Shown one piece after another: positions 1-64,000 of a stretch of DNA of 64,000 nucleotides. A program made the translations under genes and the position numbers. Location of the stretch: the NCBI RefSeq assembly GCF_016907315.1, contig NZ_JAFBBS010000001.1:372001-436000 (forward strand), in the 5' to 3' direction. The stretch comes from Microbacterium esteraromaticum (GTDB lineage: Bacteria; Actinomycetota; Actinomycetes; Actinomycetales; Microbacteriaceae). The notes beneath the pieces were generated by a model, which worked only from the letters and a program-made list of their open reading frames with translations, made no database searches and was not told the DNA's origin. Each line of letters begins with the position of its first letter. The stretch's first letter is position 1.

Positions 1-2
1 AA

Positions 3-1190
3 TCAGTCGCGCGGGAACGGCTCGCGCGTCGGAATGTCCTCATAGTCTTCGGGGTCGAGGTTGTCGATGCTGCCGTCAACGACCGCGTCGACGAGGCCCA
101 TGAGACCGGTTTCGACCTGCTTGACCAGCTTGCCGCTGGACTTCGTGCCGTCGTACTGTGTCTGGCTCGAGGTCTCGAAGAGGACCGTCGCGCTGCCACG
201 CAGAGCGAACGAGCCGAGAGCAGTGCCGGGGAGGTTTGTGTCCTGCGGGTACAGCGTCACGTTGCCGAAGCCTGACTCGCCGCGGTTCTGCAGAGCGTTG
301 TACACAGCGACGTTTGCGCGACGCGAGTGATCGTAATCGAACTTGGGCCAGTCGCCGAACGCGGTCGGGTCGGCGATGAAGCGGCCCGAGATCGACAGGA
401 ATGAACGCTCTCCTGTGGCGGAGTCCAGGTAGCAGTTGCCCTGGTTATGCAGGTCCACGAAGTAGTCGACGGTGCCGAACTCACCTTCGAGGTCGCGATA
501 CAGGTCGCGCACGAGCTGGGTCTCGGGGTTGATGTACCAGCCAGTGCCGGCGCTCGTACCAGGGAAGTCCGCGGGGTTCGGAACATAGTCGAGGTCGGGG
601 TTGAAGTCGCGGTTCATGTCGAAGCCGCCGACGCGCGAGTTGTAGTTCCACGAGGGCTGCGCACCTGCGAGCTGGGGGAAGTCAGCGACGACCTCGTCCC
701 ACGAGTGCTGGTTCTGACGCGTGTCGTTCTCGCCGCCGTCGACGTTCATACGCGGGATCGTGACGATCGTGACCGCATCGCGCAGCTGCTGGGCGGCGCG
801 CGTGTTGCTGCCCCAGTCAGCGAGCAGGTTGAGCAGCGCCTCGGTGCCGTGGTTCTCGTTGCCGTGGATCTGCGACTCGATGAAGATGACGGTGTCGCCA
901 TGGCCGACGCGCGCGGTGTAGATGTCGGTTCCATTGCCCGTCTGACCGAGGACGTCGACCGCGACGGTGCCGTTGGTCGTGTGCTCGATCTTGTCGAGAG
1001 CCTTCGTCAGCTGCGCGTGGTTGACGAAGCCGTCGATGTTGTTGCTGGCTTCTGTGCCGCAGTGTGCGTTCGCGGGCGGTCCTGCGTAGGCCGGGGCTGT
1101 GGCCAGAAACAGGCTGCCGACCATGGCCGTAGCGCTGGCGATAGCGAGGACTTTGCCGCGAGTTCTCTTCGTGGGACGTGATTCGATCAT
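3..1190 (-). CDS. Secreted zinc carboxypeptidase, peptidase family M14
   Basis: Predicted extracellular metallocarboxypeptidase that removes residues from the C-terminus of peptides. Residues 1-36 look like a Sec signal peptide: basic start, hydrophobic core around residues 15-30, cleavage probably after AYA. Zinc ligands are visible as HGNE (His109, Glu112) and His248 in DLHNQ; Asn193-Arg194 fit the substrate-carboxylate site and Glu339 in FETSS the general base. The ATG follows a GAAGGAG ribosome site at good spacing, and a TGA stop closes the gene three bases inside the window, so it is complete. It stands alone, with a tRNA upstream. The family call is firm; the substrate is unknown. Confidence 0.88.
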   Translation of the reverse strand: MIESRPTKRTRGKVLAIASATAMVGSLFLATAPAYAGPPANAHCGTEASNNIDGFVNHAQLTKALDKIEHTTNGTVAVDVLGQTGNGTDIYTARVGHGDTVIFIESQIHGNENHGTEALLNLLADWGSNTRAAQQLRDAVTIVTIPRMNVDGGENDTRQNQHSWDEVVADFPQLAGAQPSWNYNSRVGGFDMNRDFNPDLDYVPNPADFPGTSAGTGWYINPETQLVRDLYRDLEGEFGTVDYFVDLHNQGNCYLDSATGERSFLSISGRFIADPTAFGDWPKFDYDHSRRANVAVYNALQNRGESGFGNVTLYPQDTNLPGTALGSFALRGSATVLFETSSQTQYDGTKSSGKLVKQVETGLMGLVDAVVDGSIDNLDPEDYEDIPTREPFPRD

Positions 1191-1425
1191 TGAATCTCTC
1201 CTTCTGAGTTCGGTAACTGACCGTCACACGGTTTGTGGAGAAAGCGCAAGCCTGTCTGCGGAAATGACCTATTTCTCGTGTTCGACCTACATGAAGTCGG
1301 CGACACGCGCTCGAGTGCAGGGATCTTCCTGTGGATCTCCGCCACGATGGGGCGTTTGGGCATCGCCAGACTGTCTACCGGGGTCAACGAGGCGTGCACC
1401 GCCGACCGGAGCGCCAAACGAAGAA

Positions 1426-1445
1426 CTCCCCGCCGAGGCGGGGAG
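1426..1445 (-). terminator. Terminator downstream of tRNA-Ala
   Basis: An 8-bp perfect GC stem (CTCCCCGC/GCGGGGAG) with a 4-base loop, followed on the minus strand by TTCTTCGTTT. It sits six bases after the encoded CCA end of the tRNA. The rest of 1191-1425 holds the leader and presumed promoter of the carboxypeptidase; I see no gene there. Confidence 0.75.
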
Positions 1446-1451
1446 CTATCT

Positions 1452-1527
1452 TGGTGGACCTGAGGGGACTCGAACCCCTGACCCCCTGCATGCCATGCAG
1501 GTGCGCTACCAGCTGCGCCACAGGCCC
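1452..1527 (-). tRNA. tRNA-Ala (anticodon GGC)
   Basis: Full cloverleaf on the minus strand. Acceptor GGGCCTG pairs with CAGGTCC, discriminator A, and the CCA end is encoded. The anticodon stem CCTGC/GCAGG encloses the loop ATGGCAT, giving anticodon GGC. The T arm contains GGTTCGAGTCC. It appears to be transcribed alone, between its own promoter and terminator. Confidence 0.97.
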
Positions 1528-1560
1528 ATCTTCGCTGCCGAACTCGGCAACCTGATCAGC

Positions 1561-1588
1561 ATACTACGTACCGGCGGGCGACAGCCAA
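1561..1588 (-). promoter_or_regulatory. Promoter of tRNA-Ala
   Basis: On the minus strand TTGGCT, a 16-base spacer and TAGTAT lie 34 bases upstream of the tRNA 5' end. This matches the housekeeping sigma pattern reasonably well. Inferred from sequence only. Confidence 0.5.
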
Positions 1589-1719
1589 ATCGCCCGTGCC
1601 GGTCGGGAGTGTCGGCTACTCCTCGGTCGACGCGGCGTCAAGAGCCTGCGGTGCGCGCCGCACGCGAGCTAGATTCACGGCACCCGGCTCGCATCGAGTC
1701 GACGAGCAGAGGAGCGATC

Positions 1720-1926
1720 ATGACCAACCCCACCCCCAACATGCTTCCCGAAGATCCCGACCTCGAAGAAGACGACGCGGGCCTGCCGACCAGGGAGATC
1801 GACGGCGAGGTCGAGATCGATCCGGACGCCGATCCGGATCAGGTCGACAGCATCGACGCCGATCGCCTGGCCTCCGGTGCAGAGGAAGAAGACGACGCAT
1901 GGGCGGGCGACAAGCGCATCGACTGA
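1720..1926 (+). CDS. Small acidic protein of unknown function
   Basis: A 68-residue protein, not recognised as a named family. It is strongly acidic (runs such as DLEEDDAG and AEEEDD), has no hydrophobic segment and is probably disordered and cytoplasmic. The ATG at 1720 is chosen because AGAGGAGC lies five bases before it; a longer frame to the left has no ribosome site and would run through the tRNA. A TAGATT -10-like box lies about 48 bases upstream. It ends two bases before the convergent acetyltransferase gene. Confidence 0.65.
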   Translation: MTNPTPNMLPEDPDLEEDDAGLPTREIDGEVEIDPDADPDQVDSIDADRLASGAEEEDDAWAGDKRID

Positions 1927-1928
1927 CG

Positions 1929-2897
1929 TCAGCTGATCGCGAGGGGCCCCTCGAGAGCGTACGAGATATCGGCGACCTCGAAGCCGATCGCCCGGTTCAA
2001 CGAGAGCATGGCGCTGTTGTCGACGGCGGTCGACGTCTGCACCCATCGTGCGGCGGCCGCCGCCGGCACCGAGCGCAGCTGCCGTAGATTCTCAGCCTTG
2101 AGCAATCGCGCGATTCCGCGGCCGCGATACGCGCCCTCGACGAAGGTGTCATCCTGCACGATGATCTCGTCACCGTCTCTCGCGACGAAGATCACCGTGT
2201 AGCCGACGCCGCGCGATCCTGCGCGCGCCATCGCCCGAACGAGGATCCACCCCTGATCGCTCATGCGCTTCTCATGAGCACGCACCCAGTCCGGGTCGAT
2301 CACGGTCGCCCGCCTGGTGAGCTCGCCCAGGGGCACATCATCGCGCATGCTCGCGTTCAGGCGCACCCAGTCACCGAGGAGCCCATCGGGAACGGCCCCC
2401 GTCCACGCGACGACGTCCACGCCCGAGACCGCAGGGGCATCGGGCGCCGCGGACGCGCTGTCGCGCAGCATCCGGAACTCGCTGTTCGCGATCGACAGGC
2501 CGATGCGCTCCGCGAAGGCCACTCCCGGCGCTGACCACGTCTCTGACTGCACGACAGCAGGCGAGTGCTCAGCGAGCAGCTCTCGCGCGGCCTCCCAGAG
2601 CGCCGTACCGCGACCGCGACGACGGTGTTCGGGGAGCACTCCGACAGTGACCTCTGCAGGATCGCCGTCGCTCACCGCCACATCCGCCGCGCCCGCGACA
2701 GAGCCGTCGTCAGCGTGATAGACGAGCGCCCAGCGGCGACGGCCCGAAGGCGGGTCGGCGAACTGCGCCAGAACGCTCTCGTCGCTCGGCCACCAGGCCC
2801 CGACGCGGTCTTCGACACATGATCGCCGGATCGCAGCGCTCCATTCGATGAGCGCCGCCGCGTCGACCGGGTCGACGACGGAGACGCTCACCGTCAC
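1929..2897 (-). CDS. GNAT-family N-acetyltransferase, tandem domains
   Basis: Protein of 322 residues with two GNAT folds in tandem. The first spans about residues 10-150, with an acetyl-CoA loop HRRRGRGTALWE; the second spans about 170-320, with YRGRGIARLLKAEN. Two-domain GNAT proteins of this size are common in Actinobacteria and include mycothiol synthase-like and small-molecule acetyltransferases, but nothing here fixes the acceptor. The GTG start overlaps the rsfS stop by four bases (GTGA), so it is the last gene of the nadD-rsfS operon. Confidence 0.8.
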   Translation of the reverse strand: MTVSVSVVDPVDAAALIEWSAAIRRSCVEDRVGAWWPSDESVLAQFADPPSGRRRWALVYHADDGSVAGAADVAVSDGDPAEVTVGVLPEHRRRGRGTALWEAARELLAEHSPAVVQSETWSAPGVAFAERIGLSIANSEFRMLRDSASAAPDAPAVSGVDVVAWTGAVPDGLLGDWVRLNASMRDDVPLGELTRRATVIDPDWVRAHEKRMSDQGWILVRAMARAGSRGVGYTVIFVARDGDEIIVQDDTFVEGAYRGRGIARLLKAENLRQLRSVPAAAAARWVQTSTAVDNSAMLSLNRAIGFEVADISYALEGPLAIS

Positions 2898-3271
2898 TCC
2901 CCCGCGGCGGGGGCGGGAAGCTCGATCGGAACGACCGGGCAGTCCTTCCAGAGACGCTCGAGCCCGTAGTAGACGCGCTCCTCGGAGTGGAAGACGTGCA
3001 CGACGAGGTCACCGAAGTCGAGCAGCACCCAGCGCGACTCGGCCCGGCCTTCACGGCGCACGCGACGGTGACCGGCCTCGAGAAGCTGGTCCTCGATCTC
3101 GTCCGCGATGGCGGCGACGTTGCGCTCGCTGTTTCCGGTGACGAGAAGGAAGATGTCGACGAGCGGCAGCGGCTCGGAGACGTTGAGGGCGATGAGGTCC
3201 TCCCCGCCCTTCGCATCCGCCGCGCGCGCGGCGATCTGCAGCATCTCAACGGCGGTCTGAGGGGATTGCAT
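2894..3271 (-). CDS. rsfS: Ribosomal silencing factor RsfS
   Basis: RsfS/DUF143 protein of 125 residues that binds ribosomal protein L14 and blocks joining of the 30S subunit, lowering translation in starvation. The family signature is present: VSEPLPLVDIFLLVTGNSER, then WVLLDFGDLVVHVFH and YYGLERLW. The preferred start is the ATG at 3271, in a TGATG junction with the preceding gene; a TTG one codon earlier is also possible. It sits three genes downstream of the small membrane protein and two downstream of nadD, the usual actinobacterial neighbourhood. Confidence 0.93.
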   Translation of the reverse strand: MQSPQTAVEMLQIAARAADAKGGEDLIALNVSEPLPLVDIFLLVTGNSERNVAAIADEIEDQLLEAGHRRVRREGRAESRWVLLDFGDLVVHVFHSEERVYYGLERLWKDCPVVPIELPAPAAGE

Positions 3272-4386
3272 CAACCGAGGACTCCTGAAGTGAAAGCGAT
3301 GATGAGCGACGCGGCCAGCGCGAGCGCGAGACCACCGGCGACGATCGCCAGGGTCAGAGTGAGCTTGTTGCTCTTGTCGGGGGCGGGCGGTCGGATGACC
3401 TCGCCCGCGGGCTTGGAGGTGCTGATCGCCGAGCTGGCGGCGATCGGGGTGGGCGACGAGGCGGGAGCGAGCTCGCCGTCGAGCAGCACGGCGTCGATGT
3501 CTTTGCCGTCAGTGGTGCCGAGTGCGTGGCCCTGCGAGCCGACGCCCTCAGGAAGCTGATAGGTGCCGGTGATCAGCAGCTCACCGGTGGACGCGACGGG
3601 CCCCGAGAGCGACCCCGCCCCCGGCGACGGCGTGAAGATGAGGGTGCTCGCAGTCTTGTGGGGGCCGGCGGAACCGCTCTCGAGCAGTTCGTCGAACGCT
3701 GCGGGAGCAGCGTGTTCGCCGTGTGACCTCTTGACGCCGATGCCGAACGCGGCACCGACCATCGGACGATCCGCTTCGCTCTCGGTCTCTATCACCTGCG
3801 CGGCCGCAGAACCGACGGTCGGCTCGGTCTGCGAATCGACGCCGGACTCAGCTGAGATCGGCTCGAACGGGGCAGGCTCGTCGGCGGCCGGCTCCGAGTC
3901 AGCGGGCTCCGACGGCGCGTCGACGCGCGGCGCCTGTGCGGGCTGGGGAGCGAAAGCGGGGATGCCCGACACGAGGCCGGGCGACTCGACAGACGGCTCA
4001 TCCGGCGTGACCTGCTCGATGACAGGCTCGTCGACGACGGGCTGCTGGACCACCGGCTCGTCGACGACCGGTTGCGCGACGGCCGGCTCGTCAGCGACCG
4101 GCTGCTCGCCAGTGGCGACCACGGGGACGGACCCGGTGCGAATGCGCTCCTGCTCGCGCGCGGCGCGACGGGTCAACGGCGAGGCTGCGGGCGGCACGGA
4201 CTGTGGCCCAGCGGAAGGTGTCGGAGCGGTCGTCTCGTCGGAGGGCTCGGCGACCTGCAGCTCGGCAGGCTCCGGCTGAGCGGCAGCCGCGGCCTCCTCA
4301 CCGCCGACGACCGGTGTCGAGCCGGTCAGACGAAGCTCACGCAGCTGCTTGCGCGTGAGGGTGTGCCCGTCCTCTTCAGTGCTCAT
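3271..4386 (-). CDS. Unknown Pro/Glu/Val-rich tail-anchored membrane protein
   Basis: A 371-residue protein of unknown function. Two copies of a short motif stand near the N-terminus: [17 protein letters not shown] (residues 11-27) and [19 protein letters not shown] (72-90). Residues 95-260 are low-complexity acidic, with repeats of PVVDEPV. One hydrophobic segment at about 342-365 lies almost at the C-terminus, so it should be anchored by its tail with most of the protein cytoplasmic. The ATG overlaps the nadD stop by four bases (ATGA) and its own stop meets rsfS in TGATG. This slot between nadD and rsfS often holds a LytR-CpsA-Psr protein; no such domain is seen here. Confidence 0.75.
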
Positions 4387-4985
4387 GCCTTGCTCCGATA
4401 CAGATGATGCTTCGCGATGTACTGGACCACGCCATCCGGTACCAGGTACCAGACCGGCTGCCCGTCGGCGACGCGCTCTCGGCAGTCCGTCGATGAGATC
4501 GACAGCGCCGGCACTTCGAGCTGACTCACATCCTCGGTGGGCAGTCCGTCCGTGCTCAGCACGTGGCCTGGTCGAGAGACGGCGACGAAGTGGGCGAGAT
4601 CCCACAGTTCATCATGGTCCCTCCAGCTGAGAATCTGCGCCACGGCATCGGCCCCGGTGATGAAGAACAGCTCGGCGTCGGGTCGCTGCGCCTTGAGATC
4701 GCGCAGGGTGTCGATCGTGTATGTCGGACCGTCGCGATCGATATCGACCCGGCTCACGGTGAAGTCGGGATTGGATGCCGTCGCGATGACCGTCATCAGG
4801 TAGCGATGCTCGCTCGGTGAGACGTTCTGCTTCTGCCACGGCTGCCCTGTGGGCACGAACACGACCTCATCGAGGTCGAACGAGTGCGCCACCTCGCTCG
4901 CCGCGACCAGGTGACCATGGTGGATGGGGTCGAACGTGCCACCCATCACGCCGATGCGCGGTGCTCGAGCGGTGGAATCGTGCAT
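4383..4985 (-). CDS. nadD: Nicotinate-nucleotide adenylyltransferase
   Basis: NadD joins nicotinate mononucleotide and ATP to form deamido-NAD in NAD synthesis; cytoplasmic. The nucleotidyltransferase motif [12 protein letters not shown] is at residues 15-26 and the second ATP motif appears as [10 protein letters not shown] near the C-terminus. Length (200 residues) is normal. It follows the 72-residue membrane protein by six bases and overlaps the next gene by ATGA. Confidence 0.95.
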
Positions 4986-4991
4986 GCGGTC

Positions 4992-5210
4992 CTAGTGGCC
5001 GTGGCCGTGGCCGTCCTTGCCGTGCTTCAGCGCGTACGCCTCGGCCTTGGCCGCGTGACGGTTGGCGACGTTGCGGAAAGACAGCGTCACCAGGCCCATC
5101 ACGGCGAAGATGATCGCGGCGATGACACCGAAGATGAAGGTTTCGGCAGCCACGTTGCCGTGGTGCTCCGTCTCGGCTGCGGCCATCGCAATCTGTGCGA
5201 CGAGGTTCAT
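4992..5210 (-). CDS. Small membrane protein with histidine-rich tail
   Basis: A 72-residue protein of unknown function. One strongly hydrophobic segment (about residues 24-45) is followed by a basic stretch and the tail HGKDGHGHGH. A metal-binding role for the tail is possible but only a guess. The ATG is preceded by AGTCAGG, and a TAGACT -10-like box at 5250-5255 would give a leader of roughly 35-40 bases. It appears to be the first gene of the operon with nadD, the tail-anchored protein, rsfS and the GNAT gene. Confidence 0.65.
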   Translation of the reverse strand: MNLVAQIAMAAAETEHHGNVAAETFIFGVIAAIIFAVMGLVTLSFRNVANRHAAKAEAYALKHGKDGHGHGH

Positions 5211-5259
5211 CCTGACTCCGTTCGTGACCTGGCGAGCAAACGCCTGTCCAGTCTAGTCC

Positions 5260-6537
5260 TCAGCCGCGGATCTGACCGGACCCGCGCGCGAGCCACTTCG
5301 TGCTGGTCAGCTCGCCGAGGCCCATGGGGCCGCGCGCGTGGAGCTTCTGCGTCGAGATGCCCACCTCGGCACCGAAGCCGAACTCCGCACCGTCGGTGAA
5401 CCGCGTGGAGGCGTTGACCATCACGACAGCGGAATCGACCTCGGCCAGGAAGCGCTCGGCGTTGCGCGAATCGGTCGTGATGATCGACTCCGTGTGACCC
5501 GTGCTGTAGCGACGGATGTGCGCGAGTGCCTCGTCGAGGTCATCGACGACCTTGATCGCGATCTCGAGCCCCAGGTACTCGGTGGCCCAGTCCTCGTCGG
5601 TGGCCGGGATCGTACCCGCGACGAGGCCGACGACCATGTCGTCTCCATGGATCGCCACGCCCTCACTGAGCAGAGCGCTGGCGATGACAGGCACGAGCTG
5701 AGGGGCTGCCTGGCGATGCACGAGCAGCGTCTCGACGGCGTTGCACACGCTGGGTCGCTGCACCTTCGCGTTGACGACGATGTCGCGCGCCCAGTCCATC
5801 GGCGCCGACTCGTCGATCACGATGTGCACTACGCCGGCCCCGGTCTCGATGACCGGCACCGTCGACTCGGTGACCACGGTCTCGATGAGAGAGGCGCTGC
5901 CACGCGGCACCAGCACGTCGATGAGCCCGCGGGCGTGCATCATGGCCTTCGCGCCCTCCCGTCCGAAGTCATCAACGCTCTGGATCGCTTCGGGATCGTG
6001 CCCGAGCGCCTCGACAGCCTGGCGCATGACCGAGACGAGAACCGTGTTCGAGTCCCGTGCGGCGCTGCCGCCCCGCAGCACGACCGCGTTGCCCGAGCGC
6101 AGCGCGAGCGCGGCGATGTCGACGGTCACGTTCGGCCGTGCCTCGTAGATCGCTCCGACCACCCCGAAGGGCACGCGCACCTGCTCGAGAGCCACGCCGT
6201 TCGGCATTCGGTGCCCGCCCACGACCTGACCGACCGGGTCGGGCAGGGTGGCGACGTCACGGACCGCGGCGGCAAGGGCCGCGACGCGCCGCTCATCCAG
6301 CCGCAGCCTGTCGATGAGCGCGTCGCCGATGGCATCCGCCCGTCCTCGCTCGACATCGCGGGAGTTCGCCTCGACGATGCGCGCCGTGCTCGATTCGATC
6401 GCGGCGGCGATCGCCTCGAGCAGGTCGGCCTTCTCGCCGCTGGTCAGACGGGCGACCGAGCGAGAGGCCTCCTTTGCGCGCGTCAGGCGATCCAGCGCGG
6501 TGTCCGCGGGGGCGTCGGTGACGGAGGAAGTGCTCAT
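5260..6537 (-). CDS. proA: Gamma-glutamyl phosphate reductase
   Basis: Second enzyme of proline biosynthesis: reduces glutamyl-5-phosphate with NADPH to glutamate semialdehyde. ALDH-fold protein of 425 residues with the catalytic cysteine in QRPSVCNAVETLL and the family end motif FGAEVGISTQKLHARGPMGL. The start ATG is six bases after TACACT, a TANNNT -10 box, so the message is probably leaderless. Its own promoter separates it from proB, which ends 53 bases upstream on the same strand. Confidence 0.96.
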   Translation of the reverse strand: MSTSSVTDAPADTALDRLTRAKEASRSVARLTSGEKADLLEAIAAAIESSTARIVEANSRDVERGRADAIGDALIDRLRLDERRVAALAAAVRDVATLPDPVGQVVGGHRMPNGVALEQVRVPFGVVGAIYEARPNVTVDIAALALRSGNAVVLRGGSAARDSNTVLVSVMRQAVEALGHDPEAIQSVDDFGREGAKAMMHARGLIDVLVPRGSASLIETVVTESTVPVIETGAGVVHIVIDESAPMDWARDIVVNAKVQRPSVCNAVETLLVHRQAAPQLVPVIASALLSEGVAIHGDDMVVGLVAGTIPATDEDWATEYLGLEIAIKVVDDLDEALAHIRRYSTGHTESIITTDSRNAERFLAEVDSAVVMVNASTRFTDGAEFGFGAEVGISTQKLHARGPMGLGELTSTKWLARGSGQIRG

Positions 6538-6543
6538 CCGGTC

Positions 6544-6549
6544 AGTGTA
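6544..6549 (-). promoter_or_regulatory. -10 box of leaderless proA
   Basis: TACACT on the minus strand with exactly six bases to the proA ATG, which would place the transcription start on the A of ATG. No good -35 box is seen. Inferred. Confidence 0.45.
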
Positions 6550-6590
6550 TCGACGGCCGAGCAGCCCCCGGGCCGCCGTGACGTCCGCCG

Positions 6591-8956
<2,366 letters not shown>

Positions 8957-9214
8957 TTACTGAGCAGCTGCGACGATGTTGACGACCTTGCGGCCGCCCT
9001 TCTTGCCGAACTCGACAGCGCCCGCCTCGAGAGCGAACAGCGTGTCGTCGCCGCCACGACCGACGCCTGCGCCGGGGTGGAAGTGGGTGCCGCGCTGACG
9101 GACGAGGATCTCGCCGGCGTTGACGGTCTGACCGCCGAAGCGCTTCACGCCGAGTCGCTGTGCGTTGGAGTCACGACCGTTGCGGGTCGAGCTCGCGCCC
9201 TTCTTATGTGCCAT
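8957..9214 (-). CDS. rpmA: 50S ribosomal protein L27
   Basis: L27 of 85 residues, located at the peptidyl-transferase centre. It starts [20 protein letters not shown], which is the mature-type N-terminus without the cleavable extension found in Firmicutes, and contains [15 protein letters not shown]. It lies 19 bases after rplU in one operon. Confidence 0.98.
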
Positions 9215-9233
9215 GTCTGAGCCTCTTCCGTGC

Positions 9234-9542
9234 TTACTTGATGCCGGTGATCTTGACGCGCGTGAGCTCCTGACGGTGGCCCTGGCGCTTCTTGTAGCCG
9301 GTCTTGTTCTTGTACTTCTGGATGACGATCTTCGGTCCGCGGAGGTTGCCGAGAACCTCAGCCGTGACCTTGACCTTCGCCAGCTTGTCGGCGTCGGTGG
9401 TCACAGAGGCACCGTCGACGAGAAGCACGGCGGGAAGCTCGATGTTCTCGCCCTGGGCAGCCTGAACACGGTCGAGCTGAACGATCGTGCCGACCTCGAC
9501 CTTCTCCTGCCGGCCACCGGCGCGCACTACTGCGTAAACCAC
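9234..9542 (-). CDS. rplU: 50S ribosomal protein L21
   Basis: L21 of 102 residues; binds 23S rRNA with L20. [18 protein letters not shown] begins the conserved part and [14 protein letters not shown] is near the end. I place the start at the GTG at 9542, because this is the family N-terminus; an upstream in-frame extension to 9689 has no family match. A 6-bp palindrome (GGAGCG-GAT-CGCTCC, 9562-9576) lies 20 bases before the start and could be part of a leader hairpin. The 214 bases up to the divergent gene at 9757 hold no other gene. Confidence 0.96.
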
Positions 9543-9744
9543 TTCATACCTGTTTCGTTGGGGAGCGGATCGCTCCGGGAATCTCACGGGAAGACTGTTG
9601 CTTGCGTACATCGCCCGGGGCGACGGGTGCAGACGCAAGACTTCTCCTGCGACCGGAAAAGCCGTCAGGGGTCTCGCACCAAAGGACAACTTTACCGGAT
9701 CATCGCCGATGCCGCAAAGCGAGGCCGGAGGTGTGTCCCGGTCC

Positions 9745-9750
9745 TAAGAT
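9745..9750 (+). promoter_or_regulatory. -10 box of leaderless DUF4031 gene
   Basis: TAAGAT is followed by six bases (CGCGAC) and then the ATG, the geometry expected when transcription starts at the start codon. No Shine-Dalgarno sequence is present. Inferred. Confidence 0.55.
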
Positions 9751-9756
9751 CGCGAC

Positions 9757-10023
9757 ATGACCGTTCTCGTCGACGACCCCATCTGGCCAGCGCACGGCCG
9801 GCTCTGGGCGCATCTCGTCAGCGACTCGGATCTGGCGGAGCTGCATGCGTTCGCCGCAGAGCAGGGCATCCCCGCTCGCGCCTTCGACCGCGACCACTAC
9901 GACGTTCCCGAGGACTCGCTGCCGAGACTCCTCGCCGCCGGTGCGGTGCACGTGGGCGGCAAGGAGCTCACCAGGCGACTGATCCGCTCAGGACTCCGGG
10001 TTCGAGCCCGCGACCGGCGCTGA
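9757..10023 (+). CDS. DUF4031 domain protein
   Basis: An 88-residue protein of the actinobacterial DUF4031 family, function unknown. It begins MTVLVDDPIWPAHGRLWAHL, the recognisable family start, and contains AFDRDHYDVPEDSLPRLLAAGA. No membrane segment or signal. It is convergent with rne: the last 36 bases overlap the 3' end of that gene on the other strand. The start is set by a -10 box six bases upstream. Confidence 0.8.
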   Translation: MTVLVDDPIWPAHGRLWAHLVSDSDLAELHAFAAEQGIPARAFDRDHYDVPEDSLPRLLAAGAVHVGGKELTRRLIRSGLRVRARDRR

Positions 10024-12417
10024 TCCCTCGCCCTGTGCCTGCGAGGCGTTGGGCGTGAGCATGGCGGTCGTGACGCGACGGCGGTTGCGTCCCTGTCCAG
10101 GGGCCTTCGGCTCAGGAAGCGCGTCGAGCACGGAGTCGAGCAGCTGCTCGGTCTCGGTCTTCGGCGCCTTGCGGTCGCCGCCGCGCTTCTTGCGCTTCTT
10201 CGGGCGCTCGCTCTGCGCAGGCGCCTCGACGACGGTCTGCGGCTCGGCTGCAGCCGGCTGCTCGCCGGGGGTCTCACCGTTCGCGACGATGGTCGAGGCG
10301 GCGATCGCGGCGAGAGCCGACTTCGCACCCTCGGTGATGCTGTGCGTGCCGCCGTTCGCCTGCGGCTGCTGTGCCTGAGCGGCGGCGGGCTGCTGCGACT
10401 GCGATCCGCCGCGCGAGCGACGGTTCTGACCGCCGCCGTTGCTCGAGCCGCCGTTGCCACTGCGATGCTTGACCACAGGATCGTGGTGCACGATCACGCC
10501 TCGGCCGGCGCACACGTCGCATGCCTCGCTGAAGGTCTCGAGCAGACCGAGGCCGAGCTTCTTGCGGGTCATCTGCACGAGGCCGAGCGAGGTGACCTCG
10601 GCGACCTGATGCTTCGTGCGGTCGCGGCTCAGGCACTCCACCAGGCGGCGCAGCACGAGATCGCGGTTGGACTCGAGCACCATGTCGATGAAGTCGACGA
10701 CGATGATGCCGCCGATGTCGCGCAGACGCAGCTGGCGGACGATCTCCTCGGCGGCCTCGAGGTTGTTCTTGGTGACGGTCTCTTCGAGGTTTCCGCCAGA
10801 GCCGACGAACTTGCCGGTGTTGACGTCGACGACCGTCATGGCCTCGGTGCGGTCGATCACGAGCGAGCCGCCCGAGGGCAGCCAGACCTTGCGGTCGAGC
10901 GCCTTCTCGATCTGCTCGGTGATGCGGTACGCGTCGAACGGGTCGACGTCGTCGGTGTAGGTCTCGACGCGCTCGAGCAGATCGGGGGCGACGCTCTCGA
11001 GGTACGCGCGGATGGTGCGCTGCGCGTCGTCGCCCTGGATCGTCATGCGGGTGAAGTCTTCGTTGAAGACATCGCGCACGATCTTGACCAGCAGGTCGGG
11101 CTCGGCGTGCAGCAGCGCCGGAGCCTGCTGCGTCTGCACCTGCTTCTGGATGTGCTCCCACTGCGAGGTGAGCCGCTGCACGTCGCGCGTCAGCTGCTCC
11201 TCGGTGGCGCCCTCGGCCGCAGTGCGGACGATCACGCCCGACGACTCGGGGAGCACCTCCTTGAGGATGCGCTTCAGGCGGGCGCGCTCGTTGTCGGGGA
11301 GCTTGCGCGAGATGCCGTTCATCGATCCGCCCGGCACGTACACGAGGTACCGGCCGGGAAGCGAGATCTGGCTGGTGAGGCGGGCTCCCTTGTGTCCGAC
11401 AGGGTCCTTGGTGACCTGCACGAGAACGCGGTCGCCGGCCTTCAGAGCGAGCTCGATGCGGCGCGGCTGGTTGCCGGTCTCGACACCATCCCAGTCGACC
11501 TCGCCCGAGTACAGCACGGCGTTGCGGCCGCGGCCGATGTCGACGAACGCGGCCTCCATGCTGGGCAGCACGTTCTGCACGCGACCCAGGTACACGTTGC
11601 CGATCAGCGACGCGTCCTGATTGCGGGCGACGTAATGCTCGACGAGCACGTCGTCTTCGAGCACGCCGATCTGGGTGCGGCCGTTCTTGGCGCGCACGAC
11701 CATCATGCGGTCGACCGACTCGCGGCGGGCGAGGAACTCGGCCTCGGTCACAACGGGACGACGGCGACCGGCATCGCGACCGTCGCGACGGCGCTGCTTC
11801 TTGGCCTCGAGGCGCGTCGAGCCCTTGATGGCCTTCGGCTCGGTGATGTACTCCACCTGGCGCTGACGCTGGCGCGGCTCTTCGCGCTGGTCGTCACCCT
11901 CCCCGCGGCGACGGCCACGGCCACGGCGGAAGGCGCTGCCGCGGTCGTCACCCTCGTCGTCGTCACGGCTGCTGCGCGCGGGCAGCGGCACCACCTCGGG
12001 TGCGTAGAAGTGCAGCTGGGTCGACACCTTCGAGACGAAGACCTCGGGCAGCAGCCCCAGGCTCACGGCCGTCACCGGCTTCGGAGCCTCGGGCTCCGCA
12101 GCCGTCTCGGGCTCCGCGACCGTCTCCGGCTGCGGCTGAGGCTCGGGCTCCGCGCCCGTCTCAGGCTCTGCGGCCGTCTCCGGCTCCGACTGAGCCTCGG
12201 ACTCCGCGGATGCCTGTGGTGCGGCTTCCGCGTCTGGATCCCCGTCGCGCTCGGCGGGCGCATCCGCAGCGGACTGGTCGTCCGCGGCGGGCTGCTCCAC
12301 AGCATCCGGCTCCGCGACGGGCTCAGCCGTCTCGGCGGTCCGGGCGTCCTCGACTACCGGCTGCGCCGGCGTCTCGTCGAGGGTGGGGGTGTTGTTGTCA
12401 TCGTTCTCATCGGCCAT
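9988..12417 (-). CDS. rne: Ribonuclease E/G family endoribonuclease
   Basis: RNA-processing and decay endonuclease of 809 residues. Residues 1-130 are a low-complexity Pro/Glu/Ala region with repeated EPET-type units; an Arg-rich stretch follows. The conserved catalytic core starts with an S1-type region (GNVYLGRVQNVLPSMEAAF) and contains MTVVDVNTGKFVG and GGIIVVDFIDM with the metal-binding aspartates, and the zinc-link CDVCAGRG. A Gln/Ala-rich and KKRKKR-containing tail follows. This layout with disordered arms on both sides is typical of actinobacterial RNase E. It is the gene upstream of rplU, as often seen; its stop overlaps the convergent DUF4031 gene. Confidence 0.93.
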   Translation of the reverse strand: MADENDDNNTPTLDETPAQPVVEDARTAETAEPVAEPDAVEQPAADDQSAADAPAERDGDPDAEAAPQASAESEAQSEPETAAEPETGAEPEPQPQPETVAEPETAAEPEAPKPVTAVSLGLLPEVFVSKVSTQLHFYAPEVVPLPARSSRDDDEGDDRGSAFRRGRGRRRGEGDDQREEPRQRQRQVEYITEPKAIKGSTRLEAKKQRRRDGRDAGRRRPVVTEAEFLARRESVDRMMVVRAKNGRTQIGVLEDDVLVEHYVARNQDASLIGNVYLGRVQNVLPSMEAAFVDIGRGRNAVLYSGEVDWDGVETGNQPRRIELALKAGDRVLVQVTKDPVGHKGARLTSQISLPGRYLVYVPGGSMNGISRKLPDNERARLKRILKEVLPESSGVIVRTAAEGATEEQLTRDVQRLTSQWEHIQKQVQTQQAPALLHAEPDLLVKIVRDVFNEDFTRMTIQGDDAQRTIRAYLESVAPDLLERVETYTDDVDPFDAYRITEQIEKALDRKVWLPSGGSLVIDRTEAMTVVDVNTGKFVGSGGNLEETVTKNNLEAAEEIVRQLRLRDIGGIIVVDFIDMVLESNRDLVLRRLVECLSRDRTKHQVAEVTSLGLVQMTRKKLGLGLLETFSEACDVCAGRGVIVHHDPVVKHRSGNGGSSNGGGQNRRSRGGSQSQQPAAAQAQQPQANGGTHSITEGAKSALAAIAASTIVANGETPGEQPAAAEPQTVVEAPAQSERPKKRKKRGGDRKAPKTETEQLLDSVLDALPEPKAPGQGRNRRRVTTAMLTPNASQAQGEGSAPVAGSNPES

Positions 12418-12671
12418 CTCTGGCTAGCTCCCTGCGCGGGCACTGCGTGCGCCGCGAAAACTCGTGCGGCGAAACAGCGGCCGCGAACTCAATCGGCTGG
12501 CGGTCGGCTCTGCGGCGCGACCACCTGGGGCACATGACCCCGAAGTCTTGTCGATTCGATCGCGAATGCACGCGACGTCGTCTTGAGCCATTATCGCACT
12601 ACCCGACGCCGACGACCGCACGCGTTCGACTCGCGCGCCGCGATTCACCCGAGCCGCATAGACACCGTTGG

Positions 12672-12677
12672 GATAAT
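12672..12677 (+). promoter_or_regulatory. -10 box of leaderless VKOR gene
   Basis: GATAAT, then CGCGCC, then ATG. Six bases between box and start codon and no Shine-Dalgarno sequence point to a leaderless transcript. The remaining 12418-12671 is the shared upstream region with rne; no gene seen. Confidence 0.55.
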
Positions 12678-12683
12678 CGCGCC

Positions 12684-13295
12684 ATGACCACGCAGCGCTC
12701 CCGCCATGTCGGCTACGGAATCTGGCTCGTCTTCGCCACGATCGTCGGCTGGTGGGCGGCGTTCCAGCTCACCATGGAGAAGTTCTACGTTCTCGAGAAC
12801 CCGGGCGAGACCACCAGCTGCTACGTGAGCGTGATGCTGCAGTGCGACAAGAACCTCTCGTCGTGGCAGGGCGAGGTGTTCGGGTTCCCCAACCCCCTCA
12901 TCGGCGTGACCGCGTGGATGGCGGTACTGGTGATGGGCGTGGCCGTGCTCGCCGGCGTGCGATTCCCGCGCTGGTTCTGGGGGCTGTTCGGCGTCGGCGT
13001 GCTCGGGGCCTTCCTCTTCGTGTGCTGGCTCATCGGCCAGAGCATCTACAGCCTGCACACCCTCTGCCCGTGGTGCATGGCGACGTGGTCTGTCACCATC
13101 CCCACCTTCTTGGCGACGACGCTGCATCTCATCCGCAACGGCACGCTGGGTCGTTCGGCCGCGATGCGCGAACGCGCCGGACGCCTGATGGTCTGGGTGC
13201 CGCTGGCGACGATCGTCGCCTACGCGATCATCATCGCGATGGCTCAGCTCGCCGGCCTCGACCTGCTCGGCGAGGTCGTCGGCATGATCTTCTGA
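12684..13295 (+). CDS. Vitamin K epoxide reductase (VKOR) family membrane protein
   Basis: Integral membrane thiol oxidoreductase of 203 residues; bacterial VKORs reoxidise DsbA-like proteins using a quinone. The active-site CPWC is at residues 128-131 in the membrane, and the loop cysteine pair is Cys46 and Cys54. Five hydrophobic segments are visible (about 10-30, 75-92, 98-118, 130-150, 168-192). No Dsb-like partner is adjacent. It converges on ndk, and a 23-bp hairpin separates the two. Confidence 0.9.
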   Translation: MTTQRSRHVGYGIWLVFATIVGWWAAFQLTMEKFYVLENPGETTSCYVSVMLQCDKNLSSWQGEVFGFPNPLIGVTAWMAVLVMGVAVLAGVRFPRWFWGLFGVGVLGAFLFVCWLIGQSIYSLHTLCPWCMATWSVTIPTFLATTLHLIRNGTLGRSAAMRERAGRLMVWVPLATIVAYAIIIAMAQLAGLDLLGEVVGMIF

Positions 13296-13307
13296 CGCAG
13301 GCAGATG

Positions 13308-13357
13308 CGCAGACGAAGAGAGGGATGCCCGTGCGGGCATCCCTCTCTTCGTCTGCG
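13308..13357. terminator. Bidirectional terminator between VKOR and ndk
   Basis: A perfect 23-bp inverted repeat (13308-13330 and 13335-13357) around the loop GTGC. It lies between two convergent genes and should work for both. One arm reads CGCAGACGAAGAGAGGGATG and continues CCC. Confidence 0.85.
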
Positions 13358-13365
13358 GTCGGGGT

Positions 13366-13782
13366 TCAGTCGAACCAGATGCCGAGCTCGCGCGCAGCCG
13401 ACTCGGGGCTGTCGGAGCCGTGCACGAGGTTCTGCTGCACCTTGAGGCCCCAATCCCGGCCGAAGTCGCCGCGGATGGTGCCGGGAGCGGCAGTGGTCGG
13501 ATCGGTCGTGCCCGCGAGCGAGCGGAAGCCCTCGATGACACGGTTGCCCGCGAGGCGGATCGCCACCGACGGGCCCGACATCATGAACTCGAGAAGCGGC
13601 TCGTAGAACGGCTTGCCCTCGTGCTCGGCATAGTGCGCCGCAAGGCGGTCTCGGTCGGGCTCGACCAGACGCAGGTCGACGAGCGCGTAGCCCTTCGCCT
13701 CGATGCGGGCGAGGATGCTGCCGGTCAGGCCGCGGGCGACGCCGTCGGGCTTGACGAGGACGAGGGTTTCTTCAGTGGCCAT
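13366..13782 (-). CDS. ndk: Nucleoside diphosphate kinase
   Basis: Equalises nucleoside triphosphate pools by phosphate transfer through a histidine. 138 residues, the normal size; KPDGVARGL at the start and the phosphorylated His121 in NLVHGSDSPESA. The start is the ATG one base after the DUF4233 stop. The folC-DUF4233-ndk order is conserved in Actinobacteria. Confidence 0.97.
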   Translation of the reverse strand: MATEETLVLVKPDGVARGLTGSILARIEAKGYALVDLRLVEPDRDRLAAHYAEHEGKPFYEPLLEFMMSGPSVAIRLAGNRVIEGFRSLAGTTDPTTAAPGTIRGDFGRDWGLKVQQNLVHGSDSPESAARELGIWFD

Positions 13783-13783
13783 G

Positions 13784-14197
13784 TCATTCGCTCTCTGTGT
13801 GAGGTTCTGCCGGCGGGCCCGCCGGCCGCTGTCGGTCGATTCGGGCCCCACCGATCGTCGCATACGCCCACATGCCGCCGAAAATCAGCACCACGAAGAT
13901 GATGGCGGGCTCGAAGATGCCGCCGAGGGCGATGACGCCCTGCAGGACCCACCCTGCCGGGATCGCCCATGGCCTGGTGATCGACCCGGCGACACCGATG
14001 AGGGCGACGGCGACCACCACGCCTGCGACGATCCCCCACCACGACGGGATGCCCGCGGGCAGGGCGTCGAGTCCGAAGATCACGAGACCAGCGAGCAGCG
14101 CGCCGACGGCCTCGAAGCCGAGCACGATCGAGCCGAGCTTCTGCACCAGGGTGCGCTGCGTGCGAGGACGAGGCGCTCTGGGCGCGCGGGCGCTCAC
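13784..14197 (-). CDS. DUF4233 small membrane protein
   Basis: A 137-residue protein of the DUF4233 family, unknown function. Four hydrophobic segments fill most of it, including VLGFEAVGALLAGLVIFGL and AIIFVVLIFGGMWAY; both ends are hydrophilic. The GTG start at 14197 overlaps the folC stop as GTGA, which decides the start. Always found with folC and ndk, which hints at a link to folate or nucleotide supply, but no role has been shown that I know of. Confidence 0.85.
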   Translation of the reverse strand: MSARAPRAPRPRTQRTLVQKLGSIVLGFEAVGALLAGLVIFGLDALPAGIPSWWGIVAGVVVAVALIGVAGSITRPWAIPAGWVLQGVIALGGIFEPAIIFVVLIFGGMWAYATIGGARIDRQRPAGPPAEPHTESE

Positions 14198-15546
14198 GCG
14201 CGCCACCCCGACTTCCAGTCCTCCTCCTCGGAGAGCAGGATCGCCTCGCCCGCGAGCACGATGGACCCGGCGATGACGACGGCGCGGCGATCGGCGGAGG
14301 CCGCCCATTCGCGCGCGGCATCGACGGCGTCGGCGAGGGTGGGATGCACGCTCGCGCGGCGTCCACGCTCCTCCACCAGGTCGGCGATGGCATCGGCATC
14401 CGCCGCTCGATCGGAATCGGGAGCCGTCGCGAAGACCTCTGCCACCTGCGGCAGCAGCGCGTCGACGATGCCCGCGGCGTCCTTGTCTGCGAAGACGCCC
14501 AGCACTAGAGCCCACTCGTCGAAGTCGAAGCTGTCGTCGAGCGATCGTGCGAGGGCGGCGGCTCCGTGCGGGTTGTGAGCGGCGTCGACGACCACGGTCG
14601 GCGCGATGCCGAGCAGCTGAAGCCGTCCGGGCGACGTGGCGTTCTGCAGGCCGTCCGCGAGGATGTCGCCGACGATGCGCTGCGAGGCGCCGCCGATCAG
14701 CGACTCCACGGCCGCCACCGCGAGAGCGGCGTTGTGGCCCTGGTGCGCGCCGTACAGCGGCAGATACTCGTCGGTGTACTCCCCCGCGAGGCCGCGGATG
14801 CTGATCAGCTGACCCCCGACGGCGAGCTTCTGCTCGCTGAGCCCGAACTGCTCGCCCTCGAACGCGATCGTCGCGTCCTTCTCACCGGCCACCCGGCGAA
14901 GCACGGCAGCGACCTCCGGCTTCTGCTCGGCGGAGACGACGGCGGCGCCGTCCTTGATGATCCCTGCCTTGACCTCGGCGATCGCCTCGACCGTGTCGCC
15001 GAGGCGGTCGGCGTGGTCCATGTCGATCGGAGCGAAGACCGCGACATCGCCATCGGCCGTGTTCGTCGAATCCCAGGATCCCCCCATGCCGACCTCGAGC
15101 ACGAGCACGTCCACGGGCGCATCCGATGCGGCGACGAACGCGAGCACGGTCAGCAGCTCGAAGAAGGTGAGCGGAGCGTCGCCCGCGGTCTCGAGCTCGG
15201 CGTCGACGATGCCGACGAACGGCTCGATCTCGTCCCAGGCGTCCGCGATCGCACCGTCGGCGATCGGCTCGCCGTCGATCATGATGCGCTCGGTGAACCG
15301 CTTGAGGTGAGGACTGGTGAACAGGCCGGTTCGCAGACCGTGCGAGCGCAGCAGGCTCTCGATCATGCGGGCCGTCGAGGTCTTGCCGTTCGTACCGGTG
15401 ATGTGCACGACCCGGTAGGTGCGCTGCGGGTCGTCGAGCAGGGTGAGGATGCGGGCGACCCGCTCCTTGCGGGGCTGGACCCACCGCTCCCCCGCACGCT
15501 CGAGCAGCTTCTCGTAGACGATGTCGGCACGCTGGACGTCACTCAC
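14194..15546 (-). CDS. folC: Folylpolyglutamate synthase / dihydrofolate synthase
   Basis: Mur-ligase-like enzyme of 450 residues that adds glutamate to dihydropteroate and reduced folates. The P-loop is [13 protein letters not shown] at about residues 49-61; [13 protein letters not shown] and [14 protein letters not shown] are family motifs. The GTG start overlaps the ileS stop (GTGA). It belongs to the operon ileS-folC-DUF4233-ndk and is probably driven from the T-box-controlled ileS promoter. Confidence 0.96.
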
Positions 15547-18500
15547 TCTGAGGCTCCGATCCTCGAGACGGCGACGGTGAAGTCGCCGCGGTTCGCATAG
15601 GTTCCCTTGGCGATGACCGCGGAGAACTCGCTCTCCGCCAGTACGTCGTCCGCGCCCAGCAGGGCGTGCTCCAGCGCGAGCGTCTCGCCCGCGACGTCGG
15701 CGATCTCGAACGCTGAGTACACGGCATCCCCGTCTTCGGCGTCGTCGAAGCGCAGCGCGAGACGGATGCGGTCGCTGACGTCGAAGCCGGCGTTCTTGCG
15801 CGTGTCCTGCACGGCGCGGATCACGTCGCGCGCGAGTCCCTCTGCTTCCAGCTCGGGCGTGGTCGCAGTGTCGAGCAGCATGAATCCGCCGCCGGGAACC
15901 AGCGCGAGCGCCTCACCCTCGGGCCGGCCGGACGTCTCGAGCACCAGGTCGTACTCGTGCGGCTCGAGAGCGACGCCGTCGGCGGTCACCACTCCGCCCT
16001 CTTCGGTCCAGAAGCCCTCCTTCGCCGCCCGGATGACCTTCTGCACCTCCTTGCCGAGGCGCGGACCGGCAGCGCGGGCGTTGACGCTGAGGCGGTGACT
16101 GATGCCATAGTCGGATGCCGTGGTCTCGGCGAGCTGCACGAGCTCGACCGACTTCACGTTCAGCTCCTCCTGCAGGATCCCCTCGAACTGGGCGAGGTCC
16201 GCGGCGAGCGGCGACACGACGGTCAGGCGCGCGAGCGGAAGACGCACGCGCAGCTTCTCCTTCTTGCGCAGGGCGTTGCCCACGCTCGACAGCTCGCGCA
16301 CCGCATCCATCGCGTCGCGCACCTCGTCGGCCGCCGGGAACACGGCCGCATCCGGCCAGTCGGTCAGATGCACGCTGCGCCCGCCGGTCAGACCCTGCCA
16401 GACGCGCTCGCTGATGAGCGGCACGAGCGGAGCCGCCACGCGGGTGAGCGTCTCGAGCACCGTGTAGAGGGTGTCGAACGCCTCGCGGCTCTTGGGGTCT
16501 TCGCTCACGCCCTCCCAGAACCGGTCCCGCGAGCGGCGGATGTACCAGTTCGTCAGCACCTCGGCGAAGTCGCGCAGACGCGCCGATGCGGTTGTGGAGT
16601 CGAGCCCCTCGAGGTCGACACGCACCTCGCGCACGAGATCGCCGAGGCGCGCCAGGATGTACCGGTCCAGCACGTCGGTGCTGTCGGTGCGCCACGCGGC
16701 CTCGTAGCCGCCGCTCGCGTTGGCGTAGGTCGCGAAGAAGTACCACGAGTTCCACAGCGGCAGGATGAACTCCCGCACACCAGCGCGGATGCCCTCCTCC
16801 GTGACGGCGAGGTTGCCGCCGCGCAGCACCGAGCTCGACATGAGGAACCAGCGCATGGCATCCGAACCGTCGCGGTCGAGCACCTCACTGACATCGGGAT
16901 AGTTGCGCAGCGACTTCGACATCTTGTAGCCGTCGCTGCCGAGCACGATGCCGTGGCAGCTCACCCCTGTGAAGGCCGGACGGTTGAACAGCGCGGTCGA
17001 CAGGACGTGCATGACGTAGAACCACCCACGGGTCTGCCCGATGTACTCGACGATGAAGTCGGCCGGCGCGTGGGAATCGAACCACTCCTGGTTCTCGAAG
17101 GGATAGTGCACCTGTGCATACGGCATCGAACCGGAGTCGAACCAGACATCGAAGACGTCTTCGATGCGGCGCATCGTGCTGTTCCCGGTCGGGTCGTCGG
17201 GGTTCGGCCGGGTGAGGTCGTCGATGTAGGGGCGGTGCAGATCGATCTCGCCCTCGGGATTGCGGGGCAGCGTGCCGAAGTCGCGCTCCAGCTCCTCCAG
17301 CGATCCGTAGGCGTCGACGCGCGGGTACTCGGGGTCATCGCTCTTCCAGATCGGGATGGGCGAGCCCCAGTAGCGGTTACGGCTGATAGACCAGTCGCGC
17401 GCCCCCTCGAGCCACTTGCCGAACTGACCGTACTTCACGTTCTCGGGCACCCAGGTGATCTGCTCGTTGTTCGCGAGGAGGTCGTCCTTGATGTCGGTCA
17501 CGCGGATGAACCAGCTCGAGACGGCCTTGTAGATCAGGGGGTTCCGGCAGCGCCAGCAGTGCGGATAGGAGTGCACGTAGCTCTGCTCGCGCAGCATTCG
17601 GCCAGAGGCGCGCAGCAGGCGGATGAGCGGCGTGTTGGCATCCATCCACAGCTGCCCGGCGACGTCTGTCACGGACGACAGGAAGCGTCCGCCGTCGTCG
17701 AGGGAGATGATCGTCGGGATGCCTGCGGCGTTCGTGACCCGCTGGTCGTCCTCACCGTAGGCGGGCGCCTGGTGCACGATGCCTGTGCCGTCGGTGGTCG
17801 TCACGTAGTCGTCGACGAGGATGCGCCAGGCGTTCTCGGTGCCCCAGGTCTCCGCATCCGCGTAGTAGTCGAAGAGCCGGTCGTACGCGACGTCCTCGAG
17901 GTCGCGACCGAGGACGGTCTGCTGCACAGCGGCGAGCGCGTCGTCAGCCGACTCGTACCCGAGGTCCTTGGCGTAGCCACCCAGCAGGTCGCGGGCGAGC
18001 AGGTAGCGGTGCGCGTCGCTCTCGGCCACGTCGTCGCCGGGGACGATATCGGCGGCGCCGTTCGGGCCGCCGGGCACGACGACGTACTCGATCTCGGGTC
18101 CGACGACGAGCGCGAGGTTCGTGGGAAGGGTCCAGGGCGTGGTCGTCCAGGCCAGCGCGCGCACTGCGGTGAGACCCAGGCTCTCGGCCTTGGCTCCCAC
18201 GAGCGGGAAGGTGACCGTGACCGACGGGTCCTGACGGTCCTTGTACACGTCGTCGTCCATGCGCAGCTCGTGCGCAGACAGCGGCGTCTCGTCGCGCCAG
18301 CAATACGGCAGCACGCGGTATCCCTCGTAGGCGAGGCCCTTGTCGTAGAGGGTCTTGAACGCCCACAGCACGCTCTCCATGTAGCCGAGGTCGAGCGTCT
18401 TGTATCCGCGCTCGAAGTCGACCCACCTGGCCTGACGCGTGACGTAGTCCTGCCACTCGTGCGTGTAGGTGAGCACCGAGTCGCGCGCCTTCGCGTTGAA

Positions 18501-18875
18501 GACGTCGATGCCCATCTGCTCGATCTCGCTCTTCTCGGTGATGCCGAGCTGCTTCATCGCCTCGAGCTCGGCGGGCAGACCGTGCGTGTCCCACCCGAAG
18601 ACGCGATCGACCTTCTTGCCGAGCATGGTCTGGAACCGGGGGAAGACGTCCTTCGCATACCCGGTCAGGAGGTGACCGTAGTGCGGCAGTCCGTTGGCGA
18701 ACGGAGGGCCGTCGTAGAAGACCCACTCGTCGGCGCCGTCGCGCTGCGCGATAGAGGCCCGGAAGGTGTCGTCGGCCTTCCAGAAGTCGAGCACCTCGCG
18801 CTCGATCTCGGGGAAGCGCGGGCTCGGGGTGACGGCGTCGGCTGCTGCGCCGAAGGAGGAGCGCGGGTAGGTCAT
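15543..18875 (-). CDS. ileS: Isoleucyl-tRNA synthetase, IleS2-like form
   Basis: Charges tRNA-Ile. 1110 residues with class I signatures HYGH (residues 65-68, in [10 protein letters not shown]) and [11 protein letters not shown]. The wording of these motifs is that of the eukaryote-like IleS2 clade, usually less sensitive to mupirocin, not the common bacterial IleS1. An editing CP1 domain follows the first motif, including the [12 protein letters not shown] region. The ATG follows a T-box leader of about 200 bases, so expression should rise when tRNA-Ile is uncharged. First gene of the operon with folC, DUF4233 and ndk. Confidence 0.97.
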
Positions 18876-19087
18876 CGTCTCTCGCAGTGGTCGTGGGCGG
18901 ATGCTGCTGCAGGGACGACCCGTGCTGACGCACGAACCGCGGTACCACCCTGCGTGCTTCTCGCGAAGCCACTCTCACTGCGGCGATGACGGGCCTGCCC
19001 CGCTCGGTTCTACTTCCCCGCCGAGGCGGAGGGTTCTTCCGAGAGCTCCCCGGTGATGGCCGGATCACAGCTGATGCGCCCATTCTA
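18876..19087 (-). promoter_or_regulatory. T-box leader and promoter of ileS
   Basis: A TAGAAT -10 box (19082-19087) would start RNA near 19075, giving a leader of about 200 bases. The leader holds GATCCGGCCATCACCGGGGA, the short Stem I form known from Actinobacteria, with ATC (Ile codon) at 19055-19057 as likely specifier, and the T-box core AGGGTGGTACCGCGG at 18937-18951 on the minus strand, which pairs with the tRNA acceptor end. No terminator with a U-run lies before the ATG, so control is probably translational, by hiding the ribosome site. The specifier is read from similarity to known ultrashort Stem I leaders. Confidence 0.88.
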
Positions 19088-19206
19088 CGCGGCCCCCGCG
19101 GTCATCGCATCCGCACCCGCGCCCACCCCGCCCGCCTCGCCTGCGCCCGACGCACCGCGAGTGCGTCCGACCCGCCGCCCGTGCGTCCGACCTGCACCGT
19201 GCGCCT

Positions 19207-19285
19207 GCCGCGGAGATGTACGCCTGCCGCGGAGATCTCTCGCGAATTCGTCCGCGCGAAGCGCACATCTCCGCGCGAAGCGCAC
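19207..19285 (+). repeat. Left copy of direct repeat around the DUF559 gene
   Basis: A 79-base element. Its first 56 bases match the copy at 20244 with four mismatches, in the same orientation. It contains CGCGGAGATGT (19209-19219) and its reverse complement ACATCTCCGCG (19265-19275), so it can fold into a hairpin. Short units such as CCGCGCGAAGCGCACATCTC recur. Just to the left, 19088-19206 is GC-rich with the unit TGCGTCCGAC twice and no gene. Looks like a REP-type intergenic element. Confidence 0.75.
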
Positions 19286-19291
19286 AGACGA

Positions 19292-20137
19292 CTACCGCGG
19301 AACATGCAGACCCTGAGCGATGGCTCGCATGATCACGTCCTGCACAGCGGGCCAGTCGAACATCACCTGCGAGTACGAGACCCTGATGACGTGGTACCCG
19401 AGCAGCATCAGCTCGGCGTCGTGCTTGATGTCCTCCGAGCGCTGCGCTCCGACGTGGTGCCTGCCGTCGATCTGCAGCACCAGACGGTCACCGAGGAGGG
19501 CGTCGACGCGGTGACCGTGGATCCAGATCTGGATGCGAAGGGGTTGGCGCAGCCAACGCAGTCGGGGCCTCAAGTAGGTCTCGAGTCCAGCATCCGCGAA
19601 TGGAGACGCAGAGGCGAGCACGCGGCGAGCCGCCGGCCGCAGAGGCAGTCGCGAGAGAGCGTCGATCTGGACCAGGCCCTTGTTGAGCGCCGAGTCCCAC
19701 GTCGCGAGCGCACGCTCGAAGGGCTCGCACTCCGCGATGTATCCGAGCGTGTTCTCGATCGGATCGATGACCTCATCGGGTGAACGCGGGATCAGCGGCG
19801 CACCCCAGTGCACCTTGGCGCCGACACCCACCTTCCCTGTGTGGGACTCCGGCACAGCGACGTGGGGTCTGCCGGATGCATCGTGCAGCCAGAGCCTGTA
19901 GTGCTGCGCGGCCGTGCGACAGGTGATCACCACGCCGGTCTTCACAGCGTCACGCAGAGTCGGGGCGAGATCAGGCGTGGCGATCCAGCCGCGACGCGGA
20001 CGAGTCAGCGTTCCCGCCGACACGGCGGATTCGATGGTTCGTCGCGCGAAGCCGTGCTCCGTGATCAGCGCCATTCGTGCATACCCTCCCTGCGCCCTCA
20101 CGAGCTGGACGAGTTCGACTGCTGAAGGGACGACCAT
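19292..20137 (-). CDS. DUF559 nuclease-fold protein with N-terminal helical domain
   Basis: A 281-residue protein. The C-terminal 100 residues fit DUF559, a Vsr-like PD-(D/E)xK endonuclease fold: Glu186 in GLETYLRPRL, Asp212 in RVDALL, QIDGRHHV (222-229) and HDAELMLLGYHVIRVSYSQV. The usual ExDG is QIDG here, so activity is uncertain. The N-terminal part (EHGFARRTIESAVSAGTLTR and following) resembles the winged-helix start of AbiEi-type antitoxins, a pairing common in actinobacterial genomes. No toxin partner is adjacent. The ATG at 20137 is chosen because the frame above it enters the repeat element. It is flanked closely by two direct repeats. Confidence 0.75.
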   Translation of the reverse strand: MVVPSAVELVQLVRAQGGYARMALITEHGFARRTIESAVSAGTLTRPRRGWIATPDLAPTLRDAVKTGVVITCRTAAQHYRLWLHDASGRPHVAVPESHTGKVGVGAKVHWGAPLIPRSPDEVIDPIENTLGYIAECEPFERALATWDSALNKGLVQIDALSRLPLRPAARRVLASASPFADAGLETYLRPRLRWLRQPLRIQIWIHGHRVDALLGDRLVLQIDGRHHVGAQRSEDIKHDAELMLLGYHVIRVSYSQVMFDWPAVQDVIMRAIAQGLHVPR

Positions 20138-20243
20138 CTGCTCAGGATCCGGCGACGCGCCAGCCCGGGCATCCGGCAATCGCGCTGTCTGGGGACAACT
20201 GGCCCTGAGCGCCCGACTGTGGAGACTCGAAACGGGTGCTCTC

Positions 20244-20350
20244 GCCGCGGGGATGTACGCCTGCCGCGGAGAGCTCCCGCGAACTCGTCCGCGCGAAGCG
20301 AACTCGTCCGCGCGAAGCGCACATCTCCGCGCGAAGCGCACATCTCCGCG
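20244..20350 (+). repeat. Right copy of direct repeat around the DUF559 gene
   Basis: Same orientation as the copy at 19207. Inside it the 19-base unit GAACTCGTCCGCGCGAAGC is present twice in tandem and is followed by two copies of GCACATCTCCGCGC-type units, so it is longer than the left copy. It lies 107 bases upstream of the DUF559 start. The bases from 20351 to 20428 are purine-rich and lead into the next gene. Confidence 0.75.
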
Positions 20351-20428
20351 CAGGGCTCACGGCGCACGGCGCAGGACGCGCGGGAGACGCAGGAGGCGCA
20401 GGACAAGCAGGACGAGCAGGAAGGCTAC

Positions 20429-21103
20429 ATGGACCCGCATAGAGTCGAGGGCATGGCCAGCCGTCGCACCGCCCTCCGCCCGCCCCTGGTCTCGGAGCCC
20501 GATCTGCCGGACATCGTGAGTCCCGCCGCTCCCCGTCGCAGTTCCGATCTGAGAGCCGCGATCATCGAAGTAGACGGCGAGGCCGATCTCGCGCATTCGA
20601 CGCTCGAGCAGTGCGTCCTCAGCGGCAGCGGGTCGGCACTCGACCTCGACGGCGCCACGATGATGGATGTGGACGTACGCGATCTCCGCGTCGCCAAGGT
20701 CTCGGCACGGCGATCGACTCTCCGTCGTGTGCGCATCTCAGGAGGTCGCCTCGGGACCCTGGATCTCAGCGACAGCGGCGTCCACGAACTCGAGCTGCGC
20801 GATGTGCGCATCGACTACCTCACGCTGGCCGGATGCAAGGCCGTCGACGTGCGCGTGGATTCCTGCAGGATCGCTGCCCTCGACATGCCGGGCGCGACGC
20901 TCTCGCGTGTGGCGTTCGCAGCCACGTCCAGCGACGAGGTCGACCCGCGCGGCATGCGAGCGGAGCATCTCGATCTTCGCGGACTCGACGCCCTGGGCTT
21001 CCTCGACGTCACGGCATTGCGCGGCGCGACGCTGACGCTGCGTCAGGTGGAGCTGCTTGCGCCGGTCTTCGCCACGGCGGCCGGCATCCTCATCAGCGAC
21101 TGA
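20429..21103 (+). CDS. Pentapeptide-repeat-like protein
   Basis: A 224-residue protein, exact function unknown. From about residue 60 it consists of short alternating-pattern units such as LGTLDLSDSGVHELELRDVR and VDVRVDSCRIAALDMPGATL, which suggest a right-handed beta-helix as in pentapeptide-repeat proteins, although the A(D/N)LXX pattern is degenerate. No signal peptide. The ATG at 20429 is preceded by AGGAAGG at a short distance; an in-frame ATG at 20453 has a weaker site. Confidence 0.6.
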   Translation: MDPHRVEGMASRRTALRPPLVSEPDLPDIVSPAAPRRSSDLRAAIIEVDGEADLAHSTLEQCVLSGSGSALDLDGATMMDVDVRDLRVAKVSARRSTLRRVRISGGRLGTLDLSDSGVHELELRDVRIDYLTLAGCKAVDVRVDSCRIAALDMPGATLSRVAFAATSSDEVDPRGMRAEHLDLRGLDALGFLDVTALRGATLTLRQVELLAPVFATAAGILISD

Positions 21104-21121
21104 GCGCGCTCCGCTGCCGGA

Positions 21122-22602
<1,481 letters not shown>

Positions 22603-22606
<4 letters not shown>

Positions 22607-23412
22607 GCGCGCCTCCCCTCCACGCTGGCGCGCAGCGCACGACCGATGACCGTCGCGCTGATCACCGTGAGGGTGATCGCCAGACCGGGGAAGACCGAGA
22701 TCCACCAGGCCCGGCCGAGGACGTTCCGACCGCCCGAGAGCATCAGCCCCCACTCCGGTGCGGGCTCCGATGGCCCGAGGCCGAGGAAGCTGAGGCCTGC
22801 GGCGGCCAGGATGCTCGATCCGATGCCGATCGTCGCGAGCACGCTCAGCGATCCGAGCACCCCAGGCGCGACGTGACGCGTGAAGGTGCGCACGGGCCCG
22901 ACGCCGAGAATGCGCGCAGCCTCGACGTGCTCGGCGACGCGCAGCGTGCGGGTCTGCGTGCGGGCGAGGCGGATGTACACCGGCACCGCGGCGATCGTGA
23001 CGGCGATCGCGACGTTCACCGCGCCGGGTCCGAGCACGGCCACGACGATCAGGGCGATGAGGAACTCGGGGAAGGCGAGCAGGACGTCGGTGGCGCGCAT
23101 CGCCGCCGAGTCGAGAATCCGTGGCGCGACGCCCGACAGCGAGCCGAGCACGAGACCGACGGCCACGGCGAGCAGGGTGGCGAGCAGACCGATGCCGACG
23201 GAGCGCCCGGCTCCGTGGACGACGCGGGAGAAGACGTCGCGCCCCGACTGATCCGTGCCGAAGAGATGCGCTCCTCCCGGCGCCTCGAGAGCGGAGCGCA
23301 CGTCGGCGCGCAGCGGATCATGAGTTGCCAGGGCATCGGGGAACACCGCGGCGAGCGCGACCGCGGCGAGGAACATCACCGCGAGGACGAGTGCGGTACG
23401 TCTGGCGATCAT
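22603..23412 (-). CDS. Peptide-type ABC transporter permease (DppC-like)
   Basis: Inner-membrane permease of 269 residues of the OppBC family. DPLRADVR and HLFGTDQSGRDVFSRVVHGA near the N-terminus are typical of the C-subunit; EAARILGVGPVRTFTRHVAP is the loop that contacts the ATPase. About six membrane spans. Start ATG overlaps the upstream permease stop by ATGA. Confidence 0.93.
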
Positions 23413-24374
23413 CGCCGCTCCTCGATCGCGGGCGCTTCGAAGGCTGCGGGACGAGCACGCAGCCGCGCGTCGATGAGCGGGTGCAGCAGCTCGACGATGA
23501 CGTTCACGACGACGAAGACCGCAGCACTGAGCATGATCACGCCGGCGACGACGGGCAGGTCGCGGTCGACGATGGCGGTCAGCGTCACGCGTCCGAGCCC
23601 CGGCCTGGCGAAGACCGTCTCGACGAGCACCGCACCGCCGAGAAGCGAACCGATGAGATACGCGGTGAGCGTCAGGGCGCCGGCCGCGCCGTGACGCAGC
23701 GAGTGACGCAGCACGAGGCGGGCGGGCCCCGCGCCGCGCGAGCGCGCTGTCTCCGCGAACGGCTGCCGCTCCGCCTCGTCGATGCCGTCTCGCAGCACCT
23801 GGCTGATCAGCGCCGACACCGGGAGGGCGAGCGTGACGGCGGGCAGCACGACCGTGGCGGGGCTGCGGGTCCCTGCCACGGGGAACCATCCGAGGCTGAA
23901 GGCGAAGACGGCGAGCAGCACGATGCCGATCCAGAACACCGGCGACGAGAGCACGATCAGCTCCCCGGTCACGACCGCCGCCCGAGCGATCCCCCTGCGC
24001 GCGAGCAGCGCCACGGCCAGGGCGATGAGGATCGCGATCAGCAGGGCCAGACCGGTGAGCTGCAGCGTGGAGCCGAGCTGGCGCCCGATGACGTCGCTGA
24101 CGGGCATCCGGAGCTGGTATGACGTACCGAGGTCGCCGCGCAGCAGCCCGCCGACGTACGAGAAGTACTGCTCGAGCGGCGGCCGGTCGAGGCCGAGCTC
24201 CGCGCGCACTCCTGCCTTGACGGCATCGCTGACCTTGGCCTGGGGGCCGAGCATGACCGAGACAGCATCGCCCGGGATGATCCGGAACGCGAGGAAGGCC
24301 AGCGTCGCCGCACCCCAGAGCACGAGGACGGCAGACGCGGCGATCCCCACGATCCGGATCAGGGCGTGCCGCAC
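23409..24374 (-). CDS. Peptide-type ABC transporter permease (DppB-like)
   Basis: Inner-membrane permease of 321 residues, B-subunit type: FRIIPGDAVSVMLGP after the first span, then RGDLGTSYQLRMPVSDVI, and the ATPase-contact loop ETARSRGAGPARLVLRHSLR. Six spans are expected. The GTG start is one base after the stop of the binding protein. Confidence 0.93.
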   Translation of the reverse strand: MRHALIRIVGIAASAVLVLWGAATLAFLAFRIIPGDAVSVMLGPQAKVSDAVKAGVRAELGLDRPPLEQYFSYVGGLLRGDLGTSYQLRMPVSDVIGRQLGSTLQLTGLALLIAILIALAVALLARRGIARAAVVTGELIVLSSPVFWIGIVLLAVFAFSLGWFPVAGTRSPATVVLPAVTLALPVSALISQVLRDGIDEAERQPFAETARSRGAGPARLVLRHSLRHGAAGALTLTAYLIGSLLGGAVLVETVFARPGLGRVTLTAIVDRDLPVVAGVIMLSAAVFVVVNVIVELLHPLIDARLRARPAAFEAPAIEERR

Positions 24375-24375
24375 G

Positions 24376-26001
24376 TCAGCGGCTGACGCTCGCGTCGTAG
24401 AACAGCGGACGGCCGTACAGGTCGTACTCGATGCCCCCGACGCCCTTCGCGGAGCCGGTGATCAGCGACGACACGTAGAGCGGCACGATCGCGACGTGCT
24501 CGGCGTTCCACTGCTGCAGCTCGGTGTAGATCTTCGCGCGCTCGGCGGTGTCGGACGTCGAGAGACCCTGCTCGAGCAGCTCGTCCACAGCAGGGTCGCT
24601 CACCTGCGAGGCGTTCTGGAAGCCGTCGGTCCCCAGGTGGCTGCGCAGCAGATCGGCGTCCACGCCCGAGAAGTCCCAGTCGGTGATGTCGTAGGTCTTC
24701 GGGCCGTACTGCTCGTTGTAGGCGGCGGGCTCGAGCTTCTCGCGCACGATCTCGAAGCCGACGTCCTTCAGGTCGGACTGAATGGCGTTGGCCAGCGCCG
24801 TGCGGTCGTCCGAGATCGGGGTCCAGGCGATCCAGCGGGCTGAGAGACGCTCGCCGTCCTTCATCCGGATGCCGTCTGCGCCACGCTCCGTCCAGCCGGC
24901 GTCGTCGAGAAGGGCGTTCGCCTTGTCGGCGTCGAATGCCCAGGTGCCCTCGAGCGACTCGTCGTAACCAGGGGTGGTCGGGCCGAGGATGCTCCAGGCA
25001 CGGGGGAACTCGCCGAAGAAGATCTCGTCGACGGCCGCATCGATGTCGATCGCCAGGGAGAACGCCTGGCGCACCTTCTGATCGGCGAACACGCCGTGCT
25101 TCTCGTTCAGGAACAGCGAGTAGGGCAGGCCGGGGTACTCCTTGGCCGTCACGGTGATGTCGTCGCCGAGGTCGGCGACGACGTTCGGCGGCAGCTGGGT
25201 GGCGACGTCGGCCTCGCCCGACGAGAGCACGCCGGCGCGGACGGATGCCTCGGGCAGCAGCTCGATGCGGAGCGTCTTGATCTTGGGAGCCTCGGCCCCG
25301 TCCGGCCCCCAGGCGTAGTCGTCGTTGCGGGTGTAGACGATCTCCTGGTCGGCGGTGTACTCGCTGAGCACGAACGGGCCGGTGCCGACCGTGACATCGG
25401 GACCGCCTGCCGCGAGCTGATCGGCCGAGCTCTCGAGCACCTTCGGCGACCAGAAGCCGAGCTGCGCGGTGCTGGCGGCCTGCAGGAAGGGTGCATACGG
25501 CTGGGTGAAGCTGACCTCGACCGTGTGCTCGCCGACCACCTCGGTGCCCGCGTACAGCTCGCCGCCGAGCATGCTGGCGGCCTGAGCAGACTTCGTCGCG
25601 GGGTCGACGATGCGGTCGAAGTTCGCCTTCACTGCGGCGGCGTCGAACGCCGTGCCGTCGGAGAAGGTGACGTCGTCGCGCAGTTCGAAGGTGTACGTGC
25701 GGCCGTCGTCCGACACCTTCCAGCTCTTGGCGAGCCACGGCGAGAACGAGCCATCGGCCTCCTGGAAGACGAGCGAGTCGAGCACCTGGCGCTGCACCAT
25801 GCCCGATACGTCGAGCTGGCTGGTCTGCGGATCCATGTGTCCTGCGGAGAGGTTCGCCCCCTCGATGGCCCAGACGAGTTCGGCGTCGGTGTCGGCGGAC
25901 CCGCCGTCGTCGGCGGGTCCAGCGCAGGCGCTGAGGAGGAGGGCGGATGCTGCTGCCAGGGCGACAACGGGCAGAAGGCGACGCACGGGGAAGGAAGGCA
26001 T
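24376..26001 (-). CDS. ABC transporter substrate-binding lipoprotein, family 5
   Basis: Solute-binding protein of 541 residues, SBP_bac_5 family (peptides, nickel, some sugars). It is a lipoprotein: signal peptide with lipobox LLSAC, then a short Gly/Asp linker. Core motifs include YTFELRDDVTFSDGTAFDA and VRQAFSLAIDID. The ATG at 26001 follows GAGG with seven bases between; an ATG 12 codons earlier has no ribosome site. First gene of the operon SBP, permease B, permease C, fused ATPase. Substrate not predictable from this sequence alone. Confidence 0.92.
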   Translation of the reverse strand: MPSFPVRRLLPVVALAAASALLLSACAGPADDGGSADTDAELVWAIEGANLSAGHMDPQTSQLDVSGMVQRQVLDSLVFQEADGSFSPWLAKSWKVSDDGRTYTFELRDDVTFSDGTAFDAAAVKANFDRIVDPATKSAQAASMLGGELYAGTEVVGEHTVEVSFTQPYAPFLQAASTAQLGFWSPKVLESSADQLAAGGPDVTVGTGPFVLSEYTADQEIVYTRNDDYAWGPDGAEAPKIKTLRIELLPEASVRAGVLSSGEADVATQLPPNVVADLGDDITVTAKEYPGLPYSLFLNEKHGVFADQKVRQAFSLAIDIDAAVDEIFFGEFPRAWSILGPTTPGYDESLEGTWAFDADKANALLDDAGWTERGADGIRMKDGERLSARWIAWTPISDDRTALANAIQSDLKDVGFEIVREKLEPAAYNEQYGPKTYDITDWDFSGVDADLLRSHLGTDGFQNASQVSDPAVDELLEQGLSTSDTAERAKIYTELQQWNAEHVAIVPLYVSSLITGSAKGVGGIEYDLYGRPLFYDASVSR

Positions 26002-26166
26002 TCGGGAACCTCGATGAGTGCGGGAAAAGGGGAACACTCCATCCTACCGGCGGTTGTTGCACTGGGTCGATCTACGAGTCCCACTGTGGCGACCGATAGA
26101 CTCGCGGGACAACCCACACTCAGGCACGCTCACACAGTGCCGCACACATCGCTCGAGGAGACCTCC

Positions 26167-28740
26167 ATGTCCAGCATCCCTGACAAGCCCGCACTCGAAG
26201 GCCTCGAGACGAAGTGGGGAGAGCGATGGTCGGCACAGGGCACCTTCCTCTTCGACCGCGCCCGCGCCGTGGCATCCGGCCGTGACAGCGTCTACTCGAT
26301 CGACACTCCCCCGCCCACCGCCTCCGGCAGCCTGCATATCGGCCACGTGTTCTCGTACACGCACACCGACATCAAGGCGCGATTCGAGCGCATGCGCGGA
26401 CGCAACGTGTTCTACCCGATGGGCTGGGACGACAACGGCCTGCCGACCGAGCGCCGCGTGCAGAACTATTACGGCGTGCGCTGCGATCCGTCTCTCCCCT
26501 ACGACCCCGACTTCACCCCGCCGTTCGAGGGCGGCGACAACAAGTCGTCGCGCGCTGCCGACCAGCAGCCCATCAGCCGGCGCAACTTCATCGAGCTCTG
26601 CGAGAAGCTGACCGTCGAGGACGAGAAGCAGTTCGAGGCGCTCTTCCGCCAGCTCGGATTGAGCGTCGACTGGACGCAGACGTACCGCACGATCTCCGAC
26701 GACACGATCAGGCAGAGCCAGCTCGCCTTCCTGCGCGGTCTTGAGCGCGGAGAGGCCTACCAGTCGCTGGCGCCCACCCTGTGGGACATCGACTTCCGCT
26801 CGGCGATCGCGCAGGCTGAGCTCGAAGACCGCGACCAGCAGGCGGCGTACCACCGCGTCGCCTTCCACAAGACCGACGGATCGGGTGACATCCACATCGA
26901 GACCACCCGTCCCGAGCTGCTTCCCGCCTGCGTCGCGCTCGTGGCGCACCCCGACGACGAGCGCTACCAGCCGTACTTCGGCAAGACGGTGCGCACCCCG
27001 ATCTTCGACGTCGAGGTGCCCGTGCTCGCGCACCACCTCGCGCAGCCCGACAAGGGCTCCGGCATCGCGATGATCTGCACCTTCGGCGACGTCACCGACA
27101 TCATCTGGTGGCGGGAGCTCGACCTTCCCAACCGCACCATCCTCGGCAAGGACGGCCGCGTGCTCGCCGACGTCCCTGAGGCCATCGTCTCCGAGGCGGG
27201 CAGGAACGCCTACGCCGAGCTCGCCGGCAAGACCGTCTTCAGCGCCCGTAAGAGCATGGTCGAGCAGCTGCAGGCGTCCGGTGACCTGCTCGAGGTCGGC
27301 AAGCCCTTCAATCACGCCGTGAAGTTCTTCGAGAAGGGCGATCGCCCTCTCGAGATCGTCTCAACGCGCCAGTGGTACATCCGCAATGGGGCGCGCGACC
27401 CGCAGCTGCGCGAGCAGCTGCTCGAGAACGGTCGATCGCTGAACTGGCACCCCGACTTCATGCGCGTCCGCTACGAGAACTGGGTAGGCGGCCTCACCGG
27501 CGATTGGCTCATCTCGCGCCAGCGGTTCTTCGGTGTGCCCATCCCTGTCTGGTACGCCCTCGATGAGAACGGAGAGCGCGACTACGACCGTGTGCTGACC
27601 CCCTCGCTCGATAGCCTGCCGATCGATCCGACGACCGATCTCCCCGACGGGTACACGGAAGAGCAGCGCGGTGTGCCCGGCGGCTTCGACGCCGAGCAGG
27701 ACATCTTCGACACCTGGGCGACCTCGTCGCTCACCCCTCAGCTGGCCGGCGGCTGGCAGCGTGACGAAGAACTGTGGAACACCGTCGCCCCGTTCGACCT
27801 GCGCCCCCAGGGCCAGGACATCATCCGCACCTGGCTGTTCTCGACCATGCTTCGCTCGACACTCGAGGACCAGCGCTCGCCGTGGCGCAACGCCGCGATC
27901 TCGGGCTTCATCGTCGACCCCGATCGCAAGAAGATGTCGAAGTCGAAGGGCAACGTCGTCACCCCGGCGGACATCCTCGACAAGCACGGCTCGGATGCGG
28001 TGCGCTACTGGTCGGCATCCAGCCGTCTCGGCATGGACGCCGCGTTCGACCCGCAGAACCCCACGCAGGTGAAGATCGGCCGTCGCCTGGCGATCAAGAT
28101 CCTGAACGCGGCGAAGTTCGTGCTGTCGTTCCCGGTGCCCGAGGGGGCGCAGGTCACGCACGCGCTCGACGCCTCGATGCTCACGGCTCTCGACCAGGTC
28201 GTGCGCGACGCGACGAAGGCGTACGAGAACTACGACCAGGCGAAGGCGCTGGAAGTCACCGAGGCGTTCTTCTGGACGTTCTGCGACGACTATCTCGAAC
28301 TGGTGAAGGAGCGCGCCTACGATCAGACCGACGTGGGCCAGGCCTCGGCCGCGCTCGCGCTGCACCTGGCGCTGTCGACGCTGCTGCGCCTGCTCGCCCC
28401 GATCGTGTCGTTCGCGACGGAGGAGGCGTGGTCGTGGTTCGAGGAGGGCTCCATCCACACCGCCGCCTGGCCCGAGCCGCTCGGCATCGAGGGCGACCCC
28501 GCGGTGCTCACGACCGCCAGCGAGGCGCTGATCGGCATCCGCCGCGCGAAGACCGAGGCGAAGGCATCGCAGAAGACTCCTGTCGCGACCGCCACGATCG
28601 CGGCGCCCGCGGCGAAGGTCGAGGCGCTCCGCGCCGCTGCCGACGACCTGCGCGCCGTGGGCCGCATCGCCGAGCTCACCTTCGCAGAGGCCGACGAGCT
28701 CGCCGTCACAGCGATCGAGCTGGCACCGGTGGAGAGCTGA
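26167..28740 (+). CDS. valS: Valyl-tRNA synthetase, archaeal/rickettsial-like form
   Basis: Charges tRNA-Val. 857 residues with HIGH (57-60, in GSLHIGHVFSYTHTD) and KKMSKSKGN. After the first motif it reads YPMGWDDNGLPTERRVQ, where ordinary bacterial ValS reads like GTDHAGIATQ; this is the variant known from archaea and rickettsiae and some Actinobacteria. The long C-terminal coiled-coil arm of common bacterial ValS is missing. The ATG follows GAGGAG, and a TAGACT -10-like box lies at 26097-26102. The frame is open far upstream but that part overlaps the divergent transporter gene and lacks signals. Confidence 0.95.
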   Translation: MSSIPDKPALEGLETKWGERWSAQGTFLFDRARAVASGRDSVYSIDTPPPTASGSLHIGHVFSYTHTDIKARFERMRGRNVFYPMGWDDNGLPTERRVQNYYGVRCDPSLPYDPDFTPPFEGGDNKSSRAADQQPISRRNFIELCEKLTVEDEKQFEALFRQLGLSVDWTQTYRTISDDTIRQSQLAFLRGLERGEAYQSLAPTLWDIDFRSAIAQAELEDRDQQAAYHRVAFHKTDGSGDIHIETTRPELLPACVALVAHPDDERYQPYFGKTVRTPIFDVEVPVLAHHLAQPDKGSGIAMICTFGDVTDIIWWRELDLPNRTILGKDGRVLADVPEAIVSEAGRNAYAELAGKTVFSARKSMVEQLQASGDLLEVGKPFNHAVKFFEKGDRPLEIVSTRQWYIRNGARDPQLREQLLENGRSLNWHPDFMRVRYENWVGGLTGDWLISRQRFFGVPIPVWYALDENGERDYDRVLTPSLDSLPIDPTTDLPDGYTEEQRGVPGGFDAEQDIFDTWATSSLTPQLAGGWQRDEELWNTVAPFDLRPQGQDIIRTWLFSTMLRSTLEDQRSPWRNAAISGFIVDPDRKKMSKSKGNVVTPADILDKHGSDAVRYWSASSRLGMDAAFDPQNPTQVKIGRRLAIKILNAAKFVLSFPVPEGAQVTHALDASMLTALDQVVRDATKAYENYDQAKALEVTEAFFWTFCDDYLELVKERAYDQTDVGQASAALALHLALSTLLRLLAPIVSFATEEAWSWFEEGSIHTAAWPEPLGIEGDPAVLTTASEALIGIRRAKTEAKASQKTPVATATIAAPAAKVEALRAAADDLRAVGRIAELTFAEADELAVTAIELAPVES

Positions 28741-28955
28741 TGCAGCTCGGCACTCGCTGGGCGACGGGAGCCGAGCCGCCTGCGTCGGTCCCCGCCGCCC
28801 TGCGCCCGGCGATCGCCGAGGTCGAGGCCCGTGGCCTTACCGGGCACTGGACGCTCACCTGGCTCGAAGGCCGGCCGATCGCGGAGCTGGATGCCGGGTG
28901 GGAGGTTCTGCTCACGGCATCCGGCGACGTCGTCGCCCGCCCTTTCCAGGACTGA
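28740..28955 (+). CDS. Small protein coupled to valS, unknown function
   Basis: A 71-residue protein, not recognised. It contains TGHWTLTWLEGRPIAELDAGW and no membrane segment; probably a small beta-rich cytoplasmic protein. Its ATG shares one base with the valS stop (TGATG), so it should be co-translated with valS. Confidence 0.65.
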   Translation: MQLGTRWATGAEPPASVPAALRPAIAEVEARGLTGHWTLTWLEGRPIAELDAGWEVLLTASGDVVARPFQD

Positions 28956-28994
28956 CCCGGGTCCTCTCTTCACCGCGGCGCATCGGACCGGCGC

Positions 28995-29213
28995 TCAGCG
29001 GCCAGAGAGACCGACCATCGCAAGAAGGTGGTCGACCTCGTGCGGGTCAGCGCGGCGGGTCTGCTGCTCCTGCAGCAGACTGAGCGCGATCTCTCGGCGC
29101 TCGGCACGAGCGGTCACCCGGCGCTCGACGTGCCGGGTGAGTGCTGCGGCCAGCTGCTGCAGCAGACGCTCGAACGGCGTGGGCGATGCGAGGCGAAGAG
29201 TTGCAGTGGTCAT
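28995..29213 (-). CDS. Small helical protein coupled to ArsR-type regulator
   Basis: A 72-residue, Arg-rich, all-helical protein of unknown function (FERLLQQLAAALTRHVERRV). The ATG at 29213 is preferred: AGGAG lies five bases upstream, made from the end of the regulator gene. A GTG two codons earlier is possible. Two bases separate it from the regulator stop, so both are on one message and it may act with that regulator. Confidence 0.65.
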   Translation of the reverse strand: MTTATLRLASPTPFERLLQQLAAALTRHVERRVTARAERREIALSLLQEQQTRRADPHEVDHLLAMVGLSGR

Positions 29214-29215
29214 GG

Positions 29216-29824
29216 TCACTCCTGATTCATGGCGCCGCGGCTGTTCGCCACGGGAAGATCGAAGACCTCGGCGCGCAGAGACACGCGCCGGGTGCCGGGC
29301 AGCGACTCCTGCCCCCGATAGCGCTCGACCGCCGCGTCGACCACGGCGGTGAGCTCATCCTTCAGCTCGGCCATCTGCTCAGGCGTGATGTCGAGCATCG
29401 TGGTCATGACCAGGCCGGCATCCCTCCAGCCCTCTGGCTGCTCGGACTCAGGACGGTTGATGTACTCCATCAGGGTCTGGTGACGAAGACGAAGGAACTC
29501 GGTCGTCACGATCTGCGCAGCGGCGCGGTTCGACGGCGACATCGCCTCGGCGGGACCCGGCATGTTGATCCGCCCCTTGGGCCGCTCCCACCAGCGCTCC
29601 CGTGCGGTCCCCCGGTCGGGAACCTCACGGATCAGATCGTGAGCGGCGAGGGCGCGCAGGTGGTAGCTGGTCGCGCCCGAGGTCTCGCCGATCAGCGCGG
29701 CGAGCGTGCTCGCCGTCTGGGGTCCGCGTTCGCTCAGCAGATCGTAGATCCGCACACGCAGCGGGTGCGCAAGAGCTTTCAGCGCACTGGCGTCAAGGGT
29801 GCGTATCTGCTGTTCGTCCGTCAT
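29216..29824 (-). CDS. ArsR-family winged-helix transcriptional regulator
   Basis: A 202-residue regulator. The N-terminal winged helix spans about residues 8-90: LKALAHPLRVRIYDLLSERG, then ASTLAALIGETSGATSYHLRALAAHDLI, typical of the HTH_20/ArsR group. The C-terminal half lacks metal-binding cysteines, so it probably senses something other than heavy metal. A perfect 11-bp inverted repeat 12 bases before the ATG is a likely operator, so it probably represses itself. A TATCTT box seven bases before the ATG suggests a leaderless message. Confidence 0.85.
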   Translation of the reverse strand: MTDEQQIRTLDASALKALAHPLRVRIYDLLSERGPQTASTLAALIGETSGATSYHLRALAAHDLIREVPDRGTARERWWERPKGRINMPGPAEAMSPSNRAAAQIVTTEFLRLRHQTLMEYINRPESEQPEGWRDAGLVMTTMLDITPEQMAELKDELTAVVDAAVERYRGQESLPGTRRVSLRAEVFDLPVANSRGAMNQE

Positions 29825-29836
29825 GCATGCAAAGAT

Positions 29837-29864
29837 ACTCTTGCAAATAGTTCTTTGCAAGAGT
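29837..29864. promoter_or_regulatory. Operator upstream of the ArsR-type gene
   Basis: ACTCTTGCAAA, six bases, TTTGCAAGAGT: an 11-bp perfect inverted repeat of the size typical for ArsR dimers. It overlaps the region where RNA polymerase would bind for the regulator. A further half-site-like GTGCAAAGAAA (minus strand) adjoins it. Not tested. Confidence 0.7.
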
Positions 29865-29885
29865 TTCTTTGCACGTCTTCTCGAG

Positions 29886-31064
29886 TCAGTTCTCGGCGTC
29901 GCGGGCGGCGACGAACGCCGCCACGCAGCGTTCGACCTGCTCGCTCGTGTGCGCCGCTGAGAGCTGCACACGGATGCGCGCCTTGCCGCGCGGTACGACA
30001 GGGAAGCTGAACGCAGTGACGTACACGCCCTGGCGCTGCATCTCGTCGGCGATACGCGCGGTGAGCGCCGCGTCGCCGAACATCACCGGCACGATCGGGT
30101 GCTCGCCGGGGAGCAGGTCGAAGCCCTCCTCGGTCATGCGGCGGCGGAACAGCTCGGCATTCCCGGTCAGTCGTGCCCGCAGGTCTGCCGAGCCCTCGAC
30201 CAGGTCGAGCGCAGTGAGGGTGCCCGCGACGATCGAGGGCGCGAGCGTGTTCGAGAAGAGGTACGGTCGCGAACGCTGACGCAGCAGGGCGACGATGTCG
30301 CGGTGTGCGGCGACGTAGCCGCCCGATGCTCCACCCAGCGCCTTGCCGAAGGTGCCGGTGTAGATGTCGACGCGGTCAGAGACGCCGCAGAACTCGGGAG
30401 TGCCGCGTCCGTTCTCACCGACGAACCCGACCGCATGCGAGTCATCGACGAAGACGAGTGCGTCGTAGCGCTCCGCCAGGTCGCAGATCTCACGCAGCGG
30501 GGCGATGTAGCCGTCCATCGAGAAGACGCCGTCGGTCACGACGACGCGGAATCGGGCATCCGACGCGGCCTTGAGCTGCTCTTCCAGATCAGCCATGTCG
30601 CGGTTGCGGTAGCGCAGACGGCGCGCCTTCGACAGTCGGATGCCGTCGATGATCGACGCGTGGTTCAGCTCGTCCGAGATGATCGCGTCGTCCGCCGTGA
30701 ACAGCGTCTCGAACACACCGCCGTTCGCGTCGAAGCACGAGGAGTACAGGATCGCGTCGTCGGTGCCGAGGAAGGCGGCGAGACGCCGCTCGAGCTCGAG
30801 GTGCTGCTCCTGCGTGCCGCAGATGAAGCGGACGCTCGCAAGGCCGTAGCCCCACTCGTCGAGTGCGCCCTTCGCGGCCGCGAGGATGCGCTCGTCGTCG
30901 GCGAGACCCAGATAGTTGTTGGCGCAGAAGTTGAGCACCTCGACGCCTCCGGTCACGATCTCGGCCTTCTGCGGGCCCGAGATCCCTCGTTCCCGCTTGG
31001 TGAGCCCCGCCTCCTCGATGCCGGCGAGCTCGGACTGCAGGTGATCCTTGAATGTCGTGTACAT
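29886..31064 (-). CDS. kbl: Glycine C-acetyltransferase (2-amino-3-ketobutyrate CoA ligase)
   Basis: PLP enzyme of 392 residues that splits 2-amino-3-oxobutyrate with CoA into glycine and acetyl-CoA, the second step of threonine degradation. The PLP lysine is Lys241 in [11 protein letters not shown], with [10 protein letters not shown] before it. An AAGGAGC site precedes the ATG. It follows tdh by 21 bases, and together the pair turns threonine into glycine and acetyl-CoA. Confidence 0.96.
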
Positions 31065-31085
31065 GGCTGCTCCTTGCAGTCGTTC

Positions 31086-32129
31086 TTACAGCTCGGTCCA
31101 GTCGAGGATGATCTTGCCCGTGCCCGCCGACTCGGCGGCGGCGAAACCGCGCTCCCAGTCGCGTGCGGGGATCACGTCGGCGATCACGCGGGCGATAGAC
31201 TCACGCAGCGTCGCGCTGGTCTGCAGCATCGCGCCCATCGCGTTCCAGGTCTCGAACATCTCGCGGCCGTAGATGCCCTTGATCGTGAGCATGTGGGTCA
31301 CGAGCTTGCCCCAGTCGATGTCGAATCCTGAGCTCGGGAGCCCCAGCATGGCGATCTGGCCGCCGTGGTTCATGTTGTCGATCATCGCGGGCAGTGCCGA
31401 GGGTGCACCGCTCATCTCGAAGCCGATGTCGAAGCCCTCGCGCATGCCGAGCGCGCGCTGCGCGTCGCGGATGTCCTCCTGCGAGACATCGACGACCGCG
31501 TCGGCGCCCATCTGCTTCGCCATGTCGAGGCGCGGCGCGCTGACGTCTGTGGCCACGATGAACCGCGCGCCCGCGTGCCGGGCGACGGCGATCGACATGA
31601 GGCCGATGGGGCCGCATCCGGTGATCAGCACGTCCTCGCCGATCACGCGGTACATGAGTGCGGTGTGCACGGCGTTGCCCAGCGGGTCGAAGATGGCGCC
31701 GAGCTCAGGCGTGACGTCGTCGTGGTGCACCCAGACGTTGGTCGCGGGAAGCGAGAGGTACTCGGCGAAGGCACCGTCTCGCTGCAGCCCGAGGCCGATG
31801 GTGCGGATGCACATCTGGCGGCGCCCGGCGCGGCAGTTGCGGCAGGTGCCACAGACGATGTGCCCCTCACCCGAGACCCGATCGCCGACCGATATGTCGT
31901 GCACGAGCGGCCCGACCTCGACGACCTCGCCGTAGAACTCATGGCCGGGGATCAACGGCGCCTCGATCGCTGAAGCGGCCCAGTCGTCCCAGCGGTGGAT
32001 GTGCAGGTCGGTGCCGCAGATGCCGGTGCGGAGCACGCGGATGACGACCTCGCCGGTTGCAGCGACGGGGTCGGGGCGATCGACGAGCTCGAAGCCCGCG
32101 CGCGGACCGCTCTTGAACAGTGCCTTCAT
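31086..32129 (-). CDS. tdh: L-threonine 3-dehydrogenase
   Basis: Zinc, NAD-dependent medium-chain dehydrogenase of 347 residues oxidising threonine to 2-amino-3-oxobutyrate. Catalytic zinc ligands Cys38, His63 and Glu64 (PGHEFYGEVV) and structural zinc cysteines 93, 96, 99 and 107 are all present. First gene of the tdh-kbl operon, divergent from a LysR regulator 87 bases away. Confidence 0.96.
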   Translation of the reverse strand: MKALFKSGPRAGFELVDRPDPVAATGEVVIRVLRTGICGTDLHIHRWDDWAASAIEAPLIPGHEFYGEVVEVGPLVHDISVGDRVSGEGHIVCGTCRNCRAGRRQMCIRTIGLGLQRDGAFAEYLSLPATNVWVHHDDVTPELGAIFDPLGNAVHTALMYRVIGEDVLITGCGPIGLMSIAVARHAGARFIVATDVSAPRLDMAKQMGADAVVDVSQEDIRDAQRALGMREGFDIGFEMSGAPSALPAMIDNMNHGGQIAMLGLPSSGFDIDWGKLVTHMLTIKGIYGREMFETWNAMGAMLQTSATLRESIARVIADVIPARDWERGFAAAESAGTGKIILDWTEL

Positions 32130-32167
32130 GCTTCGATCTCACCGTATCCAACCATGTAGAACAACGA

Positions 32168-32194
32168 CCTCTTACTGCACGGTCGATTAAGAGG
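32168..32194. promoter_or_regulatory. Inverted repeat in the tdh-LysR divergent promoter
   Basis: CCTCTTA, 13 bases, TAAGAGG: a 7-bp perfect repeat in the 87-base region between the two genes. The arms contain T and A at positions suited to a LysR half-site pair. Likely the regulator's binding site; inferred. Confidence 0.5.
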
Positions 32195-32204
32195 ATCTGA
32201 AAAG

Positions 32205-32210
32205 TAGGAT
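32205..32210 (+). promoter_or_regulatory. -10 box of leaderless LysR gene
   Basis: TAGGAT with six bases (CGGATC) before the ATG, again the leaderless geometry. The AGGA inside it could also be read as a weak ribosome site. Inferred. Confidence 0.45.
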
Positions 32211-32216
32211 CGGATC

Positions 32217-33125
32217 ATGGAACTCCATCAGCTCCAGATCCTGCGCGAACTCGGCGCCCTCGGCAGCGTCACGGCCGTCGCCGATGCGCTGCGGGTCACG
32301 CCGTCAGCAGTGTCGCAGCAGCTCGCCGCGCTGCAACGCGGCGTGCGCACTCCCCTCACCCGGAGACAGGGGCGCACACTCGTGCTGACGGCCGCCGGGC
32401 AGGTGCTCGCCGAAGCCGGCGGTGAGGCGCTGGATGCCATGGCCGCCGCGCGCGGTGCCCTCGACGCCTTCGAGCACGACGCCGCGGGCGTCGTCAGTGT
32501 GAGCGGCTTCCACAGCGCAGGCCAGGCTCTGTTCGGCGCGCTGCTGCGCGAGCTCTCCGGCAGCGACGACGCTCCCACCGTGCAGCTCACCGACGAGGAT
32601 GTCGCACAGAGCGAGTTCCCCGCCCTCACCGCTCGATACGACATCGTGCTCGCGCACCGCATGGAGCACTCCGAACCGTGGCCCTCGCAGGGCGTGCGCA
32701 GCCTCACCCTCGTACGCGAACCGCTCGACGTCGCGGTCGCCGTATCGCACCCTCTCGCCACACGCTCCTCGGTCTCGCCTGCGGACATCGCCGGCGAGCG
32801 CTGGGTCACGAGCCGCATCGGATATTCGCCCGACGACGTTCTCGGCGCCGTCGCCGCAGTCGCGAACGTGGCCCCGCGCGTGCAGCACCGCATCAACGAC
32901 TACGGGGCGGTGGCGGCCGCCGTCGCGGCGGGCGACGTGATCGGCCTGCTCCCCCGCTTCACCTCACGCAGCGTCGACGACAGCGAGATCGTGCGCATCC
33001 CGCTGCTCGGCGTCAGCACCCACCGTCTGATCGACGTGCTCGCACGCCCCGAGACACTGCGCCGTCGAAGCGTGCGGCTCGTCGTCGAGGGTCTGCAGCA
33101 GGTCATGGCGCGCCTGAGCGGCTGA
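32217..33125 (+). CDS. LysR-family regulator, probably of tdh-kbl
   Basis: A 302-residue regulator with an N-terminal helix-turn-helix (LGSVTAVADALRVTPSAVSQ) at about residues 11-31 and a periplasmic-binding-like effector domain. Wording of the HTH is that of the actinobacterial LysR group. Divergent placement next to tdh is the usual layout for a LysR gene and its target, so control of threonine degradation is likely, though not shown. Confidence 0.88.
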   Translation: MELHQLQILRELGALGSVTAVADALRVTPSAVSQQLAALQRGVRTPLTRRQGRTLVLTAAGQVLAEAGGEALDAMAAARGALDAFEHDAAGVVSVSGFHSAGQALFGALLRELSGSDDAPTVQLTDEDVAQSEFPALTARYDIVLAHRMEHSEPWPSQGVRSLTLVREPLDVAVAVSHPLATRSSVSPADIAGERWVTSRIGYSPDDVLGAVAAVANVAPRVQHRINDYGAVAAAVAAGDVIGLLPRFTSRSVDDSEIVRIPLLGVSTHRLIDVLARPETLRRRSVRLVVEGLQQVMARLSG

Positions 33126-33153
33126 CGGCATGTCATCGGCTCGGAACGGCAGA

Positions 33154-33187
33154 GGGGCCGGCCCGAAGCAGCGCTTCGACCGGCCCC
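33154..33187. terminator. Terminator between LysR gene and binding-protein gene
   Basis: GGGGCCGG (33154-33161) pairs with CCGGCCCC (33180-33187), and CGAAGC/GCTTCG continues the stem inward. It lies between convergent genes and is suited to both directions. No T run follows. Confidence 0.65.
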
Positions 33188-33200
33188 GGTGCCCTCCGCC

Positions 33201-34790
33201 TCAGGAGGAGCAGGTGACCTCGGTGCGGTAGATCTGCATGTCACCGCCGGCCGCGTGCGGCGTCATGCACGGCGTGTGGGCGATGTACATGACCTGCTGA
33301 TACAGCGGCTGGATCACCTGGTCCGCGAGGATGCGGTCCTCCGCCTTCTGCCAGAGTGCGTCCGCCTCATCCTGGCTCGGCGCGGCGAGCGCGGCGTCGA
33401 CCGCCGCCTGCCCCTCCGCGTCCGCGTACTGAAGCCGGTAGTTGGCGTCGACGTACACCGACGCGACCCACTCGGATGCCGCGGGGAACGACGAGCCCCA
33501 GAGCTGGATGACAGGACCGTCGAGCTTGTAGGAGTTGATCGTCTCGGACAGGGCCGCAGCGGGAACCGGCTTCGGCTCGACCTCGAGCCCGATCTCCTTC
33601 GCCGAGTTCGAGACGGCGAGCGCCGTTGCCGCATCGGTGGTGTTCTCCGACGAGTAGTTCAGCGGAATGGTGCCCGTGAAGCCAGACTTCTCGATCAGCG
33701 CCTTGGCGGCATCGGGATCGAACGTGCAGGACTCGCCGCATGCGTCTTCGCGGTATGCCGACACCGAGTTCGGCATCAGCGAGCCGGCAGGCACCGTCGC
33801 CTCCTTGAACAGGTCCTTCGAGATGCTCTCCCGGTCGACGATCATCGAGAACGCCTGGCGGACCTCGAGCGGGAACGTCGCGTCGAGGTAGGTCGGCCAG
33901 GTGAAGTAGGTCTCGAGCGTGTTGCGCTCGATGGCCGTCAGCCCCTTCTCACCGAGCGAGTTGCGGCCCTGCGCGATGAGCCCGGGCGGCAGGCTGCGCA
34001 GCACATCCGCATTGCCGGCGAGCACATCCTGATAGGCGGTGTTGGTGTCGGTGTAGACGCGGAAGGTGATCTTGTCGGCGGCGCCCTCGGGCACCCAGCC
34101 CTTGTACTTCGGATCCTTCTCGAGCACGGCCTCGACCTGAGGGTCGAGGGACTTCAGCGTGTAGACGCCGTTTCCGATCGGCTTCTTGTCGTACGCGAGC
34201 GGGTCGGCGAAGGCACTTTCGGGCATCGGGCAGAACGCGAGCTGCGAGAGGATGTAGGGAACGTCGTTGTTCGGCGTCTTCATCTCGATCGTGAAGGTGG
34301 TCTCGTCGACGAGGGTGATCCCCGAGAACGTCTCGGCCGCCGCCTCACCCTCGGCGGGGTTCATCTCGTCGTAGCCCTTGATGGGGCCGTAGGCGTAGTT
34401 CGACGGCATCGCGTTCACGCCGGCGCCGACGAAGTTGAACGTGTCGACATAGGTCTCAGCAGTGATCGGCGTGCCGTCGGAGAACGTGTGCCCGTCGGCG
34501 ACCTCGATCGTCCAGGTGACCTGGTCTTCGCTCTCGACCGATTCGGCTCCGCGCATGAAGACCGTGCCGTCCTCTTCGATGCCGGTGAGGGGTTCACAGA
34601 GGGCCATCGCGATCTGACTGCCCGGGTTCTGGGCTCCGGTGATGCGGCCGATCTCGCCGTTGTTCACCGCCACGAGCGATGTCGTGCCGTCGCCGGTCTC
34701 GGTGGGCTGACCGAGACAGCCTGTCAGCATGGTGGCGCATGCGGCAGCGGCGACGATGCCGGTCCCGATGCGACTGGTGGTGCGCTTCAT
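33201..34790 (-). CDS. ABC transporter substrate-binding lipoprotein, family 5
   Basis: Solute receptor of the second importer, 529 residues, SBP_bac_5 family. Signal peptide with lipobox LTGC (Cys about residue 25). Conserved parts include DGHTFSDGTPITAETYVDTF and VRQAFSMIVDRESI. Two cysteine pairs (ACGESC; a pair near the C-terminus) may form disulfides. The ATG at 34790 is four bases inside the ATPase stop (ATGA) and has AGGA upstream. It is the last gene of its operon, an unusual place for a receptor normally made in excess. Confidence 0.92.
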   Translation of the reverse strand: MKRTTSRIGTGIVAAAACATMLTGCLGQPTETGDGTTSLVAVNNGEIGRITGAQNPGSQIAMALCEPLTGIEEDGTVFMRGAESVESEDQVTWTIEVADGHTFSDGTPITAETYVDTFNFVGAGVNAMPSNYAYGPIKGYDEMNPAEGEAAAETFSGITLVDETTFTIEMKTPNNDVPYILSQLAFCPMPESAFADPLAYDKKPIGNGVYTLKSLDPQVEAVLEKDPKYKGWVPEGAADKITFRVYTDTNTAYQDVLAGNADVLRSLPPGLIAQGRNSLGEKGLTAIERNTLETYFTWPTYLDATFPLEVRQAFSMIVDRESISKDLFKEATVPAGSLMPNSVSAYREDACGESCTFDPDAAKALIEKSGFTGTIPLNYSSENTTDAATALAVSNSAKEIGLEVEPKPVPAAALSETINSYKLDGPVIQLWGSSFPAASEWVASVYVDANYRLQYADAEGQAAVDAALAAPSQDEADALWQKAEDRILADQVIQPLYQQVMYIAHTPCMTPHAAGGDMQIYRTEVTCSS

Positions 34791-35860
34791 GGGTGGGTCC
34801 TTTCGGAGGGGGTGGTGCTCTGCGTGTCGGACGGGAGGATCGGAATGGTCGAGACCATTCCGACGGAAGAGTGCGTGATCTGCGCCGAGAGATGGCACGA
34901 CGCCCGGTGCGAGGGCGCTCCACCCGGCACGGGTCGGAGTTCGGGCACCTCGACGGCGCAGCGTTCGATGGCCGCGTAGCAGCGGGTGTGGAACGGGCAT
35001 CCCGGCGGCGGGTCGATCGGCGAGGGCGGGTCGCCTTCGAGTACGACTCGCTCCAACCTTTCGTTCGGGGCCAGCTTGCGGGGAATCGCAGACAGGAGTG
35101 CACGCGTGTAGGGATGCGCGGTCGCTCCGTACACGTCATCGCCGTCGCCCTGTTCGACGACCTTGCCGAGGTACATGGTCACGATGCGATCCGACATGTG
35201 CTGGACGACGTCGAGGTCGTGTGCGATGAAGATGATCGACAGACCCAGCTCGCGCTTGAGACGGTTCAGCAGGTTGAGAACCTGCGCACGCACGGAGATG
35301 TCGAGGGCGGACACCGGCTCGTCGCACACGAGCAGCTTCGGCTCGACGGCCAGAGCGCGGGCGATGCCGATCCGCTGCAGCTGGCCGCCCGAGAACTCGT
35401 GAGGATAGCGGTGCGCGTGGTCGGGGTTGAGACCCACCTGTGCCAGCAGCTCGGCCACGCGGCCGTCGATCTGGTTCGCCGGGAGCAGCGCGTGGGTCAC
35501 GATCCCCTCGGCGATCGACTGCCCGATCGAGCGGCGGGGATCGAGCGAGGCGTGCGGGTCCTGGAACACCATCTGCACCTCGCGGTGCAGGAGCGTCTTG
35601 CGGTCGGCGCGCGACATCGTTCCCACGTCCGCACCGTTCCAGCGAACGGTCCCCTCACTCGGCTCCTCGAGACCGCAGATGATCCGCGCCAGCGTCGACT
35701 TCCCGCATCCGGATTCTCCGACGAGTCCGACGGTCTCGCCCTCGTCGACGGCGAAGTCCACTCCGTCGACGGCTCGCACCTGCCCGTGAACCGCTCGCGA
35801 GAACAGTGCGTGCTTCTGCTTGTAGAACCGGCGCACCGATTCAAGCTCCAACAGGGGCAT
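34787..35860 (-). CDS. Peptide-type ABC transporter ATPase (DppF-like)
   Basis: ATP-binding subunit of 357 residues. Walker A GESGCGKST, Q-loop MVFQDPHASLDP, signature FSGGQLQR, Walker B LLVCDEPVSALD. C-terminal oligopeptide/dipeptide extension with CPFHTRCYAAIERC, the cysteine motif that holds an Fe-S cluster in related Dpp/Opp ATPases. The ATG lies 20 bases inside the preceding ATPase gene, with AAGGAGGAGG nine bases before it. Confidence 0.94.
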   Translation of the reverse strand: MPLLELESVRRFYKQKHALFSRAVHGQVRAVDGVDFAVDEGETVGLVGESGCGKSTLARIICGLEEPSEGTVRWNGADVGTMSRADRKTLLHREVQMVFQDPHASLDPRRSIGQSIAEGIVTHALLPANQIDGRVAELLAQVGLNPDHAHRYPHEFSGGQLQRIGIARALAVEPKLLVCDEPVSALDISVRAQVLNLLNRLKRELGLSIIFIAHDLDVVQHMSDRIVTMYLGKVVEQGDGDDVYGATAHPYTRALLSAIPRKLAPNERLERVVLEGDPPSPIDPPPGCPFHTRCYAAIERCAVEVPELRPVPGGAPSHRASCHLSAQITHSSVGMVSTIPILPSDTQSTTPSERTHP

Positions 35861-36839
35861 CCGCGAGCACCTCCTCCTTGTGATGGCATGCGGCCGCGCG
35901 CTGGGCGGCGAACGGTTCGAGCAGCGGCAGCACTGACCGGCACTCGTCGGTCGCGAACTCGCACCGCGGGTTGAAGCTGCAGCCCGGCGGCCTCAGCGCG
36001 ATGTCGGGCGGAAGGCCGGGGATGGTGGGAAGATCCGCACCGCGATGGGCTGCGCTCGGGATCGAGCCGAGGAGTCCTCTCGTGTAGGGATGCGCGGGAC
36101 GATCGAACATCGTGCCGATCGGACCCGACTCAGCGACGCGGCCGGCGTACATCACGAGAGCCCGGTCTGCCAGCTGACCGGCCACACCCAGATCGTGCGT
36201 GATCATCAGCAGCGCCATGCGCCGCTCCTGCGTGATCTCACTCAGGAGCTCCAGGATCTGCGCCTGAACCGTCGCGTCCAGCGCCGTCGTCGGCTCATCG
36301 GCGATGAGGACATCCGGGTCCAGGGCCAGAGCCATCGCGATCATGATGCGCTGACGCATGCCCCCCGAGAACTGGAACGGGTAGTCGTTCGCGCGGTTCG
36401 CCGCATCGGGGATGCGCACCGCACGCATCATGTCGATGGCCGCTGCGATCGCCTGCCTCTTCGGCATTCCGCGGTGCACGCGATACAGCTCCGCGATCTG
36501 CGTGGACACGGTCTGCACAGGGTTCAGGGCACTCAGGGCATCCTGGAAGATCATCGCGATGCGGGCGCCCTGCACTTTGCGCAGCCTGGCCGGCGGCAGT
36601 GTGAGCAGATCTTCCCCGTCGAACATGATGCGGCCGCCGGTGACGCGGGACGCGGGCTTCGGGAGGATGCCCATGATCGCCTTGGCGGTGATGCTCTTGC
36701 CGGAGCCTGATTCGCCGAGAACGGCGAGAGTCTCACCGCGGTCGAGAGTGAAGCTGACGTCCTGCAGCGCGGGGATGGGCGGGCGTCCTCCCGATCGGAA
36801 TTCGAGGGAGAGGTTCTGCACGTCGAGCAGCGCGGTCAT
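35841..36839 (-). CDS. Peptide-type ABC transporter ATPase (DppD-like)
   Basis: ATP-binding subunit of 332 residues, D-type. Walker A GESGSGKS, IFQDALSALNPV, signature FSGGMRQR, Walker B LIADEPTTALD, and C-terminal cysteine motif CSFNPRCEFATDEC. ATG at 36839 overlaps the permease stop by ATGA. Works as a pair with the downstream ATPase. Confidence 0.94.
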   Translation of the reverse strand: MTALLDVQNLSLEFRSGGRPPIPALQDVSFTLDRGETLAVLGESGSGKSITAKAIMGILPKPASRVTGGRIMFDGEDLLTLPPARLRKVQGARIAMIFQDALSALNPVQTVSTQIAELYRVHRGMPKRQAIAAAIDMMRAVRIPDAANRANDYPFQFSGGMRQRIMIAMALALDPDVLIADEPTTALDATVQAQILELLSEITQERRMALLMITHDLGVAGQLADRALVMYAGRVAESGPIGTMFDRPAHPYTRGLLGSIPSAAHRGADLPTIPGLPPDIALRPPGCSFNPRCEFATDECRSVLPLLEPFAAQRAAACHHKEEVLADAPVGA

Positions 36840-37735
36840 CGGCGGGCCTTCGGGTCGAGGGCGTCGCGCAGGCTCTCGCCGAGCACGACGAAGGCGAGCG
36901 TTGTGAGGCCCAGCATGAGCGCGGGGAAGAACATCAGCAGTGGTGCGATCTGCCAGTTGCCGTCTTGACTGGCGAGCGCGATCTGGATGCCCCACGAGAA
37001 GGCGGGAAGACGAAGGCCGACCCCGAGGATCGAGAACCCAGCCTCAGCCGCCATACCGGCGCCGACGGACAGCGTGGTCATCACGATCAGCGGTGTCACC
37101 GCATTCGGGATGACATGGGTACGCAGAATGCGCCATGGGCCCACGCCGAGTCCACGCGCTGCCTGAATGTACTCGAGGTTGCGCACCTGCATGACGGAGC
37201 TGCGCATGTAGCGCATGGTCGCCGCCCAGCTGAAGAGCACGAGCACCATCACGATGGTCCACACAGTGCGGGAGCGGAACTGGTAGAGGATCACGAGGCT
37301 GGCGATGCCGACGGGGATGCCGAGGATCACGTTCGATGTCCAGGAGATGACCGAGTCGGTGATCCCGCCGAAGTAGCCGGCCAGGGATCCGGCGATGAGT
37401 GCGATGACGAAGGAGATCGCCGCTGTGTACACGCCCACCTCGAGCGAGGTGCGCGCTCCGTGGACGATGTTCGACCAGTAGTCGCACCCCTGGATGTCGA
37501 AGCCCATCGGATGCCCGGGCTGCGGACCGACGCGCGACATCGACAGGTCGCAGTCCCGGGGGTCGATCGACGTGAAGAGGCCGGGGAAGAGCGACATCAG
37601 CGTCACGACGACGATGATCAGCGCGGCGATGTCGAAGAAGGGGCTCTTCCACAGGCTGCGCAGTCCGCTGCGGGGGCGCCCGCGTCGCATGCGCGTGCCG
37701 CGCATGGCGATCAGCGTGGTCGTGGATTCAGGCAT
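36836..37735 (-). CDS. Peptide-type ABC transporter permease (DppC-like)
   Basis: Permease of 299 residues, C-type. MGFDIQGCDYWSNIVHGARTS replaces the usual GTDxxGRD loop wording, and AARGLGVGPWRILRTHVIP is the ATPase-contact loop. Basic N-terminus then about six spans. It overlaps the upstream permease by eight bases. Confidence 0.92.
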   Translation of the reverse strand: MPESTTTLIAMRGTRMRRGRPRSGLRSLWKSPFFDIAALIIVVVTLMSLFPGLFTSIDPRDCDLSMSRVGPQPGHPMGFDIQGCDYWSNIVHGARTSLEVGVYTAAISFVIALIAGSLAGYFGGITDSVISWTSNVILGIPVGIASLVILYQFRSRTVWTIVMVLVLFSWAATMRYMRSSVMQVRNLEYIQAARGLGVGPWRILRTHVIPNAVTPLIVMTTLSVGAGMAAEAGFSILGVGLRLPAFSWGIQIALASQDGNWQIAPLLMFFPALMLGLTTLAFVVLGESLRDALDPKARR

Positions 37736-38657
37736 GACGGACCCTCGGATCGATGATCGGGTACAGCAGGTCGACGACGAGAGCAGCGACCAGGTAGAAC
37801 AGCAGCAGGAACACGGAGACCCCGACCACGACCGGGCCGTTCTGCGTGTCTATCGCTCTCGCCAGGGTCCCGCCGAGCCCGGGAAGGTTGAAGATCGTCT
37901 CGATGAGGACGGACCCGCCGAGCAGCGCGGCGATGCTGAGCCCGAGGTACGTCACGACCGGCACGAAGGCGTTGCGCAGGGCATGCACCCACATGATCCG
38001 CTGCGGACCGATCCCCTTCGCGGTGGCCGTCACGATGTAGTCCGAGCGGAGCACGTCGACGAGGCTGGTGCGGCTGAGCCTGGCCAGCGGGGACGCCGTC
38101 TCCAGAGCGAGCACGATCGCCGGCAGGATGAACGCGAGCGGGAACCCCGCTTGGACCCCGGAGATCGGGAGCCAGTGCAGCTTGATGCCGAAGACGTACT
38201 GCGAGAAGTAGGCGATGATGAAGCCAGGCACCGCCAGGAAGAAGATCGTGAAGAACAGGTTGAACTTGTCCGGGAAGCGGCCCTGACGAAGACCTGCCCA
38301 GACGCCGAGGCAGACCCCGATCACGATCTTGAGAACGAACGCCGACAGCGCGAGCACCACGGTGTAGGGAAGCGCGGTGGCGATCAGCGTCGATACCGAG
38401 TTGCCGTTGAAGTCATGACCGAAGTCGCCCTGCAGCACGCCCCACAGGTATTTGCCGTACTGGACGAAGAACGGATCGTCGAGGTTGTACTGGTCGCGGA
38501 TGGCCGCGATCGTGGAGTTCGAGAGCCGCTTCTCTCCCCCGGCGAGCCGCGCGACAGGGTCCCCGGGGATGAGGAAGACGAGCAGGTACACGAGGAACGT
38601 CGATCCGATGAGAGTCGGGATCATCATCAGGATGCGGCGCAGCGCGTAGCGGAGCAT
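37728..38657 (-). CDS. Peptide-type ABC transporter permease (DppB-like)
   Basis: Permease of 309 residues, B-type: LLVFLIPGDPVARLAGG after span 1, GDFGHDFNGNSV, contact loop VTATAKGIGPQRIMWVHALR. The ATG at 38657 shares one base with the stop of the ROK-oxidoreductase gene (TGATG), so transport and regulation/enzyme are translationally coupled. Confidence 0.93.
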   Translation of the reverse strand: MLRYALRRILMMIPTLIGSTFLVYLLVFLIPGDPVARLAGGEKRLSNSTIAAIRDQYNLDDPFFVQYGKYLWGVLQGDFGHDFNGNSVSTLIATALPYTVVLALSAFVLKIVIGVCLGVWAGLRQGRFPDKFNLFFTIFFLAVPGFIIAYFSQYVFGIKLHWLPISGVQAGFPLAFILPAIVLALETASPLARLSRTSLVDVLRSDYIVTATAKGIGPQRIMWVHALRNAFVPVVTYLGLSIAALLGGSVLIETIFNLPGLGGTLARAIDTQNGPVVVGVSVFLLLFYLVAALVVDLLYPIIDPRVRHA

Positions 38658-41011
38658 CAGCGGCGGGACGGCTGGTGCGCCGCGTAGTACTCGAGCAGGT
38701 CGTCGCTCAGACGAGGGATCTGGACCGGCGCGGACTGGGAGCGGATGGACAGAGCGCCACCGATTCCGGCCGCCACTGCGTCGCGTGCGGCGACGGGACT
38801 GGTGTCGGTGGGCGTTCCGCGGCGGACGAAGTCGACGAACTCCGCAACGGTCAGCGGGTCCGCTCCGCCGTGCCCGCCGTCCCCGCCGTCGTCGATCGGG
38901 TACCGAACGTGGCCCTTCTCGAGGTAGTCGCTTCGGGCGTTCCACAGCCGGATCTCGCCGCCCGCGTCGTCGTCGAAGTTCTCGATGCGCCCCTCGGTGC
39001 CGATCACCGTGTAGTTGCGCCAGTAGTCGGGCGTGAAGTGACACTGCTGGTAGCTCATGAGCACGCCCGAGTCGGTGCGCATCATGATCATCGAGATGTC
39101 CTCGACGTCGATGACGGGGTTCAGGTCCTGCTGCGCCGCCGGAGGCCAGTTCGACATCGAGAACCAGTCACCCATTCGACGGTCGGAGTTGTCGCGTCGC
39201 GACTCGACGTCGCCGTACACGGCCAGGTCGCCCACACCCACCACCGAGCGGGTCGAGGTGCCGGCGATCCAATGCATCACATCGATGTCGTGCGCACCCT
39301 TCTGCAGCAGGAGGCTCATCGCCTTGTCGCGCTCGGCGTGCCAGTCCTTGAAGTAGTAGTCCCCGCCGTGTCCGACGAAGTGACGGCACCAGATGGCCTT
39401 GACCTCGCCGATCTCACCGCGGTCGACGATCTCCTTCAGCATCCGGACGACTCGCATGTGGCGCATGTTGTGGCCGACGTAGACCTTCGTGCCTGTGCGG
39501 TGGCCGGCCTCGAGGATGCGATCTGCGTCTTCGATCGAGATCGCGAGCGGCTTCTCGATGTAGGTGGCGATGCCTGCCTCGAGCAGCTCGACCGACACGT
39601 CGGCATGCGTGAAGTCGGGCGTCGTGACGAATGCGCCGTCGATCTCGATGCCGGATGCGAGCAGTTCCGCCACCGAGCCGAAGACCGGGATGTCACCGAA
39701 CAGGCGCCGTGCACGCTCGTGGGTCTTCACATCGGGGTCGACCGCCGCGACCACGCTTCCGCCTGCCTCCCGCACGTGCAGGGCGACGCCCGCGCGGGCG
39801 CCCACGCCGATCACCGCGGCGCGGAACGGTGCGGCCTCGACGGCTGGGTCAGTGGTCATCTGTTCGTTCTCCGATTCGGTGGTGATGAGGGGCGCCGGCA
39901 CGTCCGGCAACCCGTAGATGGCGTGCGAGTGCTTCTCGAATGCGAGTCCCAGAGCGCCGAGAGCAGCGGCATCCGGGCCCAGATCGCCTCCGCGGATGAC
40001 GCGCGCGCCGGCCTCGATGCCGGTCACGGCGACGCGGATGCCATCGGCCAGCGGCCCGGCGAGGAGGTCGGCGTACTCGCTCAGTTCGCCGCCGAGGACG
40101 ATGACATCGGGGTCGACGGTGAGCAGCAGCGCAGCCATCGCCGGGGTCATCGCCGCGCTCAGAGCGTTCAGCGCCGCGAGACCGCGCTGATCGGCTGGGT
40201 CGTCGCGCAGACGACGCAGCTCGCTCTCGACGCGCGGAACGGCTTCAAGGAGGCTCCCCTCGGGCACGTCGACATCGCTGAATGCGCGCAGCAGGCCGAC
40301 CTCGCCCGCGCGTCCCCTGCGGCCCCGAAGCACGCTGCCTGAGGCGGTGACTCGCGCAGACACGTGGTGCCAGGTGAGTGCATACACCCCGGTCTCAGCG
40401 TCTGCGAGCGCGCCCTGCCGCGACTCCGCTTCGGCCGCCAGCGACAGGTCGTTGTCGACGACGGCCGGCACGCCGAAGTAGTCGCTGAACATGGTCTGCA
40501 GATGGCGCCCGCTCCACTCGCTGATCTGAGGCGCCGAGACCAGGATTCCGTCCTCGTCGATGAGACCGGCTACTGCTATGCCCATCGCCGCGACGTCGGA
40601 GAGCCCCCGCCCGACTCGCTCCAGCGCCTGCACGAGCAGAGAGCGCACGGGCACGAGGGAGGGGCGGCCTGTCGTGGGCGGGGCGATATCGGAGCCGCCT
40701 GCGATCAGCACACGTCCCGTCCGATCAGCGATGACCAGGCGGACGGTGCTCCGGGTGAGATCGAGCCCTACGGCCACCGTTGAGCCCGCAACCGGGGAGT
40801 AGGTGCGCGCCGGACGCCCTGCCGCTGCCCGGGCGTCGTGCTCGGTGGCCTGACCCGATGCGACAAGGGCGTGGAGCGCCGCGGTCACGGTCGGCCGGGA
40901 GAGCCCTGTCATCTCGGTGAGGTCCGAGATGGTGGCGCGGCCCAGGTCGCGCAGGCTTGCGAGGGAAGCTGCGACGAGCTTCGCATCGATGGTGGACATC
41001 TTCGACCCCAT
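38657..41011 (-). CDS. Fusion of ROK-family repressor and Gfo/Idh/MocA oxidoreductase
   Basis: One 784-residue frame holding two proteins. Residues 1-70 are a winged helix (ATISDLTEMTGLSRPTVTAAL); 76-360 a ROK fold (VAVGLDLTRSTVRLVIADRTG; VVDNDLSLAAEAES), lacking the usual CxCGxxGCxE zinc motif and the GH histidine (AGEVGLLRA). A linker follows, and from Met385 a NAD-dependent sugar dehydrogenase: RAAVIGVGARAG (Rossmann), EKP at 486-488, and KGAHDIDVMHW with catalytic-site His574. Either half has normal length (about 384 and 400). A good ribosome site before Met385 may allow separate synthesis of the enzyme. First gene of the transporter operon; probably senses and processes an imported sugar derivative. 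A shorter start at Met5 is possible. Confidence 0.88.
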   Translation of the reverse strand: MGSKMSTIDAKLVAASLASLRDLGRATISDLTEMTGLSRPTVTAALHALVASGQATEHDARAAAGRPARTYSPVAGSTVAVGLDLTRSTVRLVIADRTGRVLIAGGSDIAPPTTGRPSLVPVRSLLVQALERVGRGLSDVAAMGIAVAGLIDEDGILVSAPQISEWSGRHLQTMFSDYFGVPAVVDNDLSLAAEAESRQGALADAETGVYALTWHHVSARVTASGSVLRGRRGRAGEVGLLRAFSDVDVPEGSLLEAVPRVESELRRLRDDPADQRGLAALNALSAAMTPAMAALLLTVDPDVIVLGGELSEYADLLAGPLADGIRVAVTGIEAGARVIRGGDLGPDAAALGALGLAFEKHSHAIYGLPDVPAPLITTESENEQMTTDPAVEAAPFRAAVIGVGARAGVALHVREAGGSVVAAVDPDVKTHERARRLFGDIPVFGSVAELLASGIEIDGAFVTTPDFTHADVSVELLEAGIATYIEKPLAISIEDADRILEAGHRTGTKVYVGHNMRHMRVVRMLKEIVDRGEIGEVKAIWCRHFVGHGGDYYFKDWHAERDKAMSLLLQKGAHDIDVMHWIAGTSTRSVVGVGDLAVYGDVESRRDNSDRRMGDWFSMSNWPPAAQQDLNPVIDVEDISMIMMRTDSGVLMSYQQCHFTPDYWRNYTVIGTEGRIENFDDDAGGEIRLWNARSDYLEKGHVRYPIDDGGDGGHGGADPLTVAEFVDFVRRGTPTDTSPVAARDAVAAGIGGALSIRSQSAPVQIPRLSDDLLEYYAAHQPSRR
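39857..39872 (-). promoter_or_regulatory. Possible internal ribosome site for the oxidoreductase half
   Basis: GGAGAA (39867-39872, minus strand) lies seven bases before the in-frame ATG at 39857-39859 (Met385). Spacing is ideal. It would release a 400-residue oxidoreductase from the fusion gene. Inferred. Confidence 0.5.
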
Positions 41012-41031
41012 TTACGAATTCGGTTTCGTAA
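41012..41031. promoter_or_regulatory. Operator in front of the ROK fusion gene
   Basis: TTACGAA, TTCGGT, TTCGTAA: a 7-bp perfect inverted repeat directly before the ATG, so binding would block transcription and translation start. Likely autoregulation by the ROK domain. A second palindrome, ATGAAA-TGAC-TTTCAT, lies at 41037-41052. Confidence 0.65.
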
Positions 41032-41053
41032 CCGTTATGAAATGACTTTCATC

Positions 41054-41082
41054 ATTGTGAGGGTCGCGCGGGCCGGTGTCAA
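41054..41082 (-). promoter_or_regulatory. Promoter of the ROK-transporter operon
   Basis: TTGACA (41077-41082), 17 bases, CACAAT (41054-41059) on the minus strand: perfect -35, reasonable -10. The start of RNA would fall near 41047, inside the palindromes described. It overlaps the divergent promoter of the M3 peptidase. Confidence 0.6.
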
Positions 41083-41101
41083 ACCGGCAGATCCGTCACC
41101 C

Positions 41102-41107
41102 TAGACT
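41102..41107 (+). promoter_or_regulatory. -10 box of leaderless M3 peptidase gene
   Basis: TAGACT, CGGCTC, ATG: six-base spacing as at the other leaderless genes here. No Shine-Dalgarno sequence. Confidence 0.55.
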
Positions 41108-41113
41108 CGGCTC

Positions 41114-43165
41114 ATGACCGAGGCCGTGAACCCGCTGCTCACCCGCTCGACACTCCCCTACGAACTGCCCGACTACGCGGCCATTCGCACCGAGCACTAC
41201 CTCCCCGCGTTCGAGGCGGCCTTCGCTGAGCACCTCGCTGAAGTCAGAGCCATCACCGTGGTGCGATCGATGCCGACCTTCGAGAACACGATCGAGGCTC
41301 TGGAGCGCAGCGGCGAGATGCTGGATCGCATCGCGCACGCGTTCTACACGGTCAGTTCCGCAGATGCGTCGCCTGGCATCCAGGCAGTCGACGAGCAGCT
41401 CGCCCCGATGATGGCCGCTCACGACGACGCGATACGGCTCGACGGCGCGCTCTACTGGCACGTGTCGCAGGTGCATGATCAGCTCGATCAGCTCGACCTG
41501 ACAGACGAGCAGCGCTATCTGGTTCAGCGCCATCTCCGCGAGATGACCCATGCGGGAGCCGCGCTCGACGACGCATCCAAGACACGTCTGACCGCAGTGA
41601 ATCAGCGCCTGTCAACGCTCAGCACGACGTTCGAGAAGAACCTCCTGGCCGACACGAACGCCCTGGCCGTGGTCTTCGACGACGCCGCAGAACTCGACGG
41701 TCTCTCCGAGGGCGAACTCAGCGCGACCGCACGCGCGGCAGCGGAGCGCGGTCTCGAAGGGAGGTATCTGGTCTCGCTGCCGCTGTTCAGCGGCCATCCC
41801 TACCTCGCTTCCCTCACCCGGCGCGAGAGCCGTCGTCGCATCATGCAGGCGTCACTCGCCCGCGCCTCACGCGGGAACGAGCACGACAACAGAGCCGTCC
41901 TCGCTGAGATCGTGTCTCTCCGCGCAGAGCGCGCGGAGCTGCTCGGCTACGACTCGCACGCCGCGTACGTCACCGCAGACGAGACAGCCGGCACGCCGTA
42001 CGCCGTCGAGCGCATGCTGCGAGAACTGGCCGCTCCCGCCGCCCGCAACGCGCGGCGCGAGTCGGCGGCGCTGCAGCAGATCATCGACGAAACGGAGCCC
42101 GAGCCATTTCCACTCGAGGCTCACGACTGGGCCTACTACACCGAGAAGGTTCGACAGGCCCGCTATGACATCGACACCGCAGCCCTGCGGCCGTACTTCG
42201 AGGCCGGACGAGTGCTGCGCGACGGCGTCTTCTTCGCCGCGACGAAGCTGTACGGGATCACCTTCACGGAACGCACCGACCTGGTGTCGTACCACCCCGG
42301 AGCGCGGGTCTTCGAGGTGCACGACGAGGACGGCTCAGCGGTCGGGCTGTACGTGCTCGATCTGTACACCCGCGATTCCAAGAGAGGCGGAGCGTGGATG
42401 AACCCGATCGTGAGCGAGTCGGCGCTGCGCGGCACCCTGCCGGTGGTGGCGAACAACCTCAACGTCTCGCAGCCCGCCGAGGGGATGCCCACCTTGCTCA
42501 CGCTGGATGAGGTGACCACGCTGTTCCATGAGTTCGGTCACGCGCTGCACGGACTGTTCGCCCGGGTCACGTACCCGCACTTCTCGGGCACGAACGTGTT
42601 CCGCGACTTCGTCGAGTTCCCGAGCCAGGTGAACGAGATGTGGATCCTGTGGGAAGAGGTTCTGCGGAACTACGCGCGCCACCATGAGACGGGAGAGCCG
42701 CTCGACGCGGGGATCATCGCGCGCCTGCGCGCGTCGGAGAAGTTCGATCAGGGTCACGCGACAAGCGAGTACCTCGCCGCAGCGTGGCTCGATCAGGCAT
42801 GGCACCGGGTGGGCGCGGGCGCCGAGCCGGGCGACATCGCGGCATTCGAGCGCGATGCTCTGGCCGACGTCGGACTGCTGAGCCCGGTCGTGCCGACCCG
42901 CTATTCATCCGCGTACTTCGCTCACATCTTCTCGGGCGGGTACAGTGCCGGCTACTACTCGTATATCTGGAGCGAGGTGCTCGACGCAGACACCGTGGAG
43001 TGGTTCCGGGAGAACGGCGGCCTCACCCGCGCGAACGGGGATCGCTTCCGCCGGCGTCTGCTCGGCGTGGGCGGGTCGAAGGATCCGGTCGAGGCCTACC
43101 GCGACTTCCGGGGTCGGGATGCTGAGATCGCTCCGCTGCTCGAGCGCCGCGGACTCGATCGTTGA
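41114..43165 (+). CDS. M3-family oligopeptidase (Dcp/oligopeptidase A type)
   Basis: Cytoplasmic zinc metallopeptidase of 683 residues that degrades short peptides. Zinc motif HEFGH at residues 472-476 within LFHEFGHALHGLF, third ligand Glu about 25 residues on (DFVEFPSQVNEMW). The C-terminal FSGGYSAGYYSYIWSEVLDAD is the substrate-tyrosine segment of peptidyl-dipeptidase Dcp. No signal peptide. A peptidase beside a peptide-type importer may be chance, since they are divergent. Confidence 0.94.
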   Translation: MTEAVNPLLTRSTLPYELPDYAAIRTEHYLPAFEAAFAEHLAEVRAITVVRSMPTFENTIEALERSGEMLDRIAHAFYTVSSADASPGIQAVDEQLAPMMAAHDDAIRLDGALYWHVSQVHDQLDQLDLTDEQRYLVQRHLREMTHAGAALDDASKTRLTAVNQRLSTLSTTFEKNLLADTNALAVVFDDAAELDGLSEGELSATARAAAERGLEGRYLVSLPLFSGHPYLASLTRRESRRRIMQASLARASRGNEHDNRAVLAEIVSLRAERAELLGYDSHAAYVTADETAGTPYAVERMLRELAAPAARNARRESAALQQIIDETEPEPFPLEAHDWAYYTEKVRQARYDIDTAALRPYFEAGRVLRDGVFFAATKLYGITFTERTDLVSYHPGARVFEVHDEDGSAVGLYVLDLYTRDSKRGGAWMNPIVSESALRGTLPVVANNLNVSQPAEGMPTLLTLDEVTTLFHEFGHALHGLFARVTYPHFSGTNVFRDFVEFPSQVNEMWILWEEVLRNYARHHETGEPLDAGIIARLRASEKFDQGHATSEYLAAAWLDQAWHRVGAGAEPGDIAAFERDALADVGLLSPVVPTRYSSAYFAHIFSGGYSAGYYSYIWSEVLDADTVEWFRENGGLTRANGDRFRRRLLGVGGSKDPVEAYRDFRGRDAEIAPLLERRGLDR

Positions 43166-43177
43166 GAGCCTCGCGTC

Positions 43178-43729
43178 TCAGCTGTGATGCTGCCGCGTCA
43201 GGTACTGCATCGCCTTGTACCAGGTGAGCTGATGGTAGCTCTGCGTCAGGTGCTCGCCGAGCGCTGACACAGGCATGACTCGCACCGCGATGCTCTCGGT
43301 GTCGTCGAGCCGCTGCTCCCCCGCGCGAACGCAGTCCAGAGCGAGGAAATGGTGCACTCGATTCGTGTGGTTGCCGAAGTTCGCCCAGGTCGGTCCGAGG
43401 TCGATCACCTCGGATGCCGTGAACCCCGTCTCCTCACGCAGTTCGCGATGCGCAGCATCGAGCGGGGACTCGTCCGGTTCCACGGCGCCGCCGATCGTGC
43501 CCGGAGCGACGATGCGGGCGCCATGCCGGTACTCCTCGACAATGATGGCGTCGCCGCTGCGGTCCAGCGCGAGCACCGAGATCCAGTCACCGGGTTGCAG
43601 CACGTAATACGGCGCGATGCGCCGACCCCGGGCGTCTTCGCAGTCATCCGCTCGCAGCGTGATCCAGCGATCGGCCACGATGGTGCGCGTGGTGACCACC
43701 CGCCAGGGTTCGGGGCCGTCGCCCGTCAT
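43178..43729 (-). CDS. NUDIX hydrolase, ADP-ribose pyrophosphatase-like
   Basis: A 183-residue hydrolase of nucleoside diphosphate derivatives. Full Nudix box at residues 81-103 (G, E87, RELREETGF). The sequence before it (YYVLQPGDWISVLALDRSGD) is like ADP-ribose/sugar-nucleotide pyrophosphatases. It starts five bases after the clpX stop, so it is probably on the clpX message. Confidence 0.88.
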   Translation of the reverse strand: MTGDGPEPWRVVTTRTIVADRWITLRADDCEDARGRRIAPYYVLQPGDWISVLALDRSGDAIIVEEYRHGARIVAPGTIGGAVEPDESPLDAAHRELREETGFTASEVIDLGPTWANFGNHTNRVHHFLALDCVRAGEQRLDDTESIAVRVMPVSALGEHLTQSYHQLTWYKAMQYLTRQHHS

Positions 43730-43734
43730 GCCGC

Positions 43735-45003
43735 TCAGGCGCTCTTGCGCTTGCGCGAGAGAACCACGGTGGGCGGTGCTCCTTCTTCGACGGCCGCCTT
43801 GGTGACGACGACCTTCGAGACGTCTTCAGCAGACGGGATCTCGAACATGATCGGGCCGAGCACGTCCTCGAGGATCGCACGCAGCCCGCGGGCGCCGGTC
43901 TTCCGGAGCACCGCGAGGTCGGCGATCGAGCGCAGCGCGTCGTCTTCGAACTCGAGCTGCACGCCGTCGATCTCGAACATCCGCTGGTACTGCTTGACCA
44001 GCGCGTTCCGCGGGCCGGTGAGGATGTCGATCAGGGCATCCTGATCGAGGGGCGAGACCGAGGTGACGACGGGCAGGCGGCCGATGAACTCGGGAATGAG
44101 CCCGAACTTGTGCAGGTCCTCGGGAAGAACCTCGCTGAACAGATCGAGATCCTTGCCCTTGTCGTGCAGCGGAGCGCCGAAGCCGACGCCATGCTTTCCG
44201 ACGCGAGCCGAGATGATCTCCTCGAGGCCGGCGAACGCACCTGCCACGATGAACAGCACGTTGGTCGTGTCGATCTGAAGGAACTCCTGGTGGGGGTGCT
44301 TGCGACCGCCCTGCGGGGGAACGGATGCGACGGTGCCCTCGAGGATCTTCAGAAGCGCCTGCTGCACGCCCTCACCCGACACGTCGCGAGTGATGGACGG
44401 GTTCTCTGCCTTGCGGGCGATCTTGTCGATCTCGTCGATGTAGATGATGCCGGTCTCGGCGCGCTTCGTGTCGTAGTCGGCGGCCTGGAGCAGCTTGAGC
44501 AGGATGTTCTCGACATCTTCGCCGACATAGCCGGCCTCGGTCAGAGCCGTCGCGTCGGCGACGGCGAACGGCACGTTGAGCCGCTTCGCGAGGGTCTGAG
44601 CGAGGTAGGTCTTGCCACAGCCGGTCGGGCCCAGCATGAGGATGTTGCTCTTCGCGACCTCGACCTCTTCGGCCCGCTGCTCGGCGGACTGGATGGTACC
44701 GCGGGCGCGCACGCGCTTGTAGTGGTTGTAGACGGCCACCGCGAGCGAGCGCTTCGCGGCGTCCTGGCCCACGACGTACTCCTCGAGGAACGAGAAGATC
44801 TCACGCGGCTTGGGCAGCTCGAAGTCGGCGACCGGCCCGCTGCCTGCCTCGGCCATGCGCTCTTCGATGATCTCGTTGCACAGCTCGACGCACTCGTCGC
44901 AGATGTAGACGCCGGGGCCGGCGATCAGCTGCTGCACCTGCTTCTGGCTCTTTCCGCAGAAAGAGCATTTGAACAGATCAGCGCTTTCACCGATGCGTGC
45001 CAT
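43735..45003 (-). CDS. clpX: ATP-dependent Clp protease, unfoldase subunit ClpX
   Basis: AAA+ unfoldase feeding ClpP1P2. 422 residues with N-terminal zinc finger (Cys13, Cys16, Cys35, Cys38), Walker A GPTGCGKT at 125-132, pore loop GYVG, Walker [11 protein letters not shown] and sensor region [17 protein letters not shown]. Unlike the common tig-clpP1-clpP2-clpX string, a separate four-gene deoC operon lies between clpP2 and clpX. GAGGAGG ribosome site upstream. Confidence 0.98.
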
Positions 45004-45089
45004 GCGCGTCCTCCTCGGGGCAATGAGAGATCGTCATTCGAGCGTAACCGCTGGCCCCGACACCGGGCCGCATTGACGGGCGCACGACA

Positions 45090-45124
45090 CGGGCCCGACT
45101 CCGCTCTGGGCGGAATCGGGCCCG
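45090..45124 (-). terminator. Terminator after the deoC operon
   Basis: CGGGCCCGA (45090-45098) pairs with TCGGGCCCG (45116-45124), with TCCGC/GCGGA extending the stem inward. It follows the truncated aldehyde dehydrogenase gene by 11 bases and precedes clpX. Confidence 0.75.
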
Positions 45125-45135
45125 AGATCAGTCAC

Positions 45136-45987
45136 TCACACCATCGACTTGGTGTGCCACACGGTCTTGGTCTCGGTGAACGCGGTGATCCGATCGAGAC
45201 TCGGCTCGACCGCTCCAGGGCGCAGCACCCGCTTCAGCGTGTCCGCCGCGGCGATCTCGAGATCGACCCAGTCGAGAGCGCCGGCGCCGCTCAGGTCGAG
45301 CGCATTGACGTCGGCGTGGGATGCCAGCCAGGGTGCGATCTCGGCGGGCGAGCCAGTGAGCACGTTCACCACTCCCCCTGGTACGTCGCTGGTCGCCAGC
45401 ACCTCGGCCAGGCTGATGGCCGACAGCGGGAACCGCTCGCTCGCGACGACCACGACCGTGTTGCCGGTGACGAGGGCCGGCGCGATCGCCGACACCAGTC
45501 CGAGCAGCGCGGAGTCCTGCGGCGCGATCGTGGCGACGACGCCGGTGGGCTCGGGAACCGAGATGTTGAAGTACGGGCCCGACACCGGGTTGGCGTTTCC
45601 TGCCACCTGCGCGTATTTGTCGCACCAGCCTGCGTACCAGACCCACAGGTCGATCGCGGCGTCGACCTGTGCGCTGGCGGCGCCGGCGGACACGCCCTCC
45701 TGGTCGGTGATCTCATCGATGAACTGCGCGCGCCGGCCCTCGAGGATCTCGGCGACGCGGTAGAGCACCTGGCCGCGGTTGTAGGCGGTCGCTCCCGACC
45801 ACCCCTTCACGGCGGCCCGTGCGGCGACGACTGCATCCCTGGCGTCCTTACGGGATGCCTTCGCGGCGTTCGCGAGGAAGGCTCCCTTCGGCGTGACGAC
45901 CTCATACGTGCGACCCGATTCGCTGCGCGGGAACGCACCCCCGATGGCCAGCTTGTATGTCTTCGGAACGGTGAGGCGCTTGCTCAT
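45136..45987 (-). CDS. Truncated aldehyde dehydrogenase paralogue, probably inactive
   Basis: A 283-residue protein equal to the N-terminal coenzyme-binding part of an aldehyde dehydrogenase (WSGATAYNRGQVLYRVAEIL; GPYFNISVPEPTGVVATIAP). It ends before the catalytic cysteine, and the cofactor lysine segment is VVVVASERFPL where active enzymes have KPAE, so it cannot be a working dehydrogenase. The reading frame is clean and ends at a normal stop with a terminator behind it, so it is not recent debris. Its ATG overlaps the full-length enzyme by ATGA. A subunit role is likely, as with the inactive second domain of ALDH16. Confidence 0.85.
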   Translation of the reverse strand: MSKRLTVPKTYKLAIGGAFPRSESGRTYEVVTPKGAFLANAAKASRKDARDAVVAARAAVKGWSGATAYNRGQVLYRVAEILEGRRAQFIDEITDQEGVSAGAASAQVDAAIDLWVWYAGWCDKYAQVAGNANPVSGPYFNISVPEPTGVVATIAPQDSALLGLVSAIAPALVTGNTVVVVASERFPLSAISLAEVLATSDVPGGVVNVLTGSPAEIAPWLASHADVNALDLSGAGALDWVDLEIAAADTLKRVLRPGAVEPSLDRITAFTETKTVWHTKSMV

Positions 45988-47426
45988 GCCGATGCTCCCT
46001 TCAGGTATGCGGTCAGGCCGTGCCGGCCGCCTTCACGGCCGTAGCCGGACTCCTTGTAGCCGCCGAACGGGCTCGACGGATCGAATCGGTTGAACGTGTT
46101 CGCCCACACCACGCCGGCGCGAAGGCGATCCGCCACAGCGAGGATGCGCGAGCCCTTGTCGCTCCAGATGCCGGCCGACAGGCCGTACGGCGTGTTGTTG
46201 GCCTTGGCGATCGCCTCGGCCGGGGTGCGGAATGTCAGCACCGACAGCACGGGGCCGAACACCTCGTCGCGCGCGATGCGGTGCGAGGCCTCCACCCCGG
46301 TGAAGATGGTCGGGGCGAACCAGAAGCCCTTCTCGGGGATGGCGCAGTCCGCGGTCCAGCGCTCAGCGCCCTCAGCCTCGCCGATGTCGCTGAGCTCGCG
46401 GATGCGGGCCAGCTGAGCGGCCGAGTTGATCGCGCCGATATCGGTGTTCTTGTCGAGCGGATCGCCCAGACGGAGCGTCGACAGACGCTGCTTGAGGCGG
46501 TCGATGACCTCATCGTGGATCGACTCCTGCACGAGCAGACGGCTGCCGGCGCAGCAGACATGCCCCTGGTTGAAGAAGATGCCGTTCACGATGCCCTCTA
46601 CGGCCTGGTCGATCGGCGCGTCGTCGAAGACGATGTTGGCGGCCTTGCCTCCCAGCTCGAGGGTCACCTTCTTGTCGGAGCCGGCGATCGCCTTGGCGAT
46701 GTCGCGGCCGACTCCCGTCGATCCGGTGAAGGCGACCTTGTCGACATCCGGATGCCTGACCAGCGCCGCGCCCGTGGCACCAGCACCGGTGACGATGTTG
46801 ACGACACCGGCGGGCAGGTCGGCCTGCTGGAGGATCTCGGCGAAGATCAGCGCGGTCAGCGGCGTCGTCTCAGCGGGCTTGAGCACCACGGTGTTGCCTG
46901 CGGCGAGAGCCGGGGCGACCTTCCACGCCAGCATGAGCAGCGGGAAGTTCCACGGGATGACCTGTGCGGCGACACCGAGCGCCTTCGGGTTGGCGCCGAG
47001 ACCCGCGTAGTCGAGCTTGTCGGCCCATCCGGCGTAGTAGAAGAACCACGATGCGACGAGGGGCACGTCGACGTCGCGGCTCTCCTTGATCGGCTTGCCG
47101 TTATCGAGGCTCTCGGCGACGGCGAGCTCACGAGCGCGCTCCTGCACGAGGCGGGCGATGCGGAAGAGGTACTTGCCGCGGTCGCGACCGCTCATCTTCG
47201 ACCAGACCTTGTCATGGGCGCGGCGGGCGGCTGCGACAGCGCGGTCGATGTCGCCGTCGGACGCCGACGCGATCTCGGCGATGCGGTGCTCGTCGGCGGG
47301 CGAGATGGTGTGGAAGCTGTCGCCCGTGCCGTCGACGAACTCCCCGTCGATGAACAGACCGTAGCTGTCCTTGAGGCGCAGGATCGCCGTGGACTCCGGC
47401 GCGGGAGCGTATTCCAGGAATGACAT
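45984..47426 (-). CDS. Aldehyde dehydrogenase family protein
   Basis: NAD(P)-dependent aldehyde dehydrogenase of 480 residues. Catalytic Cys291 or Cys292 (GHVCCAGSR), general base Glu257 (TLELGGKA), Lys183 in VLKPAE, and oxyanion Asn160. Directly behind deoC, whose product is acetaldehyde, so oxidation of acetaldehyde to acetate is the likely job. The start is the ATG at 47426; the frame continues upstream into deoC without signals. Confidence 0.92.
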   Translation of the reverse strand: MSFLEYAPAPESTAILRLKDSYGLFIDGEFVDGTGDSFHTISPADEHRIAEIASASDGDIDRAVAAARRAHDKVWSKMSGRDRGKYLFRIARLVQERARELAVAESLDNGKPIKESRDVDVPLVASWFFYYAGWADKLDYAGLGANPKALGVAAQVIPWNFPLLMLAWKVAPALAAGNTVVLKPAETTPLTALIFAEILQQADLPAGVVNIVTGAGATGAALVRHPDVDKVAFTGSTGVGRDIAKAIAGSDKKVTLELGGKAANIVFDDAPIDQAVEGIVNGIFFNQGHVCCAGSRLLVQESIHDEVIDRLKQRLSTLRLGDPLDKNTDIGAINSAAQLARIRELSDIGEAEGAERWTADCAIPEKGFWFAPTIFTGVEASHRIARDEVFGPVLSVLTFRTPAEAIAKANNTPYGLSAGIWSDKGSRILAVADRLRAGVVWANTFNRFDPSSPFGGYKESGYGREGGRHGLTAYLKGASA

Positions 47427-47458
47427 ATCTATCCTCGGTTGCTGAGTTCGACGGAGTA

Positions 47459-48460
47459 TCAGTCGATGGTGACGTAGTCGGGGCCGGAGTAGTGTCCGGA
47501 GACGAGCTTCTGACGCTGCAGCAGCACGTCGTTGAGCAGGCTGGAGGCGCCGAAGCGGAACAGGTGCGGCTGCAGCCACTCCTCACCGGCGGTCTCGGCG
47601 ACGGTGACGAGGTACTTGATCGCGTCCTTCGACGAGCGGATGCCGCCGGCCGGCTTCACGCCGATCTTCTCGCCCGTCGCCCGGTGCCAGTCGCGCACGG
47701 TCTCGAGCATGAGCAGCGTGGTCGGCAGGGTGGCTGCGGGCTGCACCTTGCCGGTCGACGTCTTGATGAAGTCGCCGCCGGCGAGGATCGACAGCCACGA
47801 GGCGCGCTTGATGTTGTCGTAGGTGTTGAGCTCCCCGGTCTCCATGATGACCTTGAGCGAGGCGCAGCTGCCGTCCTCGCGGCGGCACGCCTCCTTGACC
47901 TGGGCGATCTGGTCGAAGACGAAGCCGTAGCGCCCTTCGAGGAACGCGCCGCGATCGATGACCATGTCGATCTCGTCAGCGCCGGCGGCGACCGCCTCTG
48001 CCGTGTCGGCGAGCTTGATCGCGAGCGAGGAGCGCCCGGACGGGAAGGCCGTGGCGACGGCGGCGACCGAGATGCGGCCGTCGTCGGGGTCTCCGTGCAG
48101 CGCTCCTAGCGCCTCGACGGCATGGCCGACCATGTCGCCGTACACGCAGACGGCCGCGACGAGCGGTGTGGTCGGGTCAGCCGCATCCGGGTTCTTGGCC
48201 TTGGCGACGAGCGAGCGCACCTTGCCCGCCGTGTCGGCGCCCTCGAGGGTGGTCAGGTCGATCAGCGAGATGATCTTGTCGAGCGCCCATGCCTTGGACG
48301 TGGTCTTGATCGAGCGCGTTCCGAGCCCTGCCGCGCGCTGTTCGAGACCGACGGCATCGACACCGGGCAGACCGTGCAGGAACCGGCGCAGGGTCTGGTC
48401 GTCGGGCTCGCCGCCGAGCAGGTCGACCGCGCTGCGGCGGGCCAGTTCTGTAGTCGTCAC
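47459..48460 (-). CDS. deoC: Deoxyribose-phosphate aldolase
   Basis: Class I aldolase splitting 2-deoxyribose-5-phosphate to glyceraldehyde-3-phosphate and acetaldehyde. 333 residues, the long form (common forms are about 220-260). Schiff-base lysine in DFIKTSTGKVQP and the proton-relay site GADEIDMVID are present, as well as GVKPAGGIRS. The GTG start at 48460 overlaps the regulator stop (GTGA), followed by MTTTELARR. Confidence 0.94.
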   Translation of the reverse strand: MTTTELARRSAVDLLGGEPDDQTLRRFLHGLPGVDAVGLEQRAAGLGTRSIKTTSKAWALDKIISLIDLTTLEGADTAGKVRSLVAKAKNPDAADPTTPLVAAVCVYGDMVGHAVEALGALHGDPDDGRISVAAVATAFPSGRSSLAIKLADTAEAVAAGADEIDMVIDRGAFLEGRYGFVFDQIAQVKEACRREDGSCASLKVIMETGELNTYDNIKRASWLSILAGGDFIKTSTGKVQPAATLPTTLLMLETVRDWHRATGEKIGVKPAGGIRSSKDAIKYLVTVAETAGEEWLQPHLFRFGASSLLNDVLLQRQKLVSGHYSGPDYVTID

Positions 48461-49392
48461 TTCTCCTCCAAGAGATCGCGAGCGGTGGGTTCGTCGGTCA
48501 CCAGGATGCTGCACAGCCCGCTGTTCACGACTGTACGCGCGATGTCGTGCTTGGCGGCACCGGCGGTGACGAAGATGGATCTGGGTGCGCTGCGCAGCTG
48601 CTCGAGGTCGACGCCGACCGTCCGCTCGTCGAGCTGCGGATCGACGATGTTGCCGTCGGCGTCGATGTAGCGCCCCAGCAGATCGCCGACGGCCCCACGG
48701 CGCACGAGCTCGGCGATGTCGTCGGTCGTGAGGTAGCCGTTCTCGACGTGGGCGGAGCCTGCGTCAGCCGGGCCGGCGGTGAAGAGGAAGGTGTTCGCGC
48801 CTGCGGCCTGCTCGAGTATGGCGGACACGGTGCGGTCGGACTCGATCGCGCGCTTGGTCTCCACGCGCTCGAGTATGGCGGGGCTCGGCAGGAGCACAGC
48901 GTGACCGCCGCCGCGCTGCGCGATGGTGGCGGCGACGGATGCGGCGCCGCCGGCTCGACGGTTGAGGCTCACTCCTCCATTGGCCTGCACGACCGTCACT
49001 CCGCGCGCCCAGCCGTCGGGCAGCGCGTCGGCGATCGCGGTCAGCGTTCGTCCCCAGCTCACGGCGAGGGTGCGTGGCACGGGCCGGAGGGCGGAGAGCA
49101 GATCGGCCGCAGCGCGCGCGACGCGCTCCAGCATGGCATCCGGCCCTTCCGGGGCGGGAACGACCACCGCGTCCCGCAATCCGTATCGCTGCACGAGCTC
49201 GCGCTCGAGTCCGAGACGCCGGGCGCGCGGGTGCACGATCTCGATGCGCACGATGCCGCGCTCTCGCGCCTGCACGAGCAGACGGCCCACCTTCCAGCGG
49301 GATATGCCGAGGAGGGCGCCGATCTCGTCCTGCGTCTTGTTCTCGTCGTACGAGAGCTCTGCGACACGGACCATGAGCAGTTCGTCGTCCAC
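48457..49392 (-). CDS. SorC/DeoR-type sugar-binding transcriptional regulator
   Basis: A 311-residue regulator: N-terminal helix-turn-helix (NKTQDEIGALLGISRWKVGR) and a C-terminal sugar-phosphate-binding domain. B. subtilis DeoR, which represses the deo operon and responds to deoxyribose-5-phosphate, is of this family, so regulation of the following deoC is likely. GTG start with GGAAGGAGG upstream and a TAAGCT -10-like box at 49413-49418. Confidence 0.9.
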   Translation of the reverse strand: MDDELLMVRVAELSYDENKTQDEIGALLGISRWKVGRLLVQARERGIVRIEIVHPRARRLGLERELVQRYGLRDAVVVPAPEGPDAMLERVARAAADLLSALRPVPRTLAVSWGRTLTAIADALPDGWARGVTVVQANGGVSLNRRAGGAASVAATIAQRGGGHAVLLPSPAILERVETKRAIESDRTVSAILEQAAGANTFLFTAGPADAGSAHVENGYLTTDDIAELVRRGAVGDLLGRYIDADGNIVDPQLDERTVGVDLEQLRSAPRSIFVTAGAAKHDIARTVVNSGLCSILVTDEPTARDLLEEK

Positions 49393-49445
49393 GGCATCCT
49401 CCTTCCGCTTCCAGCTTAGGAGCCCACCGACGCACGCGCAGGTTC

Positions 49446-49461
49446 CTGCTCAGATGAGCAG
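49446..49461. promoter_or_regulatory. Palindrome upstream of the SorC/DeoR gene
   Basis: CTGCTCA, GA, TGAGCAG: 7-bp perfect inverted repeat about 28 bases upstream of the -10-like box. Candidate operator for the regulator; inferred from position. Confidence 0.45.
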
Positions 49462-49508
49462 CGGAGCCCAGCTGCCTTGCGCATTCGTCGGCATATGCCC
49501 CGCACACG

Positions 49509-49548
49509 CAGAAGAGCGGCCCGGACATCTGTCCGAACCGCTCTTCTG
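49509..49548 (-). terminator. Terminator of the clpP1-clpP2 operon
   Basis: CAGAAGAGCGG (49509-49519) pairs with CCGCTCTTCTG (49538-49548), and CGGACA/TGTCCG forms the top of the stem. It stands 11 bases past the clpP2 stop. Confidence 0.8.
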
Positions 49549-49559
49549 CTGGGCAGGTC

Positions 49560-50201
49560 TCAGCCGCGCTTGCGCGAGGTGAGCACCTGGTCGACGATGC
49601 CGTACTCGAGAGCCTCGTTGGCCGACAGGATCTTGTCGCGATCGATGTCGCGGTTGATCTGGTCGACGGGCTTGCCCGTGTGGCGCGCCATGGTCTCTTC
49701 GAGCCAGGTGCGCATGCGCAGGATCTCAGCTGCCTGGATCTCGATGTCTGATGCCTGGCCGTGGCCGGCCTCGCCCATCGCGGGCTGGTGCATCAGCACA
49801 CGCGCGTTGGGAAGCGCGAGGCGCTTGCCCGGCGCGCCGGCGGCGAGCAGCACGGACGCTGCCGATGCGGCCTGTCCGAGAACGACGGTCTGGATGTGCG
49901 GAGCGACGTACTGCATCGTGTCGTAGATCGCCGTCATCGCAGTGAACGAGCCGCCGGGCGAGTTGATGTACATGGTGATGTCGCGCTCGGCGTCCTGGCT
50001 CTCCAGCACGAGCAGCTGCGCCATGACGTCATCGGCGGATGCGTCGTCGACCTGCACGCCGAGGAAAATCACGCGGTCCTCGAACAGCTTGTTGTACGGG
50101 TCCTGGCGCTTGAAGCCGTAGGCCGTGCGCTCTTCGAACTGCGGGAGGATGTAGCGGCTCGAGGGCAGGTTGCCGGCCGCGCGGAACGTTGGTGTGTACA
50201 T
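49560..50201 (-). CDS. clpP2: ATP-dependent Clp protease proteolytic subunit ClpP2
   Basis: Serine protease subunit of 213 residues. Active-site Ser113 (GQAASAAS), His138 (LMHQP) and Asp in INRDIDRD. Actinobacteria form a mixed ClpP1P2 tetradecamer; this one lies 15 bases downstream of clpP1. Confidence 0.96.
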   Translation of the reverse strand: MYTPTFRAAGNLPSSRYILPQFEERTAYGFKRQDPYNKLFEDRVIFLGVQVDDASADDVMAQLLVLESQDAERDITMYINSPGGSFTAMTAIYDTMQYVAPHIQTVVLGQAASAASVLLAAGAPGKRLALPNARVLMHQPAMGEAGHGQASDIEIQAAEILRMRTWLEETMARHTGKPVDQINRDIDRDKILSANEALEYGIVDQVLTSRKRG

Positions 50202-50216
50202 GCGTGTCTTCCTGCC

Positions 50217-50807
50217 TTACTTGTCCGCGCCGGTGCCGCCGCCGCCGTGCACGTCACTGGCGTGCTCGCGGATGTGGTCGACGAATCCGTATTCGAGCGC
50301 CTCGTCGGCGGTGAACCAGCGGTCACGGTCTCCGTCGGCGTTGATCTGCTCGACCGACTTCCCGGTCTGCGCGGCGGTGATCTCCGCGAGGCGGCGCTTC
50401 ATCGACAGGATCAGCTGAGCCTGGGTCTGGATGTCGCTCGCCGTACCGCCGAAGCCGCCGTGGGGCTGGTGCAGCAGCACGCGGGCGTTCGGGGTGATGT
50501 AGCGCTTGCCCTTGGTGCCGCTCGTGAGCAGCAGCTGGCCCATGGACGCCGCCATGCCGATGCCGACCGTCACGATGTCGTTGGGCACGAACTGCATGGT
50601 GTCGTAGATGGCCATGCCCGCGGTGATCGACCCACCGGGAGAGTTGATGTAGAGGTAGATGTCCTTCTCAGAGTCTTCGGCGGCGAGAAGGAGGATCTTC
50701 GCGCAGATCTCATTCGCGTTCTCATCGCGCACCTCAGAGCCCAGCCAGATGATGCGGTCCTTGAGCAGCCTGTCGAAGACGCTCGTCGCCATCAGGGGTT
50801 CAGCCAT
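50217..50807 (-). CDS. clpP1: ATP-dependent Clp protease proteolytic subunit ClpP1
   Basis: Serine protease subunit of 196 residues. Active-site Ser88 (GMAASMGQ), His113 (LLHQP) and an aspartate in INADGDRD. Partner of ClpP2. The ATG used is at 50807; an internal ATG five codons later would also work. The 103 bases upstream separate it from the TPR gene. Confidence 0.96.
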
Positions 50808-50910
50808 GTCAGCTCCTGTTTCCGTGTTTCGGTGATTCGAATCTACCGGCGGTCACACGCGCCTCCGGCCGTGTTCGCCGTCGGCATATCAGCGTGGCGT
50901 CGTCACGTCC

Positions 50911-51414
50911 TCAGACTTCCCTCGGGTCCAGCAGCTCGGCGGCGTAGCCTGTGACTGAGCGCGTGTAGCGGGTGAGGTGCGGGGCGAGCGCTTCCAGAGC
51001 GATGGATGCCCCGCGCACCGGGTCACCGGAGGAGACCAGAGCCAGGGCGTAGAACGCCGCGGCCTCGTCGGCCATCGCCGCACTCCGTGTGCGCTCGTAC
51101 TCGTCCGCGAGCAGCTGCAGCGACTCGTCGACGCGGCCGAGGTTGCGGATGGTACTGGCGAGCTGGATGATCGCCCTTGTGCGCCGTTCGGGGTCGAGTC
51201 CCGCGTCGAGGGCAGCTCGGTACAGCGGCTCGGCTGCCTCCTCCTCCCCCGCGCTGTCACGCGCGCCGGCGCGCTCGAACAGCGCAACCGGATGCCCGGC
51301 GCCGAGTTCCGCGGCCAGAGCGTCGATCCGAGCGATGCGCTCGTGATCGCTCAGCGCGCCGTCCGCCCACACTGCATCGATGCGCGACTGCCATTCGTCC
51401 GGTGCATGATCCAT
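50911..51414 (-). CDS. Tetratricopeptide-repeat protein
   Basis: A 167-residue helical protein with TPR-like units (PVALFERAGARDSAGEEEAAEPLYRAALDAG region; TIRNLGRVDESLQLLADEYE). Function unknown; TPR proteins mediate protein contacts. ATG preceded by GAGGAGGA. It has its own start after the tig terminator and lies between tig and clpP1. Confidence 0.75.
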   Translation of the reverse strand: MDHAPDEWQSRIDAVWADGALSDHERIARIDALAAELGAGHPVALFERAGARDSAGEEEAAEPLYRAALDAGLDPERRTRAIIQLASTIRNLGRVDESLQLLADEYERTRSAAMADEAAAFYALALVSSGDPVRGASIALEALAPHLTRYTRSVTGYAAELLDPREV

Positions 51415-51432
51415 GTCGTCCTCCTCATACGA

Positions 51433-51464
51433 CGAAGGGCGGATGCCGCAGCATCCGCCCTTCG
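51433..51464 (-). terminator. Terminator of tig
   Basis: CGAAGGGCGGATGC, loop CGCA, GCATCCGCCCTTCG: 14-bp perfect stem, 16 bases after the tig stop. Confidence 0.85.
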
Positions 51465-51480
51465 CTCTATCACGAAGTGA

Positions 51481-52965
51481 TCACTCGGCCTTGTCAGCCT
51501 CGTCCTTCGCGGCGGCCTTCTTGGCCGGAGCCTTCTTCGCAGCCGGCTTCTTGGCAGCGGGCTTCTCAGCCTCTGCGTCCTCGGCGGCGTCCTTCTTGGC
51601 AGGAGCCTTCTTCTTCGCCGGGGCCTTCTTGGCAGGCTTCTCCTCGGCGGCGGGCGCCTCCTCGGTCTCAGCGGCGTCCTCGTCCTCGGCGTCGCCGATG
51701 AACTCAGAGAGGTCGACCTTGGCGCCGTTGCTGTCGACGATGCTGACCTTGCCCAGCGTCACGGCGAGGGCCTTGTTGCGAGCGACCTCGCCCACGAGGG
51801 CAGGCAGCTGGCCCGCACCCTGCAGCGCCTCGACGAACTCCTGCGGAGCCATGCCGTACTGAGCGGCCGACTGGATGAGGTACTGGCTGAGCTCCTCCTG
51901 CGAGACCTGGACGTTCGCGTTCTCGGCGATCGTGTCGAGCAGCACCTGCGTGCGGAACTGCTTCTCGCTGGCCTCGGTGACCTCGGCGCGGTGCTCGTCG
52001 TCCTCGAGGCGGTTCTCGTTCTCGAGGTGCGCGTGCACCTCGTCCTCGATGAGCTGCGGCGGAACCGGGATCTCTACCTGCTCGAGCAGCTTGTCGATCA
52101 GCTGGTCGCGAGCGGCGGCACCCTGGGTGAACACGCCCTGCTGGGCGACGCGCTCAGAGAGGCTCTCGCGCAGCTCGGCGATGGTGTCGAACTCCGACGC
52201 CATCTGCGCGAAGTCATCGTCAGCCTCGGGCAGCTCGCGCTCCTTGACAGCCTTCAGCTTGACCGAGACCTCGGCCTGCTCGCCGGCGTGGTCGCCACCC
52301 ACGAGGGCGGAACGGAAGGTGGTCTCCTCACCGGCGGTCAGCGAGTCGAGCGCCTCGTCGATGCCCTCGAGCAGCTCGCCCGAGCCGATCTCGTACGAGA
52401 CGCCGTCGGCGCGGTCGATCTCGGTGCCATCGATCGTGGCGACGAGGTCGAGCTCGACGAAGTCGCCCTTCGCGGCGGGACGATCGACCGGGATCAGGGT
52501 GCCGAAGCGGGCGCGCAGGCTGTCGAGCTCGCTGTCGATCGCCGCGTCGTCTGCCTCGATGGCGTCGACGGTGAGCGTGATGTCCGAGAGCTCGGGAAGC
52601 TCGATCTCGGGACGCACGTCGACCTCGATGTCGACGAGCAGGTCGCCGGAGAAGTCCTTCTCGTTCGGCCACTGGGTGATGTCGGCTGCCGGACGACCGA
52701 CGATGCGCAGGTTGTGCTCGGAAGCCGCCTCGCGGAAGAAGCCGTCGAGCGCCTCGTTGGCGGCGTGCTCGATGACCGCACCGCGGCCGACACGCTGGTC
52801 GATGATCGGCGCGGGAACCTTGCCCTTGCGGAAGCCGGGGATCTGCACGTCCTGAGCGATGTGCTCGTAGGCGTGCGCGATGCTGGGCTTGAGGTCCTCA
52901 GGGGTGACCGTGATGGTGAGCTTGACCCGGGTCGGGGACAGCTTCTCGACGGTGCTGTTGGCCAT
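51481..52965 (-). CDS. tig: Trigger factor with lysine/alanine-rich tail
   Basis: Ribosome-bound chaperone and peptidyl-prolyl isomerase, 494 residues. Ribosome-binding signature [12 protein letters not shown] at about residues 44-55, FKBP domain from [19 protein letters not shown], then the helical chaperone arms. The last 60 residues are an unusual basic tail of [13 protein letters not shown] repeats after an acidic stretch, like the tails of actinobacterial HU proteins. The start MANSTVEKL fits the family; the frame above it enters the tRNA-Pro gene. Confidence 0.96.
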
Positions 52966-53018
52966 GCTGGTGTGTTCTCCTTGTGGTTTCCGCGCGAACG
53001 GCGCAAGTCTTCGGGCCG

Positions 53019-53095
53019 TGGTCGGGGCGACAGGATTTGAACCTGCGACCTCCCGCTCCCAAAGCGGGCGCTCTACCAAGCTGAGCTACGCCCCG
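53019..53095 (-). tRNA. tRNA-Pro (anticodon TGG)
   Basis: Cloverleaf with acceptor CGGGGCG/CGCCCCG, discriminator A and encoded CCA. Anticodon stem CCCGC/GCGGG holds TTTGGGA, anticodon TGG. T arm GGTTCAAATCC. 53 bases upstream of tig on the same strand, so the two may be transcribed together. Confidence 0.97.
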
Positions 53096-53225
53096 GCTTG
53101 AACCCGCGCACACGGGAACGGCCCTGACGAGTCTAACGGACAGAACACGTCTCTCCGTCCGCTATGCTTGACGAGGTGCTTCGCTCGACGGAGCATCCGA
53201 GAGGGCGACAGGCCCCCGGAAACGC

Positions 53226-53296
53226 GGGGATGTAGCTTAATGGTAAAGCCTTAGTCTTCCAAACTAATGACGCGGGTTCGATTCCCGTCATCCCCT
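53226..53296 (+). tRNA. tRNA-Gly (anticodon TCC)
   Basis: Acceptor GGGGATG/CATCCCC, D arm GCTTAATGGTAAAGC, anticodon stem TTAGT/ACTAA with loop CTTCCAA, anticodon TCC, T arm GGTTCGATTCC. After the discriminator T the genome reads CCG, so the CCA end must be added by enzyme. The 130 bases to tRNA-Pro hold the divergent promoters; no gene seen. Confidence 0.96.
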
Positions 53297-53303
53297 CCGA
53301 TCA

Positions 53304-53333
53304 GAAGGCCCCCACCGCGAGGTGGGGGCCTTC
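53304..53333 (+). terminator. Terminator of tRNA-Gly
   Basis: GAAGGCCCCCACC, loop GCGA, GGTGGGGGCCTTC: 13-bp perfect stem followed by TTCGC, seven bases after the tRNA. Confidence 0.9.
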
Positions 53334-53364
53334 TTCGCATGCACGGCACCGGATCCCCCGCGGA

Positions 53365-53409
53365 ACATGAAGAACCCCCGGAGCAGATGGCTCCGGGGGT
53401 TCTTCATGT
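53365..53409 (-). terminator. Terminator after rbpA (end of glycolytic operon)
   Basis: A 20-bp perfect inverted repeat (53365-53384 and 53390-53409) with a five-base loop, six bases past the rbpA stop. Its arms include GAACCCCCGGAGC. It may also stop RNA coming from tRNA-Gly. Confidence 0.88.
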
Positions 53410-53415
53410 CAGGTC

Positions 53416-53772
53416 TCAGCGTCCGCCGCGGCGCTCGCGAAGCTGCGTGAGCGCGTCTTCGAGCAGCTGCTCGGCCTCTTCGTCCGTGCGGCGCTCCTTC
53501 ACGTATGCGAGGTGCGTCTTGTAGGGCTCCGCCTTCGCGAGCGCCGGCGGGTTCTCACGGTCGCGGCCCGCGGGCAGTCCGCTCTGCGGGTGGTCGATCG
53601 TCTCGGGGATCTCCTCGTCGGGCAGGCCCGCCGCGAAGTAGCGGACGGTCTCGTTGCCCAGGCCGTCCCAGTACGAGACGGCGATGCGGTCGGCGTGGTA
53701 GCCGTGGTCCTGCTCCCCCATCGGCCCTGAGCCGACTCGGGTGCCGCGGATCGCATTTCCTCCGGTAGCCAT
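53416..53772 (-). CDS. rbpA: RNA polymerase-binding protein RbpA
   Basis: Actinobacterial transcription activator that binds the principal sigma factor and stabilises the open complex. 118 residues; GTRVGSGPMGEQDHGYHADR at the start and the sigma-interaction helix near the C-terminus (YVKERRTDEEAEQLLEDAL). Its ATG shares one base with the secG stop (TGATG). Confidence 0.95.
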   Translation of the reverse strand: MATGGNAIRGTRVGSGPMGEQDHGYHADRIAVSYWDGLGNETVRYFAAGLPDEEIPETIDHPQSGLPAGRDRENPPALAKAEPYKTHLAYVKERRTDEEAEQLLEDALTQLRERRGGR

Positions 53773-54020
53773 CAGATCACCTGGAACTTCGTGATGAGAC
53801 CGAGCGCGACGATCGAGATGAACCAGATCAGCGCGAGAACGATCGTGAATCGGTTGAGGTTGCGCTCGGCGAGGCCTGACGAGCCCACCGCAGCGGACAT
53901 GCCGCCGCCGAACATATCGGAGAGGCCGCCACCGCGGCCCTTGTGAAGAAGAATGAGGAGCGTCAGCAGCACACTGGTGATGCCAGTGAGCACCTGCAGA
54001 ACGAACTCGAGAACCTGCAC
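53772..54020 (-). CDS. secG: Preprotein translocase subunit SecG
   Basis: Small SecYEG subunit of 82 residues with two membrane spans (VLQVLTGITSVLLTLLILLH; FTIVLALIWFISIVALGLI) and the conserved GGLSDMFGGGMSAAVGSSGL between them. The GTG at 54020 is chosen as the family start. Last but one gene of gap-pgk-tpiA-secG-rbpA. Confidence 0.93.
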   Translation of the reverse strand: MQVLEFVLQVLTGITSVLLTLLILLHKGRGGGLSDMFGGGMSAAVGSSGLAERNLNRFTIVLALIWFISIVALGLITKFQVI

Positions 54021-54100
54021 GGGGAAAGCCTTTCGCCGGGGCCGATAGGCCCGCCTAGCGGTCAATTATAGGACGAGGCGCTCACGCGCCCCGTCCCGAC

Positions 54101-54898
54101 TCACACGCCGACGTGCTTCTGGAAGCGCACGATCGCCGCGAATTCGTCCACGACCAGGCTCGCACCGCCGACCAGAGCGCCATCGACGTCGGGCTCGCGC
54201 ATGAAGCTCGCGATGTTGGAGGACTTCACCGATCCGCCGTACAGCACCCGCGTGCGCGCGGCAGCGTCCTCGTCGAGCGTCTTCGCGAGGACGCCGCGCA
54301 GCGCCGCGCAGACGTCCTGCGCCTGGGCGGGCGTGGCCGCCTGCCCAGAGCCGATCGCCCAGACCGGCTCGTACGCCACGACGATGTCGGCCGACGCCGG
54401 AACGCCGTCCAGCGCCTTCTCGAGCTGGCCCGCGGGCACGGCGCTCGCGCCGAACTCCTCGAGATCCTCAGCGGTCTCGCCGACGCAGATCACGGGCACC
54501 AGGCCGTGCTTGAGCGCGGCCTTCACCTTGGCGTTCACGATCGCGTCGTCTTCGCGGTGGTACTCACGGCGCTCGGAGTGGCCGATGATCACGTAGCCCA
54601 CGTTCAGCTTCGCGAGGAATGCACCCGACACCTCGCCGGTGTAGGCGCCCGAATCGTGCGCGGAGAGATCCTGCGCGCCGAGCGCGAACGGGATCTTGTC
54701 GGCGTCGATGAGCGTCTGCACGCTGCGGATGTCGGTGAAGGGAGGGAAGACCGCCACCTCCACCGAATCGCCCTCATGACCGGCATCCTTCAGCGTCCAG
54801 TGCAGCTTCTGCACCGTTGCGACGGCCTGGAGGTGGTCGAGGTTCATCTTCCAGTTGCCCGCGATCAGCGGCGTGCGGCGAGTCTTCGCAGTGGTCAC
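54101..54898 (-). CDS. tpiA: Triosephosphate isomerase
   Basis: Glycolytic isomerase, 265 residues. LIAGNWKMN near the start, catalytic His in IIGHSERR and Glu in AYEPVWAIG, phosphate loop LYGGSVK. I take the GTG at 54898 because GGGAG lies eight bases before it; a GTG at 54907 (overlapping the pgk stop) or ATG at 54913 in the same frame is possible. Confidence 0.95.
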
Positions 54899-54903
54899 GG
54901 AGT

Positions 54904-56118
54904 TCACTCCCATCCGAGGACCGTCAGGCCCGGTAGCTTCTTGCCCTCGAGGAACTCGAGGCTGGCGCCTCCGCCCGTCGAGATGTGGCCGAACTGATCG
55001 TCCGAGAACCCGAGCTGGCGCACGGCCGCGGCTGAGTCGCCACCGCCGACGACTCCGAGGCCATCGACCTCGGTGAGCGCCTGCGCGACAGCCTTCGTGC
55101 CGGCGGCGAACGCGGGGAACTCGAACACACCCATCGGGCCGTTCCAGAAGACCGTCTTCGACTCGCGCACAGCCTGGGCGAACACTGCCGCCGTGTCGGG
55201 TCCGATGTCCAGTCCGATTCCGGATGCACCGAACGAGCTCTGCTCGATGGCATCCGCCGCGACGGTCTCGTGGTCTGCGTCCGCCGCGAAGCCGGAGGCG
55301 ACCACGACGTCCGTCGGGAGCACGAGCTCGACGCCGCGCTCCTTCGCTTCTGCGATGTAGCCGCGCACGGTCTCGAGCTGGTCCTTCTCGAGAAGACTGG
55401 ATGCCACGGCGTGTCCCTCTGCGGCCAGGAAGGTGAACAGCATGCCTCCGCCGATCAGCAGACGGTCGACGCGAGGCAGCAGGTGAGAGATCACGCCGAG
55501 CTTGTCGCTGACCTTCGATCCGCCGAGCACGACCGTGTAGGGCCGCTGGGGGTTCTCGGTGAGCCGGTCGAGCACATCGAGCTCGGCGGCGATGAGAAGA
55601 CCCGCAGCCGAGGGCAGCAGGTCCGCGAGATCGTAGACGCTGGCCTGCTTGCGGTGCACGACACCGAAGCCATCGGAGACGAGCGCATCGCCGAGCTCGG
55701 CGAGCTCGGCGGCGAATGCCTCGCGGGTCGCGTCGTCCTTTGAGGTCTCGCCCGGGTTGAAGCGCAGGTTCTCGAGAACGGCGATCTCGCCGTCCCCGAG
55801 ACCCGCGACGGTGTCGCGTGCCGAGTCGCCCACCGTGTCCGTCGCGAAGGCGACAGGCACGGTGAGCAGCTCCGACAGCCGCTGCGCGACCGGCTCGAGA
55901 CTGTACTGGGGGTCGGGCGCGCCGTCCGGGCGCCCGAGGTGCGAGCACACGATGACGCGTGCGCCCGCATCGGCGAGGGCCTTGAGGGTCGGCAGCGATG
56001 CCCGTACGCGACCGTCATCCGTGATGACGCCGTCCCGCAGCGGGACGTTCAGGTCGCAGCGGACGATGACCCGCTTGCCCGAGAGGGAACCCAGTGAATC
56101 GAGAGTGCGCAGCGCCAT
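54904..56118 (-). CDS. pgk: Phosphoglycerate kinase
   Basis: Transfers phosphate from 1,3-bisphosphoglycerate to ADP. 404 residues; [11 protein letters not shown] at the start, SHLGRPDG, the [14 protein letters not shown]-site loop and [15 protein letters not shown] near the end. Start three bases after gap. Confidence 0.97.
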
Positions 56119-56121
56119 GGT

Positions 56122-57227
<1,106 letters not shown>

Positions 57228-57232
57228 GTCTT

Positions 57233-57859
57233 TTACGACAGTACCAGCAGACCGGAGGTCTTCTCGCGCGCGATTTCGAAGCGTGACGCGACGTTCTCCC
57301 AGTTCGCGATGTTCCATGCGGCCTTGATGTAATCGGCCTTCACGTTGAGGTAGTCGAGGTAGAAGGCGTGCTCCCACATGTCGAGCTGGAACAGGGGCAC
57401 CGTGCCCTGCGCGGTGTTCGACTGCTGGTCGAACAGCTGCTGGATGATCAGGCGTGCGCCGATCGGGTCCCAGCTCAGCACGGCCCAGCCAGAGCCCTGG
57501 ATACCAGCGGCTGCAGCGGCGAAGTGCGCCTGGAACTTCTCGAACGAGCCGAAGAACTCGTCGATGGCGGCCTTGAGCTCGCCCTCGGGCTGTCCGCCGC
57601 CCTCCGGCGACAGGTTGGTCCAGAAGATCGAGTGGTTGACGTGGCCGCCGAGGTTGAACGCGAGGTCCTTCTCGAGCTTGTTCACGTTGGCGAGGTTGCC
57701 GCTCTCGCGGGCCTCGGCAAGACCGTCGAGCGCCGCGTTGGCGCCGGCGACGTATGCGGCGTGGTGCTTGTCATGGTGCAGTTCCATGATCTTGCCGCTG
57801 ATGTGCGGTTCCAGAGCCGCGAAGTCGTAGGGAAGGTCGGGGAGCGTGTAGGTCGCCAT
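57233..57859 (-). CDS. sodA: Superoxide dismutase, Fe/Mn family
   Basis: Detoxifies superoxide. 208 residues. Metal ligands appear in ELHHDKHH, GGHVNHSIFW and DMWEHAFYLDY; GGQPEG and IQGSGWAVL are conserved. The NLSPEGG wording is closer to Mn types, but metal use cannot be settled. Start is the ATG at 57859 (MATYTLPDLPYD). Monocistronic: promoter region upstream, terminator downstream. Confidence 0.95.
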   Translation of the reverse strand: MATYTLPDLPYDFAALEPHISGKIMELHHDKHHAAYVAGANAALDGLAEARESGNLANVNKLEKDLAFNLGGHVNHSIFWTNLSPEGGGQPEGELKAAIDEFFGSFEKFQAHFAAAAAGIQGSGWAVLSWDPIGARLIIQQLFDQQSNTAQGTVPLFQLDMWEHAFYLDYLNVKADYIKAAWNIANWENVASRFEIAREKTSGLLVLS

Positions 57860-58016
57860 GTCGATTTCATCCAATCCGCGCCGCGCCGCGGCGCTTGCCG
57901 ATCCTCTGCGAGGCCGAAGTGCCTCTCAGAGCAGACGTTTTTCATCCTACTGACGACAACGCCGCAGGCGGCGGGATGTTCCGAATGGCGGACGGATGCG
58001 GCCGCTCCTCGAGTTC

Positions 58017-59009
58017 TCAGCCGTCCAGGCCTGCGGGCACGGCCGCCTCGGTGCCAGGGATGCCTTCCTGCTGGGCGCGCTTGTCGGCCATCGCCAGCAG
58101 ACGGCGGATGCGTCCGGCGACGGCGTCCTTCGTCAGCGGGGGGTCGGCATGGTGGCCGAGCTCGTCGAGGCTGGCGTCGCGGTGCGCGAGCCGGAGGCTG
58201 CCAGCGGTGCGCAGGTGCTCGGGGACGTCGTCACCGAGGATCTCGAGCGCGCGCTCCACGCGCGCGCACGCCGCGACGGCGGCCTGTGCCGACCGGCGCA
58301 GGTTCGCGTCGTCGAAGTTCACCAGGCGGTTGACGCCGGCGCGCACCTCACGGCGCTGACGCATCTCTTCCCAGGCGACGGCGGTGCGACGGGCGCCCAT
58401 CGCCGTCAGGATGGCCCGGATGGCCTCGCCCTCGCGCACGACCACACGAGGCAGGCCACGCACCTCGCGGGCCTTCGCTGCTACACCGAGTCGGTGGGCG
58501 GCGCCCACGAGCGCCATGGCGGCCTCCCCGGACGGGCACGAGATCTCGAGCATGGCCGACCGGCCCGGCTCGCTGAGGGATCCGGATGCCAGGAATGCGC
58601 CGCGCCAGATACCGGCCAGCTCCTCCGGGGAGCCGGTGGTGAGGCGGTTCGGAAGCCCGCGGACGGGGCGACGACGAGCGTCGAGCAGACCGGTCTGGCG
58701 TGCGAGGGTCTCGCCGGCCGCGATGACGCGCACCGCCCAGCGGGCCCCGCTGTTCGCTCCGCTTGCGCCGGCGACGCTGGCCTTGACCTGCGCGATCTCG
58801 GGACGCACGCCGTAGATCTCGGCGAGATCGCGGCTCACGCGACGGGCCAGCAGCTCGGCATCCACCTCGGCTTCGACCGCGACACGACCGGCGATGGAGT
58901 GCAGACCTCCCGCGAACCGCAGGATGGTCGTCACCTCAGCGACACGCACCGTCGGAGGTGCGTTGCGCACGCTGACGAGCTCGGCCTTGACGTCGGTGGT
59001 TAGTGCCAC
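58017..59009 (-). CDS. whiA: WhiA-family DNA-binding regulator
   Basis: A 330-residue WhiA protein, regulator of sporulation genes in Streptomyces and of cell division more widely. N-terminal LAGLIDADG-like part ([29 protein letters not shown]) and C-terminal helix-turn-helix ([20 protein letters not shown]). GTG start with GAGGGAG upstream. The usual cluster is uvrC-rapZ-yvcK-whiA; yvcK is missing here. Confidence 0.95.
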
Positions 59010-59116
59010 GGGACTCCCTCACGATCCTGGCGTCGGATCGCGACGCAAGGGACTAGCCTACAAGGCTCACGGGCTTCGCACCGACTCGATCGAGTCCGGG
59101 CCGACGCCGAGGCGGG

Positions 59117-59990
59117 TCACTCGCGCCCGAGATCCCGATGGCGCACGTTGATCGCGACGCCGGGCACGTCGGCCAGCCGTCTGGCCAGCTCCTCAGACAT
59201 CGCGACCGAACGATGCTTGCCGCCGGTGCAGCCGATCGCCACGGTGGAATGCGTCTTGTTCTCGCGCTGATAGCCCTCAAGAACCGGTCGCAGCGCGTCG
59301 GCATACGAGTCGAGGAACTGCGCCGACCCGGGCAGACCGAGCACGTAGTCGCGCACTGCGTCGTCGCGGCCGGTGAGGTCGCGGAGCTCGTCGTTCCAGA
59401 ACGGGTTCGGAAGGAACCGCATATCGGCGACGAGGTCGACGTCGGTCGGAAGGCCGTACTTGAAGCCGAAGCTGAGGATGGTGAGGCGGTGGCGGGCGGT
59501 GCCCTCCTCCGAGAACATCTCGGTGACCTGCATCGCCAGCTGGTGGATGTTCAGCGTCGACGTGTCGATCAGCAGGTCGGCCGACTCGCGGATCGTGGCG
59601 AGACGGGCACGCTCGGTGCGGATGCCGTCGAGCAGCGTGCCGTCGCCCTGCAGGGGATGCGGGCGTCGCACCGATTCGAACCGGCGCACGAGCACATCGT
59701 CGGAGGCGTCGAGATACAGCACCTTGACGCCGCCGCGGGAGCGCAGGGCACGGTACACCTCGGGAAGCTCGTCGAACAGGCCCCGGGCCCCGTACATCCA
59801 CGACGGCAGCCACCTTGGGCAGGTTGCCCCCGCCCATGTCGGTCAGCTCGAGCAGCGGACGCAGGATCTGAGGAGGGAGATTGTCGACCACGTACCAGCC
59901 GAGGTCTTCGAGCGCGTTCGCCGCGGTCGTGCGACCGGCTCCCGACATCCCCGTGACGATCAGGAACTCGCCCTCTTGTGCGGCCGTCAT
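59117..59990 (-). pseudogene. rapZ: rapZ, frameshifted by one extra base
   Basis: RapZ/YvcJ P-loop protein (in E. coli an RNA-binding adaptor for GlmY/GlmZ; in others a nucleotide-binding protein). The first frame from 59990 gives [20 protein letters not shown] and continues to VAAVVDVRG; the rest ([18 protein letters not shown] to the normal C-terminus with GCTGGKHRSV) lies in the next frame. The break is in the GC run at 59781-59792. The span is 874 bases; removing one base gives 290 intact codons, normal length, and reads VDVRGRGLFDE. Both halves are well conserved, so a sequencing error or a very recent mutation is likely. Confidence 0.88.
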
Positions 59991-60017
59991 GGTGTGTGCT
60001 CCCTTCCCTGCACCAGC

Positions 60018-61903
60018 CTAGCGAGTCGCAGGGGCGAGCCCGCCCGCCAGGTGCGCATGGATCGTCGCTGCGAGCACGGGGCCTATGCCGGCGACCTCGC
60101 TGATCTGCTCAGGGCTGGACGCCCGGAGCGCGGTCACCGAGCCGAAGTGCGTGAGCAGCGCCTTGATCCTCGCGTCGCCGAGTCCAGGGATCTCCTTGAG
60201 GACCGACTGGATGTCGCGCCGGCGGCGCTTGCGCTGGTGCGTGATCGCGAAGCGGTGCGCCTCGTCACGCAGCCGCTGCACGAGGTAGAGCGCTTCGCTT
60301 GTGCGCGGCAGGATGACAGGGAAGTCGTCATCGGGCACCCAGATCTCCTCGAGCCGCTTCGCGATGCCGCACAGCGCTATCTCGGTGCGGCCGCTGTCAC
60401 GCAGGGCGCGAGCCGCCGCCTGCACCTGCGGCTGGCCGCCGTCGACGACGAGCAGCTGCGGCCGGTAGGCGAAACGAGGACGCCGCCTGCCCTCGGCTTC
60501 GTCATCCTCATCCGTCTCCGGGCCCGAGTCCACGCGCGCAAGACGTCGCATCAGCACCTGGTACATCGAGTCGGTGTCATCGGTCGTCTCGGCGATGTTG
60601 AAGGACCGGTACTGGTCCTTCCGCGGCAGGCCGTCTTCGAAGACGACCATCGAGGCGACCACGTTCGTGCCGCCGAGGTGCGAGATGTCGAAGCATTCGA
60701 TGCGCAGCGGCGCCTCGTCCATGCCGAGCGCCTCCTGCAGGTCGGTGAGCGCCTGCGTGCGCGCAACGTAATCGCTCGTCCTGCGCGTCTTGTGACGCAG
60801 GAGCGCCTGCTGGGCGTTGAGTGTCGCGGTGCGCATGAGCTCGGCGCGCTGTCCACGCTGGGCGACGGCGATCTCGACGCGGCGACCGCGGCGGTCGCGC
60901 AGCCACTGCTCGAGCTCGGCGGCGTCGTCAGGCAGGGTCGGCACGAGCACCCGGCGAGGGATGTCGGCCGATTCGCCGTAGACGCGCTGCAGGATCTGGT
61001 CGACGAGCTCGCCACGGCTGATGTCGAGCTCCTTGTCGACAGCGAGCGACCGCACACCGCGGACACGACCGCCGCGGATCACGAAATGGTGCACGGCAGC
61101 CGAGAGCTCGTCCTCGGCGATGCCGAACAGGTCGGCGTCCTCATCCGATGGGAGGACGAGCGCGCTCTTGCCGAGCACGGCTTCGATCGCCGAGAGCTTG
61201 TCGCGGAATCTCGCGGCGGCCTCGTAGTCCATCGCTGCAGATGCTGCCAGCATCCGCTTGGTGAGGTCGCGAGTGAAGCGCTCATCTCCCCCGGCCATGA
61301 AGGCGACGAAGTCGTCGACCATCGCCCGGTGCTCCTCGATCGTCACCGTCATCGAGCACGGCCCGCCGCACTTGCCGATCTGACCGGGGAAGCACGGACG
61401 CCCGGTCTGCATCGCGCGTCTGTAGCTGGAGTCGCTGCACGTGCGGATCGGGAACGCCTTCACCATCAGGTCGATGGTCTCGTGCACCGCCCAGACCTTG
61501 GGATACGGACCGAAGTAGCGGGCCCCTGGGATGCGCCGGTTGCGCGTGACCATGACCCGCGGCGCCTCGTCGCCGAGGGTGATGGCCATGAACGGATACG
61601 ACTTGTCATCGCGGTAGCGCACGTTGAACGGCGGATCGAACTCCTTGATCCACATGTACTCGAGCTGCAGCGAGTCGACGTCGGTCGCCACGACCGTCCA
61701 CTCGACCGACGCCGCCGTGGTGACCATCCGCCGGGTGCGCTCGTGCAGGGTGCGCAATGGCGCGAAATAGTTCGACAGCCGCTGACGGAGGTTCTTCGCC
61801 TTGCCGACGTAGAGCACGCGGCCGTCGGCGTCGCGGAAGCGGTACACCCCCGGATCGGTCGGGATCTCCCCCGGCCGCGGTTTGTACGGGAGCACATCGG
61901 CCA

Positions 61904-61904
<1 letters not shown>
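60018..61904 (-). CDS. uvrC: UvrABC excinuclease subunit C
   Basis: Makes both cuts around DNA damage. 628 residues: GIY-YIG nuclease ([20 protein letters not shown]), a cysteine cluster [16 protein letters not shown] motif ([19 protein letters not shown]), RNase H-like domain ([23 protein letters not shown]) and tandem HhH at the end ([18 protein letters not shown]). ATG shares one base with the uvrA stop. Confidence 0.97.

Positions 61905-64000
<2,096 letters not shown>

Follow-up and report, generated by a model that had tools for sequence, protein, structure and literature searches.

The fusion gene and its surroundings

Within the window, the 64,000-nucleotide stretch of Microbacterium esteraromaticum DNA analysed here, a frame of 784 amino acids is open on the minus strand (complement, 41011 to 38657); translation of 38657-41011 on the plus strand runs into stops, and we presume the opposite-strand ORFs over this region to be shadow ORFs, the gene being GC-rich. 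The first-pass annotation had read the frame as a ROK regulator and an oxidoreductase in a single chain, which is borne out by Pfam matches of both parts above cut-off: ROK (PF00480, 59.3 bits against 22.9) at residues 82-239 and GFO_IDH_MocA (PF01408, 65.5 bits against 24) at residues 396-514 assign the halves to these families, followed by PF22725 (65.3 bits against 27, residues 522-677) and PF02894 (55.2 bits against 22.9, residues 526-764). We thus confirm that the fusion of a ROK repressor to a Gfo/Idh/MocA oxidoreductase is genuine. As to its beginning, the upstream in-frame ATG (41009-41011, minus strand), which gives the 784-residue version, was replaced by the ATG at 40997-40999 as the likely start (780 residues), since orthologue alignments begin at MSTIDAK. 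The ROK half (39860-40999, minus strand) then comprises 380 residues, supported by PF00480, the alignments with known regulators below and the orthologue start, and the oxidoreductase half (38657-39859, minus strand; stop 38657-38659) comprises 400, supported by the three other Pfam matches and a model of this half alone.

Two Pfam helix-turn-helix models score below cut-off on the ROK half (22.0 and 20.2, both against 27), and an N-terminal winged helix-turn-helix is present in the structural model, where residues 6-69 form three helices and then strands. Alignment of the ROK half begins at residue 16 for Mlc and at residue 26 for 2hoe, and this half shares with Mlc/NagC-type repressors (1z6r, 3bp8; 2hoe) the winged helix-turn-helix, the ROK fold and an operator-like palindrome at its own promoter. 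ROK proteins of the zinc type carry a Cys zinc-binding motif; the translation of residues 1-384 contains no Cys, and so, unlike the Mlc/NagC type, the ROK half has no Cys zinc site and is joined to a whole second enzyme domain. DxGGT and ExGH, which we take to be the kinase-type signatures of the family, are absent from it as well. In the whole-chain AlphaFold2 model (mean pLDDT 85.9, pTM 0.54) two confident domains are separated by a disordered linker, residues 376-388 in the 780-residue numbering, where pLDDT drops below 50, and the enzyme half modelled alone reaches a pLDDT of 92.8. That both halves looked intact and were no merged remnant, as initially proposed, holds: this is a true regulator-enzyme fusion conserved in relatives.

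The fusion gene heads a same-strand transport cluster, described here from a simple gene caller rather than from annotation. Its TGA overlaps by one base the ATG of a first Opp/Dpp-type permease gene (37728-38657, minus strand), which is followed on that strand by a second permease gene (36836-37735; Pfam BPD_transp_1), two ABC ATPase genes assigned by ORF and cluster membership (35841-36839 and 34787-35860) and a solute-binding protein gene (33201-34790; Pfam SBP_bac_5, start by gene calling). Beyond a divergent LysR gene (32217-33125) lie, on the minus strand again, an L-threonine 3-dehydrogenase-like gene (tdh, 31086-32129; NF003808 501 bits against a cut-off of 380, TIGR00692 404 against 458) and kbl for glycine C-acetyltransferase (29886-31064; NF005394 634 bits against 460, TIGR01822 602 against 493). 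By our own estimate (about 18 genes among a few thousand), tdh/kbl would lie near the enzyme by chance in roughly half a percent of loci. Four further loci (L069, L079, L097, L105) hold a set of Opp transporter, enzyme, tdh and kbl resembling that of the window, with an unfused, distantly related ROK regulator a few kb upstream. A same-strand transporter gene follows the fusion in 22 of the 25 fused loci of our GTDB genome scan (see below). On its other side a peptidase M3 gene (41114-43165) is divergent from the fusion's intergenic region, likewise in L031 and L032; together with an Opp-type transporter, such a peptidase would fit a peptide-linked substrate.

Fused and separate forms among relatives

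A search of 5.8 billion proteins, limited to candidates of 0.55-1.75 times the query length and thereby hiding most stand-alone enzymes, found 292 homologues, and both domains are present in 119 of the 120 listed; the exception (P0021, 497 residues) has only the enzyme's. Among the best 80 of 570 loci in a scan of GTDB genomes, a ranking that favours fused rows, 25 are fused (including L037 despite an in-frame stop in its ROK part), 7 have a separate ROK gene directly upstream and 48 are without adjacent ROK, the latter including L110 (contig begins at the gene), L068 and L093 (under 300 bases), whose 5' flanks are too short to tell, and L103, where a ROK gene and then another enzyme copy lie just upstream. 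Of 394 genomes drawn evenly from across the class, 33 gave a match at E <= 1e-90; the 30 loci fetched, including some 1.5 kb to either side, all have the enzyme frame, 4 are fused (G000, G034, G536, G637) and 26 are not. One of these, G536:C3:1418026-1420437 (L125), is a homologue whose halves are joined by a long linker and whose match includes one in-frame TGA. Within the genus Microbacterium, 14 of 366 genomes have a match at E <= 1e-180: 6 full-length, 1 partial (271-783) and 7 to the enzyme half only. From these counts, the fused form is real but a minority form of the enzyme.

Comparing the joined region with related genomes, as had been advised, shows that the fusion recurs in many genera, and we reject the idea that it is peculiar to one strain. 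An artefact in which assembly or sequencing error joined two genes can be rejected, too. Related lineages do carry two separate genes at this position, which together with a sequencing error would have led the first-pass annotation to give up the fusion, but the error explanation fails because numerous genomes sequenced independently have the fused gene, spread over three clades in the enzyme tree; we found no point in its favour and regard its probability as next to nil.

In the enzyme tree (93 rows), 3 changes account for the 27 that are fused, against a shuffled mean of 6.4, and these form three clades (Microbacterium/Flexivirga; Propionibacteriaceae/Actinomycetaceae; Promicromonosporaceae), and the ROK tree is in broad agreement. 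Unfused pairs adjoin the first two of these clades. In 4 of the 7 unfused adjacent pairs ROK stop and enzyme start overlap: the overlap reads ATGA in Bowdeniella (L053, L059) and also in Phycicoccus (L062), which branches in another part of the tree, and GTGA in Intrasporangium (L061); two Streptomyces loci and L099 have another layout.

Such overlaps lend some credit to a view of the fusion as a mere by-product, whereby coupled genes lost their frame difference, the halves work independently, the tether has no role and the internal start described below makes the working enzyme. It would also agree with this that the 7 Microbacterium orthologues matching over the enzyme half only are 80-83% identical, that the 1 kb upstream of the enzyme gene is free of any ROK in L034 and L039, that the linker is otherwise unconserved among orthologues, and that in L037:8965-11277 (Propionibacteriaceae P6A17) an in-frame stop follows after about 88 ROK residues, whereas the enzyme half is open, as is the internal start. 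What speaks against a by-product is that the frame runs uninterrupted through the junction in each of the 18 fused loci from the Propionibacteriaceae/Actinomycetaceae clade, their long ROK branches notwithstanding, and that fusion is seen in three clades; together these suggest that the tether may be maintained by selection. So to our minds, the by-product scenario is unlikely. As a separate observation, the stand-alone Microbacterium enzyme genes of L034 and L039 (about 4900-10250) are preceded by genes for an alpha-L-fucosidase and for a 721-residue protein without Pfam match.

Operator candidates and the enzyme half

Upstream of the fusion gene we read by eye a promoter-like TTGACA-17 nt-CACAAT (41054-41082, minus strand), and a palindrome search identified a perfect TTACGAA-N6-TTCGTAA (41012-41031), which we propose as the ROK operator, and a second, imperfect site with 3 mismatches (41035-41054). 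Two sites at up to 3 mismatches compare with 0.13 expected, and 1 of 100 shuffles had two or more; relative to the -10 element, the palindromes lie over it or downstream of it, and they reach the start region. In L033 and L035 similar palindromes precede the fused gene in the same place; the nearer relatives L031 and L032 have no upstream palindrome with perfect 6-bp arms, and palindromes are wholly lacking in 8 of 33 upstream regions. Near the stand-alone enzymes other regulators are encountered, with a LacI gene in 17 and a DeoR gene in 7 of the 48 loci, and four Micrococcaceae stand-alone loci have a distant separate ROK. Given the palindromes, the transporter operon and these other regulators, the ROK half is most likely a local repressor of its own transport operon that acts via the palindrome.

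In the enzyme half, E102, K103, P104, H190 and D191 are invariant in 50 sequences, and so is H330. Its highest-ranked structural matches are GH188 enzymes (~18% identity), GH109 structure 2ixa matches the Rossmann part alone, and a profile of the C-terminal half yields against solved structures one weak match only, to an unrelated protein (E 1). The subfamily has no close solved relative. NAD+-dependent glycosidases of the Gfo/Idh/MocA fold, namely GH188 sulfoquinovosidases and GH109 alpha-N-acetylgalactosaminidases, may be its nearest known kin. The catalytic His pair of ArSqgA is His193/His321 (PMC10755693), and H190 and H330 are candidate counterparts in the enzyme half; a Bacteroides GH109 acts on the Tn antigen (PMC11992087). 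The neighbouring threonine genes and the GalNAc-type genes by stand-alone relatives suggest that the enzyme half may be NAD-dependent and serve sugar-Ser/Thr conjugates, and we tentatively name an amino sugar linked to Ser/Thr as a possible substrate class.

The proposed junction start and its interpretation

At the junction, Met 385 of the 784-residue version (ATG 39857-39859, minus strand) aligns with the start of stand-alone Microbacterium genes: in the junctions examined (6 of the 7 enzyme-only orthologues), their start ATG is the codon internal to the fusion. We propose it as a second translation start. The enzyme's own start codon is kept in 20 of 26 fused genes, the window's included (ATG in 19, TTG in L087), and is missing from the aligned position in 6: L036, L040, L060, L055 and L056 have no junction start, and in L033 an ATG is misplaced, with a weak Shine-Dalgarno sequence. 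In the window, a Shine-Dalgarno-like GGAG (39869-39872, minus strand) lies 9 nt before the internal ATG, its duplex energy (-6.6) is better than at any of the gene's 16 further in-frame ATGs that were compared, and the mRNA here is the least folded among the positions sampled. Across 20 loci, the junction Shine-Dalgarno is the best in 7 (P 5e-5, one-per-group permutation), and folding as weak as at the junction is seen at a mean of 4.7% of gene positions. GC-matched windows of the same gene are as weakly folded in 0/165 cases for the fusion gene here, 0/48 for L044, 0/234 for L042, 1/42 for L047, 6/81 for L031 and 5/75 for L035. Among 14 loci with the start, the same folding test leaves L051 (0.24) not clearly unfolded; folding is ordinary in 5 of the 6 fused genes without the aligned ATG (mean 0.29-0.93), the exception being L033 (0.04).

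The Propionibacteriaceae/Actinomycetaceae clade has a purine-rich AAAGGA-type sequence 12 nt before the start in 16 loci. In the codon test on these 16 rows (looser motif, without L055 and L056, which have no junction start), GGA, a rare Gly codon in the clade, is used in 13, where 2.1 would be expected (P 5e-10). When each group contributes a single locus, GGA is found in 9 of 11 (P 1.4e-7), and in 9 of 11 the preceding codon either ends in A or is AGA (P 3.6e-8). Compared over 43 conserved Gly columns (14 rows, strict motif, without L037 and L043), the junction (alignment column 381, with gaps in L037 and L046) is the column richest in GGA (11/14 against 6/13 for the next). The clade's linker also keeps [KRE]-G-x-[HR]-x-x-[ML], whose fixed-place His is not explained by the Shine-Dalgarno sequence.

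A conserved internal start with a signal beyond chance is what marks a nested in-frame gene, and such a signal is present at this junction. From the Shine-Dalgarno sequence, the codon bias and the unfolded mRNA there, we conclude that selection probably keeps a second start in working order. Together with the overlapping two-gene relatives, the start codon kept in 20 of 26 fused genes makes it likely that two proteins are produced, the fusion and a free enzyme. The initial description of a single-frame fusion therefore stands in that the fusion is real and conserved, and falls short in that, on the showing of its relatives, a single chain is not the whole picture.

Alternatively, the full-length fusion might be the only product and work in the manner of a trigger enzyme, substrate or NAD(H) occupancy directly setting ROK DNA binding. 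A linker that is flexible and open in frame in many genera fits such a product, as does the retention of both halves in the 5 fused genes without an internal ATG. Yet the conserved start signal, the synonymous-codon bias and the unfolded mRNA are unexpected if the long form alone matters, stand-alone enzymes exceed fusions (48 to 25 among the best 80 of 570 GTDB loci, 26 to 4 in the class-wide draw) and have other regulators (LacI and DeoR, as above) by them, and at a pTM of 0.54 the arrangement of the halves is not firm; so we consider a full-length-only product improbable. Control of transcription by redox state or substrate turnover, as suggested in the first-pass annotation, is possible, and a plain ligand-sensing repressor co-translated with its enzyme fits the data equally well.

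We rather favour, as the probable explanation, a nested gene whose full-length translation would yield a ROK-oxidoreductase that represses its own operon and whose second in-frame start at the junction would yield the free oxidoreductase. The ROK half would repress the fusion-transporter operon at the palindromes over the promoter and start region until released by a sugar ligand, and the enzyme half, with bound NAD, would act on imported sugar conjugates. A more elaborate version, which we hold to be rather doubtful, sees two proteins by design: a tethered enzyme whose substrate or cofactor occupancy gates the uptake operon and a free enzyme, in a ratio set by the internal ribosome-binding site, this arrangement having arisen two or three times from ROK-enzyme pairs with 4-nt overlaps.

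PutA is a bifunctional regulator-enzyme, or trigger enzyme, and the window's fusion resembles it in uniting a DNA-binding domain with a catabolic enzyme in one chain next to an operon; it differs by its ROK half and by its conserved internal start, from which free enzyme is predicted to be made. Genes such as infB and cheA encode nested in-frame proteoforms, where a second in-frame start likewise gives an N-terminally shortened product; the short form proposed here differs as a complete separate enzyme with its own gene in relatives. In the open-access library searched we found no description of a ROK-MocA oxidoreductase fusion, subscription papers being outside the scope of our search. Many database entries are named simply 'ROK family protein', which conceals the enzyme and the second start (some JGI names cover both halves), and it is the conserved internal start that is the most interesting property of this regulator-enzyme fusion. 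Orthologous pairs show its stages (overlapping separate genes; fused with an internal start; fused without one), so it is testable whether the tether of regulator and enzyme serves signalling or no more than co-translation. The neighbouring genes suggest that the enzyme subfamily may give Actinobacteria of soil and hosts a way to use sugar-Ser/Thr conjugates.
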